From: Saccharothrix ecbatanensis
GTDB lineage: Bacteria; Actinomycetota; Actinomycetes; Mycobacteriales; Pseudonocardiaceae
DNA length: 64,000 nt
Direction: 5' to 3'
Assembly: GCF_014205015.1 (NCBI RefSeq)
Contig: NZ_JACHMO010000001.1
Location: forward strand, 806,001 to 870,000
In this document: positions 1-64,000 of the stretch, piece after piece
Position numbering within the stretch: the first letter of the stretch is position 1
How the letters are laid out: each line of letters opens with the position of its first letter
Made by a program: the position numbers and the translations under genes
Notes under the pieces: generated by a model
What the model saw: the letters and a program-made list of their open reading frames with translations, nothing else
What the model was told of the DNA's origin: nothing
Database searches by the model: none

Positions 1-127
1 CCTCGACGTGGACCTCGGCCTGGCCATGTCCGGCTCCTTCCTGGCCACGATCCCGCTCGTCGTGCTGTTCGTCATCGTCGGACGCCGCATGGTCGCCGGG
101 ATCCTCGAAGGCGCCTTCAAGGGCTGA
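1..127 (+). CDS. Sugar ABC transporter permease, C-terminal end (MalG type, partial)
   Basis: Only the last 41 codons lie in the window, reading from base 2 to a TGA at 125-127. They encode a hydrophobic segment (IPLVVLFVIVGRRMV) followed by the ending GILEGAFKG. This is the typical C-terminus of the second membrane component of carbohydrate ABC importers (binding-protein-dependent transport, MalG/LacG type). The gene ends 24 bp before the GH43 start, so the two are probably co-transcribed: the importer would take up oligosaccharides and the enzyme would split them. Substrate cannot be told from this fragment; xylo- or arabino-oligosaccharides are inferred from the neighbours. Confidence 0.8.
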   Translation, partial: LDVDLGLAMSGSFLATIPLVVLFVIVGRRMVAGILEGAFKG

Positions 128-151
128 AGCCCTCGCACAACAAGGGAAACC

Positions 152-1720
152 ATGACCTCACCGAAGTCCGAGGCGTCGTTCTACGACAACCCCGTGATCC
201 CCGGGTTCCACCCCGATCCCAGCGTGTGCCGGGTCGGTGACGACTACTACCTGGTGTGCTCCAGCTTCGAGTACTTCCCGGGCGTGCCGATCTTCCACAG
301 CCCCGATCTGGTGAACTGGCGGCAGATCGGCAACGTCCTGGACCGCCCGTCCCAGCTGCCGCTGCCCGCCGACGCGATGGCGTCCGACGGCATCTACGCG
401 CCCACGATCCGGCACCACGACGGCCGGTTCTGGATGATCACCACGAACGTCTCGCACGGCGGCAACTTCGTCGTCACCGCGGAGCGGCCCGAAGGCCCCT
501 GGTCGGAACCGGTGTGGATCGACCTGCCCGGCATCGACCCCGACCTGGTCTGGGACGACGACGGCAACTGCTGGTCCGCGTTCGCCGGAGCCCACGGGCC
601 CGCCTTCGACGGCGTGCAGATCGCCCGCGTGGACCCCGAAGCCGGGAAGGTGCTGGAGGGACCGTTCCCGGCCTGGGCCGGGACCGGGTTGCAGTGGCCG
701 GAAGCGCCCCACCTGTACCGCATCGGGGAGTGGTGGTACCTGATGATCGCCGAGGGCGGCACCGAACGCGGCCACGCCGTGACCATGGCACGCGCCCCCT
801 CGCCGCGGGGTCCGTGGGAGTCGGCGCCCGGCAACCCGATCCTGTCGCACCGGAGCACGAGCCACCCGATCCAGAGCACCGGCCACGCCGACCTCGTGAC
901 CACTCCGGACGGGGAGTGGTGGATGGTCCTGCTGGCCACCCGTCCGGTCGGGTACAGCCCCAAGTTCCACGTCCTGGGCCGGGAAACGTTCCTCACGCCC
1001 GTGCGGTGGGAGGACGGTTGGCCGCGCGTCGGTCCCGTGCGGCTGAGGGAACAGGCGCCGGGCGGTGCGCGGACGGTGGAGGTGGCCCCGCAGCGCGACG
1101 ACTTCGACTCCGCCGGGCTCGCGCCGTGGTGGATCTCGCCGCGGTCGCGCCCGGACGGTTCCTGGTCGCTGGTCGAGCGGCCGGGGTGGCTCGCCCTGCA
1201 CGCCACCGGGTCCACATTGGACGAGCCGGGCTGCACGTTCCTCGGCCGACGCCAGCAGCACCCCGAGAGCCGAACCGCGGTGCTGCTCGACCACGTCGCC
1301 GGGCGTGCCGGCCTGACGGTGCGACTGGACGAGGGCCACCACTACGACCTGGAGGTGGCCGACGGGCAGGCCACGGTCATCGCCCGCATCGGCCCCCTGC
1401 GCACGAGCGTGGCCACGCGTGCCGTGGTCCCGGGTCCGGTGACCCTCGTGATCACCACCCGGTCGGCCCGGAAGTGGTCCGAGGAGGAGGAGAGGCGGGC
1501 GGGCCTGCACGTCGCCGCGCCCGACTACATCGCGTTCCACATCGGCGAGGACCCGGAACCACTGGCCGAACTGGACGGCAGGTACCTGTCGACGGAGGTG
1601 GCCACCGGGTTCACCGGGCGGGTGATCGGCATGTACGTCACCGAGGGCACCGCGTGGTTCGACTGGTTCGACCACGGTCCACTCGACGACGGTCCACCCG
1701 ACGACGCCGAGCGCTCCTGA
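152..1720 (+). CDS. GH43 glycoside hydrolase (beta-xylosidase / arabinofuranosidase type)
   Basis: This 522-residue protein has no signal peptide, so it should act in the cytoplasm on imported oligosaccharides. The N-terminal five-bladed beta-propeller shows the GH43 triad in context: Asp22 in IPGFHPDPS (base), Asp131 in GIDPDLVW (pKa modulator) and Glu184 in LQWPEAPHLY (acid). His244 in STGHAD is also conserved. Roughly residues 340-515 form the C-terminal beta-sandwich found in GH43 beta-xylosidases. The ATG at 152 is preceded by an AAGGGA ribosome site. It follows the sugar permease directly, which supports a role in xylo- or arabinoxylo-oligosaccharide use. The choice between xylosidase and arabinofuranosidase activity is not decided by sequence alone. 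Confidence 0.9.
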   Translation: MTSPKSEASFYDNPVIPGFHPDPSVCRVGDDYYLVCSSFEYFPGVPIFHSPDLVNWRQIGNVLDRPSQLPLPADAMASDGIYAPTIRHHDGRFWMITTNVSHGGNFVVTAERPEGPWSEPVWIDLPGIDPDLVWDDDGNCWSAFAGAHGPAFDGVQIARVDPEAGKVLEGPFPAWAGTGLQWPEAPHLYRIGEWWYLMIAEGGTERGHAVTMARAPSPRGPWESAPGNPILSHRSTSHPIQSTGHADLVTTPDGEWWMVLLATRPVGYSPKFHVLGRETFLTPVRWEDGWPRVGPVRLREQAPGGARTVEVAPQRDDFDSAGLAPWWISPRSRPDGSWSLVERPGWLALHATGSTLDEPGCTFLGRRQQHPESRTAVLLDHVAGRAGLTVRLDEGHHYDLEVADGQATVIARIGPLRTSVATRAVVPGPVTLVITTRSARKWSEEEERRAGLHVAAPDYIAFHIGEDPEPLAELDGRYLSTEVATGFTGRVIGMYVTEGTAWFDWFDHGPLDDGPPDDAERS

Positions 1721-1727
1721 CCGCGGG

Positions 1728-1764
1728 CCTGCGGCCGTCCCGACCTACGGGGGACGGCCGCAGG
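1728..1764. terminator. Hairpin terminator between convergent genes
   Basis: CCTGCGGCCGTCCC (1728-1741) pairs perfectly with GGGACGGCCGCAGG (1751-1764) across a 9-nt loop. It lies 8 bp after the GH43 stop and 13 bp before the end of the opposing PaaX-type gene, so it can serve both strands. There is no T-run, which is usual for actinomycete terminators. Confidence 0.7.
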
Positions 1765-1776
1765 TCTCGGGACAGG

Positions 1777-2754
1777 TCAACGCCCCGATCCGGTGGCGGG
1801 ATCGAGGGTGCCGAGAACTCGCGCGGACAGGTCGGCGACGGTGTGCGCCCGCAAGTCGGTGAGCGGGTCCGTGGTGAACCGGCCGGCGACGGCTCGCACG
1901 TGATCCTCGGCGGGGCCGGCGAGACCGTCGTAGACGGCGGTGAACAGGTCGCGGGCGGCCATGCGCGGCCATCCCGGAGGCAGCAGGTCGAGGGGCAGGC
2001 CCGGGTCGAGGATGGGCAGGCGGCGGTAGGTGTCCATGACCTCGGTACGGGTGCGGACCGCCTCGGCGCCGGTGATCCGAGAGCCTCGGATGTCCCGCAG
2101 CAGCGGGTTCCAGCGCTGGATGAAGGCGTCGTAGTGCCGGCCGATGGCGGCGGTGTCCCAGGCGTCGAGGGGCTCGCGGCCGATCGTCGCGCCGAAGTCC
2201 ACGTGGCGGGCGCGGAACACGGTCATGGCGCCGAAAGCGAGGTCGGCCAGCAGTGCTGTGAGCTTGTCGGTCAGGTCGTGAGGCGAGATCCAGAGGCCGT
2301 CGTAGAGGGGCGCGTAACCGAGCCAGCGCAGCCGGCCGCGGAGTTCGCGCCGCCGGGTGACCTCTTCCTGGGGCAGGGAGAAGGCGATGAGCGTCCACCG
2401 CTGGTCCCACGTCGAGGTGCCGGTGGCGGCGGAGGCGATGGCACGGCCGCCGGAGGCGAGGTTGTGGGCGGCGGCCGTGGTGAGCCGGTAGGAGCTCGTG
2501 CGGCCCTGTTTGCTGACTTCCAGCACGCCGCGGCGGGCGAGCCGGCTGATGGTGGCGCGGGCTCCGGTCGAGCTGACGCCCGCCTCGGCGAGCAGCGCCA
2601 CGATCGCCGCCGACGGCAGCCAGGCGCGGGTGCTCAAGGTGTAGTCGGCCATCAGGGTCACGGTCAGACCCTGCGGCGAGTTGCCGTGTTGTCGCCGGGG
2701 GAGCCGGACCCCGTCGCCCGGAAAGATCTCCTCGATGTCGTACGGGCTGGTCAC
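1777..2754 (-). CDS. PaaX-family transcriptional regulator
   Basis: The 325-residue protein opens with the PaaX-like N-terminal winged helix (SPQGLTVTLMADYT, then LPSAAIVALLAEAGVSS and ARATISRLARRGVL). It continues with the PaaX C-terminal domain (about residues 110-280, including RWTLIAFSLP and YAPLYDGLWISP). PaaX proteins are GntR-like repressors, classically of phenylacetate catabolism, but the family has many actinobacterial members of unknown target. It is convergent with the GH43 gene and divergent from the CBM2 esterase, with 156 bp between the two starts. A link to release of hydroxycinnamic acids by that esterase is an attractive inference, not shown. The start could lie at other in-frame GTGs nearby. 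Confidence 0.88.
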   Translation of the reverse strand: MTSPYDIEEIFPGDGVRLPRRQHGNSPQGLTVTLMADYTLSTRAWLPSAAIVALLAEAGVSSTGARATISRLARRGVLEVSKQGRTSSYRLTTAAAHNLASGGRAIASAATGTSTWDQRWTLIAFSLPQEEVTRRRELRGRLRWLGYAPLYDGLWISPHDLTDKLTALLADLAFGAMTVFRARHVDFGATIGREPLDAWDTAAIGRHYDAFIQRWNPLLRDIRGSRITGAEAVRTRTEVMDTYRRLPILDPGLPLDLLPPGWPRMAARDLFTAVYDGLAGPAEDHVRAVAGRFTTDPLTDLRAHTVADLSARVLGTLDPATGSGR

Positions 2755-2840
2755 GGCGGCTCCGCTGCGGCTCGGGGGGCGTTCGGCACCGACTGTAACC
2801 GGCTCGCGGGTGGCGCAAGCGGGGCTGTCAAGACGGTCGA

Positions 2841-2876
2841 TTGACAGTTTTGCGACCGGTCGACACGCTAAGTGTC
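2841..2876 (+). promoter_or_regulatory. Possible promoter/operator upstream of the CBM2 esterase
   Basis: A TTGACA hexamer at 2841-2846 is followed by a perfect palindrome CGACCGGTCG (2853-2862). This overlaps a second inverted repeat, GACAC-GCTAA-GTGTC (2862-2876). The cluster lies in the divergent gap between the PaaX-type regulator and the esterase start at 2911. No good -10 hexamer is seen at 17 bp. PaaX proteins bind short imperfect palindromes, so this is a candidate operator. Confidence 0.35.
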
Positions 2877-2910
2877 ATATATCCGTGCGCGAACCGAGGG
2901 AGCCGAGCGC

Positions 2911-4242
2911 ATGAAGGCCAAACCCAGCTTGTTGTTAGCCGCGGCGGCGTCACTGGTCGTGGCGGGCCTCGCCACCGTCGCGCCCGCGCCCGCCGTCGCG
3001 GCCTCGTTGACCGAGGTCACCGGCTTCGGCAGCAACCCGGGCGGGATGCGGATGCACGTCTACGCGCCCGACTCGCGCCCGGCCGACCCGGGGATCGTGG
3101 TGGCCATGCACGGCTGCGGCGGTTCCGGGCCGGGCTTCTACTCGGGCAGCGAGTTCGCCTCACTGGCCGACCGGCACGGGTTCGTCGTGATCTACCCGAG
3201 CGCGCAGCAGGAGGCCGGGTTCGGCAAGTGCTTCGACACCTGGTCCGACGCCGCCAAGCGCCGCGGCGGCGGCAGCGACCCGGTCTCGATCGTGTCGATG
3301 GTCAACTATGTCCAGCAGCGCTACGGCGGTGACCCGAATCGCGTCTACGCCACCGGTTCGTCGTCCGGCGGGATGATGACCAACCACATGCTGGCGCTCT
3401 ACCCGGACGTGTTCAAGTCGGGGGCGGCGTTCATGGGCGTGCCGTTCAACTGCTTCGCCAACGCCGCCGACTTCCCGCCCGGCAGCAGCAAGTGCACCGG
3501 CAGTGGAGGCGCCAACCGCACCCCGCAGCAGTGGGGTGACGCGGTCCGGCAGGCATACCCCGGCTTCACCGGCACCCGACCGCGCGTCCAGCTCTGGCAC
3601 GGCACCAACGACACCCTCGTGCCGTACGCGCTGCTCCAAGAGTCGATCGAGCAGTGGACGAACGTGTTCGGGTTGAGCCAGACGCCCACGTCCACCGACA
3701 CACCGCAGACCAACTGGAACCGCCGCCGCTACAACGACACCACCGGCACCACGCTGGTGGAGGCGTACAGCGTCCAAGGCGCCGGGCACAGCCTGCCCAG
3801 CGGAGGCATGGCCGCACAGGCCATCGCGTTCTTCGGCCTGGACCGCCCTGGCGATCCGACCTCCACCACGACCACAACCTCGACCACGACGACTACGTCC
3901 ACCACGACGACCACGCAGCCGCCTGGCACTTGCCGCGTCGCCACCACCGTGAACGCCTGGAACACCGGCCTGACCGAGAGCATCACCATCACCAACACCG
4001 GCGCCACGGCGATCAACGGCTGGTCCCTGGCCTTCACCCTGCCCAGCGGCCAGACCATCACCTCCGGCTGGAGCGCCACCTACTCGCCCAACTCAGGCCA
4101 GGTGACGGCTCGCAACGTCAGCTACAACGCCTCGATCCCCCCGAACGCCTCCATCGGCATCGGCTTCCAGGCGACCCACAGCGGCAACACCGCCAAACCG
4201 TCCTCCTTCACCCTCAACGGCATGGCCTGCACCACCGCCTGA
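2911..4242 (+). CDS. Secreted PHB-depolymerase-family esterase with CBM2 (acetylxylan/feruloyl esterase type)
   Basis: The 443-residue protein has a Sec signal peptide ending near APAVAA (about residue 31). Its alpha/beta-hydrolase domain belongs to the PHB-depolymerase/CE1 group: HGCGGSGPGF oxyanion region, Ser151 in GSSSG, Asp234 in HGTNDTLVP and His293 in GAGHSLP. A Thr/Ser-rich linker (about 315-340) leads to a C-terminal CBM2 (about 342-443) with the usual terminal cysteines. Such enzymes remove acetyl or feruloyl groups from xylan while bound to cellulose or xylan. The ATG at 2911 is chosen over one 39 bp upstream because the signal peptide begins there and GAGGGAG lies just before it. 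The exact ester specificity is open. Confidence 0.88.
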   Translation: MKAKPSLLLAAAASLVVAGLATVAPAPAVAASLTEVTGFGSNPGGMRMHVYAPDSRPADPGIVVAMHGCGGSGPGFYSGSEFASLADRHGFVVIYPSAQQEAGFGKCFDTWSDAAKRRGGGSDPVSIVSMVNYVQQRYGGDPNRVYATGSSSGGMMTNHMLALYPDVFKSGAAFMGVPFNCFANAADFPPGSSKCTGSGGANRTPQQWGDAVRQAYPGFTGTRPRVQLWHGTNDTLVPYALLQESIEQWTNVFGLSQTPTSTDTPQTNWNRRRYNDTTGTTLVEAYSVQGAGHSLPSGGMAAQAIAFFGLDRPGDPTSTTTTTSTTTTTSTTTTTQPPGTCRVATTVNAWNTGLTESITITNTGATAINGWSLAFTLPSGQTITSGWSATYSPNSGQVTARNVSYNASIPPNASIGIGFQATHSGNTAKPSSFTLNGMACTTA

Positions 4243-4248
4243 CGGGAC

Positions 4249-4277
4249 GAGGCGGCCCGGAACTCCCGGGCCGCCTC
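4249..4277. terminator. Bidirectional hairpin terminator
   Basis: GAGGCGGCCCGG (4249-4260) and CCGGGCCGCCTC (4266-4277) form a perfect 12-bp stem with a 5-nt loop. It fills the 40-bp gap between two convergent genes, the esterase (+) and the GH43 protein (-). Confidence 0.75.
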
Positions 4278-4282
4278 ACCGG

Positions 4283-6643
4283 TCAACGACAGGTGCGCGC
4301 GTCGTACGGCACCGAGAGCGCGGTCGACACCTCGTGCCCGTCGACCACCGCCTTCGCCGTCACCTCCGCCGTTCCCGCCGCCACGGCCGACTGCCGCGTC
4401 ATGAACGGGTGGAACCGGGTCTTGCCCGCCTCGACGTCATCGAACGACTTCGTGCCGTAAGGCGTCTCGACCACGAAGTCGACCGTCGCCGACTCGTCGT
4501 TGGTCACGTGCACGGTCAGCTTCACGTTCGGCCCGGCGCACTGGGTGTCCGCGGCCCCCTCGACCTTCAGCGACGGCTTGGCGAACTGCCAGCTGTCGAC
4601 CTCCAGCAGGTCCCGGCCTTCGGGTCCGACGAACGTGAAGTACACGTCGTGGACCCCCGTGACACCACCGAGTTCGGTCCCGACCTCGGTCCACTCGCCG
4701 GTCGGCCCGTCGACCGGGATGGTGGCGACCACGGGTCCGGTGCGGTCGTCCAGGCGGACCTGGACGCTCGTTCCGTCGGTGAGCGGCTTGACGCGTGCCG
4801 ACACACCGGTGGCGCCGGTCCCGAAGTCCGCCGACGAGAGTGACGTCCAGTCACCGTTGTCGACGTCGTGCAGAGCGAGCTGCGGCACGTCGTTGGGCGC
4901 GTTGAGCCGCTTGGTGGCCAACCCCTGCTGCCACGCGATGGTCTCCGCCTCGATCACCCGGTAGGGGTCGAGGTGGCGGATCTGCTCGGCGCCGTCGAAG
5001 GTGCCGATGACCTCCTTCACCGTGCCGTCGGGGTTGAACTCCAGCTTCGCGATGTGCGGGCTGCGGAACCCCTGCGTCGCACCGCCGGTGATGCGGCGGT
5101 TCAACGTCTGCGCGTGGTAGGTGAAGTAGTGCTCGCCGTCCAACTCGAAGACGGACTGGTGGTTGTTGCCGCCGGCGCCGAAGTAGTTGCCGGGGTTCTT
5201 GAAGATGACCCCCGCGTACTTGTCGGGCGTCCACGGGCCCATCGGGCTGTCGGCCACGAGGTAGGCGATCGCGCCGGTCGGCGGGCCGTTCGGGTCGATC
5301 GGACCGCCGAACCCGAAGTTGGACGAGTACGAGTAGTAGTACTTGTTGTCACGCTTGAAGACGTGACCGGCCTCGAACATCAACGGCGCGTCGATGGTCT
5401 CGGCCGCGCCCTCGGTGCTGATCATGTCGGCACCGAGCTTGATGACGCGCGTGGACTTCGGGTGGTTGGTGTTCTCGTAGGAGTTGGAGTTGTCGTTGCC
5501 ACCACCGCCGAAGTAGAGGTAGCCCTGACCGTCGTCGTCGATGAACACGCCCGGGTCGAACAGCCAGTTGCGGCCGTCCGAGGCGCCGGGGGTCTGGCCG
5601 GTGATGAGCAGGCTGCCGCGCTCGTCGCGCCACGGGCCGAGCGGCGAGTCGCCGACCAGAACGCCGGTGGCGGCGCCGTTGTTGGCGAAGTAGAGGAAGA
5701 ACTGCTCCTTGCCGTCGACCACCCGGCTCTCGACCGCGGGCGCCCACGACTGCGACGCGTACTTCGCCAGGCCGTTGGGCCCGGCCACCGGGATCTCGCC
5801 GTGGTCGGTCCAGTTGACCAGGTCGTCGGACGAGATCACGGTGATCGTGTTGATCCCGCCGTAGGTGTTGGTGGGGGAGGTCCCGTCCGGGCCCGGGTTG
5901 TACACCTGCGTGTCGTTGGTCATGTACACGTAGACCCGACCACCGTGCGCGAACGCGTTGCCGTCGGCGCCGAACTTGTGGGAGATCAGCGGGTTGCCCT
6001 CACCGGGGTTCTTGCCGAGGACCTCGATGGTGGTCGACGGGGTGAACTCCCGCAGCGCGACGTCGTCCACCTTGAAGTCCATCAGGTGGGTCGCCGGCGC
6101 GGACGCCGGATCGGCCGTCCACGGCGTCTCCACGAACAACCGCGGCGTCGTGACGCCCTGCCCCGCCGGGATCGTGAACGTGCCCTGGAGCAACCCCCAC
6201 TGCCCGCGCGGCACGGTGCCGGTGCCCAGGTTGGTGTAGGTCGAGCCGCCGTAGTGCATGGTCGCGAAGAACTGCTTGGTGGCGGGGCTTTCCGGGTTCT
6301 CGTACTTCACCCGTGCGGTGACGGTGTACGTCTTCCCGGCCTGCACCTTGCCTGCCAGGTCCTGGGCCGGTCCCGAACCGGTCGTCTTCCGGTTCGTCAC
6401 CAGCACCGCCCCGGCGCCCGAGTAGGCGTCGCCGGTGGGGGACAGGGCCGCGCCGTCGGTGGCGTTCCCGCTGTTGACGGTCCACCCGGACAGGCCGTCC
6501 TCGAAGCCCGGGTTGGTGATGAGGTTGGGCTCGGCGGCCATCGCGGTCGGGGTGGCCGCGAGACCGCCCGCGAGCAGAGCGCCGACGGCGGCGAGGACGA
6601 CGGCTCTGCGCCGTCCCGACCGCTGTGGACGTTGTCGGTGCAC
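4283..6643 (-). CDS. Secreted GH43 arabinoxylan-active enzyme with CBM4/9-like and CBM6-like modules
   Basis: The 786-residue protein starts with an Arg-rich signal peptide (QRSGRRRAVVL...ATPTAMAA). A CBM4/9 (CenC-like) sandwich follows, opening NLITNPGFEDGLSGW, at about residues 40-190. The GH43 propeller covers about 195-540, with GADGNAFAHGGRVYVY, SWAPAVE and LFDPGVFIDDDG, and resembles XynD-type arabinoxylan arabinofuranohydrolases. A CBM6-like region (RVIEAETIAWQQG) is next. The C-terminal 90 residues match the end of the neighbouring 972-aa protein (CAGPNVKLTV, TPYGTKSF, final ARTCR). The GTG at 6643 is chosen because AAGGAG lies 6 nt before it. It follows the upstream gene after 41 bp, so they form one operon under the 9718-9746 promoter. 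Confidence 0.88.
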   Translation of the reverse strand: MHRQRPQRSGRRRAVVLAAVGALLAGGLAATPTAMAAEPNLITNPGFEDGLSGWTVNSGNATDGAALSPTGDAYSGAGAVLVTNRKTTGSGPAQDLAGKVQAGKTYTVTARVKYENPESPATKQFFATMHYGGSTYTNLGTGTVPRGQWGLLQGTFTIPAGQGVTTPRLFVETPWTADPASAPATHLMDFKVDDVALREFTPSTTIEVLGKNPGEGNPLISHKFGADGNAFAHGGRVYVYMTNDTQVYNPGPDGTSPTNTYGGINTITVISSDDLVNWTDHGEIPVAGPNGLAKYASQSWAPAVESRVVDGKEQFFLYFANNGAATGVLVGDSPLGPWRDERGSLLITGQTPGASDGRNWLFDPGVFIDDDGQGYLYFGGGGNDNSNSYENTNHPKSTRVIKLGADMISTEGAAETIDAPLMFEAGHVFKRDNKYYYSYSSNFGFGGPIDPNGPPTGAIAYLVADSPMGPWTPDKYAGVIFKNPGNYFGAGGNNHQSVFELDGEHYFTYHAQTLNRRITGGATQGFRSPHIAKLEFNPDGTVKEVIGTFDGAEQIRHLDPYRVIEAETIAWQQGLATKRLNAPNDVPQLALHDVDNGDWTSLSSADFGTGATGVSARVKPLTDGTSVQVRLDDRTGPVVATIPVDGPTGEWTEVGTELGGVTGVHDVYFTFVGPEGRDLLEVDSWQFAKPSLKVEGAADTQCAGPNVKLTVHVTNDESATVDFVVETPYGTKSFDDVEAGKTRFHPFMTRQSAVAAGTAEVTAKAVVDGHEVSTALSVPYDARTCR

Positions 6644-6684
6644 GTGGTTCTCCTTGTCCTGGGTGTGGGGGTTCTGGGCTGCGC

Positions 6685-9603
6685 TCACCGGCAGGTGCGC
6701 GCTTGGTAGGGGGCTGCGAGGTCGACCGTCCGCGGCTCGCCGTCGACCGTCGCGGACGCGGTGACCGCTGCCGAACCCGCCGGCACGTCCCGCTCACCGG
6801 TCGTGAACGGGTGGGAACGGGTCCTGCCCGGCCTGACGTCGTGGAAGGACTTCGTCCCGTACGGCGTTTCGACCGAGACGTCCACCGGTACCGCTTCGTG
6901 GTTGGTGACCTCGACGGTGAGCGCCACGTTCGGTCCCGTGCAGCGGGTCTGCGCCGACGCCGACACCGCCACCGGGAACCTGGCCACGCCGAGCCGGGCC
7001 AGTTCCAGGCTCAACGCCCGTTCCGGTGCGTCGACCTGGTTCTGCGTGCCCGCCCGCGTCGTCCGCGCCTCCTCGGCCTTCCTCAACGCCGCGCGCATCG
7101 CGGCCCACGTGTCGGCGGGGTAGTGGTGCTCGTTGAGGGTGCGCGCGTGTGCGATCGCGGCGTCCAGCGCGGCGGTGCCGAGCGGCTTGCCTTCCGCCGT
7201 GAGGGTGTCGCTGAGCAGGAAGTGGTCGAAGTCGACGTTCCCGCCGGCCTGTCGTGTCGCGTAGTCGAACAGTCCCCACCGGTGGCCCATGAAGTGGGCG
7301 AGGCTGCCGTCCAACGTCTGCGGTCCGACGCGATCACCGAGCTTGTGCCACGCGAGCCCGTCCAGGCTGTAGTAGAACGTCGTCCAGCCCTGCCCGGTCG
7401 GCGCGTCGAACTCCACGTCGCCCTTGAGGTGGACCACGGTGGCGTCGCCGAGCGGGACCTCGGTGCCGGGCACGAAGCGCTCAGCGGTCGCCTGGTCGAA
7501 CGTGACCGGGAACGGCTGCACCCGGTTGACCACCCCGAGGGTGTTCCGCCCGTCCACCCGCTTCACCGCGACGTAGGAGAAGCCGCGGTTGTACATCGCC
7601 AGGCCCGCGACGTCGCCGTTCTTCATCCCGGCGAAGTCGAGCTTCGTCTCCGCCGAGCCCTTGGGGCCGAAGGTCCGCTGCGACAGCGTGTTGCGTGCTT
7701 CCTCGAACCACGTCAGCTCGGCCCGGTTCGACAGCTTGGTGTAGACGTAGTCGCCGGTGACGACCTTGCCGGTGGTGAGCCGCAGCCAGCCGTCGCGGTC
7801 GGTCAGCGACCAGTGGCGGTTGTCCGGGGCGTGGTTCCACTGCCAGGTCATGTCCAGCCGGGAGCCGTTGGGCGCGATCTCCGCCTCGGTCGGGTGCTCG
7901 GTGGTCACGGGCTGCCCGACGACCGAGACGTCGTCCAGCAGGTACTCCACGCTCGATGACGGCGGCTGCGGGTTCCCCCACGGGGTCTCGACCGCGAACT
8001 TCACCTTGGCTGTGTCGGCCGTGCTCGGCACGGTGTACCGGCCGGAGACCGTAGTCCACCGGCCTGCCGGGACGTCACCGGATGCCATCACCTGCACGCC
8101 CGAACCCCAGTCCACGACGAGGTTGAACCGCACGTTCGCCGGTCCCGCCGAGTACTTGACCTTCGCCGACACCGCGTACGTCACGCCGCGCTGCAACACG
8201 CCGTCCAGGGACTGGTTGGGGCCCGACCCGTTGACCGTCCGGTTGCCCACCTTCAGCGCCGCCGACCCGGCGGCCGGATCGGCGCCGTCCAACGCCAACT
8301 GCGCGCCGAACTGACCCGCCCACGGCGACACCGCGCCGGACTCGAAGCCGGGGTTGCGCACCAACTCCACGCCGAGCAGTGACTCGTCGACGTCCGGCGG
8401 GGACGGGATGGTCCACTTCTCGTCCATGTACGCCTTGTGCGGCGCGTCGTTGGCGAAGTCGTCGGAGGTGACGAGGCTCTTCTGCCGCTCCAGCCTTTCC
8501 TGCGCGGGGCTGAGCCTGATCGGCTTGTCGAACACCCCGTTCACCGGCACCACGCCGTTGTCGCCGAAGGTCGGCCAGCCGTCCTGCCACGTGGCGGGGA
8601 TGAGGGCCGGGATGCGGCCGACCGGGAACGAGTCGCGGAAGAACATGCCGTGCCAGTCGGTCCGGCCGCCGTCACGGGCGATCGGCACGAGGCTGCCCTG
8701 CGCGAACCCGTTCGAGTTCAGCGCGCCGCGGGCCTGGTACGGGTTGCTGCCGTCGGCCGTCGCGTACCGCCCGAGCAGGTGGGGCGAGCGGAACAGGACC
8801 ACCTGGCGACCCTGGCCCGGCGGCCAGGTGATGATCACGACGTAGTAGTGCCCGTCGATGTACTGCACCTGGGCGCCCTCGAACAGCCCGCCCAGGAACG
8901 GGGAACCGGGGTGGTCGGCGGGCCGCAGGATGTTCGGGTACTCCGCCACCACGCGCGTCAGGTCGCCGTCCAGCTTGACCGCACTGGTCGACCCCGACCC
9001 GTAGAAGATGTAGGGCGTGCCGCCGTCCCGCTCGTCGAAGTACAGCGACGGGTCGTGGAACGCCCGCCCCAGCGGCAGCCGGGTCCACGCGCCGTCCTCG
9101 ATGTCGTCGGTGGTGTAGATGTAGGAGCCGCCGAGGTTGTTGGTGTTGAAGGCGACGTAGAACTTCCCGGCGTGGTAGCGCAGCGACGACGCCCACTGGC
9201 CCTGGCCGTAGGAGTTCTGGCCGTTGCGCAGCGAGAACGAGTCCCCGACGCCCAACCGGTCGAACACGTGGTTGACGATCTCCCAGTTGACGAGGTCGTA
9301 CGACTTCATGATCGGCGCGCCGGGGCTCAGGTGCATCGTCGTGCTGATCATGTAGTAGACGTCGCGGCCCTCGTCGTTCTCCGCCGCGGGCACGCGCTCC
9401 ACGCTGACGTCCGGCACGTCCGAGCCGAGCAGCGGAACGGAGTACGTCCCGTCCCCCTGGTCGGTGGACGTGTACGAGGACGCGGGCTGCCACCCGTCGG
9501 CGGCTTGGCCCGGTGGGCCGGTCGAGGCGAGGGTGGCGCCGACCAGGGCGATCGTCGTGACAGCGGGCCAGAGCCTCGGGCGGCGGTGAGCGGGCGAGGG
9601 CAT
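6685..9603 (-). CDS. Large secreted GH43 protein with CBM4/9-like, beta-sandwich and FIVAR-like modules
   Basis: This 972-residue secreted enzyme has a signal peptide ending near GPPGQAA. A GH43 propeller spans about 45-380: DVPDVSVERVP in place of the usual N-terminal motif, AFHDPSLYFD and GLFEGAQVQY with the likely acid Glu. A CBM4/9-like module follows (ELVRNPGFESGAVSPW, about 410-560). Next is the GH43 C-terminal sandwich (about 580-790), then a FIVAR-like helical segment (ARTLNEHHYPADTWAAMRAA). The last ~90 residues are the same Cys-flanked domain as in the next gene. GGGGAG precedes the ATG at 9603. It is the first gene of the two-gene operon. Substrate is likely arabinoxylan or arabinan side chains, by family and context. 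Confidence 0.85.
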   Translation of the reverse strand: MPSPAHRRPRLWPAVTTIALVGATLASTGPPGQAADGWQPASSYTSTDQGDGTYSVPLLGSDVPDVSVERVPAAENDEGRDVYYMISTTMHLSPGAPIMKSYDLVNWEIVNHVFDRLGVGDSFSLRNGQNSYGQGQWASSLRYHAGKFYVAFNTNNLGGSYIYTTDDIEDGAWTRLPLGRAFHDPSLYFDERDGGTPYIFYGSGSTSAVKLDGDLTRVVAEYPNILRPADHPGSPFLGGLFEGAQVQYIDGHYYVVIITWPPGQGRQVVLFRSPHLLGRYATADGSNPYQARGALNSNGFAQGSLVPIARDGGRTDWHGMFFRDSFPVGRIPALIPATWQDGWPTFGDNGVVPVNGVFDKPIRLSPAQERLERQKSLVTSDDFANDAPHKAYMDEKWTIPSPPDVDESLLGVELVRNPGFESGAVSPWAGQFGAQLALDGADPAAGSAALKVGNRTVNGSGPNQSLDGVLQRGVTYAVSAKVKYSAGPANVRFNLVVDWGSGVQVMASGDVPAGRWTTVSGRYTVPSTADTAKVKFAVETPWGNPQPPSSSVEYLLDDVSVVGQPVTTEHPTEAEIAPNGSRLDMTWQWNHAPDNRHWSLTDRDGWLRLTTGKVVTGDYVYTKLSNRAELTWFEEARNTLSQRTFGPKGSAETKLDFAGMKNGDVAGLAMYNRGFSYVAVKRVDGRNTLGVVNRVQPFPVTFDQATAERFVPGTEVPLGDATVVHLKGDVEFDAPTGQGWTTFYYSLDGLAWHKLGDRVGPQTLDGSLAHFMGHRWGLFDYATRQAGGNVDFDHFLLSDTLTAEGKPLGTAALDAAIAHARTLNEHHYPADTWAAMRAALRKAEEARTTRAGTQNQVDAPERALSLELARLGVARFPVAVSASAQTRCTGPNVALTVEVTNHEAVPVDVSVETPYGTKSFHDVRPGRTRSHPFTTGERDVPAGSAAVTASATVDGEPRTVDLAAPYQARTCR

Positions 9604-9717
9604 GGACGACTCCCCATTGCGGCTGAGGTGGTGTGATCGTTAACAGAAGGCGCGCGGCTAATGCGGGTGAGGTTCTGCAGCGGCCGGAGTCGGCGGTGTG
9701 AACTTCCTGTGGCGACA

Positions 9718-9746
9718 GTGTTAGCGATAACACAAATGGGTGTCAA
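9718..9746 (-). promoter_or_regulatory. Promoter with overlapping AraR-like LacI operator for the GH43 operon
   Basis: On the minus strand TTGACA (9746-9741) and TAACAC (9723-9718) are 17 bp apart. The perfect palindrome GTGTTA-GCGA-TAACAC (9718-9733) covers the -10 and part of the spacer. The core GTTAGCGATAAC is repeated at 11051-11063. It resembles the GTTAGCGCTAAC operators described for LacI-type arabinose regulators (AraR) of actinomycetes. The adjacent divergent LacI gene is the likely binder. Confidence 0.7.
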
Positions 9747-9770
9747 CGGTCGGTCGCCGCTAAAAATAAA

Positions 9771-9785
9771 GCTAAAAACTTTAGC
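9771..9785. promoter_or_regulatory. Inverted repeat in the divergent GH43/LacI gap
   Basis: GCTAAA-AAC-TTTAGC is a perfect 6-bp-arm inverted repeat. A related GCTAAAA lies at 9760-9765 and another at 9804-9809, inside the LacI promoter spacer. The AT-rich stretch stands out from the high-GC background. It could be an extra operator half-site cluster. Confidence 0.4.
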
Positions 9786-9796
9786 GCCCGCCCGCG

Positions 9797-9826
9797 TTGA
9801 CGGGCTAAAAGAGACGTGACTACATT
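9797..9826 (+). promoter_or_regulatory. Putative promoter of the LacI-family regulator gene
   Basis: TTGACG (9797-9802) and TACATT (9821-9826) are separated by 18 bp. They lie 33 bp before the CGAAA-type operator at 9859 and about 110 bp before the regulator start. Confidence 0.45.
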
Positions 9827-9858
9827 GACGTGCTGGTCACCGTCGATCGGCTGCTAAG

Positions 9859-9871
9859 TCGAAACTTTCGG
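9859..9871. promoter_or_regulatory. Xylan-type LacI operator, TCGAAACTTTCGG
   Basis: The site reads TCGAAACTTTCGG. Its relatives occur at 10986-10997, 17974-17985 and 18065-18075. CGAAA...TTTCG dyads are known cis elements of Streptomyces xylanase and beta-xylosidase genes (BxlR-type control). Here it lies between the promoter and start of the LacI gene. Confidence 0.6.
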
Positions 9872-9936
9872 TTGCGGACGACCACCCACGGGCCGAGTGG
9901 TTGCCGCGACGCCCGCGGCACGCGGGCGCCGCGCAG

Positions 9937-10965
9937 ATGGGGACGGTAGTGGGGAACAGGACAACCGGCGCTCCCGCGATGACAGACGTCGCCCGGCTCG
10001 CCGGGGTCTCGCAGCAGACGGTGTCGCGGGTGCTCAACGGGCATCCGTACGTCCAGGAGCAGACGCGCATGCGGGTCCTGGCGGCGATCGAGGAGTTGGG
10101 GTACCGCCCGAACCGGGTCGCCCGCACACTGGTGACGGGCCGCTCGCAGCTGATCGGCGTGGTGGCCCAGAACACGACCTTGTGCGGGCCGTCCTCGTTG
10201 TTGGCCGCGTTCGAGCAGGTCGCGGCGCACGCCGGGTTCGTGGTCACCACGCACCGGGCGAACGTGCTGGACCGCGAGTCGATCACCACGGCCCTGGAGC
10301 GGCACCGGGACGAGCGGGTGGCCGGCATCGTCGTCATCGCGCCCACGACCTCGGCGCACGACGCGGTCGACACCGTTCCCGCCAACGTGCCGCTGGTGAT
10401 GGTGGACGGCGATTCGCGGCGCACCACCGCGTCGGCGACCGTCGACCAGGCGGCGGGCGCCGTCGCGGCGACCCGGCACCTGTTGGAGGCTGGCCACCGC
10501 ACGGTGTGGCACGTGTCGGGTCCGCCGGACTGGTTCGACAGCGCCGGTCGGATCGAGGGCTGGCGGTCGGCGCTGGAGTCCGCGGGCGCGGAGGTGCCGC
10601 CGGTCGTGTCGGCCGACTGGAGCGCCGCCGCCGGGTACCGCTCGGGCCTGATGCTGGCGCGGATGCCGGAGGTCACGGCGATCTTCGCGGCCAACGACCA
10701 CCTGGCGCTGGGCATCCTGCGGGCGATGAGCGAGCGCGGCAGGCGCGTGCCGCACGACGTGAGCGTGGTCGGCTTCGACGACGTGCCCGAGGCGGCCTAC
10801 TTCATCCCGCCGTTGACCACGGTCCGGCCGGACTTCGACGCCGTCGCCCGGGACGCCCTGGAACTGCTGATGGCGCAGATCGACGGGAGCTCGGTCGCCG
10901 GGATGCGGCGCACCTCCACCCCGACGCTCGTGGCCCGGGACAGCGTGCGACCGCCCCCTGGGTGA
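9937..10965 (+). CDS. LacI-family transcriptional regulator (AraR-like by operator context)
   Basis: The HTH (MTDVARLAGVSQQTVSRVLN) and hinge (GYRPNRVARTLVTGRS) are canonical, followed by a periplasmic-binding-protein fold ending in PHDVSVVGFDDVPEA. Length is about 342 residues from the ATG at 9937; GTG 9949 or ATG 9979 are alternatives, the latter lying right at the HTH. It is divergent from the GH43 operon whose promoter carries a GTGTTAGCGATAACAC palindrome. The second copy of that core lies 86 bp after this gene. Autoregulation and control of the arabinofuranosidase-type genes, relieved by arabinose or arabino-oligosaccharide, are inferred. Confidence 0.88.
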   Translation: MGTVVGNRTTGAPAMTDVARLAGVSQQTVSRVLNGHPYVQEQTRMRVLAAIEELGYRPNRVARTLVTGRSQLIGVVAQNTTLCGPSSLLAAFEQVAAHAGFVVTTHRANVLDRESITTALERHRDERVAGIVVIAPTTSAHDAVDTVPANVPLVMVDGDSRRTTASATVDQAAGAVAATRHLLEAGHRTVWHVSGPPDWFDSAGRIEGWRSALESAGAEVPPVVSADWSAAAGYRSGLMLARMPEVTAIFAANDHLALGILRAMSERGRRVPHDVSVVGFDDVPEAAYFIPPLTTVRPDFDAVARDALELLMAQIDGSSVAGMRRTSTPTLVARDSVRPPPG

Positions 10966-10985
10966 CGATCGTCCACGGGTTTCCG

Positions 10986-10997
10986 CGAAAACTTTCG
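10986..10997. promoter_or_regulatory. CGAAA-type LacI operator, CGAAAACTTTCG
   Basis: CGAAAACTTTCG shares AAACTTTCG with the 9859 site. It lies 21 bp after the LacI stop and upstream of the GH9 gene. Confidence 0.5.
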
Positions 10998-11050
10998 AGC
11001 CGGTTTGCCTGGCGTCAGTCTCGGGCCGATCCGGTCCAGGCGCGGTCGAA

Positions 11051-11063
11051 GTTAGCGATAACA
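11051..11063. promoter_or_regulatory. Second AraR-like operator, GTTAGCGATAACA
   Basis: GTTAGCGATAACA repeats the core of the 9718-9733 palindrome exactly. Two identical sites about 1.33 kb apart, on either side of the LacI gene, could allow DNA looping as in other LacI systems. Confidence 0.6.
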
Positions 11064-11159
11064 TCCGCCATTTCCGCTGATTGGACTGCGGTCGCCAGGA
11101 GAGGCGGCGACGGCCGTCGACGTCCTTTTGTTGTGCTCGAATTCTTTGACGTTACCGCC

Positions 11160-11173
11160 TGGGAGCGTTCCCA
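11160..11173. promoter_or_regulatory. CebR-type operator 1, TGGGAGCGTTCCCA
   Basis: TGGGAGCGTTCCCA differs by one base from the 14-bp CebR palindrome TGGGAGCGCTCCCA known from Streptomyces cellulose and cello-oligosaccharide genes. It lies 175 bp before the GH9 start. Confidence 0.8.
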
Positions 11174-11260
11174 GGGTTCGTTGCGAAATTTTCTCGCTGT
11201 GGAGAGAACGTTGACCAGAACACGCCTGGTGGTTCACCATCAGAGCCGAAGGCGCTCTTC

Positions 11261-11274
11261 TGGGAGCGCTCCCG
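11261..11274. promoter_or_regulatory. CebR-type operator 2, TGGGAGCGCTCCCG
   Basis: TGGGAGCGCTCCCG matches the CebR consensus at 13 of 14 positions and lies 74 bp before the GH9 start. CebR releases its sites on cellobiose or cellotriose. No cebR gene is in this window, so the regulator must be encoded elsewhere. Confidence 0.85.
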
Positions 11275-11347
11275 GTCCGCAACACTGTCGTTCTGGATCG
11301 AGAACGTGTCGGCCAGGGTGGCGGCGTGATCCAAGGAGGATCTGTCC

Positions 11348-13744
11348 GTGCGCACTCATCAACTTCACCGCGGGGTGGCGTTAGCGGCGGCTCTGGTGTT
11401 GGCCGCCGCCACCCTGACGCCGTCCGCCGCACTGGCGGCTCCCGATGCCGGCCCCGCGGTCAAGGTCAACCAGGTCGCCTACGTGCCCGGCCTGCCTAAG
11501 CAGGCCACGGTGGTCAACGGCTCGGCCTCGCCCGCCGCATGGACGCTGCGCAACGCCTCCGGTGCGACCGTGGCCTCCGGGCAGACCAGCGTGCGCGGCG
11601 CGGACGCGCTGTCGGGCGACAGCGTGCACATCGTCGACTTCTCGTCGTTCGACACGCCCGGCACCGGCTACGTGCTGTCGGTGGCGGGGGCGAACAGCAG
11701 CCCGTTCGACATCTCGGCCGATCCGCTCAAGCGCCTGCGGTACGACGCCCTGGCGTTCTTCTACCACCAGCGCAGCGGCACGCCGATCAAGGCCGAGTAC
11801 GTCGGCTCGCAGCACGCGCGGTCCGCCGGGCACCTCAACGTGGCCCCGAACAGGGGCGACAACGCGGTGCCGTGCCGGGTGTCGTGCGGCTACACGTCCG
11901 ACGTGCGTGGTGGCTGGTACGACGCGGGCGACCACGGCAAGTACGGCGTGGACACCGGTATCGCGGCCTGGCAGCTGATCAACGAGTACGAGCGCACCCT
12001 GCACGTGAACGGCGCCGACCGGGCCGCCCTGGGCGATGGCAAGCTCGCGATCCCCGAGCGCGGCAACGGTGTGCCCGACATCCTCGACGAGGCCCGGTGG
12101 GGCGTCGAGTTCCTGATGAAGATGCAGGTCCCCGAGGGACGCGCGGACGCGGGAATGGTGCGGCACAAGGTCAGCGACGAGAACTGGACCGCCCTGCCGA
12201 TGCGCCCCGACCAGGACCCGCAACCGCGCCTGCTGTCGGCCGTGACAACGGCCTCCACGCTCAACCTTGCCGCCGTGGCCGCGCAGGCCGCACGGGTGTG
12301 GCGCAACATTGACGCGGACTTCGCTTCCCGGGCCCTGACCGCCGCGCAGCGCGCCTACACCGCGGCCAAGGCCAACCCGACGCGCTACGCCGACTCCAAC
12401 GACGGCAACGGTGGCGGCACGTACGTCGACAACAACGTGACCGACGAGTTCTTCTGGGCCGCGGCGGAGCTGTTCACCACCACCGGTTCCAGCGGCTACC
12501 GCGGTGACGTGACCGGGTCGTCCTTCTTCCGGGGCAAGGGGTTCGACCAGGGCGGGTTCGACTGGTGGTGGACCGCGGGACTGGGTGACACGACGTTGGC
12601 GATGGTGCCCAACGGCCTGTCGGCCTCGGACGTGTCGGCCACCCGCGCGGCGTTCGCCTCCTACGGCGACAAGTTGCTCAACCAGGCGTCGACCCAGGGT
12701 TACCCGGCGCCCGCGAGCGGCTACTACTGGGGTTCCAACGGCGTGGTCGCCAACGCGGCGAACGTGCTGGCGCTGGCGCACGACTTCACCGGCCAGGCCA
12801 AGTACCGGACCGGCGTGTACCAGACGTTGGACTACCTGTTCGGGCGCAACCCGTTCAACCACTCCTACGTGACCGGCTACGGCGAGCGCGCCACCCGCAA
12901 CTCGCACCACCGGTTCTGGGCCAACCAGCTGGACCCGTCGCTGCCGATCCCGCCGGCCGGGTTGCTGGCGGGCGGCCCCAACGTCGACCTCCAGGACCCG
13001 GTCGCACAGCAGCAGTTGGCGGGCTGCAAGCCCCAGAAGTGCTACCTGGACGACATCAACGCCTGGTCGGTCAACGAGGTGGCGCTGAACTGGAACGCCG
13101 CGCTGGCGTGGCTTTCGGCGTGGGCGGCGGAGAAGGCAGGCCCCGGCTCGCCCGTGGACACGACCGCCCCCAGTACGCCGTCGGGCCTGACCGCGTCGGT
13201 CTCGGGCGGCTCGGTGTCGCTGTCGTGGGGAGCCTCGACCGATGACGTGGGCGTGACCGGCTACGACGTCCTGCGCGCCACCGGCTCGTCCGGCACGTTC
13301 ACGCAGGTCGGTTCCGCGTCGGGCACGTCCCACACCGACAACGGCCTGAGCGCGGGCAGCTACCGGTACCAGGTGCGGGCGCGGGACGCGGCGGGTAACA
13401 CGTCCTCCGCATCGGCCGAGGTCTCGGTGACCGTGCAGGGCGGCGGGGTCGGCTGCACCGTCGTCGCCACGACCCAGAGCCAGTGGGGCACCGGTTACGT
13501 CATGCAACCGGTGCGGGTCACCAACACCGGGGCGTCGGCGATCACGTGGACCGTGACGTTCACCCTGCCGTCCGGGCACTCGGTGCTCGGGTCGTGGAAC
13601 GCGGGGGTGTCCACCAACGGCCAGACCGTGACCGCGCGGGCCATCCGCACGCTGGCGCCAGGGGCGACGGCCGAGTTCGGGTTCCAGGCGGCACGCCCCA
13701 ACGGCAACACCGCACTGCCCTCGGGCTACACCTGCACGGGCTGA
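11348..13744 (+). CDS. Secreted GH9 cellulase with N-terminal Ig-like, FN3 and CBM2 modules
   Basis: The 798-residue enzyme has a signal peptide (to about residue 31) and an N-terminal Ig-like cellulase domain (VKVNQVAYVPGLPKQA, about 37-122). The GH9 (alpha/alpha)6 barrel covers about 128-595. Catalytic Asp192 and Asp195 lie in WYDAGDHGKYG, the HHRFWA signature is present, and the acid Glu577 is in SVNEVALNWNAAL. An FN3 module (TAPSTPSGLTASVSGGSVSL) and a C-terminal CBM2 follow. The GTG at 11348 is supported by AAGGAGG 6 nt upstream. This architecture is that of endo- or processive endoglucanases. Two CebR-like operators indicate cello-oligosaccharide induction. The gene is convergent with a LacI gene only 7 bp away. 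Confidence 0.93.
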   Translation: MRTHQLHRGVALAAALVLAAATLTPSAALAAPDAGPAVKVNQVAYVPGLPKQATVVNGSASPAAWTLRNASGATVASGQTSVRGADALSGDSVHIVDFSSFDTPGTGYVLSVAGANSSPFDISADPLKRLRYDALAFFYHQRSGTPIKAEYVGSQHARSAGHLNVAPNRGDNAVPCRVSCGYTSDVRGGWYDAGDHGKYGVDTGIAAWQLINEYERTLHVNGADRAALGDGKLAIPERGNGVPDILDEARWGVEFLMKMQVPEGRADAGMVRHKVSDENWTALPMRPDQDPQPRLLSAVTTASTLNLAAVAAQAARVWRNIDADFASRALTAAQRAYTAAKANPTRYADSNDGNGGGTYVDNNVTDEFFWAAAELFTTTGSSGYRGDVTGSSFFRGKGFDQGGFDWWWTAGLGDTTLAMVPNGLSASDVSATRAAFASYGDKLLNQASTQGYPAPASGYYWGSNGVVANAANVLALAHDFTGQAKYRTGVYQTLDYLFGRNPFNHSYVTGYGERATRNSHHRFWANQLDPSLPIPPAGLLAGGPNVDLQDPVAQQQLAGCKPQKCYLDDINAWSVNEVALNWNAALAWLSAWAAEKAGPGSPVDTTAPSTPSGLTASVSGGSVSLSWGASTDDVGVTGYDVLRATGSSGTFTQVGSASGTSHTDNGLSAGSYRYQVRARDAAGNTSSASAEVSVTVQGGGVGCTVVATTQSQWGTGYVMQPVRVTNTGASAITWTVTFTLPSGHSVLGSWNAGVSTNGQTVTARAIRTLAPGATAEFGFQAARPNGNTALPSGYTCTG

Positions 13745-13751
13745 CGCCGGG

Positions 13752-14768
13752 TCACGGCGGCGGCGCGGTGCTGCCCCGGACGACGAGCTTCGTCGGCAAC
13801 TCGACGCGGTCGTTGTCCGGCTCACCGCCCGCCGCCATGGTCAGGAGCATCCCGGCGGCCTCCGCACCCATGCGCCGCAACGGCTGCCGCACGGTCGTCA
13901 GCGGGGGATCGGACCACTGGGTGAACGCCAGGTCGTCGAAGCCGACCACGCTCAGGTCGTGCGGGATGCGCAGGCCCGCCTCGCGCGCGGCGTCGTAGAC
14001 ACCCAGGGCTTGCAGGTCGTTGGCGGCGAAGACGGCGGTGGGCCGGCTGGGCAGGCGCAGCAACTCGCGCGCGGCGTCCCGGCCGCCGTCGTGGTACAGC
14101 GGCGCGGTCCGCACGAGCTTGCGGTCCTGCGGCACGCCGGCCGCGTCGAGGGCCGCGCGGTAGCCGTCCAGGCGGGCGCGGCAGCACAGGAACTCCGACG
14201 GGCCGTTGACCATCGCGATGCGGCGGTGACCGAGCCCGATCAGGTGACGGGTGGCGACCAGGCCGCCGTTCCAGTTCGTGGCGCCCACCGACGGGATCGA
14301 GTGGGTCGGCTCACCGGTGGGGTCGAGCGCGACCAGCGGGATGGCGCGGCTGCCGAGCTGCGCCAACTGGGCCTCGCTGAACTCGGCGGAGACCGCGATG
14401 ACACCGACGGGTCGGCGGGCCAGCATCTGCCGCGCCCACGCGCTCTCCGGGGTGTGGCCGCCCTGCATCTCGGTCAGCGTCACGGCCAGGCCGTCCGGGC
14501 GGACCGCCTCCTCGACCCCGCGGATGATCTCCAACGCCCACAGGCTGTCCAGCGACTGGAAGACCACCTCGACGATCGGGACCGCCTCGATCTTCTCGCT
14601 CTTCTGGAAGCCGTGCTCGCGGATCAACTCCTCGATGCGCCGGCGCGTCCCATCGGACACGCCCGGCCGCCCGTGGATCACCTTCGACACGGTCGAAGCG
14701 GACACCCCGGCCAGGTCCGCGATCCAGGAGACCCGCACCTCACCGCCCGCGCGCCCGTCCGCAGCCAC
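13752..14768 (-). CDS. LacI-family transcriptional regulator
   Basis: The 338-residue protein has an N-terminal HTH (SWIADLAGVSASTVSKVIHG) and a LacI effector-binding domain with NWNGGLVATRHLIGLGHRRI and PHDLSVVGFDDLAF. It is a close paralogue of the regulator at 16909-17943 (same GHRRIA, DGYRAALDA and TRHL blocks), and both differ from the one at 9937. Its HTH sequence suggests the CGAAA-type operator, as for BxlR-like xylan regulators; this is inference. It is convergent with the GH9 gene and lies 119 bp downstream of a kinase gene on the same strand, with no clear promoter of its own seen. Confidence 0.88.
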   Translation of the reverse strand: MAADGRAGGEVRVSWIADLAGVSASTVSKVIHGRPGVSDGTRRRIEELIREHGFQKSEKIEAVPIVEVVFQSLDSLWALEIIRGVEEAVRPDGLAVTLTEMQGGHTPESAWARQMLARRPVGVIAVSAEFSEAQLAQLGSRAIPLVALDPTGEPTHSIPSVGATNWNGGLVATRHLIGLGHRRIAMVNGPSEFLCCRARLDGYRAALDAAGVPQDRKLVRTAPLYHDGGRDAARELLRLPSRPTAVFAANDLQALGVYDAAREAGLRIPHDLSVVGFDDLAFTQWSDPPLTTVRQPLRRMGAEAAGMLLTMAAGGEPDNDRVELPTKLVVRGSTAPPP

Positions 14769-14887
14769 GAACGGCAGCCTACGCGAAGCAGCGCGGGCCG
14801 CCGATCATGAGGCGACCGCCGACGTCTGGCCGGTGTCGGACCACTAACCCGGGACGTCGAAGGTCGCCGTCGTGTGTCAGGTACGGG

Positions 14888-16561
14888 TCACTTGTCGCGC
14901 GGGTAGGTCTTCTGGACCTCGCCCTTCAGGTTCGCCTGGAGGTACGCGCCGCCGTAGTCGTCGGTCAGGTACAGCTTCATCGACGGGGTGTCGTTGATGA
15001 TGTCGGTGTCCACGATCAGGTACCGCATGGTCGGTTGCGGGACGCCCAGGTCCTTGTTCGCCCGCTCGAACAGCGCGGGCAGGGCGTCCCAGTTGACGTC
15101 GTTCAGGTCGAACACGGCGCGGTCGGCGTCCACCCCGTCCGGGCCCTTCCTGGTCGCTTTGCCGTTCCTGTACTCGAAGTCGTCGAACCCGTGCGCGACC
15201 GCCGCCGTCGGGGCGACGGCCGATGCGTGTTCCGGCCACAGCGTCAGCTCGGACACCTTGGTGCCGCCCATCACTTCGCTGAGCGCCACGACCGTTTGGC
15301 GTGCGCCGGCGGGCGTGAGCAGGTCGTCCTTCACCGCGGGGGCGACTGTCGTCGTCGGGCCGGTGGTCGGTCCCGTGGTCGGGCCGGTGGTCGGCTCGGT
15401 CGTCGTCGACGTGGTCGCTGTGCCCGTGGGGGAGTTCGCCGAGTCCTTCGCGCCGGTCAGGTGGACCACCAGCACCGTGGTCGCGGCGATCAAGGCCACC
15501 CCGACCAGCGAGAGCACCACCGCGCCCGTCCTGTTGCGCGTCTTCGGGAGCGGGGTCGGGTAGGACTGCGCGTAGCCGTGGGGATGCGGCCCGCTGATCG
15601 GTACCGGTGTCGGTGTCGGTGTGTGCGTCGGTCCGGACGGCCAGTACTGCTGGAGCTGGGGACCGCTCGGCGGCCCGATGATGTCGAACCCGGTCGGCGT
15701 GGGATGTCCCAGGGGCGTCGACTCGCGCTCGGCGGCGGCGAACATCTGGTCCAGCACCTCGCCGTTCGGCCGTTCCGCCGGTTCGTTGCGGAGGGCCGCG
15801 TTGAGCGCCGGCGCAAGGGAGCCCGCACGCCGCGGCGGCGGGACCGGCTCGGTCATCACGGCGGCGAGGGTTGCCATCGTGGTCGCGCGGCGCATCGGGT
15901 GATAGCCCTCGACGGCCACGTACAGCAGCATTGCGAGCGACCAGATGTCCGACGCGGTGTGCGTCTCGTCGCCGCGCAGCCGCTCCGGGGCGATGTACTC
16001 CGGGGACCCGATGACGTCGCCGGTCGCGGTGAGCTGGGTCGAGCCCTGTAAGGCGGCGATGCCGAAGTCGGTGAGCACGGCGCTGCCGTCCGTCCGCAGC
16101 AACACGTTGCCCGGCTTGACGTCGCGGTGCATCACGCCCGCCGAGTGGGCCGAGCGCAGCGCCGCGAGCACGTCCCGCCCGACCCTCGCCGCTTCGATCG
16201 GGGTGAGCACACCCTCGTTCAGCCGCGCGTCCAGCGACGTGCCGCGGACCAGTTCCATGACGATCCACGGGTACGGCGAGTCGGCCGACTCGATGATCTG
16301 GTAGATCGACACGACGTTCGGGTGCTGCAACCGGGCGAGCGCCCGGGACTCGCGCAACACCCGCTCCCGGAGTTGGGCCGCCATCGCGGGATTGCTCTCG
16401 ATCTGGTCGGCGTCGGCCGGTCGAACCTCCTTGATGGCGACTTCACGTTGCAGCCCAAGGTCAAGCGCGCGCCAGACCGTCCCCATCCCACCGCTGCCCA
16501 GTCGCTCCAGCAGCTCGAACCGGCCGTCGAGGATCCGCCCGGCGTGCTCTCTCTCAGACAC
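14888..16561 (-). CDS. Membrane Ser/Thr protein kinase (PknB type)
   Basis: The 557-residue protein has a cytoplasmic Hanks-type kinase domain (about 14-275): glycine loop LGSGGMGTVW, Lys44 in VAIKEV, catalytic loop HRDVKPGN with Asp147, and Asp165 in TDFG. A Pro-rich stretch leads to one transmembrane helix (about 347-368). A Thr/Pro/Gly-rich stalk follows, then an extracellular domain of about 150 residues with no recognised PASTA repeat. The outer domain is therefore an unknown sensor. It sits among polysaccharide genes and regulators, but nothing in the sequence ties it to them. The start is the ATG at 16561 just before the glycine loop. Confidence 0.9.
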   Translation of the reverse strand: MSEREHAGRILDGRFELLERLGSGGMGTVWRALDLGLQREVAIKEVRPADADQIESNPAMAAQLRERVLRESRALARLQHPNVVSIYQIIESADSPYPWIVMELVRGTSLDARLNEGVLTPIEAARVGRDVLAALRSAHSAGVMHRDVKPGNVLLRTDGSAVLTDFGIAALQGSTQLTATGDVIGSPEYIAPERLRGDETHTASDIWSLAMLLYVAVEGYHPMRRATTMATLAAVMTEPVPPPRRAGSLAPALNAALRNEPAERPNGEVLDQMFAAAERESTPLGHPTPTGFDIIGPPSGPQLQQYWPSGPTHTPTPTPVPISGPHPHGYAQSYPTPLPKTRNRTGAVVLSLVGVALIAATTVLVVHLTGAKDSANSPTGTATTSTTTEPTTGPTTGPTTGPTTTVAPAVKDDLLTPAGARQTVVALSEVMGGTKVSELTLWPEHASAVAPTAAVAHGFDDFEYRNGKATRKGPDGVDADRAVFDLNDVNWDALPALFERANKDLGVPQPTMRYLIVDTDIINDTPSMKLYLTDDYGGAYLQANLKGEVQKTYPRDK

Positions 16562-16724
16562 CGCGTAACGCTAGCAATCGACCACCGAGGGCCGGGAAAC
16601 CGGCGGGTATGTCGTTCGGACCGGCGATCGGGGCGCACCCGCCATCGGGCGTCGCCCAGCGCTCGGTCCTGATCGGGGCAGGTGGCCAGGCGACGGATCC
16701 AAGGTCGGTCATGGCCGGCAACCT

Positions 16725-16898
16725 GTCGCGGGCCCGGCGCTCGGCTGGTTCGCCGACGCGCTTCCCAACGTGCCGGTGGTGCTCGCCACCCAGGCCGCCA
16801 ACGACCGCGCGATGCGCCTCGCGGTGAAGCTGGGGTTTACCGAGGTGGAGAGGTTCGAGGCGTACGGCGCCGAGCAGTGGTTCGGCGTGTGGTCCTGA
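16725..16898 (+). pseudogene. GNAT acetyltransferase C-terminal remnant
   Basis: In the frame ending with TGA at 16896-16898 the DNA encodes GPALGWFADALP, then ANDRAMRLAVKLGFTEVERF and a final YGAEQWFGVWS. This is the C-terminal third of a GNAT-fold N-acetyltransferase (acetyl-CoA-binding end and last beta strands). No start codon or N-terminal motif A precedes it. The remaining DNA in this 347-bp gap (16562-16724) shows nothing recognisable. Confidence 0.65.
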
Positions 16899-16908
16899 CC
16901 ATCAAGAC

Positions 16909-17943
16909 TCATCGCGGCGGGGCTGTGCTGGCGCGGATCACCAGTTCGGTGGTGAACATCAGGCGGTTCTGGGTGAGGGGTTCGCCTTGGCTCAGGGTGA
17001 CGATCATGGTGGTGGCCGCGGCTGCCATGTCGCTCAGCGGCTGGTGGACGGTGGTCAGCGCCGGGATCGCCCACTGGGCGGGCGGCAGGTCGTCGAAGCC
17101 CACCACGCTCAGGTCCTGCGGAATCCGGACGCCCGCTTCGTGCGCGGCCTGGTAGACGCCGAAGGCTTGGGCGTCGTTGAACGCGAAGGCGGCGGTCGGC
17201 GGGTCCTTGAGGCGCAGCAGGTCACGGCCGTGGGTGAGGCCGTCCACCACGTTGAAGTCGCCTTCACGGATGAGTTCCGGGTCGACGGGCACGTTCCCGG
17301 CGTCCAGTGCCGCGCGGTAGCCGTCGAGGCGGGCGCGGCTGGAGAGCATCTGCGACGGGCCGGTGATGGCGGCGATGCGCCGGTGGCCGAGGTCGAGCAG
17401 GTGGCGGGTGGCGGTCAGGCCACCGCTCCAGTTGCTGGTGCCCACTGACGGGTAGTCGTGCTCCGGGTCGTTGGTCGGATCCACGAGGACGAACGGGATC
17501 CCGCGGGCGGCCAGCTGTTCCTGCTGGGCCCGTGTCGGGCCGGAGAAGACGGTGATCACGCCGGCCGGCTTGCGGGTCAGGACGCCTTCGATCCAGGTAC
17601 GCCCGGGTGTGTGCCTGCCGTGCAGTTCGGTGACCACGACGGCGAGCTCGTTCTCGCTCGCCACCCGCTCGACGCCCTTGATCACCTCCATGGCGTAGGC
17701 GCCTTCGAGCTCGTGCAGGACGATCTCGACCAGCGTGGCCCGGTTCTGCTTCTTCTGCCTGCGGTAGCCGTGCTCGCGGATCACGTTCTCCACCAAGGCC
17801 CGCGTGTCCGGGGCGACCTCCGCGCGTCCGTTGACGACCTTGGACACGGTGGCGGTGGAGACCCCGGCCAGCTCGGCGATGCGAGCGATGGTCGCACCCC
17901 CGCGCTCGACACTTTTGGCCGACGGGTGGCTGGTCGAGGTCAT
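16909..17943 (-). CDS. LacI-family regulator divergent from the GH10 xylanase
   Basis: The 344-residue protein carries the HTH ARIAELAGVSTATVSKVVNG and a sugar-binding domain (NWSGGLTATRHLLDLGHRRI, PQDLSVVGFDDLPPAQW). The ATG at 17943 is chosen because it begins a normal-length N-terminus; an ATG 54 bp upstream would put the start over the 17974-17985 operator. It is divergent from the GH10 gene with 247 bp between. That gap holds at least two CGAAA-type half-palindromes, so this protein probably represses both the xylanase and itself until a xylo-oligosaccharide binds. Confidence 0.88.
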   Translation of the reverse strand: MTSTSHPSAKSVERGGATIARIAELAGVSTATVSKVVNGRAEVAPDTRALVENVIREHGYRRQKKQNRATLVEIVLHELEGAYAMEVIKGVERVASENELAVVVTELHGRHTPGRTWIEGVLTRKPAGVITVFSGPTRAQQEQLAARGIPFVLVDPTNDPEHDYPSVGTSNWSGGLTATRHLLDLGHRRIAAITGPSQMLSSRARLDGYRAALDAGNVPVDPELIREGDFNVVDGLTHGRDLLRLKDPPTAAFAFNDAQAFGVYQAAHEAGVRIPQDLSVVGFDDLPPAQWAIPALTTVHQPLSDMAAAATTMIVTLSQGEPLTQNRLMFTTELVIRASTAPPR

Positions 17944-17973
17944 GGCCGGAGTGTAGTGCCAGGGCCACCGCGG

Positions 17974-17985
17974 CCGAATGTTTCG
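17974..17985. promoter_or_regulatory. CGAAA-type operator upstream of the LacI gene, CCGAATGTTTCG
   Basis: CCGAATGTTTCG is an imperfect copy of the CGAAA/TTTCG dyad. It lies 31 bp before the LacI start at 17943, a position fit for autoregulation. Confidence 0.5.
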
Positions 17986-18004
17986 ACTGGCGGCCATGAA
18001 CGTC

Positions 18005-18032
18005 TTGACGACCGCTGTGACGCGGCTTTACT
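18005..18032 (+). promoter_or_regulatory. Weak putative promoter of the GH10 xylanase gene
   Basis: TTGACG (18005-18010) and TTTACT (18027-18032) are 16 bp apart. They lie just before the operator pair at 18051-18075, which would place the operators around the transcription start. Confidence 0.35.
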
Positions 18033-18049
18033 GTCTGGCTGACTGTTAA

Positions 18050-19588
<1,539 letters not shown>

Positions 19589-19621
19589 CCGGCTACACCG
19601 CGAACAACACGCCGGCCGCCG

Positions 19622-19666
19622 CCGACGTCCGCGGCCTCACCGGACGGGTGAGACCGCGGACGTCGG
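19622..19666. terminator. Strong bidirectional hairpin terminator
   Basis: A 20-bp stem, CCGACGTCCGCGGCCTCACC (19622-19641) with its complement at 19647-19666, has one G-T wobble and a 5-nt loop. It lies between the convergent xylanase and choice-of-anchor genes and marks the boundary of the polysaccharide and zinc regions. Confidence 0.85.
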
Positions 19667-19688
19667 TGATGTCAGAGTTCAACGGTGG

Positions 19689-20324
19689 TCAGGGTTGCAC
19701 GGTGAAGGTGTAGCTCTTCTGGCCGGTGGTGACCGAACCGCCGGCCGCCTTGGTCGCGGTGACCTCGAAGACGGCGGTGTAGGTGCCGGCCGCCTCGAAC
19801 GCCCAGTTGGCGTGGGCGTGGGTGTTGACCGCCAGGTTCCGGCTGTCGGGCAGCCCGTTGCCGCTGTCGAACCACACGCTCACGGACCCGCCGAAGCCGG
19901 TGGTGTAGACGCTGAAGTCGGCGGGGCCCGTGACCGAGACGAGCTTCACGGTCACCGTGTTGTTCAGCAGCACACCGCTGGGGACACCTCCGGTGTCGAG
20001 GCCCGGCCACAGGATGCCGCTGACCTGGTTCTGCGGCAGGACCCAGAACGTCGATCCCGGTGCGCCGAGGAACGAGTAGGCGCTGCCGGACGGGACGGTC
20101 GACTTGCTCGCCGACACCGCGTTGAGCGTCACGGTCGACGGGTCGCGGTCGACGGCCGGTGACACGGTGCTGTCGCGGAGGTCGAGCGTGAGCGTGCTGC
20201 CGGTCCAGTCGATGTCGATGGCGTCGACGTGGCCGGAGGAGATGGTCACGGCCGCGTGCGCCGTTCCCGTGGTGAGCAGGGCGAGCCCGGCGGCGAGTGC
20301 GGCGGCGGTGAGGCGGGCGATCAT
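19689..20324 (-). CDS. Secreted choice-of-anchor M domain protein
   Basis: The 211-residue protein is a signal peptide (ending TAHAAV, about residue 25) plus one choice-of-anchor M domain (the P_Ac_wall family of actinobacterial surface proteins). Family landmarks are SSGHVDAID near the start, YSFLGAPGSTFWVLPQ, LWPGLDTGG, DSGNGLPDS and NTHAHANWAFEAAGTY. It ends at the domain, with no sortase signal or membrane anchor. The start ATG overlaps the stop of the upstream gene (ATGA), so the two form an operon under the Zur box at 21032. The conserved H-x-H-x-N-W and GHVD histidines fit metal binding, which is inference. Confidence 0.85.
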   Translation of the reverse strand: MIARLTAAALAAGLALLTTGTAHAAVTISSGHVDAIDIDWTGSTLTLDLRDSTVSPAVDRDPSTVTLNAVSASKSTVPSGSAYSFLGAPGSTFWVLPQNQVSGILWPGLDTGGVPSGVLLNNTVTVKLVSVTGPADFSVYTTGFGGSVSVWFDSGNGLPDSRNLAVNTHAHANWAFEAAGTYTAVFEVTATKAAGGSVTTGQKSYTFTVQP

Positions 20325-20968
20325 CGGTTCACCTTGAAGGAGTAGGTGGCGGGCGCGGAAGTGACGCGTTCGCCGGTCGCGGCGAGGGTGCCGGTGGCGC
20401 GGACGGTGACGCTGTAGCGGCCGGCCGCCTCGAACGCCCAGTTGGCGTGCAGGTGGCTGCCGGCCGTCAGGTCGATGCTGTCGGGCAGTCCGTTGCCGCT
20501 GTCGACCAGCACGTTCGGCGCGCCGACCGCGTCGGTGGTGAAGATGCTGAAGTCGTCGGGGCCGCAGACGCCCACGACGCGCAGGCGGAGCGAGCCGTCG
20601 ACGAAGACGCCGGGCTCCACCTCCTCCGTGGCGATGCCCGGCCACAGCAGGTTCGGGTCGTCGATCTCGGGCAGCACCCAGACCGGTGCGCCGGGTGCGC
20701 CGAGGAAGGCGTAGGCGGGGTCGGCGGGCACGGTGGTCTTCGCCGCGGACTTGGCGACCAGCAGGACTTCGGACGGGGCGTACTCGACGTCGGCGGTCTC
20801 GTCGTGGACGTGCAGGTCGAACTCGCCGCCCTCGTAGGCGACGCCGAAGACGTCGACGTGCCCGGTGTCGATCGGGACGACCGGTGCGGCGTTCGTGGGT
20901 GCGGCGACGAGGCCGGACAGGCCGGTCACCGCGGTCATGAGCAAGGCGATGCGTGCAGTCGTGCGCAA
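20321..20968 (-). CDS. Secreted choice-of-anchor M domain protein, first gene of Zur-box operon
   Basis: The 215-residue protein has a signal peptide (to about residue 27) and one choice-of-anchor M domain: DTGHVDVFG, YAFLGAPGAPVWVLPE, LLWPGIAT, DSGNGLPDS and SHLHANWAFEAAGRY. It ends directly after the domain, so it is probably released or held by partner proteins. The start read here is TTG at 20968, with GGAG about 11 nt before it. A Zur-like palindrome lies 64 bp upstream, which predicts expression only when zinc is low. Together with the downstream paralogue it would add soluble copies of a domain that is also anchored to the surface by the neighbouring operon. Confidence 0.83.
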   Translation of the reverse strand: MRTTARIALLMTAVTGLSGLVAAPTNAAPVVPIDTGHVDVFGVAYEGGEFDLHVHDETADVEYAPSEVLLVAKSAAKTTVPADPAYAFLGAPGAPVWVLPEIDDPNLLWPGIATEEVEPGVFVDGSLRLRVVGVCGPDDFSIFTTDAVGAPNVLVDSGNGLPDSIDLTAGSHLHANWAFEAAGRYSVTVRATGTLAATGERVTSAPATYSFKVNR

Positions 20969-21031
20969 GGTCGGTGCACTCCATTCGTGCGGGTGGTGCG
21001 GTGCGGTCCAGGAGGGCCGTGCCAGAAGAGT

Positions 21032-21052
21032 TGCACACGATTATCGTTTTCA
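21032..21052 (-). promoter_or_regulatory. Zur box upstream of the choice-of-anchor operon
   Basis: The 21-bp palindrome begins TGCACACGATTA and ends TCGTTTTCA. It matches an actinobacterial Zur-type site (TGAAAACGAT, centre, ATCGTTTTCA) at 19 of 21 positions. On the minus strand it includes GATAAT, a possible -10, so bound Zur would block RNA polymerase. Confidence 0.85.
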
Positions 21053-21102
21053 GTACGGCCGAACGGTCCACTTCCCATGATGTGGGAGTCGGCATTCGGT
21101 GG

Positions 21103-21960
21103 TCAGCCACCTACCGGTGCGCGTCCCCGATGGGCGGACAGGGCCGTGAGCAGCGCCAGGTCGGTGCGCCGTCCCGCCCACGCGGTGTCGGCGGGATCGA
21201 GTAGGCGGGTCCAGGCCGCGGTGTCCTCCTCGGTCAGGAACCGGCGTGCCCGGTCGACGCGGGCCGCGAGCTCGGTGAGGACGACGGCGTGCACGTGCTC
21301 CGGCAGCGGGGCGGGCACGTCCACCAGCGCGCTGCGGCTGGTGACCCCGACCAGGCCGGCGTCGGACAGCAGGTCCACCCACCCCCTGGTCTGGCGCGCC
21401 TGACCAGGGGGGCTGTGGAACCAGTCGGCGAACCAGCGGCTGTGCGCCTCGTCCAGGCGCGTCTCCAGCCCGGGTGGTCCGACGCCCACGTCCCACGGCA
21501 GGCAGCGAGTGGGCAGTCCGCCTTCGGCCACGCAGAGCACCCCGCCTGGCCGCAGCAGGCCGGCGAGGTCGGCGACGGCCGCGCCCCAGTCGCGGGTGTG
21601 GTGCACGCAAGCCGCTGACCACACGGCCGACACCGTCTCCGGGAGCGGTGGCGCACCCTGCTCCAGGTCGTGCGGGACGAGTCGGACGCGGTCGGCCACA
21701 CCGGCTTCACGTGCCGATCGGGCCACCGCGTCGAGCATCGCCGGGTCGTTGTCCACCGCGTAGACCCGGCCGGTGTCGCCCACGGCCCGTGCCAGCTCGA
21801 CGGTGACCGCGCCCGCGCCGGGGCCGATGTCCGCGACCACGTCACCCGGTCGGACGTCGAGCGGTGCGAGGAGGGCCAGGTGCGCCTCCAGGTACACCGC
21901 CTCGGCCTCGGCCGGGTCGTCTGTCGATGGGCCGGTGGAGTGTTCCTCGGTGGTGTTCAT
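21103..21960 (-). CDS. SAM-dependent class I methyltransferase
   Basis: The protein of about 285 residues has a Rossmann methyltransferase core: VADIGPGAGAVTVELA (SAM-binding motif I), VYAVDNDPAML (motif II), VSAVWSAACVHHTRDW and LLRPGGVLCVAEGG. The ATG at 21960 (MNTTEEHSTG) is preferred to the one 24 bp upstream, because the latter would sit next to a Zur-like palindrome at 21973-21993. The C-terminal half is family-specific and gives no substrate. Its gene is divergent from the zinc transporter operon with two Zur-type sites in the 129-bp gap, so zinc-starvation expression is likely. The methylated target is unknown. Confidence 0.82.
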   Translation of the reverse strand: MNTTEEHSTGPSTDDPAEAEAVYLEAHLALLAPLDVRPGDVVADIGPGAGAVTVELARAVGDTGRVYAVDNDPAMLDAVARSAREAGVADRVRLVPHDLEQGAPPLPETVSAVWSAACVHHTRDWGAAVADLAGLLRPGGVLCVAEGGLPTRCLPWDVGVGPPGLETRLDEAHSRWFADWFHSPPGQARQTRGWVDLLSDAGLVGVTSRSALVDVPAPLPEHVHAVVLTELAARVDRARRFLTEEDTAAWTRLLDPADTAWAGRRTDLALLTALSAHRGRAPVGG

Positions 21961-21972
21961 CGTGGCCAGTGT

Positions 21973-21993
21973 CGCCAACGGCAATCGTTGTCA
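21973..21993 (-). promoter_or_regulatory. Degenerate Zur box before the methyltransferase gene
   Basis: Read on the minus strand the site begins TGACAACGATTGCCGTT and agrees with the Zur palindrome at about 14 of 21 positions. It overlaps a TTGACA hexamer and ends 12 bp before the methyltransferase ATG. Confidence 0.5.
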
Positions 21994-22011
21994 ACAGGGC
22001 CGGATGGCGGA

Positions 22012-22040
22012 TTGAAAACGATTGTCGTTCGTATTAAGTT
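22012..22040 (+). promoter_or_regulatory. Promoter with internal Zur box for the zinc ABC operon
   Basis: TTGAAA (22012-22017) and TAAGTT (22035-22040) are 17 bp apart. The Zur-like site, TGAAAACGATTGTCGTTC onward (22013-22033), occupies the spacer. The transporter operon starts at 22090. Confidence 0.8.
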
Positions 22041-22089
22041 CGCGGTGCCCCACCGGTCCGGTGCCGGGCGTCTGGAGGTTCGAGAACAC

Positions 22090-23616
22090 ATGCGAGTGCG
22101 TGCGCCCTCACGGGCCGCCGCGTCCTTGTGCGCGGTCCTGCTCACGGTGACCGCGTGCACCTCGGCGGGCGGAACAAGCGACGGTGACGGCCTGTCCGTG
22201 GTCGCCACCACCGAGATCCTCGCCGACCTGGTCCGCAACGTCGGGGGAGAGCGCGTCCGGGTGGACTCGCTGGTGCCGCCCGGCGGCGACCCGCACTCCT
22301 ACGAGCCCACGCCCGCCGACGCGAAGAAGGTGGCCGCGGCGGACGTGACGTTCACCAACCACCTGCTGCTGGAGGAACAGCGGCTCATCAAGGCCATCGA
22401 CGCCAACGCGCGCGAGGGGACTCCGAACGTCTCGCTGGCCGAGGCGTCGGAGACCTATGGCGCGCACGTGATCCCGTTGGTGGAGAACGTCGGGCTCGAC
22501 GTGCTGTGGTTCGGGCTGCGGGTGCGCGGCGACGGCAAGCAGCGCGGCGCCACGCGCACCTCCGAAGTGCGGCTGACGGCGACCGCCGTGGACGGTCCGG
22601 GCAGGCTGGTGGCCTACCTGACCGAGTCCCTCGGCAAGCCGGTGGTGTACTTCGACTCCGGCGACGGTCTGTCCGATGTGGACTCGACCACGTTGCCGCC
22701 CGCCGCGCACACCCACCTCAACTGGGCGTTCACCGCCCCCGGCACCTACCGGCTGACGATGCGCGCGTCGCTGCTCAACGGCGTTGACGAGGTGGCGCTG
22801 GGCGAGGGCGTCTTCACGTTCGCGGTGGGCGTCGACCCGACCGGCATCGCGGGGACAGTGCTGGGCGAGGGGCACACGGACCTGACGGTCGACCTGGACA
22901 CCGGCGAGCTGTACACGTTCAACGACCGCGCCGGCGGCGCCACCCAGGAGGTCGTGCGCGCCGCGGACGCCGTGATCGAGGTGCCGAACAAGGCGATCAC
23001 CACAGTGCCGGACGACGCGCGGTTCGCGTTCCTCGGCGTGCCCGGCGCCTCGGTGCACCAGCTACCGCAAGCGGTGCTGGGCAAGCACGTGCACGGCGAG
23101 ATCGACCCGCACCTGTGGCAGGACGTGCGCAACGGCCGTGCCTACGCCGAACTGATCCGCGACACGCTGCGCGCCGCCGACCCCGACGGCGCCGCGGACT
23201 ACGACCGCAACGCCCGCGACTACACCGCCCGGCTCGACGAGCTGGACGCGCAGGTCCGCGCCACCGTGGCGGCCGTTCCACGCAACCGCCGCCACCTGGT
23301 CACCACGCACGACGGGTTCGGCTACTTCGCCAGCGCCTACGAGATGACCGTGGCCGGGTTCGTGGTGCCCAATCCCGCGCAGGAACCCAGCGTCGAGGAC
23401 GTGCGCAAGCTGACCGAGACCGTCCGCAACCTGAAAGTGCCCGCCGTCTTCATGGAACCCAACCTCGCCCAACGCGGCTCGGTGCTCACCCAGGTCGCCC
23501 GCGACCAGGGCGTCCAGGTGTGCCTGCTCTACGGCGACTCCTTCGACGAGAACGCCCGCAGCTACGCGGACATGATGCGCCACAACGCGGAGGAGATCGC
23601 CCGGTGCCTCGCCTGA
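22090..23616 (+). CDS. Zinc-type ABC substrate-binding lipoprotein with inserted, permuted choice-of-anchor domain
   Basis: The 508-residue protein is a ZnuA/TroA-like cluster A-I binding protein split in two. Residues 1-130 hold the lipobox (LLTVTAC, Cys23) and first lobe, with ligand His69 in GGDPHSYEPTP. Residues about 336-508 hold HGEIDPHLWQDV (His341), THDGFGYFASAYEM (His407) and YGDSF (Asp483). Between them, about 131-330, sits a choice-of-anchor domain in swapped order: its second half (DGPGRLVAYL, AHTHLNWAF) comes first, then its first half (GHTDLTVDL, FAFLGVPGASVHQLPQ). It matches the 'anchored repeat-type ABC transporter, substrate-binding' family. GGAGG precedes the ATG, and the promoter carries a Zur box. 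Confidence 0.9.
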   Translation: MRVRAPSRAAASLCAVLLTVTACTSAGGTSDGDGLSVVATTEILADLVRNVGGERVRVDSLVPPGGDPHSYEPTPADAKKVAAADVTFTNHLLLEEQRLIKAIDANAREGTPNVSLAEASETYGAHVIPLVENVGLDVLWFGLRVRGDGKQRGATRTSEVRLTATAVDGPGRLVAYLTESLGKPVVYFDSGDGLSDVDSTTLPPAAHTHLNWAFTAPGTYRLTMRASLLNGVDEVALGEGVFTFAVGVDPTGIAGTVLGEGHTDLTVDLDTGELYTFNDRAGGATQEVVRAADAVIEVPNKAITTVPDDARFAFLGVPGASVHQLPQAVLGKHVHGEIDPHLWQDVRNGRAYAELIRDTLRAADPDGAADYDRNARDYTARLDELDAQVRATVAAVPRNRRHLVTTHDGFGYFASAYEMTVAGFVVPNPAQEPSVEDVRKLTETVRNLKVPAVFMEPNLAQRGSVLTQVARDQGVQVCLLYGDSFDENARSYADMMRHNAEEIARCLA

Positions 23617-24407
23617 TCCAGGCCCTGCTCGCCACCGCCGCGGCGTTCCTGCTCGTGCAGCCGGTCGCGCACGCCGAGGCCACGGTCGTCATCGCCGACG
23701 GCCACGTGGACCTCGGTCCCCGTCTGGTCGACGGCGAGTGGATCCTCCAGCTCCGCGACGACACCGGTGACGGGCCGGTGTGGCGGGATCCCGCCGACGT
23801 CGTGCTCCAGGTGGCGGACGTGGCCAAGGCCACCGTTCCCGAGGATCCCGCCTACGCGTTCCTCGGCACGCCGGGCGCCGACATCTGGGTGCTGCCGCAG
23901 GTGCAGGACCAGCGGGTGGTGTGGCCCGGGTGGAACACCCAGGACCCGAGCATCGCCGAAGTCGTGGGCCGCGAGGTGGACTGGCGGCTGCACGGCGTCG
24001 AGGGGCCCGGTCGCTTCGAGCTGTTCCTCACCGGCAACTTCGGCACGCCGGAGACGATCTTCAGCAGCGAGCGGCCCTACCCGCAGGAGACCGGCGTCGA
24101 GGCGGGCACCCACGTGCACGGCAACTGGGTGTTCACCGCGCCCGGCGCCTACTCGCTGGACGTGGAGATGGCCACCGCCGACGGTCGCGGCGACCGTGCG
24201 ACGTTGCAGGTGCACGTCGGTCCGGGCGACCCGGCGATGGCGTTCACCACCACGCCGAGCGCCCCGCCGTCCGGCACGACCTCCGCGGAACGCGACGTTC
24301 AAGGCCCGCCGTGGGGCTGGATCGCGGCGGGTGGCGTGCTCGTGGCAGGGGCGGCGGCAGCGTTCGCTGTCCGGTCCCGCCGTGCCAAGAGGGGGACTGA
24401 TGACTGA
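23604..24407 (+). CDS. Membrane-anchored choice-of-anchor M protein
   Basis: The 267-residue protein has a signal peptide (VQPVAHAEA) and one domain: ADGHVDLGP, YAFLGTPGADIWVLPQ, VWPGWNTQD and GTHVHGNWVFTAPGAY. A Pro/Thr spacer and one C-terminal membrane helix (GWIAAGGVLVAGAAAAFAV) with a basic tail RSRRAKRG follow. There is no LPxTG-like signal, so it stays in the membrane next to the transporter. The GTG at 23604 overlaps the end of the binding-protein gene by 13 bp, which implies translational coupling. Confidence 0.85.
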   Translation: MPRLIQALLATAAAFLLVQPVAHAEATVVIADGHVDLGPRLVDGEWILQLRDDTGDGPVWRDPADVVLQVADVAKATVPEDPAYAFLGTPGADIWVLPQVQDQRVVWPGWNTQDPSIAEVVGREVDWRLHGVEGPGRFELFLTGNFGTPETIFSSERPYPQETGVEAGTHVHGNWVFTAPGAYSLDVEMATADGRGDRATLQVHVGPGDPAMAFTTTPSAPPSGTTSAERDVQGPPWGWIAAGGVLVAGAAAAFAVRSRRAKRGTDD

Positions 24408-25152
24408 CCTGGTGCTGGAGATCACCGGCGTGACCGTGCACCTCGGCGGCCGTGAAGTTCTGTCCGATGTGGACTTCCGGTTGCGGCGCGGTGAGCTGGT
24501 CGGCCTGATCGGGCCCAACGGCGCGGGAAAGACGACCCTGCTGCGCACCGCGCTCGGCTTGGTCCCGGTGCACCGCGGCACGGTCGTCGTCGGCGGTCGC
24601 ACGTCGCGCCAGGCCCAGGGCTCGCTCGGTTACGTGCCGCAGCGCCACGAATTCGCGTGGGACTTCCCCGTCACGGTCGAGGGCGCGGTCGCCACCGGAC
24701 GCACGCACCTGACCGGCCTGCTGCGTCGCCGCACGGCCCGTGACCGCGAAGCCGTGGCCGACGCCCTGGACCGCGTCGGCATGGCGGACCTGCGGACCCG
24801 GCCGGTCGGCGAGCTGTCCGGCGGCCAGCGGCAACGGGTGCTCGTCGCCCGCGCGTTGGCCCTGCGGCCCGAGGTGCTGCTGCTGGACGAGCCGTTCACC
24901 GGCATCGACGCCCCCACCCAGGAGCTGCTGAGCACGTTGCTGACCGAACTGCGGGACGAAGGCGTGGCGGTGCTCATGACCACCCACGACCTCGCTGCCG
25001 CCACCGCGTTGTGCGGCCGACTGTGCCTGCTCAACCGCACCGTCGTCGCCGACGACGAACCGGCGGCGCTGGCAGACACCGACATCTGGCTGCGCACCTT
25101 CGGCCTGGACCGGGCCGAGCAGCTGCTCAAGGCGTTGGGGGTGGCGGGGTGA
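24400..25152 (+). CDS. ABC transporter ATP-binding protein (anchored-repeat metal transporter)
   Basis: The 250-residue ATPase has a Walker A ([11 protein letters not shown]), Q-loop region (GYVPQRHEFAWDFP), signature LSGGQRQRV, Walker B (VLLLDEPF) and the switch His in MTTHDLAAA. The sequence type is that of ZnuC/MntB metal transporters. It overlaps the preceding gene by 8 bp and shares the GTGA junction with the permease gene. It powers uptake of the metal, most likely Zn(II), delivered by the 22090 lipoprotein. Confidence 0.93.
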   Translation: MTDLVLEITGVTVHLGGREVLSDVDFRLRRGELVGLIGPNGAGKTTLLRTALGLVPVHRGTVVVGGRTSRQAQGSLGYVPQRHEFAWDFPVTVEGAVATGRTHLTGLLRRRTARDREAVADALDRVGMADLRTRPVGELSGGQRQRVLVARALALRPEVLLLDEPFTGIDAPTQELLSTLLTELRDEGVAVLMTTHDLAAATALCGRLCLLNRTVVADDEPAALADTDIWLRTFGLDRAEQLLKALGVAG

Positions 25153-26045
25153 CCGCGTTCCTGGAGTTCCTGACCGCGCCGTGGGAGTACGACTTCTGGC
25201 GCCGCGCGCTGCTGGTGGCGTTGATGTCGGGCGTGGTCTGCGGCGTGATCGGCAGCCACGTCGTGCTGCGCGGCATGGCGTTCATCGGCGACGCCGTCTC
25301 GCACGCGGTCTTCCCCGGCATCGCGGTCGCCTTCGTGCTCGGCACCAACCTGGTGCTGGGCGGGGCGGTCGCGGGCGTGATCACCGCGTTGCTGATCGCG
25401 GTGTTCTCGCAGAACCGCAGGCTCAAGGAGGACTCGGTGATCGGGATCTTCTTCGCCGCCTCCTTCGGGCTGGGCATCGTCATCCTCAGCACCGCGCCGG
25501 GATACGGCGGCTCGCTGGAGTCGTTCCTGTTCGGCTCGATCCTGGGCATCAGCGATTCCGACGTGCTCTCGGTCGCGGTGATCGGCGCGGGGGTGCTGCT
25601 GTGCACGGCGCTGTTCAACAGCCGCTTCGTGGCCACGACGCTGGACCGGGAACAGGCCCGCGCGGTCGGACTCCCGGTGTTCTGGCTGGACGTGGCGCTG
25701 CACGTCATGGTGACCCTGGCCATCGTCATCTCGTTGCAGGCCGTGGGCAACATCCTCGTGCTCGCCCTGCTCGTCACCCCCGCCGCGGCGGCCCGCCTGC
25801 TCACCGACCGCCTCGGCGTGATGATGCTGCTGGCGCCGCTGATCGGCGCGGGCGGCAGCGTGCTCGGCCTCTACCTGTCCTACGCGCTCGACCTGGCTGC
25901 CGGCGGACTCATCGTGCTCACCCTCACCGCGGTCTTCCTGCTGTGCTGGCTCTTCGCGCCGCGCCACGGCCTGCTCACCCGGACCAGCCGGACCGCCGTC
26001 CCCGCCACCGCGCTCGACACCGTGCTCGCCGAGGAGAAGTCGTGA
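25149..26045 (+). CDS. ABC transporter permease (ZnuB/TroC type)
   Basis: The 298-residue protein has about eight or nine membrane helices and the ABC-3 family features: VLRGMAFIGDAVSHAVFPG near the start, EDSVIGIFFAASFGLGIV, and LVTPAAAARLLTDRL for contact with the ATPase. The GTG start overlaps the ATPase stop (GTGA), and its own stop overlaps the next start in the same way. It forms the membrane channel of the zinc importer. Confidence 0.93.
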   Translation: MTAFLEFLTAPWEYDFWRRALLVALMSGVVCGVIGSHVVLRGMAFIGDAVSHAVFPGIAVAFVLGTNLVLGGAVAGVITALLIAVFSQNRRLKEDSVIGIFFAASFGLGIVILSTAPGYGGSLESFLFGSILGISDSDVLSVAVIGAGVLLCTALFNSRFVATTLDREQARAVGLPVFWLDVALHVMVTLAIVISLQAVGNILVLALLVTPAAAARLLTDRLGVMMLLAPLIGAGGSVLGLYLSYALDLAAGGLIVLTLTAVFLLCWLFAPRHGLLTRTSRTAVPATALDTVLAEEKS

Positions 26046-27427
26046 CCCCCACCCGGACCGGCGCGCTGCTCGGCGTGGCCGCCGCGCTGCTGATGACCGC
26101 ACCGGTCGCGATCGCCGAGCCCACACCGACCACCCCACCAGATGTGCCCACCGCGGACGCCGTGCTGGACGTGGACGCCGGCCGACTGGCACTCGACGGA
26201 CCACCCGACGCCCTCGCGGTCACCGCCGAAGCCGAACGAGTGGAACTGAGCTGGGACACCACCGCCATCGAGCCCGGCGCGGTGTTCGGGGACCGGGTCG
26301 AACTGCGCACCTCGCTGGCGAACGCGTCCGCGGTGGAAGCGCCGCACGGGAATCCGGTCACGGTCCCGGTGGCCGCGAGCGGAACGCTGAGCGTCGACGT
26401 GCCGGCGCCTGGGGAGCACCTGCTCCGCGTCGAAGCCGCCGCCCACGCGCTCGACGGCCGGCCGCTGGCCGTCGAGCGCGACTACCGGCTGGTCGTCACC
26501 GAGAAGGCCCGACCGGAGGTCGGCCGGCCTGAAGTCGAGCGGCCTGAAGCTGAGCGGCCTGAAGTCGAGCGGCCGGAAGCCGAGTTGCCCGAAGTCGCCA
26601 CCGAGTTCCGGGCACTCCCGCAACTTCCGGCCGTCGCCACGCCACAACCGCAGGTCGCCGCCGCGCAGCAGCCGCCAACGGCCACCGGCCGGGTCACCCT
26701 GGACCGCGGCCACGTCGACGCCGTCGCGCTCCGCCTGCTGCCGGACGGTCTGCACGTCCAGGTCAAGGACGGCACCGCCACCGGCGTCACGACCTGGCGC
26801 GAACCCGCGGACGTCGAGTTCCGCGTCACGGCCGCCGCGCGCACCGAACTGCCGGCGCAACCGGCGCTGTCCTTCCTCGGCGGCGCGGGCAAGCAGGTGT
26901 TCCTGCTGCCGCAGACCCAGCGGGCCGACCTGCTGTGGACCGGCTGGAACACCGAGGAACTGCGCCCGGCCGAGGTGTCGGGCCCGGTGACGTGGACGCT
27001 GACCGCGGTCGACGGGCCGGGTGCTTTCGGCCTGTTCACCACCGGCTCGTTCGGCGCGCCGGAGATCATCTTCAACAACACCGACGGCCTGCCGGACACC
27101 CTCTCCGTCCCGCTCGGCACCCACGCGCACGCCAACTGGGTGTTCGCCGAACCCGGCCGCTACCAGCTCACCTTCGCTGTCACCGCGCCTGGGACCGTCG
27201 GCACGCTGACCGACACGGAGACCCTCACGTTCGTCGTCGGCGACGGCGCCCCGGTCCCACCGCAGCAGCCGGACGACACCGGCCGGCAGACCGGCACCCC
27301 GAACCGCCTGGCGTCCACCGGTCCCGCTGCACTGCCCGCCACTGCCGGTCTCGCGCTCGTCCTGGTCGTGACGGGCGCCGCCGCGCTCGTGCTCGCCCGC
27401 CGCCGCCCCGCCAAGGAGAACCCGTGA
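26042..27427 (+). CDS. Sortase-anchored choice-of-anchor M protein with RPE repeats and LASTG signal
   Basis: The 461-residue surface protein has a signal peptide (VAIAEP). An N-terminal sandwich (about 38-155) looks like a worn copy of the domain without its histidines. A charged repeat of RPEVE/RPEAE units follows (about 156-185). A complete choice-of-anchor M domain covers about 225-400 (DRGHVDAVAL, LSFLGGAGKQVFLLPQ, LLWTGWNTEE, GTHAHANWVFAEPGRY). The C-terminus has LASTG, a hydrophobic helix and RRRPAKE, a class E sortase signal (LAxTG), so it should be linked to peptidoglycan. No sortase gene is nearby. GTGA overlap links it to the permease gene. Confidence 0.85.
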   Translation: MTPTRTGALLGVAAALLMTAPVAIAEPTPTTPPDVPTADAVLDVDAGRLALDGPPDALAVTAEAERVELSWDTTAIEPGAVFGDRVELRTSLANASAVEAPHGNPVTVPVAASGTLSVDVPAPGEHLLRVEAAAHALDGRPLAVERDYRLVVTEKARPEVGRPEVERPEAERPEVERPEAELPEVATEFRALPQLPAVATPQPQVAAAQQPPTATGRVTLDRGHVDAVALRLLPDGLHVQVKDGTATGVTTWREPADVEFRVTAAARTELPAQPALSFLGGAGKQVFLLPQTQRADLLWTGWNTEELRPAEVSGPVTWTLTAVDGPGAFGLFTTGSFGAPEIIFNNTDGLPDTLSVPLGTHAHANWVFAEPGRYQLTFAVTAPGTVGTLTDTETLTFVVGDGAPVPPQQPDDTGRQTGTPNRLASTGPAALPATAGLALVLVVTGAAALVLARRRPAKENP

Positions 27428-29085
27428 CCACCCCGACCCGCGTGAGAGCCGCGGTTGCCGCCTTCGCGGTCGCTGGTCTCGCCGCGCTGTCCCTCACCCC
27501 GGCCCTGGCCGTCGAGACCACGACCGTCGTCGACGTGGGGCACGTGGACCTGCTCGCGCCGGTCGTCGTCGGCGGCGCGTTGGACATCCGCTACAAGGAC
27601 GGCAACACCACTCCGCCGACGGTCCGCGACCCCGAACAGGTCGTCACCCACGTCAAATCCGAGTCGTACATCGAGGTGCCCGAGAACCCCGAGTACGCGT
27701 TCCTCGGCCCGGTGGGCAGCAGTTTGTGGCACATCCCCGAGGTGCAGATCCCCGAAATCGTCTGGGCGGGGTGGAACACCGAGGGCCTGACGCCCGACCA
27801 GGTCGACCCGGACTCGGTGCGCTGGACCCTCGACGCGGTCGGCGGCGACCTGCCCGGCAGTCCCGCACCCGGCAACCTCACCGTGTTCCAGACCGGACCG
27901 GTCGGCGAACCCCTGCCCCGCGTGTTCGACACCGCGCTGCCGCTGCCGCAGCAACATCCGCTGGTGCTGGGCACCCACGCGCACGCCAACTGGATGTTCA
28001 ACGCCGAAGGCGTCTACCGGCTCACCGTCACCGTCACGGCCACCACCCCCGACGGATCGCCGTTGCGCGACACCACGACCTATGCGATCGCCGTCGGCGC
28101 GGTCGATCCCACGACCGTGAAGCCCGGCACGGGTACAGATCCCTCCACGACGACGACCACGACGACTGACACGACGACGACCACCACAGGTGCGACCACC
28201 ACGACCACGGGCACGACGACCACCACCGCGCCACCCACGTCGTGCGTGGTCCTCAACGACGGCCACGTCGATCTCATCGCCCCACGCGTTCTCGACGGCG
28301 GCTTGAACACCCGGGTCAAGGACGGCACTGCCGGGCCTGACCGGGCCGTGTGGCGCGATCCGGCCGACGTCGTGCTGCACGTGGTCCCCGCCGCGCGCAA
28401 CACCGTGCCCAACGACCCCGCCTACTCGTTCCTGGGCACACCGGGGGCACCGGTCTGGATCATCCCGCAGACCCAGATCCCCGGCATCGTGTGGGCCGGC
28501 TGGAACACCGAGTCCCTCAGCCCGCAGGACGTCGCCGGCCGCGTCGACCTGCGGGTGACCGGGGTGGACGGTCCGGGCCGCCTCGGTGTCTTCCTCAGTG
28601 ACATCACCCCCGTCCTGCTGGTCGACTCGGGAGACGGCCTGCCCGACACCATCGTCGTCCCGCTCGGCACCCACGCGCACGCCAACTGGGCCTTCGGCGC
28701 GGAGGGCACCTACCGGATCACCATCGAGGTAGCCGCGACCCTCGCCGACGGCCGCACGGTCGCCGACAGCGACGTCTTCACCATCGCCGTCGGCGACGTC
28801 GACCCCACGGACAACGGAGCCTGCGCACCCCCGAGCACGAGCACCACGACCTCCGCCGGCACGACCTCCGCCGGCACGACCTCCGCCGGCACTACCTCCG
28901 CCGGCACGACGTCCGCCGGCCCGGTCCCGACCACTTCGCCGGCGGCGTCCGCGCCCAAGCCGAAGGGCCTGGCCTCGACCGGCGTCGGAGGTGTGGGCAC
29001 GGCCGTGCTGCTCGCCGCGCTGCTGACCACCGCGGGCGTCGCGGTGCTCGTCCTCACCCGACGCAGGCGGACCCACGGCGGCTGA
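27424..29085 (+). CDS. Sortase-anchored protein with two choice-of-anchor M domains and LASTG signal
   Basis: The 553-residue protein has a signal peptide (TPALAVE) and a first domain at about 36-225 (DVGHVDLLA, YAFLGPVGSSLWHIPE, VWAGWNTEG, GTHAHANWMFNAEGVY). A Thr-rich linker follows. The second domain, about 275-460, contains NDGHVDLIA, YSFLGTPGAPVWIIPQ, DSGDGLPDT and GTHAHANWAFGAEGTY. A second linker of five SAGTT units leads to LASTG, a membrane helix and TRRRRTHGG. The LAxTG ending again points to a class E sortase. It is the last gene of the six-gene operon and should project the domains furthest from the wall. Confidence 0.87.
   Translation: MTTPTRVRAAVAAFAVAGLAALSLTPALAVETTTVVDVGHVDLLAPVVVGGALDIRYKDGNTTPPTVRDPEQVVTHVKSESYIEVPENPEYAFLGPVGSSLWHIPEVQIPEIVWAGWNTEGLTPDQVDPDSVRWTLDAVGGDLPGSPAPGNLTVFQTGPVGEPLPRVFDTALPLPQQHPLVLGTHAHANWMFNAEGVYRLTVTVTATTPDGSPLRDTTTYAIAVGAVDPTTVKPGTGTDPSTTTTTTTDTTTTTTGATTTTTGTTTTTAPPTSCVVLNDGHVDLIAPRVLDGGLNTRVKDGTAGPDRAVWRDPADVVLHVVPAARNTVPNDPAYSFLGTPGAPVWIIPQTQIPGIVWAGWNTESLSPQDVAGRVDLRVTGVDGPGRLGVFLSDITPVLLVDSGDGLPDTIVVPLGTHAHANWAFGAEGTYRITIEVAATLADGRTVADSDVFTIAVGDVDPTDNGACAPPSTSTTTSAGTTSAGTTSAGTTSAGTTSAGPVPTTSPAASAPKPKGLASTGVGGVGTAVLLAALLTTAGVAVLVLTRRRRTHGG
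28846..28920 (+). repeat. Five tandem 15-bp coding repeats (SAGTT linker)
   Basis: Five adjacent copies of ACGACCTCCGCCGGC occur; the fourth has ACTACC and the fifth ACGACG. They encode the TSAGT-type linker. Near identity suggests recent slippage, so copy number may vary between strains. Confidence 0.9.
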
Positions 29086-29089
29086 CCGG

Positions 29090-29137
29090 ACGCGGGTGCG
29101 GGGCTCGGACGAACTGGTCCGGGCCCCGCACCCGCGT
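29090..29137. terminator. Very long bidirectional hairpin terminator
   Basis: ACGCGGGTGCGGGGC (29090-29104) pairs with 29123-29137, and the stem continues inward through CGGAC/GTCCG to a 6-nt loop. This gives about 21 bp in all. It sits exactly between two convergent operons. Confidence 0.9.
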
Positions 29138-30292
29138 TCAGCGCTTCAGCAGGCGTCTCGGGAGCGGGACGAAGTGCTCGTGGGCGTCCAGGTCGTCCCA
29201 CGCGGGCAGCGGGTCGTGAAACCGCCGCCACGCGGTCGGACCGACCGCCAGTTCGGCGTCGGTGAGCAGCGCGGGGTCGAGGCGGCGGCGGGGTTCGTCG
29301 CGGTCCAGGTCGACGCCGATGAACACCAGTTCCTGCCGCGCGGTGTGGCCGTCGAGCAACTCGCCGGGTTCGATGGTCAGCGTGGGCCCGGCCTGGGACC
29401 ACACGGCGAGCATGTGCGGACGGCTGGCGATGTGGCAGAAACCCTTGCTGCGCACGACGCCCTGCCAGTCCTCCAGCGCGGCGGCCAGCCGGGCGGGGTG
29501 GAACGGACGGTCGGCGCGGTACGTGACCGATCGGATGCCGTACTCCTCGGTCTCCGGGGTGTGCGAGCCCGCCAATTCCTCGGCCCATCCCGGTGACGTG
29601 GCCGCGGTGACCGGGTCGTAGCGGCCGGTGTCGAGCACCTCGGCCAGGCCGACCACGCCGCGGCGCGACCGGACCAGCCGGGCGTTCGGGTTGAGCTTGC
29701 GCAGCAGCCCTTCGACGGTGGCGAGCTGGTCCGGTGTGGCCAGGTCGGTCTTGTTGAGCACCAGCACGTCGGCGAACTCCACCTGGTCCACCAGGAGGTC
29801 GGAGATGCCCCGCTCGTCGCCCTCGGCGGCGGCGAGGTCGCGCTCGTCGAGCCGGTCGCCGCGTTCGAGTTCCGGCAGGAAGTTCGCGGCGTCGACCACG
29901 GTGACCATCGTGTCCAGGCGCGCGTGGTCGGACAGGCTGGTGCCGTCCTCGAACGTCCACTCGAACGTCGCGGCCACCGGCATCGGCTCGGAGATGCCGG
30001 TGGACTCGATGAGGATGGTGTCGAACCGGCCTTCGCGGGCCAGCGCGCCGACGCTTTCCAGCAGGTCTTCGCGCAGCGTGCAGCAGATGCAGCCGTTGGT
30101 CAGCTCCACCAGCCGCTCGCCGCCGCGTCCGGAGACCAGGGCGGCGTCGATGTTGACCTCGCTCATGTCGTTGACCACCACCGCCACCCGGCGTCCTTCG
30201 CGGTTGGCCAGCACGTGGTTGAGCAGTGTGGTCTTGCCCGCGCCGAGGAAGCCGGACAGCACGGTGACGGGGACGCGTGGATCGGTGGTCAT
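29138..30292 (-). CDS. COG0523/CobW-family GTPase, putative zinc metallochaperone
   Basis: The 384-residue protein has Walker [12 protein letters not shown], the metal motif CICC in [21 protein letters not shown], and the NKTDL guanine motif. A CobW C-terminal domain follows ([25 protein letters not shown]). This makes it a complete GTPase of the ZigA/YciC group, which deliver zinc to client enzymes during starvation. The ATG at 30292 follows GGAAAG. It is the last gene after the alternative ribosomal proteins, behind a strong hairpin, so it may be expressed at a lower or separately set level. Confidence 0.9.
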
Positions 30293-30313
30293 GGGTTTCT
30301 TTCCAGTAGGGGA

Positions 30314-30348
30314 CGGGTGTGCTCCGCCAGCTGAGCGGAGCACACCCG
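30314..30348 (-). terminator. Hairpin between rpsR and the COG0523 gene
   Basis: CGGGTGTGCTCCGC (30314-30327) pairs perfectly with GCGGAGCACACCCG (30335-30348) over a 7-nt loop. It stands in the 61-bp gap inside an otherwise overlapping operon. It may be a terminator, attenuator or mRNA end stabiliser. Confidence 0.65.
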
Positions 30349-30353
30349 GTCGG

Positions 30354-30596
30354 TCAACGTCCTTGGCCGGGGTAGGGGAGCAGCGCCATCTCGCGTGCGT
30401 TCTTGATGGCGGTGGTGACCTGACGCTGTTCTTGTGGCGACAGGCCGGTGACCCGGCGCGAGCGGATCTTGCCGCGGTCGGAGATGAACTTCCGCAGCAG
30501 CGCCGCGTCCTTCCAGTCCACTGTGGTCACTCCCTCCTTGCGCAGGAGGTTCACCCGGCGCTTCGGTGCGCGTTCGATCTTGGGCATCCGGCTCAC
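30354..30596 (-). CDS. rpsR: 30S ribosomal protein S18, alternative paralogue
   Basis: This 80-residue S18 contains [29 protein letters not shown] and [22 protein letters not shown]. It has no cysteines, unlike the zinc-binding form found in many actinobacteria. The start ATG overlaps the rpsN stop (ATGA). An alternative start is the Met four codons in. It is part of the zinc-sparing ribosomal operon. Confidence 0.93.
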
Positions 30597-30889
30597 CAGC
30601 TCGACTTGCTGACGCCGGGCAGTTCCCCCCGGTGCGCCATCTCGCGCAGGCGGATGCGGGACAGGCCGAACGCCCGGTTGAACGCCCGCGGGCGACCGTC
30701 CACGGCGTCACGGTTGCGCAGCCTCGTGGGACTGGCGTCACGGGGCAGCTTCCGCAACGCCCGCAGGGCCTCGTCGCGGCGCTCCGGGTCGATGCGGACG
30801 AGCTCCTTCAACTCCGCGCGACGCTCGGCGTACCGGGCGACGACCTCGCGTCGCTGCCGGTCCTTCACGATCTTGGACTTCTTGGCCAT
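30593..30889 (-). CDS. rpsN: 30S ribosomal protein S14, zinc-independent paralogue
   Basis: This 98-residue protein is the long S14 form ([20 protein letters not shown], then [14 protein letters not shown] and the [21 protein letters not shown] ending). It lacks the two CxxC pairs of the short zinc-binding S14. Start and stop overlap rpmG and rpsR, so translation is coupled. Confidence 0.95.
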
Positions 30890-31056
30890 CAGCGCTCCTC
30901 GCGGAAGTCGACGTGCTTGCGCACCACGGGGTCGAACTTGCGCAGCACCATGCGGTCGGGGTCGTTGCGGCGGTTCTTGCGGGTCACGTAGGTGTAGCCG
31001 GTGCCCGCGGTGGAGCGGAGCTTGATGATGGGCCGGACGTCGGTGGACTTGGCCAT
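30889..31056 (-). CDS. rpmG: 50S ribosomal protein L33, zinc-independent paralogue
   Basis: This 55-residue L33 reads [20 protein letters not shown] and ends [14 protein letters not shown]. It has no cysteines, so it is the C-minus form that replaces the zinc-ribbon L33 under zinc shortage. The ATG overlaps the rpmB stop by one base, and its stop overlaps the rpsN start. Confidence 0.95.
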
Positions 31057-31295
31057 CAGACCTTCACCCCCTGGCGGCGCAGGTCGGCCACCACGGACTC
31101 GATGCCTCGCTTGTCCACGGTCTTGATGCCCTTGGTCGACAGGTTCAGCACCACGGTCCGGTTCTCCGAAGGCAGCCAGTACCTGCGGCGTTGCGTGTTG
31201 GGCAGCCATCGGCGCGAGGTGCGCCGGTGTGAGTGCGAGACCTGTTTGCCGAAGCCGGGCTTGCGCCCGGTGACCTGGCAGTGCCGTGACGACAC
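31056..31295 (-). CDS. rpmB: 50S ribosomal protein L28, first gene of the zinc-sparing ribosomal operon
   Basis: This 79-residue L28 ([35 protein letters not shown], ending DLRRQGVKV) has one cysteine and lacks the CxxC pairs of the zinc form. The GTG at 31295 is chosen because it begins the conserved SSRHCQVTG and has GGAGG 4 nt before it. A Zur box lies 13 bp upstream. Confidence 0.94.
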
Positions 31296-31307
31296 GCTAC
31301 CTCCAAT

Positions 31308-31330
31308 TTGAAACGACAATCGTTTCCGTT
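31308..31330. promoter_or_regulatory. Zur box shared by the two divergent zinc-sparing operons
   Basis: The palindrome core GAAACGA-CAA-TCGTTTC lies at 31310-31326. On the plus strand TTGAAA (31308-31313) and TAGGCT (31330-31335) are 16 bp apart with the Zur core in the spacer. The predicted start of transcription falls at or near the ATG at 31343, so that mRNA may be leaderless. Confidence 0.8.
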
Positions 31331-31342
31331 AGGCTAACCCAC

Positions 31343-32437
31343 ATGGGAACCGAGGTCCTACTGGTGGCAGGTCTGGCGCAGCACGACGTCGCCGAGGAGG
31401 TCTGGCGCGCGTCACCGGGATCGGTGCTGGTCCGCCACGACCTGCGCGACCTCGCCCAGGGCGTGGTGCGCCGCTGGGTCGATGGTCGGCTGACCGTGCT
31501 CGAACTGGCACACGGGTGCGTCTCGTGCACGCTGCGCCTGGACCTCCTGCCGCTGCTGGAACGGCTGGGCGGTCGGGTGGTCGTGCACCTGGACCCGGCG
31601 CTGGAGCCGGAAGCCGTCTGCTTCGCGTTGCGCGAGGTCGACGTGCGGGTGGAAGCGGTGATCACCGTGGTGGACCGCGAGACCTGGCTCGCCGACGCGA
31701 CCGGCGAGGACACGATGCACGACCGCGGCCTTGGCGCGGCCGAAGGCGACGAGCGGACCGTGGCGCAGGTGGTCGTGGGACAGGCCGAGTTCGCCGACGC
31801 GATCGTGCTGACCGGCGCCGGTGACGATCCCGCGCTGGGCGCGGTGCTGGACCGGCTGTCCCCGCTCGCGCCACGGCGGCGCCGGGACGCGTTGGACGTG
31901 CCGGAACTCCTGGCCGCCATCCCCGATGACGCCCGCCGAGGCCGTTTCGACGACGGCTTCGGCGCCCTGCTCCACGGGCAGCCGCCACTGCGACCGGCCC
32001 ATGGCGCGGCCGTCGTCCACTTCACCGAACGGCGCCCGTTCCACCCCATGCGGCTGCACCAGGCGATCGACGTCCTGCTCGACGGCGTCGTGCGCACCCG
32101 TGGCCGGGTGTGGGTGGCCAGCCAGCCGGATGTAGCGCTGTGGCTGGAATCGGCCGGCGGCGGCCTCAACGTGGGAAACCTCGGCCCGTGGCTCGCGGCC
32201 GTGGACGACTGGTCCGAGGTGCCCGCCGAACGCCAGGCAGCCGCATCGGCGGTCTGGGACCCCTACTACGGCGACCGGTCGCAGGAACTGGTGGTCATCA
32301 CCAGGGCGGCTGCGCCGGACGAGATCACGGCGGCACTGCGCGAGGCGCTGGTGACCGACGAGGAACTGGCGCTGATCGACGAACTGGAGTTCGTCGACCC
32401 GTTCGCCGAGTGGCACGACGAGATGGAGGAATTGTGA
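31343..32437 (+). CDS. COG0523-family protein lacking the P-loop (possible ribosome-hibernation recruitment factor)
   Basis: The 364-residue protein is related to CobW/COG0523 over its length: [52 protein letters not shown] and ELVVITRAA. Three GTPase hallmarks are gone. The N-terminus reads [18 protein letters not shown] where GxxxxGKT should be, the NKxD loop is TGAGD, and CxCC has become CVSC. It therefore probably does not hydrolyse GTP. In mycobacteria a COG0523 protein encoded with the same C-minus ribosomal genes (Mrf) recruits the hibernation factor to ribosomes; a similar role is inferred here. It is divergent from rpmB across one Zur box and overlaps rpmE (GTGA). Confidence 0.75.
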
Positions 32438-32685
32438 AGCAGGGCATCCACCCCGACTACCACCCGGTGGTCTTCCAGGACCAGGCGACGGGCAAGGCGT
32501 TCCTGACCCGGTCCACGGCCACGTCGGCCCGCACGATCGACTGGGAGGACGGCAACACCTACCCGCTGATCACGGTCGACATCACGTCCGACTCGCACCC
32601 GTTCTGGACCGGCGCTCAGCGCGTGATGGACACCGCCGGCCGCGTGGAGAAGTTCAACCGCCGCTACGGCAAGAGGAACCGCTGA
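32434..32685 (+). CDS. rpmE: 50S ribosomal protein L31 type B
   Basis: This 83-residue L31 begins with GTG overlapping the previous stop ([15 protein letters not shown]). It contains [26 protein letters not shown] and ends [13 protein letters not shown]. It has no CxxC, so it is the zinc-free type B form that displaces zinc-bearing L31. Confidence 0.95.
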
Positions 32686-32686
32686 C

Positions 32687-32848
32687 ATGGCCGTCCCGAA
32701 GCGCAAGACGTCGCGCAGCAACACCCGCCACCGCCGCTCCCAGTGGAAGGCGCAGGTGCCCGACCTGGTGCCGGTCACCGCCCTCGACGGCCGCAAGTTG
32801 GCCGTGCCTCGCAGGCTCGTGGCCGCCTACCGGCGCGGACTGCTGTAA
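32687..32848 (+). CDS. rpmF: 50S ribosomal protein L32, zinc-independent paralogue
   Basis: This 53-residue protein starts [20 protein letters not shown], the L32 signature, and ends [12 protein letters not shown]. The four zinc-ribbon cysteines are absent. It lies one base after the rpmE stop. It ends the zinc-sparing block. Confidence 0.93.
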
Positions 32849-32855
32849 CAGTCCG
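32836..32855. terminator. Short hairpin overlapping the rpmF stop
   Basis: CGGACTG and CAGTCCG form a 7-bp stem around CTGTAA, with the stop codon in the loop. It separates the convergent rpmF and AraC-type genes. Confidence 0.4.
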
Positions 32856-32884
32856 GTCGCGGGTCCCGTTGTCGCTCTGCGGCG

Positions 32885-33829
32885 TCACTCCAGGCGGAAC
32901 GTTGCCCGATACGCGGTGGGTGTGACACCGAGGACGCGGTGGAAGTGGCGGCGCAGGGTGGTCGCGGTCCCCATGCCGCAGCTGGTCGCGACGTGGTCGA
33001 TGGAGGCGTCGGTGCGTTCGAGGAGTTCCTGGGCGCGGGCGATCCGTTGGTGGTGGAGCCAGTCGAGCGGCCCGGCCTGGAGCTCGACCCGCATCCGGCG
33101 GGCGAGTTGGCGGGTGCTGAGGTTGGCGTGTGCGGCGAGGTCCCGCACGGTCAGGGGCTGGTCGAGGCGGGCACGCGCCCATTCGAGGGTGGGTGCGAGC
33201 CCGTCCGGGCTTCGCGGTTCGGCGGGTGGGGTGATGAACTGCGCTTGACCGCCGTGTCGGTGAGCGGGCACGACGAGCCGCCTCGCGATCCCGTTGGCGG
33301 CGGCGGCGCCGAGGTCGCGGCGCACCAAGTGGAGGCAGAGGTCGAGCGCCGCGGTCTTGCCGGCCGAGGTGAGCACGTCGCCCTCGTCCACGTAGAGCAC
33401 GTCGGGCCGGACGTCGACCTGCGGGTAGCGGCGGGCGAGGTCTTCGGCGTACATCCAGTGCGTCGTCGCGACCCGCCCGTCGAGCACTCCGGCTGCCGCC
33501 AAGACGAACGCGCCGGTGCACAGGGAGGCGATGCGGGTGCCGCGGTCATGGGCGGCACGTAGCGCGTCGAGGAGTTCCGGGTCGGGGTTGTCGTCGAGGT
33601 CGTCGGACGACGGCACGACGACGGTGTCGACGTGGGCGATCCCGGCGTACGACGTGGTCGGCAGGTGCGCCAGCCAGGGGTGTGGGGCGCCGTCGGCGGT
33701 GCAGACCACGAGGTCGTACCACGTGCCGGTGGGGGAGAGCTCGGAACGGTCGATGCCGAAGATCTCGGAGGCGATCGCGATCTCGTAGAGCATCGCGGAG
33801 CCGTGCAGGACGAGGGCGATCCTGGGCAT
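32885..33829 (-). CDS. AraC-family regulator with GATase1/DJ-1-like domain (FtrA type)
   Basis: The 314-residue protein has an N-terminal class I glutamine-amidotransferase-like domain (PRIALVLHGSAMLYE, IASLCTGAFVLAAAGVLDGR) and a C-terminal AraC domain with two HTH motifs (LTVRDLAAHANLSTRQLARR and SIDHVATSCGMGTATTLRRH, ending YRATFRLE). The ATG at 33829 is chosen because it begins the domain. It is divergent from a saccharopine-dehydrogenase-like gene with 71 bp between the starts, so it probably regulates that gene. Confidence 0.9.
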   Translation of the reverse strand: MPRIALVLHGSAMLYEIAIASEIFGIDRSELSPTGTWYDLVVCTADGAPHPWLAHLPTTSYAGIAHVDTVVVPSSDDLDDNPDPELLDALRAAHDRGTRIASLCTGAFVLAAAGVLDGRVATTHWMYAEDLARRYPQVDVRPDVLYVDEGDVLTSAGKTAALDLCLHLVRRDLGAAAANGIARRLVVPAHRHGGQAQFITPPAEPRSPDGLAPTLEWARARLDQPLTVRDLAAHANLSTRQLARRMRVELQAGPLDWLHHQRIARAQELLERTDASIDHVATSCGMGTATTLRRHFHRVLGVTPTAYRATFRLE

Positions 33830-33900
33830 GTCGCATATTGTACGGCCCACGTCGTTTCGGACACTCGTGCCGGACCGGTGTCGCGCCCGACGATGGTCTC

Positions 33901-34944
33901 GTGAACGCAACCGATCGAGTCCTTGTCTACGGCGCCACCGGTCACACGGGGCGCTTCGTCGTCGACGAGCTGCTGCGGCGCGGGCTCGTTCCCGTGCTGG
34001 CGGGCCGCAGTGCCGAACGCCTGGCCGCCGTCCCACCCCGACACGCGGCCCTCGACCGCCGGGTGGTGGGCGTCGACGATCCCGACCTGCTCCGGCAGGC
34101 GGTGGCCGGTACGGCCGCGGTGATCAACTGCGCCGGGCCGTTCCTCGACACCGCACTGCCTCTCGCCCGCGCCGCTGTCGAGACCGGCGCGCACTACCTC
34201 GACGTGACCGCCGAACAGCCCGTCGTGCAGGCGCTCTACCGCGACCTAGACGCCTCCGCCCGAGCCGCGGGCGTCGCCGTCGTCCCCGCCATGGCCTTCT
34301 ACGGCGGTCTCGCCGACCTACTCGTCACGGCCGCACTAGACGGTGGTTCGCAAGCCGACGAAGTAGAGGTCGCAATCGGCCTGGACCGCTGGTGGCCGAC
34401 CGCCGGCACCCGGGTAACCGGGGAGCGCAACACCGCGACCCGCCTGGTGATCCGCAACGGCGCGCTGACCGCTCTGGAGAACCCCGCACCGACCGGCGCC
34501 TGGTCCTACCCGTCACCGCTGGGTGAGCAGTCGGTCGTGCAACTGCCGTTCTCCGAAGTGATCACGATCGACCGCCACCTGGACATCGGCGAACTCCGCT
34601 CCCACCTCAACACCGCCCCGCTCGCGGACCTCCGTGACACCACCACCCCGCCGCCGGTATCGACCGACGAGCACGGACGATCGGCACAGCAGTTCGTAGT
34701 GGACGTCGTAGTCCGCCAGGGCACGGACACCCGGCGAATCAGTGCGTCCGGCCGCGACATCTACGCCGTCACCGCGCCGATCGTCGTCGAAGGCGCCGTC
34801 CGACTCCTGGACGGCCGACACCGGGGACCGGGCGCCTCAGCACCCGGCGAAGCGTTCGACGCCGCAGACGTTCTCACCACACTGGAGCGAGACGCCGGTG
34901 CCATCGCCGTTCGCTCCGACCGGCAACGGTATGCAGCAAAGTGA
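33901..34944 (+). CDS. Saccharopine-dehydrogenase-like NAD(P)-binding protein
   Basis: The 347-residue protein opens with a Rossmann motif (VLVYGATGHTGRFVVDELL) and continues AAVINCAGPFLDTALPLARA and GAHYLDVTAEQPVVQAL, typical of the saccharopine dehydrogenase NADP-binding family. The GTG at 33901 begins the conserved N-terminus. In bacteria these proteins are mostly of unknown substrate and are not the lysine-pathway enzyme. It is divergent from the AraC/DJ-1-type regulator, the likely controller. The following 277 bp (34945-35221) hold nothing recognisable. Confidence 0.85.
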   Translation: MNATDRVLVYGATGHTGRFVVDELLRRGLVPVLAGRSAERLAAVPPRHAALDRRVVGVDDPDLLRQAVAGTAAVINCAGPFLDTALPLARAAVETGAHYLDVTAEQPVVQALYRDLDASARAAGVAVVPAMAFYGGLADLLVTAALDGGSQADEVEVAIGLDRWWPTAGTRVTGERNTATRLVIRNGALTALENPAPTGAWSYPSPLGEQSVVQLPFSEVITIDRHLDIGELRSHLNTAPLADLRDTTTPPPVSTDEHGRSAQQFVVDVVVRQGTDTRRISASGRDIYAVTAPIVVEGAVRLLDGRHRGPGASAPGEAFDAADVLTTLERDAGAIAVRSDRQRYAAK

Positions 34945-35221
34945 TAGCCGATCTACGGGTCCTGCGCCCACGCCTGGACAGTTCCGCACGCCATCAGCGG
35001 ACGCGCCGGCGACTCCAGCGTCGAGCACGGTGATGTGCCACAGCAGGTCCGGATTGCAACGGGCTCAGCCCGGTGGACGCGGCTATCCATGACGGCTCCG
35101 ACGCCGAGGTCACATCAGCCACGGCGGGATCGTCTCATCTTGATCAGGCTGCGGGTGCAGCCAGGCTCTGGCCGGACACATCTCGGTCGCCTGGACGGAT
35201 TCGGCATGAAAGCCTCACCCC

Positions 35222-35692
35222 GTGGCTACTGAAACCGAGGTAGGAGAGTGGTTGCACCAGCGCGGCTGGCGGACGGTATTCACGGTCGCTGAAAGGGTGA
35301 ACGCGTGGGCTGCCCTGGTGAGCGTCATCGAGCGCGGCTACGGCGACGACATCTATGAGTACACCAACGACCTCTACTGCCGGAACTGGCTGCACGAGGC
35401 TTGGCTCCTGCTGGACGAACACATCGTCCACCTCTGGACCCCGCGAATCAAAGCTCTGGACGACCGGTACAAGGCCGTGACCATCGACGACGACGGTCAA
35501 GTACTCGATCAGTTCCACAAGCTGCCCGGCCCTGGCCTGTGGTGGTGGCGGCGATACCCTCGCATCCTCACCGGCGACCTCGGGCGTTCGCTTCGCTCGG
35601 TCGGTGCCATCGGTACCGACCCGGACAAACCACGACCCGCAGCCTCGTGGGATTGCGGGACAACTCTCAGGCAAGTTCGTCGAGGCGGTTGA
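35222..35692 (+). CDS. Hypothetical protein, 156 aa
   Basis: I do not recognise a family. The first 120 residues have regular composition with many aromatic residues (TEVGEWLHQRGWRTVFTVAE, YEYTNDLYCRNWLHEAWLLL, KLPGPGLWWWRRYP), which supports a real protein. The tail after RSVGAIG is low-complexity and could be out of frame. The GTG at 35222 has GAAAG-like sequence only. It sits just before a SUKH-like gene in a less GC-rich accessory stretch, where small toxin or immunity genes are common. Confidence 0.5.
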   Translation: MATETEVGEWLHQRGWRTVFTVAERVNAWAALVSVIERGYGDDIYEYTNDLYCRNWLHEAWLLLDEHIVHLWTPRIKALDDRYKAVTIDDDGQVLDQFHKLPGPGLWWWRRYPRILTGDLGRSLRSVGAIGTDPDKPRPAASWDCGTTLRQVRRGG

Positions 35693-35841
35693 GGATGGTG
35701 GTGCTCGACGCCCCTCGTGAATCGACACAGGCACTTGCGCAATTTTTTTCGATAGCCGGATCACGGACAATGAGTCCGTCGTGGAACCCCCGATGAGGTC
35801 CGAACGCGATAGTACGGCCGTCCCCACCCAGGGAGATCACG

Positions 35842-36240
35842 GTGATCGGGCGGAGGGCGTGCAACGGTGTCGAGTTGCACCCCGGGCAGATTCAGGACGA
35901 TATCAACATAGTCCTCGGCTACGCTCCACTGTCCTTGATTGAGGCGGCTCGGTTTATCGGCTCTTATTCCGGTGATCCTGTTCTGGGTGATCACTGGGTG
36001 CCAGTGCTCGGAGGAGCGGGCGGTGACGTATATGCCGCGGTTTGGGGGTCGAATGGAAATGTTCGTGTCGCCGGTGTGCTCGTGGGCGAGGAGACGGAGG
36101 TCGAGTTCGGCAGCCTTGAAAATATGGTTGCCGTGTTCAATGAGTGCTATCGGCGCGGTGTGTATTTCGTAAATGGTCAGGGGCATCTGACGATGGATGC
36201 CGACCTCTACGACGACGTGTACGAGGCGGCGGTCGAGTAG
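35842..36240 (+). CDS. SUKH-family (SMI1/KNR4-like) protein, probable immunity protein
   Basis: This 132-residue protein shows the SUKH layout: LGDHWVPVLGGAGGDVYAAV corresponds to the W-x-P and GGGD-aY core, followed by EVEFGSLENMVAVFNECYRR and a C-terminal GVYFVNGQGHLTMD. SUKH proteins are often immunity partners in polymorphic toxin systems. The GTG start at 35842 gives an N-terminus that is slightly short for the family. Base composition is lower in GC than the neighbours, consistent with transfer. No toxin gene is adjacent. Confidence 0.6.
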   Translation: MIGRRACNGVELHPGQIQDDINIVLGYAPLSLIEAARFIGSYSGDPVLGDHWVPVLGGAGGDVYAAVWGSNGNVRVAGVLVGEETEVEFGSLENMVAVFNECYRRGVYFVNGQGHLTMDADLYDDVYEAAVE

Positions 36241-36353
36241 GGACGGTCGGGTGTCGGTGTGCAGGTACGGCCGCTCGTACCCCGCGTGTCCGCCATGAGC
36301 ACTGTCGCGTATGTGTCGAGCTCAGTGAACGCTGGTCCTGGTTGTTGCGTGAG

Positions 36354-36752
36354 TCAGGATGCGTCGTGCGGCTGCTGAACGCGTGGCGTTGAGCACGGGA
36401 CTTCGCCGGACAACGCCGTTTCGCTGCGGAGCGCTTGCAGGGTGTCGAGCTCACGATCGATGTCGCGACGCTTGGCCTCGAGGCGCTCGACCTGCTGGGC
36501 GAGCAACTGCTCCATGACGCCCGTGCGCTCTTCGGGTGGGGCCTCCAGGCAGGGGAGCAGCTCGTTGACGGTGGCGCTGCACAGGCCGGCAGCGAACAGG
36601 TGCTGGATCATGACGACCCGCTCGACCATGGAACTGTCGAAGTCACGCCACCCACCGGGGGTGCGCTCCGAGCGGATGAGCCCGTGCTCCTCGTAGTACC
36701 GCAGGGACCGGGTGCTGACGCCACTCGCATCCGCTAGCTCACCGATGCGCAT
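36354..36752 (-). CDS. MerR-family transcriptional regulator
   Basis: The protein of 132 residues starts MRIGELADASGVSTRSLRYY with the MerR HTH, continues EEHGLIRSERTPGGWRDFD, and ends in a coiled coil (RLEAKRRDIDRELDTLQAL). The ATG at 36752 is the standard MerR start. There is no cluster of ligand cysteines, so it belongs to the multidrug or redox branch rather than metal sensing. It is divergent from the DsbA-like gene, with a MerR-type palindrome in the gap. Confidence 0.88.
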   Translation of the reverse strand: MRIGELADASGVSTRSLRYYEEHGLIRSERTPGGWRDFDSSMVERVVMIQHLFAAGLCSATVNELLPCLEAPPEERTGVMEQLLAQQVERLEAKRRDIDRELDTLQALRSETALSGEVPCSTPRVQQPHDAS

Positions 36753-36792
36753 GAGACCTCCTGAAGCTGTCCGCCGGCTCCCATTCTTGCAA

Positions 36793-36808
36793 TTGACACC
36801 GGTGTGAA
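36793..36808 (+). promoter_or_regulatory. MerR-type operator and -35 element
   Basis: TTGACACCGGTGTGAA is a palindrome with one mismatch whose left arm is a TTGACA -35 hexamer. The nearest -10 candidates (around 36818-36825, CTACGG) give an unusually long spacer of 19-21 bp, as MerR proteins need to twist the DNA for activation. Confidence 0.7.
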
Positions 36809-36865
36809 GTTCCACGATCTACGGGTCGCGCCCATCAGGGGTGCCCTGTGGAACCGGAGGTCGCC

Positions 36866-37462
36866 ATGACCGCTCAGATCCATGTGTGGTCGGACTACGT
36901 CTGCCCGTTCTGCCTGATCGCCGACGAGGTGATCGAGCGTGCGACCACCGACCGGCCCGGTGTCGAGGTCGTTCACCATGCTCACGAGCTTCGTCCCCAT
37001 CCGGCACCCACCCTTCGACCAGAGGACCCGTACCTACCCGACATCTGGCAGCGTGCCGTGTACCCGATGGCACGCCGCCGCGGGGTGCCGATGCGGTTGC
37101 CGACGATCTCGCCGCAGCCGTACACCGAACTGGCCTTCCGCGGCGCCCAGTACGCCCTGGACCAGGGCCGATCCGATGTCTACCACCGTCGCGTCATGAC
37201 GGCGTTCTTCCGCGAGAACCTCGACATCGGGGACCGCGTGATCCTGGCCCGTCTGGCTGAGGAATCGGGACTCGACCCGGCCGCGTACGCCGCCGCCCTC
37301 GACGATCAGGGGTACGCCGATCGACACCGGCAGGCGCTGGCCGAGTCGGCCCGAATCGACATCACCGTCGTGCCAACGATCATCATCGGCGCCCGGCGCA
37401 TCGAAGGCGTCGCCGACGAAAACGTGATCCGCCGAGCCCTGAACGAAGCGTCTGCCGCATGA
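36866..37462 (+). CDS. DsbA/FrnE-like thioredoxin-fold oxidoreductase
   Basis: This 198-residue protein begins IHVWSDYVCPFCLIADEVIE, with the CPFC active site, and ends VPTIIIGARRIEGV, which carries the cis-Pro loop of the thioredoxin fold. It has no signal peptide, so it is the cytoplasmic FrnE-type. The ATG at 36866 is preferred because GGAGG lies 5 nt upstream. It is the first gene of a four-gene operon controlled by the MerR-type site. The role is thiol-disulfide or 2-hydroxychromene-isomerase-like chemistry, not more exactly known. Confidence 0.87.
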   Translation: MTAQIHVWSDYVCPFCLIADEVIERATTDRPGVEVVHHAHELRPHPAPTLRPEDPYLPDIWQRAVYPMARRRGVPMRLPTISPQPYTELAFRGAQYALDQGRSDVYHRRVMTAFFRENLDIGDRVILARLAEESGLDPAAYAAALDDQGYADRHRQALAESARIDITVVPTIIIGARRIEGVADENVIRRALNEASAA

Positions 37463-37944
37463 CCGCGGACAAGACCCGACTCGGGGCACTGATGGCTGAG
37501 GCGGTGGAGTTCAGCGTCCGCCACGTCGAGTCCGGCGGGATTCCCTTCGTCGGGCTGCTTGTCGCCGATGACGGGTGGGTTTCAGACCTTGGCGTGAACC
37601 TCGTCCGCGAGACCGGCGACCCCACCGCGCACGCGGAGGTCATGGCCATACGCAAGGCCGTCCAGGCCCGCGATCGCTCCAGCCTGGAGGGCGTCACGCT
37701 GCTGGCGACGGGCGAGCCGTGTGCCCTGTGCTACCGCGTCGCCGCCTCTCACGGCATCGCCGCCGTCCGCTTCGCCGTGGACCGCGATACCGCCGCCGCG
37801 TGGGGCTTCGACTACCGGGCCGGCTACGAAACCAACCGACTGCCCCTCGCGATAACGGCCCGACACCTCGCCGTGGAGCGAAGTCTGGTCCCTTTCACCC
37901 GGTACCGCGACCTGCACCGCTCCGACTTCACCACCCACTCGTAA
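37459..37944 (+). CDS. Nucleoside/cytidine deaminase-family zinc enzyme
   Basis: The 161-residue protein has the CDA-fold zinc motifs HAEVMAI (His ligand and catalytic Glu) and GEPCALC (PCxxC). Around them are GIPFVGLLVADDGW and RFAVDRDTAAAWGFDY. This is the guanine/nucleoside deaminase group (CumB type). Its start overlaps the DsbA-like stop (ATGA). In this cassette it may detoxify an amine or base analogue that the downstream SMR pump exports; that is inference. Confidence 0.85.
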   Translation: MTADKTRLGALMAEAVEFSVRHVESGGIPFVGLLVADDGWVSDLGVNLVRETGDPTAHAEVMAIRKAVQARDRSSLEGVTLLATGEPCALCYRVAASHGIAAVRFAVDRDTAAAWGFDYRAGYETNRLPLAITARHLAVERSLVPFTRYRDLHRSDFTTHS

Positions 37945-37969
37945 CCCACCAAGACGAAAGGACACCGCC

Positions 37970-38290
37970 ATGCACTGGTTCTACCTCGGCATCGCCGTCG
38001 TCTTCGAGATCGCCGTCGCCGTCTCCGCCGGCAAGGCACAGGGCTTCACCCAACCTGCCTGGACCACGGCCACGCTCGTCAGCGGCGGCATCGCCACCTA
38101 CCTCCTCAGCCTGGCGCTCCTGACCTTCGACGTCGGCGTCGGCTACGCGATCTGGACCTCCGTCGCCGGCGTCGGGATCGTCGTCCTCGGCGCACTCTTC
38201 TTCGGGCAACGCCTCGACTGGCGCAAGCTCCTCGGCATCGCCGCCGTCATCGCCGGGGTCGTCGGCCTCCAACTCAGCGGAGCAGCGTGA
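37970..38290 (+). CDS. SMR-family efflux subunit 1
   Basis: The 106-residue protein has four membrane helices and the SMR landmark Glu in helix 1 (IAVVFEIAVAVSAGKAQGF). TYLLSLALLTFDVGVGYAIW and VLGALFFGQRLDWRKLLGI are also typical. The ATG follows AAAGGA. Its partner gene overlaps it (GTGATG junction), so the pump is probably a heterodimer like YkkCD or EbrAB. Confidence 0.92.
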   Translation: MHWFYLGIAVVFEIAVAVSAGKAQGFTQPAWTTATLVSGGIATYLLSLALLTFDVGVGYAIWTSVAGVGIVVLGALFFGQRLDWRKLLGIAAVIAGVVGLQLSGAA

Positions 38291-38655
38291 TGACCCAGGA
38301 CACCAATCCCGCACGAGCGTGGCTCGTACTCCTCCTCGCCGGAGCCTTCGAGGTCGGCTACGCCCTCTCCGTCGGAGGCAGCCAAGGCTTCACCGTGCTC
38401 TCCTGGTCGCTCGTCGCGGTCGTCTTCTTCCTTCTCACGCTCTTCGCCCTAAGCGTCGCCCTACGCACCATCGACGTAGGCATCGGCTACGCCGTCTGGG
38501 CCGGTATCGGCGCCGTCGGAGCAGCACTACTCGGCCCCACCTTCTTCGGCGAAACCCTCACCCCGGTCAAGGCCTTCTGGCTCACCGTGATCATCGCCGG
38601 CGTCGTCTGGCTCAAGCTCTCCGACGGTCCCAAGCGAACGCAGGCTCAGCCTTGA
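38290..38655 (+). CDS. SMR-family efflux subunit 2
   Basis: The 121-residue partner has Glu in helix 1 (LLLAGAFEVGYALSVGGSQG), ALRTIDVGIGYAVWAGIGAV and LLGPTFFGETLTPVKAFWL. Start may be ATG 38290 or GTG 38287. The two subunits share a fold but differ in tail and charge, which fits opposite membrane orientations. Substrates of such pairs include quaternary amines and guanidinium; the sequence does not decide. Confidence 0.92.
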   Translation: MTQDTNPARAWLVLLLAGAFEVGYALSVGGSQGFTVLSWSLVAVVFFLLTLFALSVALRTIDVGIGYAVWAGIGAVGAALLGPTFFGETLTPVKAFWLTVIIAGVVWLKLSDGPKRTQAQP

Positions 38656-38679
38656 CAACCACGGTGCAGCCGCTGTGGG

Positions 38680-39050
38680 TCAGGCTACGAGTCGGTCGGT
38701 GACGGCTTGGGCGAAGGTGCTGGACATGAGGTACTTCAGGTCCGGTCGACGAAGGGCTTGGCGAAGCCCAGATCGCCCCCGCCGTAGAAGTACTCGTCGA
38801 GGTCCAGAGGACTGATGCCGCTGCCGCTGCCGCGGTGGCAACTGGCGGCCGCTCGCGCCTGCTTGATCACGTCCTTGCCCGCGATACCGCGGTAGACGGC
38901 GTTGTACTGGGTGACCGTGGTCTGTAGATCGCCTTGGGACCAAGTCCAGGTCGCCGTGATCCCGGCCGCCGCCTGGCCTGCGGAGGCGAGGTCGGGGCAG
39001 TCGATGAGCTTCTGGACGCCTTCGACCGGGTCGTCTTTCTTGACCAGTTC
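38680..39050 (-). pseudogene. Unrecognised gene remnant with frameshift
   Basis: The minus strand encodes a protein-like stretch: ELVKKDDPVEGVQKLIDCPD, ATWTWSQGDLQTTVTQYNAV and DLDEYFYGGGDLGFAKPF. Near 38745 the reading frame breaks, and the end DLKYLMSSTFAQAVTDRL continues in another frame to 38680. The N-terminus is lost into the plus-strand remnant next door. I cannot name the family. Confidence 0.45.
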
Positions 39051-39290
39051 GTTCGCGGCGTGTTCTCGGGTGGTGGCGTGGGCTCGGCGGGCGAGCCGCT
39101 GGCGAAGATCGTCCAGAACGGCCACGAGGTGGGCCTGGGCTGGGAGAGCGATCTTCCGGAGCCGGTGGTGGACGGGGCGACGCTGACCTACCCGAACGTG
39201 TTGCCGGACGTGGACCTGAAGCTGGAGGCGAACCTCAAGGGGTTCAGCGAGCTGTTGGTGGTCAAGACCCCGGAGGTGGCGGCCCACTAG
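39051..39290 (+). pseudogene. Fragment of a large DNRLRE/Rhs-type secreted protein
   Basis: The frame ending at TAG 39288-39290 reads VFSGGGVGSAGEPLAKI, VDGATLTYPNVLPDVDLKLE and KGFSELLVVKTPEVAAH. The pattern Y-x-x-VLPxVDL...GFSxxLVVK is typical of long actinobacterial cell-surface proteins with DNRLRE or Rhs repeats. Neither end of the gene is present. The stretch 39291-39600 after it holds no recognisable gene. Confidence 0.6.
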
Positions 39291-39606
39291 GATTTGGATC
39301 CGACCTGGAACAACCAGCCCGGTCGGGTCGGCCTGATGGACCGGATCAATCGCACGAACAACGCGGCCCACTGCCCTGGTGAGCGTGGGGCGGGCTTCAA
39401 CGCGGTGGGCACGGTGCAGGCGGCCGCGGATCAGGACGCCGAGGGCGTGGCAGGGTTGGCTGGCCGGTCCCACGCCGCGCCTGGGCGACATGTCCCGCCC
39501 TGGTGCATGCCGCGATCCTGGCGCCGAGTCGTGCAAGCCCGCCAACGGAAACCGGTCTGTCGTACTGGTCGAACAGGCATAGCCGCCCACGTCAAACGCA
39601 CCCAGG

Positions 39607-39890
39607 GTGTGTTATGTGGCGAAACTGCGGCGGGACAACGGGATCAGACGCCACCGGCAGAGCACGTTCAAGCTGTCCAAGTACCCAGCGTTCGCCGAGG
39701 AGGCCGTCGCCGTGGCCGGGCTCTACCTCGCCCCGCCCGGCGGAACGTCGTGCTCGGCCTTGACGAGAAGGCTGGCACCCAGGCGCTGGACCACACCCCG
39801 CCGCTCTCACCCATGGACTCCGGCGCAACCGCGAATCGCCCCACGACTACAGGCGCCACGGCCCCACGACCCCCTGGCCCGGGAGAACGT
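39607..39890 (+). pseudogene. IS630-family transposase remnant, two frameshifts
   Basis: Three successive frames each give part of an IS630 transposase. They are TFKLSKYPAFAEEAVAVAGL with LYLAPP, then VVLGLDEKAGTQALDHTPPL (the DEK catalytic block), then SPHDYRRHGPTTPW. The frame changes near 39735 and 39830. No terminal repeats were found. It shows that mobile elements were active here earlier. Confidence 0.75.
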
Positions 39891-39985
39891 CAGGAAGCTC
39901 GTGGCCAACACTGGGAATTAAGTACGGCAGAATCACGACACACTATCTGATCGGGAAGCGGTGACTACCTGTAGAGTTCCTAGTC

Positions 39986-41161
39986 ATGAACGTTGATGCA
40001 TCGCGGCGGCTGCTCGATGCTGTGAAGGCCCGCGATGAGGCCGGTGTCGAGCAGTCCCTCGCCCTCGGCGCTGATCCGAATGCGTCGTTTGGTCGAACTC
40101 AGGGCTCAGCTCTGGCTTTCTCGGCCGGTAACGGTGATTTGAGTATTGTTCGTCGGTTGCTCGAGGGCGGAGCGGATATCGGAACTTCGGATCCATATAT
40201 CCTCTCGCCGCTGCGTCGTGCGATCAAAGAATGTCACCTCGAGGTTACCCGGCTGTTGCTTGAACAGGGAGCGATCGATTGGGAACCCGCTGGCCGCACT
40301 GACGTCCTTGTTGACGCCATGAGCGCGGTTCGGCACATGCCGCAAGTGCCGGCGTTGCAGATTATGCGAATGGTGCTTGCACATGGCGCTCGGCCCCGAC
40401 ATGCATCGAGTGCATCCCTGGTCGACGCGGTAGCGCTAAGGATGGCGCCTGCGGTCCTACGGATCTTTGTGGAGGCCGGGGACGATCCAAACCAGCGACG
40501 TGGTGACGGCACACCTGTGCTGGTTCTCGCTGCGCGCCGCGGAGACTCCGCCGCGGTAGACTTGTTGCTGCAAGCCGGGGCCGACGTCGACGCGGTCGAC
40601 GCTAAGGGGCGGACTGCTCTGATGCATGCGGTTGAACGCGATGAACAAGATGTAGTGAGCGTCCTCCTGCTAGCTGGTGCGGACATCGACAAGGTCAGTG
40701 GCGATGGTGTGACGGCCAAGCAGCTTGCCAAGGGTTGGCAGCGGAAAAGGATCCAGATCCTACTGGGCGAACGCGTCGTCGGGTTGGATGATGTGCCGAT
40801 CCCTCGCAGCGTGATGGGTATCCGCTCGACTGGTTATAGGCTCGCGGGCGATACCGGCACATTCGAACGATGGGCACTAGTGCTCCAGCACGCCGTGGAG
40901 GACCTCGGTAGTCAGGAGTGGGAGGCGCATACAGGCAGAAGCGTGGATTGTGCTGTCGATCTCGTACGGCGTCTCCGCGATGAACCGCAGCCGGTGTCCA
41001 ATGCTTCCTGGCGTGAGCTCGATGTTACTGCTGACGAGATATCAATTCTCACGGCTGCGTTGCTTGAGTTGGCCTACGGCAGTCCGGGAGCGTTGCCGAT
41101 CGGAGATAGTCGGGATGAGATCCTGGACATGCATGAGGAGCTCGGCCGTCGGATAAAGTGA
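39986..41161 (+). CDS. Ankyrin-repeat protein
   Basis: The 391-residue protein has ankyrin repeats across about residues 1-255: SRRLLDAVKARDEAGVEQSL, ALAFSAGNGDLSIVRRLLEG, VLVLAARRGDSAAVDLLLQA and TALMHAVERDEQDVVSVLLL. A C-terminal domain of about 130 residues (from RSVMGIRSTGYRLAGDTG) has no family I recognise. It has no signal peptide. GC content is lower than the region average. It overlaps the next small gene (GTGA). Bacterial genes of this kind often sit with polymorphic-toxin immunity genes, as here. Confidence 0.85.
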   Translation: MNVDASRRLLDAVKARDEAGVEQSLALGADPNASFGRTQGSALAFSAGNGDLSIVRRLLEGGADIGTSDPYILSPLRRAIKECHLEVTRLLLEQGAIDWEPAGRTDVLVDAMSAVRHMPQVPALQIMRMVLAHGARPRHASSASLVDAVALRMAPAVLRIFVEAGDDPNQRRGDGTPVLVLAARRGDSAAVDLLLQAGADVDAVDAKGRTALMHAVERDEQDVVSVLLLAGADIDKVSGDGVTAKQLAKGWQRKRIQILLGERVVGLDDVPIPRSVMGIRSTGYRLAGDTGTFERWALVLQHAVEDLGSQEWEAHTGRSVDCAVDLVRRLRDEPQPVSNASWRELDVTADEISILTAALLELAYGSPGALPIGDSRDEILDMHEELGRRIK

Positions 41162-41409
41162 TCGTGTGTCGCTCGAAAAGTCCACTGCCGCATCGTGTGG
41201 CAGACGGCTCGGTGGGCAAGGACGCGCCGGCCTACTGGCTATGTCAGAAAGTTGTCTCCGCCTTGGGGGAGATTGGCACGCCGGATGCCTTCGAGCGCAT
41301 TCGTCAGATGACGGACCAGTCCTGGCCCGACGTCGTCCGCTGGCATGCGGCTGTCGAACTAGGGATTGAAGACGAGCTTGGGTTCGACGAAGGTCGGATG
41401 TTGGGGTAG
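41158..41409 (+). CDS. Small hypothetical protein, possible HEAT-like repeat remnant
   Basis: The 83-residue product reads VSALGEIGTPDAFERIRQMT and VVRWHAAVELGIEDELGFDE, which looks like one or two HEAT-like helices. Its GTG overlaps the ankyrin stop. It may be a translated tail of a larger lost gene. Confidence 0.45.
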   Translation: MIVCRSKSPLPHRVADGSVGKDAPAYWLCQKVVSALGEIGTPDAFERIRQMTDQSWPDVVRWHAAVELGIEDELGFDEGRMLG

Positions 41410-41562
41410 CCCCGTACCCCGGGCGATGTCGAGATCCGCGAAATACCGATGACTCCGCTTGGGGGTGATTTACTAGTGAGCCGGGAACCGGCAGATTTCA
41501 CCTCTCGACTGGATCCGGTAACGGTTTCTGCCTGCAGTTGGCTGGCTGGTACCCTGGACGGC

Positions 41563-41572
41563 ACGTCGACGT
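41563..41572 (+). repeat. Left target-site duplication, ACGTCGACGT
   Basis: ACGTCGACGT directly precedes the element and is repeated at 43067-43076 directly after it. Ten bp fits IS4-family insertion. The target is itself a palindrome. Confidence 0.85.
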
Positions 41573-43066
41573 CAATGCCGCTTAGTTAGTGGCCTTGGTG
41601 TGCGGGTTGAGGCGAGTGGATTGGTTGGCAGTACTGTTGATCAGTGCCGTCTGCTCGCCGTTTCACCGATGGGATCAGCATCGGTGTGCTGGCCCGTGTG
41701 TTCGACCGGGATCTGGTGGACGAGGTGCTCGCGGAAACGGGGCGTCGGGAGAGGCGGTCGCGTCTGCTGCCCGCGCGGGTGGTCGTCTACTACGTGCTGG
41801 CGCTGTGCCTGTTCTTCGATGACGGTTACGAAGAGGTGATGCGCAAGCTGGTCGACGGTCTGCGGTTTCTGGGCACGTGGCGGCAGGGGTGGACGGTGCC
41901 CACGACGGGGGCGATCTCCCAGGCGCGGGGGCGGTTGGGCGAGGCGCCGCTGCGGGTGCTGTTCGACCGGGTGGCGGTGCCGATGGCCCATGCCGGAACG
42001 CGGGGGGCGTGGTTTCACGGGTGGCGGGTGATGGCGGTCGACGGTGTCGTGCTGGACTTGCCCGACACGGCGGCCAACGTGGCCGAGTTCGGCAAGAAGC
42101 CGCACAAGGGCGGGCAGAGCCCGTTTCCGCAGGTGCGGATCATGGGGCTGGGCGAGTGCGGCACGCATGCGATCGTGGCGGCGGAGTTGGATTCCTGGCG
42201 GGTGCAGGAACGCGGCTTGTGCGAGCGGTTGGTGGCGGCGTTCGAGCCGGACATGCTGGTGCTGGCCGATCGCGGTGTGTTCTCCTACGACTTGTGGCAG
42301 CGGGCGCGCCGGAGCGGGGCGCAATTGGTGTGGCGGGTCCGTGACGATGTGGACCTGCCGGTGTTGGGGTGGCTTCCCGACGGGTCCTACCGCAGTGAGC
42401 TGCTGCCCTCGAAGGTCAAGGCGGACCTGAAGCGGGGCAAGCGGTCGCGGGCGCCGGAGGGGTCGCGGTTGCCGGTGCGGGTGGTGGAGTACTCGGTGAC
42501 CGACCGCGGCGGGCAGCCCGAGATGATCCGCCTGGTGGTGTCGATCATGGATCACGAGGTGGCGCCGGCGGTGGAGTTGGCGGTGCTGTATCGGCAGCGG
42601 TGGGAGTTCGAGCTGACCCTGGACGAGATCGAGACCCATCAGATGCCGCATGGCAGGGTGCTGCGGTCGAAGTCCCCGGAGTTGGTCCGGCAGGAGATCT
42701 GGGCGTTGCTGCTGACCCACTACGCGGTGCGGGCGTTGATGTTGGAGGCCGCCGAGGGCCTCGGTCCGGACGACGGGCCCGACGTCGACGGGTTGTCCTT
42801 CGTCCGAAGTCTCAACGCTGTGCGCCGCCAGGTCACCAACCAGGCGGGTTTTTCCCCCTCACCGCCTGAAGAACGCGATCATCGAGACGCTTGAGGAGAT
42901 CCGACACCGACGCGCCCGGGGCCGCCGCCACCGCTCCTACCCACGCGTGGTCAAACGCAGCAACGTCGGCAGCAAGCTGATCAAACGCGCGCACCACACA
43001 GGCACCCGCTACGACCGGCCACCTGGCATCCACCTCTTCGGCAAGATCACTAACTAAGCGGCATTG
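41573..43066 (+). mobile_element. IS4-family insertion sequence, 1494 bp
   Basis: The ends carry perfect 19-bp inverted repeats, CAATGCCGCTTAGTTAGTG (41573-41591) and its complement at 43048-43066. The flanks show a 10-bp duplication. One transposase gene fills the element, and its stop codon lies inside the right repeat. The precise ends and duplication indicate a fairly recent insertion. The transposase carries a one-base frameshift, so this copy may be inactive. Confidence 0.93.
41644..43057 (+). pseudogene. IS4-family DDE transposase, C-terminal frameshift
   Basis: The first 416 codons from GTG 41644 contain VMAVDGVVLDLPDT (first Asp), LVLADRGVFSYDLW (second Asp) and YRQRWEFELTLDEIETHQ (catalytic Glu, YREK-like). 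At the C5 run 42854-42858 one extra C breaks the frame. In the plus-one frame the natural ending resumes (HRLKNAIIETLEEIRHRR, YPRVVKRSNVGSKLIKRA, ending FGKITN) and stops at 43055-43057. The change could be a real mutation or a sequencing error in a homopolymer. Confidence 0.88.
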
Positions 43067-43076
43067 ACGTCGACGT
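43048..43076 (-). repeat. Right terminal inverted repeat and target duplication
   Basis: The right inverted repeat occupies 43048-43066, followed by the second ACGTCGACGT at 43067-43076. Confidence 0.9.
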
Positions 43077-43406
43077 GTCGTCCGACATCAGCTCTCTGGA
43101 GGCGCAGGGATACGTTTCGAGCCCATCGGCAACCGAATTCCTCGAATCTTTCCAGGGTTTGTCGATTGGGCCGGCCAGTGAGGAAGGCGCCATGCCGCTC
43201 AGCGCTTGGAGTAGCGTGGGGTTTCGCCGGAAGGCGCCCAGGCGGTCCTTGGGGAGAGCCTTTCTCCTACTTTCACGAAGAGCAGTGGTGATAGGCTATT
43301 GCGATCACCGATCCAAGGTTTTGTCGACGAAAACGATCGATGGTAGTATGAATACCGTCATGAATGGTTTCGGCACGTCCTACATCGAGCGCCTGAAGGG
43401 GAAGCG

Positions 43407-43658
43407 TTGACCGTGGTGAATATGAAGGTCACTTATGACCAAAAGGCAAACGCGGCATACATCTACTTTATCGATCCGCAGGTGGTTATGTCGGTGGCGC
43501 GTACGTACCTTTGCGATCCGGTCGAGGTTGATGGAATGATCAACCTCGACTTCGATGCGCACGATCGTCTTGTCGGCGTCGAGGTGCTGGCAGCCAGTTC
43601 AAAGCTGCCCAAGTATCTGCTCGACTCGGCAGAACGGCTGGATGTCGAAGGTGGATGA
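43407..43658 (+). CDS. DUF2283 family small protein
   Basis: The product of about 80 residues contains MKVTYDQKANAAYIYF and MINLDFDAHDRLVGVEVLAA, the DUF2283 signature. Function is unknown; these proteins often accompany toxin-antitoxin or immunity genes. The start may be TTG 43407, which overlaps the broken SUKH-3 gene's stop, or GTG 43413. Base composition is lower in GC, like the SUKH genes. Confidence 0.8.
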   Translation: MTVVNMKVTYDQKANAAYIYFIDPQVVMSVARTYLCDPVEVDGMINLDFDAHDRLVGVEVLAASSKLPKYLLDSAERLDVEGG

Positions 43659-45829
<2,171 letters not shown>

Positions 45830-45849
<20 letters not shown>

Positions 45850-46151
45850 CGGACGTGCCGCCGAACGCCGCGGAGTTGACGTTCTCGGTCTGTTCGACCT
45901 CAGTCGCGGTATGCCGGATCTTGGTCGCCGTACCGGTCATCGCGGTGATTTCCGGACGCCATCGCCTGCTGCGCGGCACGCACGAGCAGCGCCACCGACG
46001 TGGTGAACTCCGTGCCTGCTTGACCCAAGGCGTCGCCGGTGAGCATGGTCTGCGCGGTGTCGGCGGCGGCACGCAGCTCGTCGCCGAGTTCGTCCAGCCC
46101 GCGTGCGTGGGACGTGAGCGCCTCGGTGACGACGGAGTAACCGTCGTCCAT
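45830..46151 (-). pseudogene. WXG100-family small protein gene with a single-base frameshift
   Basis: From ATG 46151 the frame encodes VVTEALTSHARGLDELGDEL, DALGQAGTEFTTSVALLVRA and AQQAMASGN, then leaves the family pattern and stops at 45900. In another frame from about 45950 the natural end continues: ITAMTGTATKIRHTATEVEQ, ENVNSAAFGGTSGEPLVS, stopping at 45830. Removing one base in the TTT run at 45949-45951 restores a protein of about 106 residues, the normal WXG100 length. It is a recent mutation or a sequencing error. Confidence 0.75.
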
Positions 46152-46615
46152 CAGCGTTCAACTCCGACGTCGAACACGGCGGGCTGGTCGTACCAGTCGT
46201 CCTCGGTTTCCGGCTTCGGACGGAGTGGGGGCGGTACTCGTGGCGGCCCGCTGGCCCACGGCGGCGAATCTTGCTTCTGTTCGGGGAACCGCGCCCTGGC
46301 CGACTCCACCACGAGGTGGGTGTGGGGATCGTCGCCGCAGCCGGTGTCGATCGCCGCCTGCCGAATCAGGTCGGGGATGCGTGCCTGCGCCCGCCGCAGG
46401 GTGTCCATCACCTCGCCGGCGAGATCGGTCGGATTCCGTCCCCGGTCGGGCAGGACCAAGTCGGTCAGCGTCCCCGTCGACGACACCGTGACGCGGACTG
46501 CCCCGTCCCGCGAGGTCTCGGTCACGGAGATCCGGTCGACCTGCTCGCGCATCACCCGGTAACGCTGTGCCGTGGCCGCCACCTGCGCAGCCCAATCCCG
46601 TTCGCCACCAACCAT
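46151..46615 (-). CDS. YbaB/EbfC-family nucleoid-associated-like protein
   Basis: The 154-residue protein has the YbaB layout: RDWAAQVAATAQRYRVMREQ, SRDGAVRVTVSSTGTLTDLV, and EVMDTLRRAQARIPDLIRQA. A Pro-rich tail follows. In Pseudonocardiales such YbaB-like genes commonly precede WXG100-type genes, as here: its stop overlaps the WXG100 start (ATGA). A role as DNA-binding or chaperone-like partner is not established. Confidence 0.75.
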   Translation of the reverse strand: MVGGERDWAAQVAATAQRYRVMREQVDRISVTETSRDGAVRVTVSSTGTLTDLVLPDRGRNPTDLAGEVMDTLRRAQARIPDLIRQAAIDTGCGDDPHTHLVVESARARFPEQKQDSPPWASGPPRVPPPLRPKPETEDDWYDQPAVFDVGVER

Positions 46616-46761
46616 GTCGACCCCCCGAACGCATTGGCTGACATCGATGATCGTCCTGTGCCGGGGACCTCGCGACCGCCGATCGGCGGAAGACGTGAAC
46701 AGGGGAAGGCCACCGGGTCGCGACTCGGTGACCTTCCCCGCTCGTGGTTGCCGTACGTCGG

Positions 46762-47560
46762 CTAACTCGAGACCTGGACCAGAGACCACTGCTGTTCGGT
46801 CAGGTTCTGGTCCGGCCACTGGATGACCTGCGCGCCGTTGGCGGTGGATCCGGTGGCGACGGTCAGGAGCTTGCCGCTGTGGCGGGCGCGGATCTCGTAG
46901 TAGTCGCCGACGGGTTCGAGCGTGAAGGCCTGGTCGGGTGCCAGGTTCTGCACCCATTGAACGGCTCCGGCGGCGTCGGCGGTGCTGGCGCCGTAGATGG
47001 ACACGGCGCGGCCGCTGTTGCGGTTGAGCAGTGCCCGGTAGCCGCCGCCGATGTCGGTGACGTGCCAGTGTTGGTTGAAGCCGCCGTTGTCGGCCCACTG
47101 CACGATGTTCGCGCTGTCGGCGAGGTCTGCGCCGTAGGCGTCGAGGAGCTTGCCGCTGCGCCGGTTGACCAGCTTGTAGTAAGGCCCGGCGGAACGGCCG
47201 AAGTCGATGTCGGCGTGCCGGATGGTGCCGAACCCGGTGACGATCAGGACGCGGCCGGTGCGGGGGACGTAGGTCAGGTTGCGGCTGTACCCCGCCTCGA
47301 TGGTGGTGAACTGCCGGGTCCAGGCGCCCGTGCTGCTGCCGCTCGGGTTGACCCAGACGTCACCGCTCCCGTGGGCGTTGTAGATCAGCCGGCCGTCGGG
47401 GGTCGGCACGACGTTCGGCATGCCCGGCCGGCCGCCGCCGATCTGGTTGACGCCGCCGACGCTGTGGGTGTACCCCGCGACGTCGAGCACCGGTGCGCTC
47501 CACCCGCTGGACGTGGTGCCGTTCCAGGTGCCGTCGCGCACCGCGCTGCTGGTCCCGCAG
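46762..47560 (-). pseudogene. 5'-truncated secreted enzyme with ricin-type (CBM13-like) lectin domain
   Basis: The frame ending at 46762 encodes the last part of a sialidase-like propeller (GGRPGMPNVVPTPDGRLIYN, SRNLTYVPRTGRVLIVTG). It then gives a complete ricin-B lectin module of three repeats: YYKLVNRRSGKLLDAYGADL with VQWADNGGFNQHW, YRALLNRNSGRAVSIYGAST, and YEIRARHSGKLLTVATGSTA with IQWPDQNLTEQQW. No start or signal peptide is present. The 5' end is cut at the junction with the GH78 remnant near 47560-47600. Confidence 0.8.
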
Positions 47561-47636
47561 AGCGACGAGCCGGTGCGGCAGACGCAGGTGCTCGACGCCA
47601 AGCGCCTCAGCCAGCCCACCCTCGGCGCCGGCGTTG

Positions 47637-48060
47637 TCGGCGGTCAAGGGCTTGGTCTGGGGCTCGGACCTCCCGGCCACCGGATCGTTCAGCACGTCCA
47701 ACGGCATGCTGAACCAGTTGTCGAGCAACATTTCCTGGAGCCGGCGGTCGAACTTCCTGTCCATCCCGACCGGCACCTCGTCCAGGGACGAGCGGCTGGG
47801 CTGGACCGGTGACATCAGCCTGTTCGGTCCGACCGCCAACTACTTGCGGGACACGCGCGCGTTCCTGTCCCACTGGATGGCCGACATGCGCAACTCGCAG
47901 TACGCCAACGGCGACCTGCCGGCGGTCGTGCCCACACCGCAAGGCCAGTTCGGCGAGAGCGGCGTCGGCTGGTCCGACGCGATGATCACCGTGCCGCACG
48001 CGGTATGGCGCGTCGTAGTTCTCGCGCAGGATGCTCGCGTCGCCGTACGAGCGCGTCGAT
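47637..48060 (+). pseudogene. GH78 alpha-L-rhamnosidase fragment with a small internal inversion
   Basis: The plus strand encodes GSDLPATGSFSTSNGMLNQL, SNISWSRRSNFLSIPT, DERLGWTGDISLFGP and VGWSDAMITVPHAVWR, the core of a GH78 catalytic domain with its DERLGWTGD block. At about 48008 the sequence stops making sense, but the complement of 48009-48055 encodes SYGDASILRENYDA, the very next block expected. About 46 bp are thus inverted in place. No more of the gene follows. Confidence 0.8.
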
Positions 48061-48226
48061 CGCGGACGTGTGGGTGGAGCGACTGGCTTGATGGACCGTC
48101 CGCACGTCGGCGCAGGGGTGGTGAACCCTCCGCCGACGTGCGGCTCCAGAGCGCGGCTCCGGGGTATTGGACCTGGGCGCGGGGATGGGCCACTGCTCCG
48201 TGAGGCCACGGTCGTTCTCGGTGCGG

Positions 48227-48853
48227 TCAAGCGCCTGCGTCGGCCGCCGCGACGTGGCGGATTCCCAGGAGGAGCAGCCGCAGGCCGAACTCGAACTGCT
48301 CGTCCGAGCCGGTCGCCGGAAGACCGTCGCCGGGTGGGGCGTCGGGCAGGGAGGACAGCGTGTCGCTGACCTGGTGCCAGCGCTCGTCCCGGGTGCCGCC
48401 CTGCACCGCCATGGCCAGGGCGGAGGCCGCGTAGGCGACCAGGGTCTGGCTGGTCCGGATCGCGTCGGCAGGGGAGAGCCCGGCCTGTGTCAGCGCGGTC
48501 ATCATCGCCGCGCCCAGGCGTTGGCCCTGTTCGGCGAGCGGCGGGCGGGCGGCGACGTGCGGGGCGATGCCGGGGTGGCGCAACGCGGCCGCGCGGATTC
48601 CGGTGACCAGCGCGTGCAGCCGGTGGTCCCAGTTCGCGCCGGGGTCGGGGTCGCGAACGTCAGCCATGGCGAGGTCGGCGACGGCGTCGAGCAGCGCCTG
48701 CCGGTCGGGGAAGTGCCGGTACAGCGCCATCGGGTCGCAGCCGAGTTCACCGGCGATGCGTCGCATGCTCATCGCCTTGGCTCCATCGCGGTCGCCGATG
48801 CGCAGCGCCGCCTCCGCGATGATCGCCGGTGTCAGCGGCTTGGCCTTCGGCAT
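48227..48853 (-). CDS. TetR-family regulator
   Basis: The 208-residue protein has the TetR HTH (AALRIGDRDGAKAMSMRRIA, ELGCDPMALYRHFPDRQALL) and a TetR-type C-terminal ligand domain. It is divergent from a small membrane protein gene, and the 76-bp gap holds two identical-type 15-bp palindromes. It probably represses both genes. The ligand is unknown. Confidence 0.9.
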   Translation of the reverse strand: MPKAKPLTPAIIAEAALRIGDRDGAKAMSMRRIAGELGCDPMALYRHFPDRQALLDAVADLAMADVRDPDPGANWDHRLHALVTGIRAAALRHPGIAPHVAARPPLAEQGQRLGAAMMTALTQAGLSPADAIRTSQTLVAYAASALAMAVQGGTRDERWHQVSDTLSSLPDAPPGDGLPATGSDEQFEFGLRLLLLGIRHVAAADAGA

Positions 48854-48883
48854 GTCCGCATCCTGCCGTACTCGATCTATCGC

Positions 48884-48929
48884 GTCTACGGCGTAGACGG
48901 AGGCGCGGCGTGGAGTCTACGGTGTAGAC
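48884..48929. promoter_or_regulatory. Twin TetR operators, GTCTAC-N3-GTAGAC
   Basis: GTCTACGGCGTAGAC (48884-48898) and GTCTACGGTGTAGAC (48915-48929) are perfect palindromes whose centres are 31 bp apart, about three helical turns. The second directly touches the ATG at 48930, with no ribosome site between, so the regulated mRNA may be leaderless. Confidence 0.85.
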
Positions 48930-49286
48930 ATGACGACGACTTCGAATCCTGCCTCGAGGGTCCGCACCACGACCACGGTCGGCCGAGTGGCCGCGGTGGT
49001 GCTGAGCCTCGGGACGTTCGGTTTCCTCTTCGTGTCGGACGCGTGGCGTGCCGACAACCCGTTCCTGGTGCCCGACCTCGTCCTGTGCGCCGTCCTGCTG
49101 GGCGCCGCGTCGTTGCGTGGACGGGTGGCCGCGCCGGCGTTGATCCTCGCGCTGGGGCTGGCCGCGGGCGTGCTCATCACGTCCGTGTCCGCCTACGCGG
49201 TGGACGGCCGACTCGGTGTCGCGAGCCTGCTCGGCGCGCTTACGGCGGCGGCGGTGGCCATCGCGCTGGTTCGCGGGAGGCTATGA
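48930..49286 (+). CDS. Small integral membrane protein
   Basis: The 118-residue protein has about four hydrophobic helices (VGRVAAVVLSLGTFGFLFV, LVPDLVLCAVLLGAASL, APALILALGLAAGVLITSV, VASLLGALTAAAVAIALV). I do not recognise a named family. It is controlled by the divergent TetR gene. Its 3' end lies 6 bp from the end of the opposing second TetR gene. Confidence 0.8.
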   Translation: MTTTSNPASRVRTTTTVGRVAAVVLSLGTFGFLFVSDAWRADNPFLVPDLVLCAVLLGAASLRGRVAAPALILALGLAAGVLITSVSAYAVDGRLGVASLLGALTAAAVAIALVRGRL

Positions 49287-49292
49287 CGCGGC

Positions 49293-49877
49293 TCAGCGGG
49301 TCGGCACGTGGTGTCCGACCAGGGCGATCAGGTGCGGGGTGATCTGTTGCAGCGGCTCGATGCTCTGGCGGGCCCGGCACAGCACCAAGGCGCCCTCCAA
49401 ACAGGACATCAAGGTCACCGCGAGGGATGGTGCGACGGGCCGGGGTGCGCCGTACCCGACAAGCCCTTCCACGATCGCGGCGATCCAGGCGTCGTAGACC
49501 TCGCGGCAGGCGTCGGTCAGCGCCTTTGACCACGGCACGGCGTCCAGCACGATGGTGGCGATCGGGCATCCCTCGGTGAACTCCGACTCGGTCAACTGGT
49601 CGGCGAAGTAGTCCACCAGGGACTCCAGCCACTCCTCGACCGTGACGCCGATCCGGGCCTGCTCGATGAGCTCGGGGATCGAGGTGCGCGACACCCGCAC
49701 CGCGGCCACCGCCATCTCCTCCTTGCCCCCGGGGAAGAGGAAGTACACCGACCCGCGGGGCGCCCCGCTGAACTCGATGATCTGGGCGAGTCCCGTGCCC
49801 TGATAGCCGTGCCGTCGCAGCAGCGTGCGGGCACCTTCAATGATCTTGTCCCGCGAATCCGACCGTTGTCTCGACAT
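49293..49877 (-). CDS. TetR-family regulator (LmrA/YxaF-like)
   Basis: The 194-residue protein starts SRQRSDSRDKIIEGARTLLR, with HTH YQGTGLAQIIEFSGAPRGSV and YFLFPGGKEEM, and the C-terminal LmrA/YxaF pattern (FTEGCPIATIVLDAVPWSKA, LEGALVLCRARQSIEPL). It is divergent from an acyl-CoA dehydrogenase gene and has two near-identical sites in the 88-bp gap, so it probably represses that gene. Confidence 0.9.
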   Translation of the reverse strand: MSRQRSDSRDKIIEGARTLLRRHGYQGTGLAQIIEFSGAPRGSVYFLFPGGKEEMAVAAVRVSRTSIPELIEQARIGVTVEEWLESLVDYFADQLTESEFTEGCPIATIVLDAVPWSKALTDACREVYDAWIAAIVEGLVGYGAPRPVAPSLAVTLMSCLEGALVLCRARQSIEPLQQITPHLIALVGHHVPTR

Positions 49878-49900
49878 CGACAGCACCCCCTCCGGCTTGA

Positions 49901-49942
49901 CTATACCGGTCGTCATAGGTGAAGCTATGTCGGTCGTCATAC
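49901..49942. promoter_or_regulatory. Two direct 18-bp TetR-type operator copies
   Basis: CTATACCGGTCGTCATAG (49901-49918) and CTATGTCGGTCGTCATAC (49925-49942) share 15 of 18 bases and are spaced 24 bp. Each has outer CTAT/ATAG-like symmetry. Confidence 0.7.
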
Positions 49943-49965
49943 TTAGCTTCAGGCGAGGAGCGTCC

Positions 49966-51579
49966 ATGCAGTCACCGCCAGCTGTCACCGCACCGACCGC
50001 CACAATCCACCGGCACGACGGGTCCAACGCCGCGTCGCAGCCGGACCCGGCCGAGCCGATCGTGTCGTTCCTGCGGGGGTACGCCGACGAGCGCCTCAAC
50101 TCCCGGCTGATCGACGAACGCCGCGGGCTGCCGCCGTCCGTCGTGCTGGAGCTCGGGAAAGCCGGCTTACTCGGCTTGCAGGTCGAACGGGAGTACGGCG
50201 GCCGACAACTCGGCCACCGGGACACCTTCCGGGTGATCGAGCAGGTCGCGGCGATCGACCCGAACCTCACGTTGTTGGTCGCCGTGCACAACGCGATCGG
50301 CATAACGCCCGTTCGGCACTTCGCCGATCGTGCCCGCAAGGCGGAGGTGTTGCCGGTGCTGGCCCGCGGTGCCGGCCTCGCCACCATCGCGGCCAGCGAA
50401 CCCGGCGCCGGTTCCGACCTGCGCGCCATCGCCACGACCGCACGGCAGCTGCCGGACGGCGGGTACCTGCTCAACGGCGACAAGTCCTGGATCAGCCTCG
50501 GCTCGTGGGCCGGGCACGTCACCGTGTTCGCGCAACTCGAAGCCGCCGACGGCCGTCCGCTCGGCATCACCGGGTTTCTGGTCGAGGCCGGCACGCCGGG
50601 TTTCATCCCGGGGGAGGAGATCCTCACCCTGGGGATGAAGGGGATTCCGCAGAACCACATCGCGATCCGGGATCTGAGGCTGCCGCCGGGGGCGCTGCTC
50701 GGCGCCGAGGGCCAAGGTCTGGCGGTGGCGCAGAGCGCGTTCATGGCGGGCCGGGCGTTCGTCGGAGCCGTGAGCCTCGGTGCGATGAAACGGTGTCTCC
50801 AGCTCGCGCACCGTTACGCGTCCCGGCGCACGGTCGCCACCGGCGGCCTGTTCGACAACGGCCGGACCCAGCAGATCCTCAGCGGCAACGTCGCGGCGAC
50901 CCACGCGGTCGACGCCCTGATGGGGCACATGGCCGGCGTGCTCGACCGGGGAGCCCACCTGCCCGACGAGCTGTACTTCGCGGCCAAGATCATGGGCAGC
51001 GAACTGATGTGGCGGGTCGTCGACAGCTCCGTCCAGATGCTCGGCGCGCGCGGCTACCTCGACACCAACATCGTCGGCCAGTACTTCCGCGACTACCGGC
51101 TGCTGCGCATCTTCGAGGGGGCGACGGAGGCGGTCACCGTGTACCTCGGGTCCACGGTCCTCAAGGACCCCGACGGCTTCTGCGCGATGCTCGCGGCCCA
51201 GTTCGGCGGCTCGACGGCCGTCGACGCGGTCAGTCGATGCCTGGCGCGCTTGCGGGTCAATCGTCGCGGTGTCGACCTCAGCGACCAGCGGAACCACCAC
51301 GTGCTCGCGAACGCGGTCGGTGAACTCGCCGGTTGGGCGGTGCTCGCGGCGGTGACGGCGAGTGCCGGCGGACGGGACGTCGACACGCTCACCGCCGAGT
51401 GGTGCCGGGAACGCCTGTACGACACGATTCGCACCACCGAACAAGACCCGCGGCCTTCGGAGTTGTTCCCGTCCGACACCATCAGCCGGGAGATCACCGG
51501 GTACGCCGACGTCATCGGTGACACCGAACAGACCTTGCCCGGTGAGGCGTCGCACCTGGACTCGCTGCTCGCGCGCTAA
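49966..51579 (+). CDS. Acyl-CoA dehydrogenase
   Basis: The 537-residue flavoprotein has the family signature (TIAASEPGAGSDLRAIAT), a flavin and substrate domain (GYLLNGDKSWISLGSWAGHV) and QMLGARGYLDTNIVGQYFRD with ILRIFEGATEAV-type sequence near the C-terminal helices. An extra C-terminal part of about 140 residues continues past the usual end. The ATG at 49966 follows GAGGAG. The N-terminal leader of about 30 residues is Pro/Ala-rich. It stands alone under TetR control. The substrate is unknown; acyl-ACP or acyl-CoA from a secondary pathway is possible. Confidence 0.9.
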   Translation: MQSPPAVTAPTATIHRHDGSNAASQPDPAEPIVSFLRGYADERLNSRLIDERRGLPPSVVLELGKAGLLGLQVEREYGGRQLGHRDTFRVIEQVAAIDPNLTLLVAVHNAIGITPVRHFADRARKAEVLPVLARGAGLATIAASEPGAGSDLRAIATTARQLPDGGYLLNGDKSWISLGSWAGHVTVFAQLEAADGRPLGITGFLVEAGTPGFIPGEEILTLGMKGIPQNHIAIRDLRLPPGALLGAEGQGLAVAQSAFMAGRAFVGAVSLGAMKRCLQLAHRYASRRTVATGGLFDNGRTQQILSGNVAATHAVDALMGHMAGVLDRGAHLPDELYFAAKIMGSELMWRVVDSSVQMLGARGYLDTNIVGQYFRDYRLLRIFEGATEAVTVYLGSTVLKDPDGFCAMLAAQFGGSTAVDAVSRCLARLRVNRRGVDLSDQRNHHVLANAVGELAGWAVLAAVTASAGGRDVDTLTAEWCRERLYDTIRTTEQDPRPSELFPSDTISREITGYADVIGDTEQTLPGEASHLDSLLAR

Positions 51580-51585
51580 GTTCGG

Positions 51586-52398
51586 CTAGGGCTTGAGGGC
51601 TGTGGTCAGCCAGTTCGCCGCGAGTTCGGTGAGCTGCGCGGCTCCGCGGTCGCTGAGGTGGATGTCGTCGATGAGGAGTTCACGGCCTCCGCTGCGGGCG
51701 ACGTCGTCCCAACTTTGCCCGAGCACGTAGTGCCGGGTCGCCGCGGTGAGTGCCAGCACGAAGCTGAAGTCGTACGGTCGGCGGTTGTCGTGCCGGGCGA
51801 GGATGTCGACCATTCGTTCGTGCACCGGCACGTAGTCCACTCCGGCCCGCGCGGCCGTCTCCTTGATCGCGGCGTTGTACCCGGACAGCGTGCGGTTGAT
51901 GTCGGTGTTCAGGTCCTCTCCGAGCGGTGGCAACGACATCAGTGAGATCCGGGCGGTCGTCCGGGCCTTGATCCGGTCGACGATCGCGGTGAGGTTGTCG
52001 CGGTACTGGTCCGGTGGTGTGCCGTTGCGGACGTCGTTGCTGCCGACCAGGATCGTCACCGCCGCCGGGCGGCACGCCATGACGTCGGTGTCGACGCGGG
52101 CGAGCAGGTCGGCGCTGGTGTCGCCGTTGATGCCCGCGTTGACGAACTCGTACTCCGCGAATTCCGGTCTGTCGCGCAATGCGCCGACCCAGTCGCCGCC
52201 GAGTGTGCCCTGGGTCATGCTCGCCCCGGCGTTGACCACGACGGGGCGAGCGCCGGGTGTCCCACCGCAGGCCTCGGCCGGTGCGTTGTCCGGTGAACGC
52301 ACGAAGGCGAGGTATCCGGCGGTGCCGGTGGCACCCAGCGCGGCGGCCAACAGCAGGCACACCCCGACGACGACGCGCTTCCTGGTGAAGATGCTCAT
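51586..52398 (-). CDS. SGNH/GDSL-family hydrolase, membrane-anchored or secreted
   Basis: The 270-residue protein has an N-terminal membrane segment (RVVVGVCLLLAAALGATGTA). The SGNH blocks are VVNAGASMTQGTLGG (catalytic Ser in GASMT), NAGINGDTSADLL (Gly), LVGSNDVRNG (Asn) and DDIHLSDRGAAQL (Asp and His). These are esterases or lipases acting outside the cell. It is convergent with the acyl-CoA dehydrogenase gene (6 bp between). Confidence 0.9.
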   Translation of the reverse strand: MSIFTRKRVVVGVCLLLAAALGATGTAGYLAFVRSPDNAPAEACGGTPGARPVVVNAGASMTQGTLGGDWVGALRDRPEFAEYEFVNAGINGDTSADLLARVDTDVMACRPAAVTILVGSNDVRNGTPPDQYRDNLTAIVDRIKARTTARISLMSLPPLGEDLNTDINRTLSGYNAAIKETAARAGVDYVPVHERMVDILARHDNRRPYDFSFVLALTAATRHYVLGQSWDDVARSGGRELLIDDIHLSDRGAAQLTELAANWLTTALKP

Positions 52399-52422
52399 GT
52401 TGGTGCTCTTCCGTTCCGTTGG

Positions 52423-52900
52423 TCAGTTGGCGACGGCGACGGCCGCGCGCACGGTGCGTTCGTCGGCGAGGCAGCGCAGGAGTTGATCGGCGAGGTCGGC
52501 GCGCGACACCCGGTTCCCGCCGCGCACGTTGCGGTCGATCTCGGCGCGGTACGTGCCGGTGCGCGGGCCGTCGGTGAGCATCGGCGGGCGGACGATCGTC
52601 CAGTCCAGTCCGCTCGCGCGCACCAGGTCCTCCATCCGGCGCATGTCCGCGAAGGAGTGCTTGAGCACCCTGCCGAGGATCGGCTTGACCGCGAACCTGG
52701 TCACCGGCCCGTCCGCCTCGTCGACGTGCATGCCGCTGTTGCTGACCACGACGAGCCGTCGCGTGCCGCGTTCCCGCATCGCGGTGACGATCGCGTCCTG
52801 GCCTGCGATGGCAGGGCCGATCGCGGTCGGGTCCATCAGGTCCGCGCGCAGCACGGTCAGGTTCGGCGGGCCGCCCGCGAGCGACGCCGGGTTGCGCGCG
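52423..52900 (-). pseudogene. NAD(P)-binding NmrA/SDR-type gene, truncated and with internal deletion
   Basis: Family sequence runs from RNPASLAGGPPNLTVLRADL through AIGPAIAGQDAIV, MRERGTRRLVVVSNSGMHVD, to DWTIVRPPMLTDGPRTGTY. The dinucleotide motif GATGxTG, which should precede it, is missing. About 30 residues between GQDAIV and AMRERG are also absent. The open frame reaches 53052, but its N-terminal part is antisense to a TetR remnant. The gene is probably dead. Confidence 0.7.
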
Positions 52901-52904
52901 CGTG

Positions 52905-53025
52905 CCTCGAACGCGCGTTCCTCGGCCACTTCACAGACGTGACCGAGAAACGGCCGAGCTCCGACGAGTTCGCCGGCTCGCTGGTCGACACGCTGCTCAA
53001 CGGTCTCGCGCCTCGACAGCCGTGA
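52905..53025 (+). pseudogene. TetR-regulator C-terminal remnant
   Basis: The frame ending at 53025 encodes FLGHFTDVTEKRPSSDEFAG and SLVDTLLNGLAPRQP, a typical TetR C-terminal helix pair. Nothing upstream matches, so only the end remains. It abuts the truncated NmrA-type gene, which suggests one deletion fused a former divergent or convergent regulator-enzyme pair. Confidence 0.55.
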
Positions 53026-53086
53026 AACATCCGCTACCTGGGCAAGTGCCATCGTGGATTCCGGGCCGGATGAGGAAGATGGTCAT

Positions 53087-53980
53087 ATGAGTCAGACCTT
53101 GCGTTTGGCGGTCGCGCAGAGCACGGTGCCCGAGGACCCGTCGGATCGGGACGCTCTTCGTGCGAGTGGGGTGGAGATCCGCGATCTGATGAGGGAGGCG
53201 AGTGCCGCAGGAGCTCGGCTTGTGCAGTTCCCGGAGGGCGCGATCACGTACCCCGACAAGTACGCGGTGTCCGGGGGTGGACGCGAGGAGTTGCGCGAGG
53301 CGGACTGGTCACGTGCCGCGTGGGACGTGATGCGGGAAGAAGCGGAGGCCGTCGCGGACCTCGCGGGTGAGCTTGGGATCTGGACGGCGTTCGGTTCGAT
53401 CCACCGGCTGTCCGGGGCGAACCGCCCGCACAACAGCCTGTACGTGGTCTCCGATCGAGGCGAGTTGGTCGGGCGCTACGACAAGCGGTACCTGTCGCAC
53501 AGCGAGATCAGTTACATGTACACGCCGGGAGTGGCGCCGTTGGTCTTCGAGGTCGACGGCTTCCGGTTCGGTTGCGTGCTCTGCATCGAGGTCAACTTCC
53601 CCGAGCTGTTCGCCGAGTACGAAAGACTTGATGTCGACTGCGTTCTGGCATCGGTGATGGTCGACGATGCACCGAGGTCGGTCGTGGCGCAGGCGTACGG
53701 CGCGCTCTACAACTACTGGGTCGGCTACTCCGTCCCGGCGCAGTTCAGCGCGACGGCTCCAGCCGGCCTCGTCGGACCCGGCGGACGATGGATCGGACGC
53801 TGTAGCAGCGATGGAAAGCCCGGTCTCACCGTCGCAGAGCTTGATCGCGACGCCCCGGACAACGACATCGACGTGGCCATCCGGTTCGCACGGCCGTGGC
53901 GCCGCATCGCGCGTGCAGGGCTCTACGAACCCCATGTCGTGCGCGGTGACCCACGAAGCGACACACGCACGGCGTTCTGA
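53087..53980 (+). CDS. Carbon-nitrogen (nitrilase-superfamily) hydrolase
   Basis: The 297-residue protein has the Glu-Lys-Cys triad in context: Glu in VQFPEGAITYPDKY, Lys in GRYDKRYLSH and Cys in FGCVLCIEVNFPELF. It would hydrolyse an amide or nitrile in the cytoplasm. The ATG at 53087 has TGAGGAAG before it and begins the conserved strand LRLAVAQ. It stands alone after the decayed segment. The substrate is not predictable. Confidence 0.88.
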   Translation: MSQTLRLAVAQSTVPEDPSDRDALRASGVEIRDLMREASAAGARLVQFPEGAITYPDKYAVSGGGREELREADWSRAAWDVMREEAEAVADLAGELGIWTAFGSIHRLSGANRPHNSLYVVSDRGELVGRYDKRYLSHSEISYMYTPGVAPLVFEVDGFRFGCVLCIEVNFPELFAEYERLDVDCVLASVMVDDAPRSVVAQAYGALYNYWVGYSVPAQFSATAPAGLVGPGGRWIGRCSSDGKPGLTVAELDRDAPDNDIDVAIRFARPWRRIARAGLYEPHVVRGDPRSDTRTAF

Positions 53981-54045
53981 ACCGTCCCTCCGGCCAAGGT
54001 GGATATGAGGCGCTCGGATTCGGTTGCCTCCCTCATAATCCATGG

Positions 54046-54852
54046 ATGGAGTCCTGGGAGCTGCACGCGATGGCCCGTCGGCACCTGATGGACAGGTATG
54101 ACGAGTTGACCGACAGGTATGCCGCGCTGCCCAATCAGGGGCGGGCGTGGGACGGGTACCGCTACAGCGTCGAGGCGAAGCGCCTCTATCCCCGGTACAA
54201 CGTGGTGGCAGCGATGTTGGAGGAAGTCGAGCGACTCGACCCCGATCACCTTCCTGCCCCTGGGCCCCTTGCCGCCGCTCTGGTGGATGCGGCGGAGACC
54301 GCGCGGTCACCGCTCACCGAGCCGCCGATGAGCCGGGTCGAGGCGGAAGCGATGGAGTTGGAACGTCGGCGGTTCAGTGCCACCGTCCACACCTGGATGT
54401 CGACTACGGACCTCGCGGTGGACCCGTTGCCGTACAGGCGTGTGCTACGCCCGGAGGAATCCTCGGAGTGGCGTCGACGGCTGGAGTCGCGGTGGGGCCT
54501 GCGTACGTTGTCGTGGTACCCCATGCTCGACGACCCGGTGCCGGAGCAGGTGTTGGTGCTTCGCGAAGAGTCCATGTGGGACGGTCCCGGAGTCGGCTTG
54601 GTCCGTGAGGTGCTACACGGCATGGGCCGGGCCCGCGCGGTGGAGCTGCGCGAGTACGGGGCCGGGTACGTTCTGGATGTCGACCTGCTCTCACCCCGCT
54701 ACACCGGTGCCGAGGGCGTGTGGACCGACGACACCCTCGACTGGATCGCCTTCGCCTCTCACGAAGGAACGATCGCGTTCGGCGGCACGCTCGCCGCGAT
54801 GCTCCCCGAATCCTGGCCACACCTGGACGAATGGCGCTGGACCGGCTGGTAG
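54046..54852 (+). CDS. Conserved-looking hypothetical protein, 268 aa
   Basis: I do not recognise a named family. The product has normal actinomycete codon use, an acidic helical N-terminus (MARRHLMDRYDELTDRYAAL), a mid section WGLRTLSWYPMLDDPVPEQV, and a C-terminal VWTDDTLDWIAFASHEGTIA followed by FGGTLAAMLPESWPHLDEWR. It has no signal peptide or membrane helix. The pattern resembles small SMI1-like or immunity-type proteins, but I cannot place it. Confidence 0.65.
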   Translation: MESWELHAMARRHLMDRYDELTDRYAALPNQGRAWDGYRYSVEAKRLYPRYNVVAAMLEEVERLDPDHLPAPGPLAAALVDAAETARSPLTEPPMSRVEAEAMELERRRFSATVHTWMSTTDLAVDPLPYRRVLRPEESSEWRRRLESRWGLRTLSWYPMLDDPVPEQVLVLREESMWDGPGVGLVREVLHGMGRARAVELREYGAGYVLDVDLLSPRYTGAEGVWTDDTLDWIAFASHEGTIAFGGTLAAMLPESWPHLDEWRWTGW

Positions 54853-54944
54853 CGCCACCGACATGGTGCGGCAGCGACGGAATAGCACACACTTCTGATA
54901 CTGGGTGATCCGAGTTCGAAGGAATTGGGAATACAGCAGCTTCG

Positions 54945-55180
54945 TTATTGCTGGATGTCGCGGAGGCAGACGGTTCCGCCGGCGGAGACGACCTGGTGCT
55001 GGAGTTCGCGGTTGGAGTCGATGTCGGTCGAGACCACGCCGTCCAAAGCGGGTAGCGGCGTGTTGTCGGGCCGTCGGTGTCGCCGAGCTCGAAGGTGACG
55101 TCACCGATCTTCCGGAGCAGCGCTGCCCGTCCCCACCGGTCGGCCGCGAAGGCGCGAAGGCGCGAAGTAGCCGTGGCTCC
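54945..55180 (-). pseudogene. Unrecognised gene remnant with frameshift
   Basis: The minus strand encodes GRAALLRKIGDVTFELGDTD. In a second frame it continues NTPLPALDGVVSTDIDSNRE and LQHQVVSAGGTVCLRDIQQ to a TAA at 54945-54947. The composition is protein-like, but no family is evident. A short GCGCGAAG repeat lies around 55150-55170. The rest of the 54853-55361 gap holds only the 13-bp repeats. Confidence 0.35.
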
Positions 55181-55251
55181 GGGCCGAGGGGATGAGGTCG
55201 ACGTCGCCGTTGGTGCTGCGCTCGAACGCCGGTAACAGCTGTGGTGTTTCG

Positions 55252-55290
55252 CCTGCGTCCTTGACCTGCGTCCTTGACCTGCGTCCTTGA
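55252..55290. repeat. Three tandem 13-bp repeats before the LAL regulator
   Basis: CCTGCGTCCTTGA occurs three times in a row without change. It is non-coding, 72 bp before the regulator start, and may be a slippage repeat or protein-binding array. Confidence 0.85.
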
Positions 55291-55361
55291 CCCCGGTCGT
55301 TCCGGGCAGCAGGATCCGGGCTGTGGGTGGTGATATCGCACCAGGTGAGACGGGCCGGCGT

Positions 55362-58211
55362 GTGATCGCGCCTGCCATGGTGGGCAGGACGGCGGAGCTG
55401 GCGGTGCTGTCGGAGACGGTCTTGGCCCTGTCCGCGGTGGTGTCGGTCGAGGGGGAGGCCGGAGTCGGCAAGAGCAGGCTGGTGGCCGAGCTGTTGCGTG
55501 GTCCGGCTGTCCGGGGCCGCAGGGTCCTCGTTGGACGGTGCCACCCGATTCGCGAGTCGTTTCCACTCGGGCCGTTCGTCGAGGCGGTCGGGGGGATCGG
55601 TGACGGGCTGAGCGGATCCCGGCTGTCCAGTGTGGCCGGTGCGCTGAGGCCGCTGCTGCCGGAGCTGGCGCCGTGGTTGCCGCCGATGCCGGTGTCGCTG
55701 GACGACGCGGTGGCCCAGCGGCACCGGGTGTTCCGAGGGCTGGCCGAGGTGCTGGGGGCGGTGTCGCCGGCGGTTCTGGTGCTGGAGGACCTGCACTGGA
55801 TGGACGAGCAGACCGGCGACTTCCTGACCTACCTGCTCGACGGCGTGCCCGCCGGTCTCGCGGTGGTGCTCACCTACCGGGGTGAGGAGGCGGGCGCGGC
55901 TCTGCGGGCGTTGACGGCGCGGCCACCGACGGGCACGGCACTCGCCCATGTCCCGCTCACCGCACTGGACGCGACGCGGACCGGCAGCCTCGCCGCCGCG
56001 ATCCTCGGGTTGGACCGGGTGTCGGACGAGTTCGCCCGGTACCTGTGGGAGCGCACCTCGGGGCTGCCGTTCGCGGTCGAGGAGGTGCTCGCGCTGGTCC
56101 GCGAACGTGGTCTGGTGGTCCGGCGCGGTGACCGGTGGGCCAGGCGGGCGCTGGACCAGCTCGAGGTTCCCCGTGGCATCCGCGACTCGACCCTGGCGCG
56201 GGTGGCCCGGTTGTCCGAGGTCGCGCAGCGGCTGGTGGAAGTGGTCTCGGTGGTGCGAACGCCGGTGACGCAACCGGTACTGGCGGCGATGACCGGACTC
56301 ACCGACTCGGTCGAGGCGCTGGTCGAGGCGGTCGACCGGGGCGTCCTCGCCGAAGCGGGCGGCGGGTTCGGGTTCCGGCACGCGCTGGCCGCACAGGCGG
56401 TCTACGAGCACCTCAACCCGGCGCGCCGGATGGCCCTGCACGGGCGTGCCGCCGAGGTGCTGGAGGCGGTCACGCCGACGCCGCTCGGGCAGGTGGCCCA
56501 CCACCTGCGGCACGCGCACCGGCCGGCGGAATGGGCCTCGGCCGCGGAACGAGCGGCCGCCCAGGCGGCCGCGCTCGGGGACGAGGACGAGGCGGTTCGC
56601 CTGCTCGCCGCCGTGCTCCAGAACGCGGAACTGCCGCCGGAGCGGCGTGCGGCGCTCGCGGTCGCACTCGGCTGGGCGGCACTCGACACACTCCACGCAC
56701 GCGAGGTCACCGAGCCGCTGCGTGCCGCCATCGACCTCGATGTCCCCGCCGCGCTCCGCGGTGAGCTCCGGTTCCTGCTCGCGGTGATCCTCGGGCAGTC
56801 GGGGGAGGACCCGGCGGCGCAGCGCCGCCTGTTCCTGGCTGCGCTGCCGGACCTGCCGCACCGGCCGGACCTGCGTGCGTGGGCCATGGTGGGCCTCGGC
56901 GTCACGGTCCCGCCCGAGGTGTCGGTGGCGGAGGCGCTGCGCTGGCTGACCGACGCGGTGGCGCTGACCGACGGCATCGACGACCGGTTGCTCGCGGTCT
57001 TCGTCCTCGGCAAGGCAGGCGCCATCCTGATGGAGAACGGCGACAACGCGTGGCGTGCCATCGCCGGGCGGGTGGAGGAGCTGACCGGCGGTGCTCCCCG
57101 GCAGCGGCGGGAGGCGAACGCCTACTACTCGCTGGGGGTCGCCGCCTGCTACACGGGTCACCTGCCGACCGCGGAGACGATGCTCGACGCCGCGATGCGC
57201 GCCGACGCGGCGCAGCAGAACCGCAGGCTGGCGGTCATGATCCGCGCGGGGCTCGCGCTCACGCGCTACTGCACGGGGCGCTGGGACGGCTTGGCCGCCG
57301 CCGTCGAGGAGATCCTGGCCGACGCCGCCGACTACGCCACCACCCGGATGGACCTGGAGGTGGTCGCGAGCGGGCTCGCCCTCGCTCGCGGCGACCTCGA
57401 CCGCGCGGCAGCCACCTCGCGCCGGGTGACCGAGTTCGCCGTCGAGATCGGTGCTTACGAGGTGGTGCCCGCCGCGGCCGCGACGTGGGCTCGCGCCGCA
57501 CTGGCCCGCGGGGACCTGGCCGGTGCGCTCACCGGCGTGCGGACGCTGCTGGCCGTGCTCGACGCGAAGGGGGTGTGGGCGCCCGCCTGCTGGGCGGTGC
57601 CCGCCGCCGTCGACGTACTGGTGGCCGGAGGCGAGCAGGTGGCGGCGCGGCGGCTCGCCGACCGGACCGCCGACGCGTTGCACGGGCTGGACGCCCCGCT
57701 GGCCGGAGCGGTGCTGGCGTACACGCGGGGGGTGCTGGACGGCCGTCCGGAGGAACTGGCGACCGCGGCGGCGGAGTTCGAGCGGGTGTCGGCGGGCCAC
57801 GAGGCGGGCCGGGCGCACGAGGCGGCGGCGGTGGCGTGGCTGGGGGCCGGGGACGAGCGCGGCGTCACATCACTTCGTGCGGCCGTCGCGGTGTACGAAC
57901 GACTCGGGGCCTCGTGGGACGCCGGCCGCGCCGCTGCGCTGGCCCGTGCGCACGGGGTGTCACTGCCCGCCCGCCACCGCAGCGGTCGTCGCGGCTACGG
58001 CGCCGAGCTGTCCCCGAGGGAGCGGCAGGTGGCCGAACTGGCCGTGGACGGGCGGACCAACCGGGAGATCGCGGAGGCGCTGTTCGTGTCCCCGAACACG
58101 GTCGGCAAGCACATGGCGGCCGTGATGCGGAAGCTGAACGCGCGATCGCGAACCGAGCTGGTGCGGCTGCTGGTGGACGACCCGGGCAAAGATGGTGCGT
58201 TCTTGCCATAG
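55362..58211 (+). CDS. LAL-type LuxR transcriptional regulator
   Basis: The protein of about 949 residues has an N-terminal AAA ATPase (MVGRTAELAVLSE, Walker A EGEAGVGKSRLVAEL, Walker B VLVLEDLHW). A long helical, TPR-like middle follows. The C-terminal LuxR HTH reads LSPRERQVAELAVDGRTNRE and IAEALFVSPNTVGKHMAAVM. The start is uncertain: GTG 55362 or ATG 55377 (MVGRTAEL) fit best. LAL proteins activate target operons on binding an inducer and ATP. The nearest candidates are the small acidic ORF and the subtilase gene downstream. Confidence 0.9.
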   Translation: MIAPAMVGRTAELAVLSETVLALSAVVSVEGEAGVGKSRLVAELLRGPAVRGRRVLVGRCHPIRESFPLGPFVEAVGGIGDGLSGSRLSSVAGALRPLLPELAPWLPPMPVSLDDAVAQRHRVFRGLAEVLGAVSPAVLVLEDLHWMDEQTGDFLTYLLDGVPAGLAVVLTYRGEEAGAALRALTARPPTGTALAHVPLTALDATRTGSLAAAILGLDRVSDEFARYLWERTSGLPFAVEEVLALVRERGLVVRRGDRWARRALDQLEVPRGIRDSTLARVARLSEVAQRLVEVVSVVRTPVTQPVLAAMTGLTDSVEALVEAVDRGVLAEAGGGFGFRHALAAQAVYEHLNPARRMALHGRAAEVLEAVTPTPLGQVAHHLRHAHRPAEWASAAERAAAQAAALGDEDEAVRLLAAVLQNAELPPERRAALAVALGWAALDTLHAREVTEPLRAAIDLDVPAALRGELRFLLAVILGQSGEDPAAQRRLFLAALPDLPHRPDLRAWAMVGLGVTVPPEVSVAEALRWLTDAVALTDGIDDRLLAVFVLGKAGAILMENGDNAWRAIAGRVEELTGGAPRQRREANAYYSLGVAACYTGHLPTAETMLDAAMRADAAQQNRRLAVMIRAGLALTRYCTGRWDGLAAAVEEILADAADYATTRMDLEVVASGLALARGDLDRAAATSRRVTEFAVEIGAYEVVPAAAATWARAALARGDLAGALTGVRTLLAVLDAKGVWAPACWAVPAAVDVLVAGGEQVAARRLADRTADALHGLDAPLAGAVLAYTRGVLDGRPEELATAAAEFERVSAGHEAGRAHEAAAVAWLGAGDERGVTSLRAAVAVYERLGASWDAGRAAALARAHGVSLPARHRSGRRGYGAELSPRERQVAELAVDGRTNREIAEALFVSPNTVGKHMAAVMRKLNARSRTELVRLLVDDPGKDGAFLP

Positions 58212-58244
58212 CTGGGCGGCGACCGCGGCACGCAAGGTGTCGCC

Positions 58245-58379
58245 ATGGACGAGACGACCTTCCCGGTGGGTGACACCGACCCCGACAACGCCACCGACCG
58301 GGACTCACGGACGCCGCCGGATCAGGTGGCCGAGAACCCGGCCGACGCCGACGACTCCGACGAGTGGCTACCGCTGTGA
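58245..58379 (+). CDS. Putative small acidic peptide, 44 aa
   Basis: The frame ATG 58245 to TGA 58377-58379 encodes a peptide beginning MDETTFPVGDTDPDN and ending DADDSDEWLPL. It is strongly acidic and has no cysteine. AAGGTG lies 7 nt upstream. It sits between the LAL regulator and the protease gene. It may be a real secreted-system peptide, a leader, or chance; no homology is known to me. Confidence 0.35.
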   Translation: MDETTFPVGDTDPDNATDRDSRTPPDQVAENPADADDSDEWLPL

Positions 58380-58423
58380 CGTCCCGTCCCCCGGTGACAC
58401 CCCTGCCCCTGGAAGGAACCCTG

Positions 58424-61400
58424 ATGCGTCGTAGACGGTCATCCGTGGCGCTGCTGCTCGCGGGTGTTGTGCTGCTGGCCGAGGCGGGCCACGCCTCTGC
58501 CGCCCCGCCCTCGTCGGCCGCGCCACCTCCGCCGCCCGCGCAGACTCCGCGCGCGGAGGCCGCCGAGTTCGTCCCCGGGCCCACGTTCACCCTGCTGTCC
58601 GGCGACCAGGTCCGCCTAGACACGGCCGCCGACGGCCGCCGGCAGGGCGAGGTGGTCTTCGACGCCGGCGAGCAGGACGACATCCGGTTCGACCAGGTCG
58701 AGGACGACCTGTACGCGATGCCCGTCACGGCCGTGCGGCTGGTCGGGGAGGGCAGGCTGGACCGGGAGCTGTTCAACCTGACCAAGCTCGCCGAGTTCGG
58801 CTACGACGACGCGAGCGTGGCCGAGCTGCCGGTGATCGCCACCTACCCGCCCGCCGAGGCCGGGCAGCGGACAGCGGCCGGGACGGCGGCGGTGCCCGCG
58901 GGCGCGAAGCGGACCCGCACGCTGACCGCGATCGACGCCGCGACGCTCAAGGTGGACAAGAAGCAGGCGACCGCCGCCTGGGCGGACCTGACCAGGCCGG
59001 ACGCACCCGCGCGGAAGGTGTGGCTCGACGGCAAGGTGCGGGCGTCGCTGGACGTCAGCGTGCCCGCGATCGGCGCGCCGCAGGCCTGGCAGGCGGGTCT
59101 CGACGGCACGGGCGTCAAGGTCGCGGTGCTGGACACCGGCATCGACGCCGCACACCCGGACTTCGCGGGCCGGATCGCGGTGAGCCAGAGCTTCGTCGCG
59201 GGGGAGGAGGTGGCGGACGGACACGGGCACGGCACGCACGTCGCCTCCATCGCACTGGGTTCGGGCGCCGCGTCCGACGGCACGCACAAGGGCGTCGCAC
59301 CGGGCGCCCGACTCGTGGTCGGCAAGGTGCTCGACAACGCCGGGGACGGACTCGACTCCGAGGTGATCGCCGGCATGGAGTGGGCCGCCGCGCAGGGCGC
59401 CAAGGTGATCAACATGAGCCTCGGCGCCGGTCCCACCGACGGCACCGACCCGATGTCCCAGGCCGTGAACCGGATCACCGAGGACACCGGCGCGCTTTTC
59501 GTCATCGCCGCGGGTAACGACCACGCTCACGAGACGGTCACCAGCCCTGGCACGGCCGACCGCGCGCTCACCGTCGGCGCGGTCGACAAGACGGCGCCGC
59601 ACTTCGTCGCGGGGTACTCCTCCAGGGGCCCGCGCATCCTCGACCGCGCCGTGAAGCCGGAGATCACCGCACCCGGCACGGGCATCGTCGCGGCGAAGAC
59701 CGGTGGCGGGTACGTGTCCCTGCAGGGCACGTCGATGGCGAGCCCGCACGTCGCGGGCGCGGCCGCCATCCTCGCCCAGCAGCACCCGGGCTGGACCGCG
59801 GAACAGCTCAAGGACGCACTGGTCAGCACGGCCGACCCCAACCTCGCCGAGGGAGTGACCGAGCAGGGCGCCGGCATGGTCGACCTGGCCGGCGTCACGA
59901 CGACCAGGGTGGTCGCCACCGGCACGCTCAACCTCGGCGCCATCGAGCCGCCGTACGCGGCGACGAGCGGGACCGTGACGTTCCGGAACGTCTCCGCCGA
60001 GCCCGTCCACGCCGACCTGGCGCTGAACCTGCGCAAGGGCCTGTCCGGCAACGAGGCGCACAGCCCGCCGGACGGCGCGGTCACCATCGAGCCGTCCACA
60101 GTGGACATCCCGGCCGGTGGCGCCGCCACGGTCCGCGTCACCGTCGACATCGAGGCGCTCGACAGCGCACCCTACTTCGGCTGGCTCGAAGCACGGTCCG
60201 GCGACTCGGTGCTCGCCCGCACCACCGTCGGCTGGACCAAGGAGATCCAGAGGCACCGTCTCACCCTCAGGGGTGTCGACCGGACGGGCAGCCCGGCGAA
60301 CACCTCAACCTGTTCGCTGGTGAACATCATGAACCTGGACACCGGCGAGCAGATCAAGGGCTGGTGGGTGGACGGCCGCGCCCACACCTCGCGCTATGGC
60401 GGCCCCGACCCGCTGCTGCCCGCGGGCCGGTACGGCGTGCTGGCGAACGTCTGCACCTACACGGCGGAGGCGCCGTACTTCGTGTTGTCCGACACCATCG
60501 GTGGTGCCGCGGAACTGGTCCTCGACCGGGACCGTGAGATCGTCGTCGACGCCCGCACGGCCGAGAAACTCGAGTACCGGACCGAGAAGCAGGCCGAACC
60601 GCTCGGTCACAACGGTCACGTGGTCCTGGCGGTGCGGCAGGTGACGGTCCACCACGAGGACGGTGCGATCAGCCATCCCACCATCAGGGTCCGATCCAAT
60701 GCCGAGGAGATCTACCTCGTGCCGGAGGATTCCACCGCCACGACCGGGACGTTCTACATCCACTTCAGTTCCCACCTGGTGGCCCCGCCGCTGACCATGC
60801 GAGCGTCGGGCAAGCGCGTGCCGGCCTTGCACGCGTGGTATCCCAACGAGAGCGTCGACGAGCACAGCTGCGGAAATCTCGTCCGGTGCCATCCGCCGTT
60901 CAGCTCCGCCAAGGACTACCAGGTCGTGGACGCGGGCGCCGGCAGCCCCGCCGAACTCGCCGCGGCACGGGTGCACGGCAAGCTGGTGCTGGTGAAGGAG
61001 GAGTGGGGCGAGTTCGGGACCTGGCCCCTGGGCGGGCCGCGCGTGGACAAGGTGGCCGCCGACGCGGCGGCGGCCGGAGCCGCGGGCGTGCTGGTCGCCG
61101 CCGCCTACCCGGGCACGCACCTGCGGTTGCAGGTCGCTCCCGCGACGATCCCGATCGCGACGCTGCCGGTCGACGAGGGCCGGGAGCTCACCGAAGCGGT
61201 GCGACGCGGGTCGGTCTCGGTGCGGGCCGACGGTCAGCCGGTCACCCCGTACACCTACGACCTCAAGTACGAGTTCGGCAAACTGAGGCTCCCCGATCCG
61301 GACGTGCGGCACCGGGACCTGGAGACGGTCAACGCCCGCTACCACAGCGATGTGCCGGGCTCGGTCGGCATCGCCGGGAACCACGACGGCTCCCAGCGGC

Positions 61401-62293
61401 ACGCCTTCGCCTACAACGCGACGAAGTTCGCCACGCCGCACACCCGCGTCGAGTACCACACTCCGTCGACGCCGTCGGGTATCGGCCCGCTGCACCGCTA
61501 CCGGTTCCACGTCGAGAGCGGCCGGACCGTCTACGAGGACAGCCCGCGCAAGCACGTCGGCGGCGCCCGGATCACCGAGGACTACGGATCGGTTCCCGTG
61601 GCGCAGGGCCCGGTCGACTACCCGGTCATGACGGCCACGGTCGACAGCGCAGGCAGGGTGGTGCTGTGGCCCGCGGGCGGTGAGCTGTACGTGGCACCGA
61701 ACGGGCAGGTCTTCGGGTGGCCCAACACCCGGGACGCGGCGCGCGTCGTCCACGACGGCAAGGTGGTGTGCGATGGGCCTGATCTGACCCAACTCGGCTG
61801 CGAGACGCCGATGGGCGCCGGCCGGTACCGGTTCGAGAGAGATGTCGAGCAGGACGTCCGCGCCTTCATGACCGCGGTCCACACGGCGTGGGACGTCGAC
61901 GTCGCGTTCGACGGCGCCGGGGGTGCCATAGAGATCCTGCCCGTCGTCGACCTGCGGTACGACGTCGGTGTCGACCTCACCAACGCGGTGACCGCCGGGA
62001 AGTCGTACACCGCGACGTTCACCCCCGGGTACCAACCCGGTTACACCGGCCCGAGTGGTCCGTTCAAGGTCGAGGCGTGGGTGAGCCACGACGACGGCGC
62101 CACCTGGCAGCCCGCGGGCGTCGAGCACACGAGAAAGGACGAAGGCGCCGAGTTCCGCCTCCGGGCCCCCAAGGACGCCGAGTTCGTGGCACTGCGGGTC
62201 AAGGCGACCGACGCGGCAGGCAACACCATCGACCAAACCATCACCCGCGCGTGGAAGGTGTCACCGCGGCACACCGGCCGTACCCACGAATGA
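58424..62293 (+). CDS. Secreted subtilisin-like serine protease (S8), 1289 aa
   Basis: The protein has a basic signal peptide (MRRRRSSVALLLAG...ASAAP), a propeptide (about 40-195), and the S8 domain (about 215-500): Asp in KVAVLDTGIDAAHPDFAG, His in GHGHGTHVASIALG, Asn in VIAAGNDHAH and Ser in LQGTSMASPHVAGAAAI. A PA-like insert or domain lies near 830-950 (GKLVLVKEEWGEFGTW, AAGAAGVLVAAAYPGTHLRL). The remaining large C-terminal part is beta-rich and unassigned. It belongs to the multi-domain actinomycete subtilases. ATG 58424 follows GGAAGGA. It may be under the LAL regulator upstream. Confidence 0.92.
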   Translation: MRRRRSSVALLLAGVVLLAEAGHASAAPPSSAAPPPPPAQTPRAEAAEFVPGPTFTLLSGDQVRLDTAADGRRQGEVVFDAGEQDDIRFDQVEDDLYAMPVTAVRLVGEGRLDRELFNLTKLAEFGYDDASVAELPVIATYPPAEAGQRTAAGTAAVPAGAKRTRTLTAIDAATLKVDKKQATAAWADLTRPDAPARKVWLDGKVRASLDVSVPAIGAPQAWQAGLDGTGVKVAVLDTGIDAAHPDFAGRIAVSQSFVAGEEVADGHGHGTHVASIALGSGAASDGTHKGVAPGARLVVGKVLDNAGDGLDSEVIAGMEWAAAQGAKVINMSLGAGPTDGTDPMSQAVNRITEDTGALFVIAAGNDHAHETVTSPGTADRALTVGAVDKTAPHFVAGYSSRGPRILDRAVKPEITAPGTGIVAAKTGGGYVSLQGTSMASPHVAGAAAILAQQHPGWTAEQLKDALVSTADPNLAEGVTEQGAGMVDLAGVTTTRVVATGTLNLGAIEPPYAATSGTVTFRNVSAEPVHADLALNLRKGLSGNEAHSPPDGAVTIEPSTVDIPAGGAATVRVTVDIEALDSAPYFGWLEARSGDSVLARTTVGWTKEIQRHRLTLRGVDRTGSPANTSTCSLVNIMNLDTGEQIKGWWVDGRAHTSRYGGPDPLLPAGRYGVLANVCTYTAEAPYFVLSDTIGGAAELVLDRDREIVVDARTAEKLEYRTEKQAEPLGHNGHVVLAVRQVTVHHEDGAISHPTIRVRSNAEEIYLVPEDSTATTGTFYIHFSSHLVAPPLTMRASGKRVPALHAWYPNESVDEHSCGNLVRCHPPFSSAKDYQVVDAGAGSPAELAAARVHGKLVLVKEEWGEFGTWPLGGPRVDKVAADAAAAGAAGVLVAAAYPGTHLRLQVAPATIPIATLPVDEGRELTEAVRRGSVSVRADGQPVTPYTYDLKYEFGKLRLPDPDVRHRDLETVNARYHSDVPGSVGIAGNHDGSQRHAFAYNATKFATPHTRVEYHTPSTPSGIGPLHRYRFHVESGRTVYEDSPRKHVGGARITEDYGSVPVAQGPVDYPVMTATVDSAGRVVLWPAGGELYVAPNGQVFGWPNTRDAARVVHDGKVVCDGPDLTQLGCETPMGAGRYRFERDVEQDVRAFMTAVHTAWDVDVAFDGAGGAIEILPVVDLRYDVGVDLTNAVTAGKSYTATFTPGYQPGYTGPSGPFKVEAWVSHDDGATWQPAGVEHTRKDEGAEFRLRAPKDAEFVALRVKATDAAGNTIDQTITRAWKVSPRHTGRTHE

Positions 62294-62315
62294 CGTCGTT
62301 CTGATCCCATTCCCC

Positions 62316-62352
62316 GGTGTGGAGGGGCCCGCGCGATGGGCCCCTCCACACC
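62316..62352 (+). terminator. Strong hairpin terminator after the protease gene
   Basis: GGTGTGGAGGGGCCC (62316-62330) and GGGCCCCTCCACACC (62338-62352) form a perfect 15-bp stem with a 7-nt loop, 23 bp after the stop. Confidence 0.88.
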
Positions 62353-62607
62353 GTTCCGGTTGCTCGCCGTGGGCAACCTGAACCGGCCCGGCTTTGGTGG
62401 AGGCTCTGATGTGCCCCGAGCTTCGTGGAGTCGACTGGTCGGACTTCATGCCACGATTGGGACGGTGTGGAGCCTTTCACACTGGTCGTCGCGGGCGAGG
62501 GCTGAGCCGGAGGGCCGACGTCCCGGCCGGGGCCTTGTCCAAGGTCTTGACCATCCCCACCGGAGGCCGCAAGCCGATGTCGGGGGTGGCCGCTAGGGTG
62601 CACCGTC
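62353..62607. other. Intergenic DNA, nothing recognised
   Basis: Several overlapping short frames exist, but none has support. The region should hold the promoter of the following gene; no convincing -35/-10 pair was found. Confidence 0.5.
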
Positions 62608-63966
62608 ATGAATGCGGCTGATCTCGACTACCAGGCCCGGACCTTGTCCGGCTGCATTCCTCCGCAACTGGTCTCCCGGCTTCTCGAGCTCGGCCACGGG
62701 AAGGAAGTGGAGTTCCAGGCCGGCCGTGGGGAGTGGTTCTGCGCGCGTGAGTGGGCACGGCTGCTCGGTGTCCAAGGGCGGCAGGCCGAGGCGTTGGAGG
62801 TGCTCGCTCCGTACGTCGCCACGGGCTGGTGGCCGGCCGCCCGCGCCCAGGCGGAACTGTTGGAGAGCTGGGGGCGGGCCGAGGAGGCGATCGCGCTGGC
62901 CCGGCCGTACGCCGAGGTCGTAGGGCTTCCGCTGGAGTTCTTCGGGCGGCTGCTGGCCCGGCACGGACGCCGGGACGAGGCGGTCGTGGTGCTGAGCGCC
63001 GGAATCGAGGGCTGGTTCCTCGCCACCGCTCTGGCAGAGGTCGTCGAGGGGTCGGGCCGGGAAGAAGACATCGCGGCGCTGCTGTCCGCGCGGATTCCGG
63101 CCCAGCACCGGTGCGACGGTCCTTGGTGCTGCCGCGGCCTCGACCCGGACATGGTAATCGGCCTGGTTGCCGCGATCCGCGAGCGCCAGGGCCGCATCGA
63201 CGAAGCGATCGCCTTGCTGCACACCCGGCAGCAGATCACCTCCGTGAACAACCGCGACCAGTTGGCCGACCTTCTGGCGAGGCATGACCGGATCGAGGAA
63301 CTGCGTGAGTACGCGGCGTCCGAGTACCACGGGCACGCCGCGCAGCGCCTGGCCGAGGTGTTGGAGGAGCGCGGTGACGTGGAAGGCGCGATCGCTGTGT
63401 ACCGGCAGCCGGGTGACTCACCGGTCCGTCAGTGTCGCGGTGCGGTCCAGTTGGCGCAGCTCCTGGCCCGGCATGGCCGGTGCGACGAGGCGATCGAGGT
63501 GATGCGCGTGCTCGCGGACTCTCCCGGTGGCGCGGAGGACTGGATCGTCGACACGCTGTGCACCTTGTACGCCGACCATGGCCGTGCCCGGGACGGCTTG
63601 GCCTACCTCGACACCCTGAAGGCGCGCCGTGACGGCGAGGAGGAGTGGGACTTTTTCAGGATGCGCCTTCGGCTCATGGCCGACTGCGGCTTGCTCGATG
63701 AAGCGATCGAGCAGGCGCGGGTGCACCCCGAGGGCGACACCTGGTACGCGGACTGGACCATCTCCGACCTTCTCGCCGAGGCTGGTCGTGCCGAGGAGGC
63801 TGTCGCAGTCCTGGAAGCACACGCCCCCGCCAACTGTGACTCTTTGGCCGGCCACCTCATCGACCTCGGCCGGATCAAGGAGGCTGTGGCAGTCCTCCAG
63901 CAGCGCAAGTCCGAGCCGGTCGTGCCTGTCTCGACGGGCACTTTCTCCACCGACCCCCCGTTCTGA
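62608..63966 (+). CDS. TPR-like repeat protein
   Basis: The 452-residue cytoplasmic protein consists of about ten helical hairpins of TPR type, marked by repeated G-R-x-E-E-A-I/V-x-x-L units: GRQAEALEVLAPYVATGWWP, GRAEEAIALARPYAEVVGLP, GRIDEAIALLHTRQQITSVN and GRAEEAVAVLEAHAPANCDS. A CDGPWCCRG patch in the middle could bind metal or be structural. It has no enzymatic domain. Such proteins are common and of unknown role in actinomycetes. ATG 62608 begins the first helix. Confidence 0.8.
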   Translation: MNAADLDYQARTLSGCIPPQLVSRLLELGHGKEVEFQAGRGEWFCAREWARLLGVQGRQAEALEVLAPYVATGWWPAARAQAELLESWGRAEEAIALARPYAEVVGLPLEFFGRLLARHGRRDEAVVVLSAGIEGWFLATALAEVVEGSGREEDIAALLSARIPAQHRCDGPWCCRGLDPDMVIGLVAAIRERQGRIDEAIALLHTRQQITSVNNRDQLADLLARHDRIEELREYAASEYHGHAAQRLAEVLEERGDVEGAIAVYRQPGDSPVRQCRGAVQLAQLLARHGRCDEAIEVMRVLADSPGGAEDWIVDTLCTLYADHGRARDGLAYLDTLKARRDGEEEWDFFRMRLRLMADCGLLDEAIEQARVHPEGDTWYADWTISDLLAEAGRAEEAVAVLEAHAPANCDSLAGHLIDLGRIKEAVAVLQQRKSEPVVPVSTGTFSTDPPF

Positions 63967-64000
63967 CACCGCTCTAGTTCAGAGAAGCCTGCATCCGATG

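Follow-up and report, generated by a model that had tools for sequence, protein, structure and literature searches.

A probable soil actinomycete version of a cell-surface zinc-uptake system, with a circularly permuted domain copy in its ZnuA-type lipoprotein

Genes and domain copies of the locus

The window, the whole 64,000-nucleotide stretch of Saccharothrix ecbatanensis DNA that was analysed, contains seven copies of the choice-of-anchor M domain, all within positions 19689-29085 according to an NCBIfam NF038134 profile search. The sequence-only reading of this DNA had counted seven copies in several modes of attachment, which is borne out by matches in six named proteins that exceed the NF038134 (choice_anch_M) cut-off of 55 bits with 102.5 to 305.3 bits. 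Searching the 9.69 Mb genome with the same profile gave eight stretches, equivalent to the seven domains, and none outside the locus. The genes and features are:

19689..20324, minus strand: free secreted protein A, single domain (19698-20246); NF038134 170.5 bits
20321..20968, minus strand: free secreted protein B, single domain (20330-20872); NF038134 180.0 bits
22090..23616, plus strand: ZnuA-type substrate-binding lipoprotein of an anchored-repeat ABC transporter; TIGR03772 640.4 bits, NF038134 102.5 bits in two stretches
23604..24407, plus strand: ZnuE-type secreted protein, domain (23688-24194) and C-terminal membrane segment; NF038134 192.7 bits
24400..25152, plus strand: ZnuC-type ATPase; TIGR03771 320 bits (cut-off 268.8)
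25149..26045, plus strand: ZnuB-type permease; TIGR03770 382.8 bits (cut-off 296.8), PF00950 245 bits
26042..27427, plus strand: wall protein 1, domain 26699-27238, LASTG 27308-27322; NF038134 175.1 bits
about 26222-26497, plus strand: N-terminal ligand-less half-domain of wall protein 1, from profile-profile comparison
27424..29085, plus strand: wall protein 2, two domains (27529-28095 and 28249-28791), LASTG 28969-28983; NF038134 305.3 bits

As read from the sequences, two of the proteins have a signal peptide and end at the domain, one is a lipoprotein, one has a C-terminal membrane segment and two end in LASTG anchors. The gene of protein B is the first of a two-gene operon, its end overlapping the start of the protein A gene by 4 bases, and the ZnuE-type gene overlaps znuA by 13 bases, provided that its GTG start is correct. 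The substrate-binding protein (TIGR03772, cut-off 350.45 bits), the ATPase (TIGR03771) and the permease (TIGR03770) each score above the cut-off of their family, which identifies an anchored-repeat ABC transporter, and by fold and metal ligands the lipoprotein belongs to the cluster A-I metal-binding proteins (PF01297). Wall protein 2 passes the model of the transporter-associated surface protein (TIGR03773, 300.7 bits against a cut-off of 190.3), which wall protein 1 (170.1 bits) and the ZnuE-type protein (182.7 bits) miss. The N-terminal stretch of wall protein 1 resembles a C-half of the domain that lacks the ligand residues (probability 94.5 in the profile-profile comparison; its E-value of 8.3e-8 is only approximate because two unrelated reading frames entered the profile alignment). 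The window's segment alone did not score above the best shuffle; five of eight orthologues were above the inclusion threshold.

The domain is predicted to be a beta-rich, sandwich-like fold (the AlphaFold2 model of protein B has a mean pLDDT of 98.1) with a putative four-residue site, H-x-D near its start and H-x-H near its end. The earlier reading had placed GHVD or GHTD first and H-x-H-x-N-W last in every complete copy. This holds for the six canonical copies at the locus, all of which have GHVD and H-x-H-x-N-W, but not for the copy in the lipoprotein, where the order is reversed because the domain is circularly permuted.

The permuted insert of the ZnuA-type lipoprotein

In the lipoprotein the C-terminal part of the domain comes first, so that HTHLNW stands ahead of GHTD:

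22393..22827, plus strand: insert piece 1, C-terminal part of the domain (profile positions 42-184) with HTHLNW (H207, H209); start approximate because residues 106-133 may be native to the substrate-binding protein
22861..23073, plus strand: insert piece 2, N-terminal part of the domain (profile positions 2-73) with GHTD (H262, D264)

The window's insert scores 71.6 bits unrotated versus 118.3 bits at the best of all rotations. All rotations were scanned for the window only; in 79 other loci the cut was taken from the two profile pieces, and the gain there (a single full-length match in 79/79, median rising from 59.4 to 103.4 bits) mostly reflects complementary pieces for that reason. The permuted form occurs in 80/80 named loci, in 79 by profile and in one by reading: this last (L138), which an insertion in the N-piece puts below the profile threshold, was read by eye as permuted and counted among the 80. 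Since the 80 loci were collected with peptide patterns taken from the permuted region, they cannot give a frequency of absence, which the genus and class surveys can. Among 23 domain-bearing genomes of the class, 22 have the permuted ZnuA form; G575, below the profile threshold, was read by eye as permuted, and in G480, where a broken domain match runs across two frames, the form was not found. The genus survey comprised 14 genomes with any match, two of them (G298, G300) with partial matches only. Seventy-nine inserts form a single clade (support 0.988, midpoint-rooted tree), and it is plausible that the insert originated by excision from a tandem protein, taking the C-half of one domain and the N-half of the next.

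In the profile alignment the insert interrupts PF01297 between positions 82 and 92, whereas the other ZnuA-type protein of the genome matches PF01297 without a break. Aligned with AztC, the insert falls between residues 112 and 131, before His138. The D-loop of AztC comprises residues 117-133 and is required for zinc transfer from the chaperone AztD (PMC7463823); in Paracoccus a growth defect, of minor size, was seen only when the AztC D-loop was deleted (PMC7731109). Judged by this alignment, the permuted insert would sit at the D-loop position. The ZnuA model has a mean pLDDT of 83.6 and falls under 50 at 99-113 and 308-315, the junctions between insert and substrate-binding protein. In two loci (L098 and L102) ZnuA and a ZnuE-type domain are fused into one protein; the architecture tally used simple hydrophobicity and motif rules, which left 39 proteins as 'other' and 7 with partial matches only, and contig ends cut several loci.

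The gene order A-E-C-B and the reversed motif in ZnuA match the Znu system of Corynebacterium diphtheriae. The C. diphtheriae ZnuA is described as carrying HxD/HxH 'in the reverse orientation' (PMC12445094); the circular permutation explains this reversed motif; the stems permut- and insert- are absent from the main text of PMC12445094. Relative to the literature searched, three features are new here: the permutation at the D-loop position, of which no earlier description was found in the one library covered, the conserved free secreted pair and the ZnuA-ZnuE fusions.

Zinc control and the site residues

Zur-like palindromes stand about 60 bases ahead of each of the two domain operons, and a third lies beyond them, between two divergent neighbour operons:

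21033..21051, minus strand: Zur-like palindrome before the protein B gene, GAAAACGATAATCGTGTGC
22014..22032, plus strand: Zur-like palindrome before the znuA-type gene, GAAAACGATTGTCGTTCGT
31309..31327, no strand assigned: Zur-like palindrome between the divergent neighbour operons, TGAAACGACAATCGTTTCC
29138..30343, minus strand: COG0523/CobW-type GTPase, end of the divergent ribosomal-paralogue operon
30354..31295, minus strand: ribosomal paralogues S18, S14, L33 (no Cys), L28 (one Cys), cysteines read from the translations; L28 start chosen by the analyst
31286..32848, plus strand: MRF-type GTPase, type B L31, L32

A scan with a Streptomyces-type Zur consensus, TGAAAATGATTTTCA, gave five hits at at least 11 of 15 positions (two of them one place on both strands; 0.45 expected), and this consensus was replaced by a palindromic pattern fitted to the window's own sites. 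Because of this fitting the three palindromes of the window are not independent of the pattern, and a better test comes from the reversed-pattern control and from the 80 loci. Genome-wide (9.69 Mb) the pattern occurs at 12 places, three of them in the locus, versus one for the reversed pattern. At up to two mismatches the 80 loci hold 50 places versus none for the reversed pattern, and 33/50 precede a domain gene, within upstream zones that make up 8.2% of the bases; in 18/80 loci no box was found at up to three mismatches.

The two divergent operons that adjoin the domain locus encode two COG0523-type GTPases and, alongside them, ribosomal paralogues of the zinc-saving kind. The CobW-type GTPase matches PF02492 and PF07683, and reaches 487.4 bits with NF038288 (ZigA), under the cut-off of 600; in the opposite operon NF047431 scores 432 bits (cut-off 375), NF002462 142.3 bits and TIGR01031 39.6 bits, the MRF-type GTPase probably starting at about 31343.

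In C. diphtheriae, ZnuE, ZnuF, ZnuG and CmrA carry the same HxD/HxH domain (PMC12445094, 2025), and the matching genes are repressed by zinc and Zur (PMC6711530, PMC12445094). These data, the palindromes and the adjoining zinc-saving ribosomal genes support the earlier proposal that zinc is the substrate, and the C. diphtheriae work has made its statement that the function of the family is undescribed outdated since August 2025 (PMC12445094). We regard it as very improbable that the true ligand is heme, a sugar, manganese or iron. The core of the substrate-binding protein is structurally as near to manganese binders as to AztC, and cmrA adjoins the heme-exporter genes hrtBA in C. diphtheriae, but the cmrA promoter is strongly repressed by zinc, with no significant effect of hemoglobin reported (PMC6711530), and at our locus Zur-like boxes and zinc-regulon neighbours argue against another ligand.

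Across the related loci, the four-residue site is complete in 375/381 canonical copies, a count that excluded 49 partial domain matches, and in 79/79 permuted copies; each of the six canonical exceptions has lost the three His jointly. A role of the His residues as metal ligands, which the sequence-only reading had put forward, is favoured by conservation and joint loss, whereas the published mutants do not settle it: in thermal-shift assays of the C. diphtheriae proteins, zinc affects ZnuE and ZnuF, but the zinc shift persisted in ZnuE(3xA), and the ZnuG(3xA) result is unclear (PMC12445094). A structural metal in a domain that mainly serves as a docking module, assembling the surface proteins and ZnuA near the permease, would agree with the reduced thermal stability of the His-to-Ala versions of ZnuE and ZnuG (PMC12445094) and with the invariance of W, G, Y and F residues around the site, which equals that of the candidate ligands. 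We nevertheless consider it unlikely, since ZnuE and ZnuF become less stable at high zinc ratios (PMC12445094), and for free single-domain proteins a control of the Zur type would suit binding better than scaffolding.

A proposed zinc route and its relation to known systems

Zinc has to pass a thick Gram-positive wall before it reaches its importer. We propose, with a probability of roughly 0.7, that the locus serves zinc uptake of the C. diphtheriae type, in which zinc caught by outer domains or held by ZnuE would go through the permuted ZnuA domain to the ZnuA pocket and ZnuBC. Zinc binding by these proteins and each hand-over step are inferred. Zinc starvation would release Zur, and the ABC importer and the exported domain proteins would be made; wall-anchored and free secreted copies would catch zinc outside the cell, and the membrane-bound ZnuE copy and the built-in copy of ZnuA would hold it beside the permease. 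The permuted insert, just ahead of ZnuA's own zinc ligand at the putative place of the AztC D-loop, would likely receive zinc from the domain of ZnuE or from a wall-anchored or free one and deliver it to the nearby ZnuA pocket (H47, H319, H385 and D461), and thence to ZnuBC.

More tentatively, the insert may be a captive, permuted copy of the donor domain in the hand-over loop of ZnuA, zinc being transferred between like sites (free or wall, ZnuE, captive, ZnuA pocket). The permutation would have arisen once and been kept across the range of the system, perhaps because the site would face the pocket of the substrate-binding protein in no other order. With homologous domains that carry the site in several layers, and one such domain placed at the hand-over loop of the capture protein, zinc transfer from protein to protein can be tested directly.

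The C. diphtheriae genetics bear on how much of such a route is in use. Growth was impaired by loss of znuE and not by loss of znuF or znuG, the lag became longer when the znuF-445 operon was deleted as a whole, and loss of znuA had only a modest effect (PMC12445094). That organism therefore does not need zinc to be relayed strictly through wall proteins and ZnuA. The graded relay from wall to membrane that the sequence-only reading had suggested is a candidate route with partial support, and in our analysis the published genetics appear to fit its inner half better. The surface and free copies might instead be zinc stores or sinks that hold or buffer zinc with no direct pass to ZnuA, the insert only raising local zinc. 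Expression of znuF or znuG lowered growth of an importer-less strain, for ZnuG by way of its three His, and the authors propose sequestration or storage besides facilitated transport (PMC12445094). We find this account doubtful: ZnuE is needed for growth and is encoded inside the importer operon (PMC12445094), the domain co-occurs with the permuted ZnuA form in the class genomes (22/23, as above), ZnuA-ZnuE fusions exist, and by alignment the insert occupies the position of a chaperone-docking loop.

The S. ecbatanensis locus is, in our reading, a soil actinomycete version of this recently described cell-surface system, whose range is extended to Streptomyces, Micromonospora, Kribbella, Amycolatopsis and others by the loci found. 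It shares with C. diphtheriae znuAECB and its ZnuF, ZnuG, CmrA and CmrA2 the ZnuA-E-C-B order, the HxD/HxH domain, the reversed ZnuA motif and membrane and LPxTG forms (PMC12445094, PMC6711530); the Zur-type control published for C. diphtheriae would here act through the Zur-like palindromes. It differs in that the two wall-protein genes overlap the importer operon and in the free secreted single-domain pair with its own Zur-like box; among the C. diphtheriae proteins compared from PMC12445094 there is no free secreted copy. The NCBIfam anchored-repeat ABC transporter families (TIGR03770, TIGR03771, TIGR03772, TIGR03773, TIGR03769, NF038134) cover the same substrate-binding protein, ATPase and permease, but their one-line descriptions give the repeat no function and mention no rotation. 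The AztABCD system of Paracoccus denitrificans has a related cluster A-I substrate-binding protein, in which a dedicated zinc protein hands its metal over at the loop before AztC His138 (PMC7463823, PMC7731109); AztD, however, is a beta-propeller, whereas the choice-of-anchor M domain appears, by prediction, to have a different beta fold, and the AztC loop has 17 residues where the insert is a domain of about 200. The pneumococcal polyhistidine triad proteins (Pht) with AdcAII, as recounted in PMC12445094, are likewise a case of surface zinc proteins proposed to feed a substrate-binding protein, although Pht has a different motif and is distinct in sequence according to the same source.

Locus layout and zinc-related neighbours

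Seven choice-of-anchor M domains (NF038134) are carried at 19689-29085 by six exported proteins, encoded together with an ATPase and a permease. The sequence-only reading had counted the same seven, and a search of the whole 9.69 Mb actinomycete genome found no copies outside this stretch. In profile searches the substrate-binding protein (SBP), ATPase and permease exceeded the NCBIfam cut-offs of the anchored-repeat ABC transporter. The nearest named loci are from Saccharothrix (lipoprotein identity 92-93%). On the basis of homology, regulon signs and published relatives, we hold that the locus encodes a zinc importer together with a dedicated set of zinc-binding surface proteins.

Features of the locus and its surroundings
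13752-14768 and 16909-17997, LacI-type regulators, as we take them to be
18191-19588, presumably a secreted xylanase of family GH10, with a cellulose-binding tail
19689-20324 (-), gene A, and 20321-20968 (-), gene B, the free secreted pair
21103-21984, methyltransferase-like protein, between the free pair and znuA
22090-23616 (+), znuA, ZnuA-type SBP (lipoprotein)
23604-24407 (+), ZnuE-type protein, one domain and a membrane segment
Before gene B, before znuA, and 31309-31327 (between divergent operons), Zur-like palindromes

Overlaps of 4 to 13 bases join the six plus-strand genes, and one of 4 bases joins the minus-strand pair; hence they appear to form two operons. The methyltransferase-like protein between them matched no family above cut-off in the family-model search; the imperfect palindrome GGCAATCGTTGTCAAC immediately precedes its gene's start.

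Allowing at most 3 mismatches, the genome has 12 sites that match the palindrome GAAAACGANNNTCGTTTTC, of which 3 fall in this locus, and one that matches its reversed pattern. Two operons diverge from the site at 31309-31327, within 29138-32848; they encode zinc-saving ribosomal paralogues (S18, S14, L33, L28, L31 type B, L32) and two GTPases (MRF-type and COG0523-type). The ribosomal set and COG0523 gene match the Zur regulon list given for Streptomyces coelicolor (PMC6103462). In a set of 80 related loci, the degenerate form GAAAAYGANNNTCRTTTTC of the palindrome (at most 2 mismatches) was found at 50 places, its reversed control at 0. Upstream zones, 60-400 bases before a gene's first domain (for ZnuA, before its approximate start), make up 8.2% of bases and hold 33 of these 50; at 3 mismatches they hold 78/124 (reversed control 0). 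Even at 3 mismatches, 18/80 loci have no such site.

The permuted insert of ZnuA

A GHVD or GHTD motif near the start and HxHxNW near the end had been proposed for every complete copy; six of the seven domains run from GHVD to HxHxNW, while in the lipoprotein the order is reversed. There NF038134 matches as two pieces, the C-part (profile 42-184) preceding the N-part (2-73), and a profile made solely from the six other copies gave 46-182, then 2-73. When all rotations of the insert were scanned, the top single match rose from 71.6 to 118.3 bits; in the other loci, with the cut placed at the profile's own break, rotation gave a full-length match in 79/79 (median 59.4 to 103.4 bits). We read the order of predicted strands in the insert as a rotation of that in the canonical model.

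The reversed order was detected in 79/80 named loci by profile and by eye in the remaining one. Of 60 relatives sampled, 14 had any hit and 12, S. ecbatanensis counted, had both pieces in permuted order. The phylum survey found 3/296 genomes above the TIGR03772 cut-off, S. ecbatanensis and two others, also permuted. In the class-wide sample 23/296 genomes bear the domain, the reversed order being present in 21 by profile and one more by reading, and one giving a broken match only. Since 79 permuted inserts form one clade (support 0.988), a single origin is likely. A second, uninterrupted ZnuA-type SBP is encoded elsewhere in the S. ecbatanensis genome (G000:C1:7853676-7854524).

Candidate ligands and architectures in related loci

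The histidines put forward as metal ligands are retained in nearly all aligned canonical copies. The 80 loci supplied 381 full copies of this kind: W148 is present in all 381, D8 in 380, and each of H6, H143 and H145 in 375. The four candidate ligands (H6, D8, H143, H145) occur together in 375/381 canonical and 79/79 permuted copies, counts that are non-independent owing to relatedness. The six exceptional copies, in multi-domain proteins of L097, L104, L112, L113, L129 and L141, lack all three histidines together, and one also the aspartate; the loss in L112, L113, L129 and L141, all Micromonospora, may be one event. Conservation and joint loss fit one putative shared metal site, in agreement with AlphaFold models of the C. 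diphtheriae proteins, where the authors place the site residues near each other (PMC12445094). In that study the thermal shift with zinc persisted in a His-to-Ala ZnuE.

Architectures were classed by simple rules. Wall proteins with LPxTG-like ends occur in 75/80 loci, membrane-anchored proteins in 66/80, and free one-domain proteins (118 in total) in 63/80, 55 of which have two apiece. A hydrophobic, signal-like stretch precedes the domain in 116/118 free proteins, and 113/118 free copies cluster in the tree (support 0.839); free pairs are thus a lasting component of the system in many genera. ZnuE-position copies (74/75) form one clade together with some wall domains (support 0.94). In 2/80 loci, Catelliglobosispora (L098:10282-12669) and Allorhizocola (L102:10165-12714), permuted ZnuA is fused in a single reading frame to a further canonical ZnuE-type domain with a membrane segment. 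The N-terminal stretch of wall protein 1 (26222-26497) resembles a ligand-less C-half of the domain.

Comparison with the corynebacterial system

The domain's function had been thought undescribed, which was not borne out. NCBI family models exist for the system's parts, and it is already outlined in another genus. For C. pseudotuberculosis, LPxTG proteins bearing 'actinobacterial surface-anchored' domains and under Zur control had been predicted in 2010 (PMC3022926), and zinc- and Zur-dependent repression was demonstrated in C. diphtheriae in 2019 (PMC6711530). The 2025 study of C. diphtheriae surface and importer proteins (PMC12445094) reports HxD/HxH motifs in ZnuE, ZnuF, ZnuG, CmrA and CmrA2, and in ZnuA 'in the reverse orientation', as well as zinc-dependent thermal shifts. 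There ZnuE was needed for growth; single loss of ZnuF or ZnuG caused no growth loss, loss of the whole operon lengthened the lag, and ZnuF/ZnuG made without the importer reduced growth. Zinc hand-over would run via ZnuE and the captive permuted domain of ZnuA. A layered relay from wall to membrane is possible, the published genetics backing its inner steps only; zinc storage on the wall, the main rival, may also be true alongside hand-over. Word searches for permut- and insert- in the main text of PMC12445094 gave no occurrence. The system is real and coherent and its outline is known from another genus. Against the print searched, the novelty lies in the permutation at the position of the hand-over loop, in the pair of free secreted proteins and in the naturally occurring fusions of ZnuA with ZnuE.
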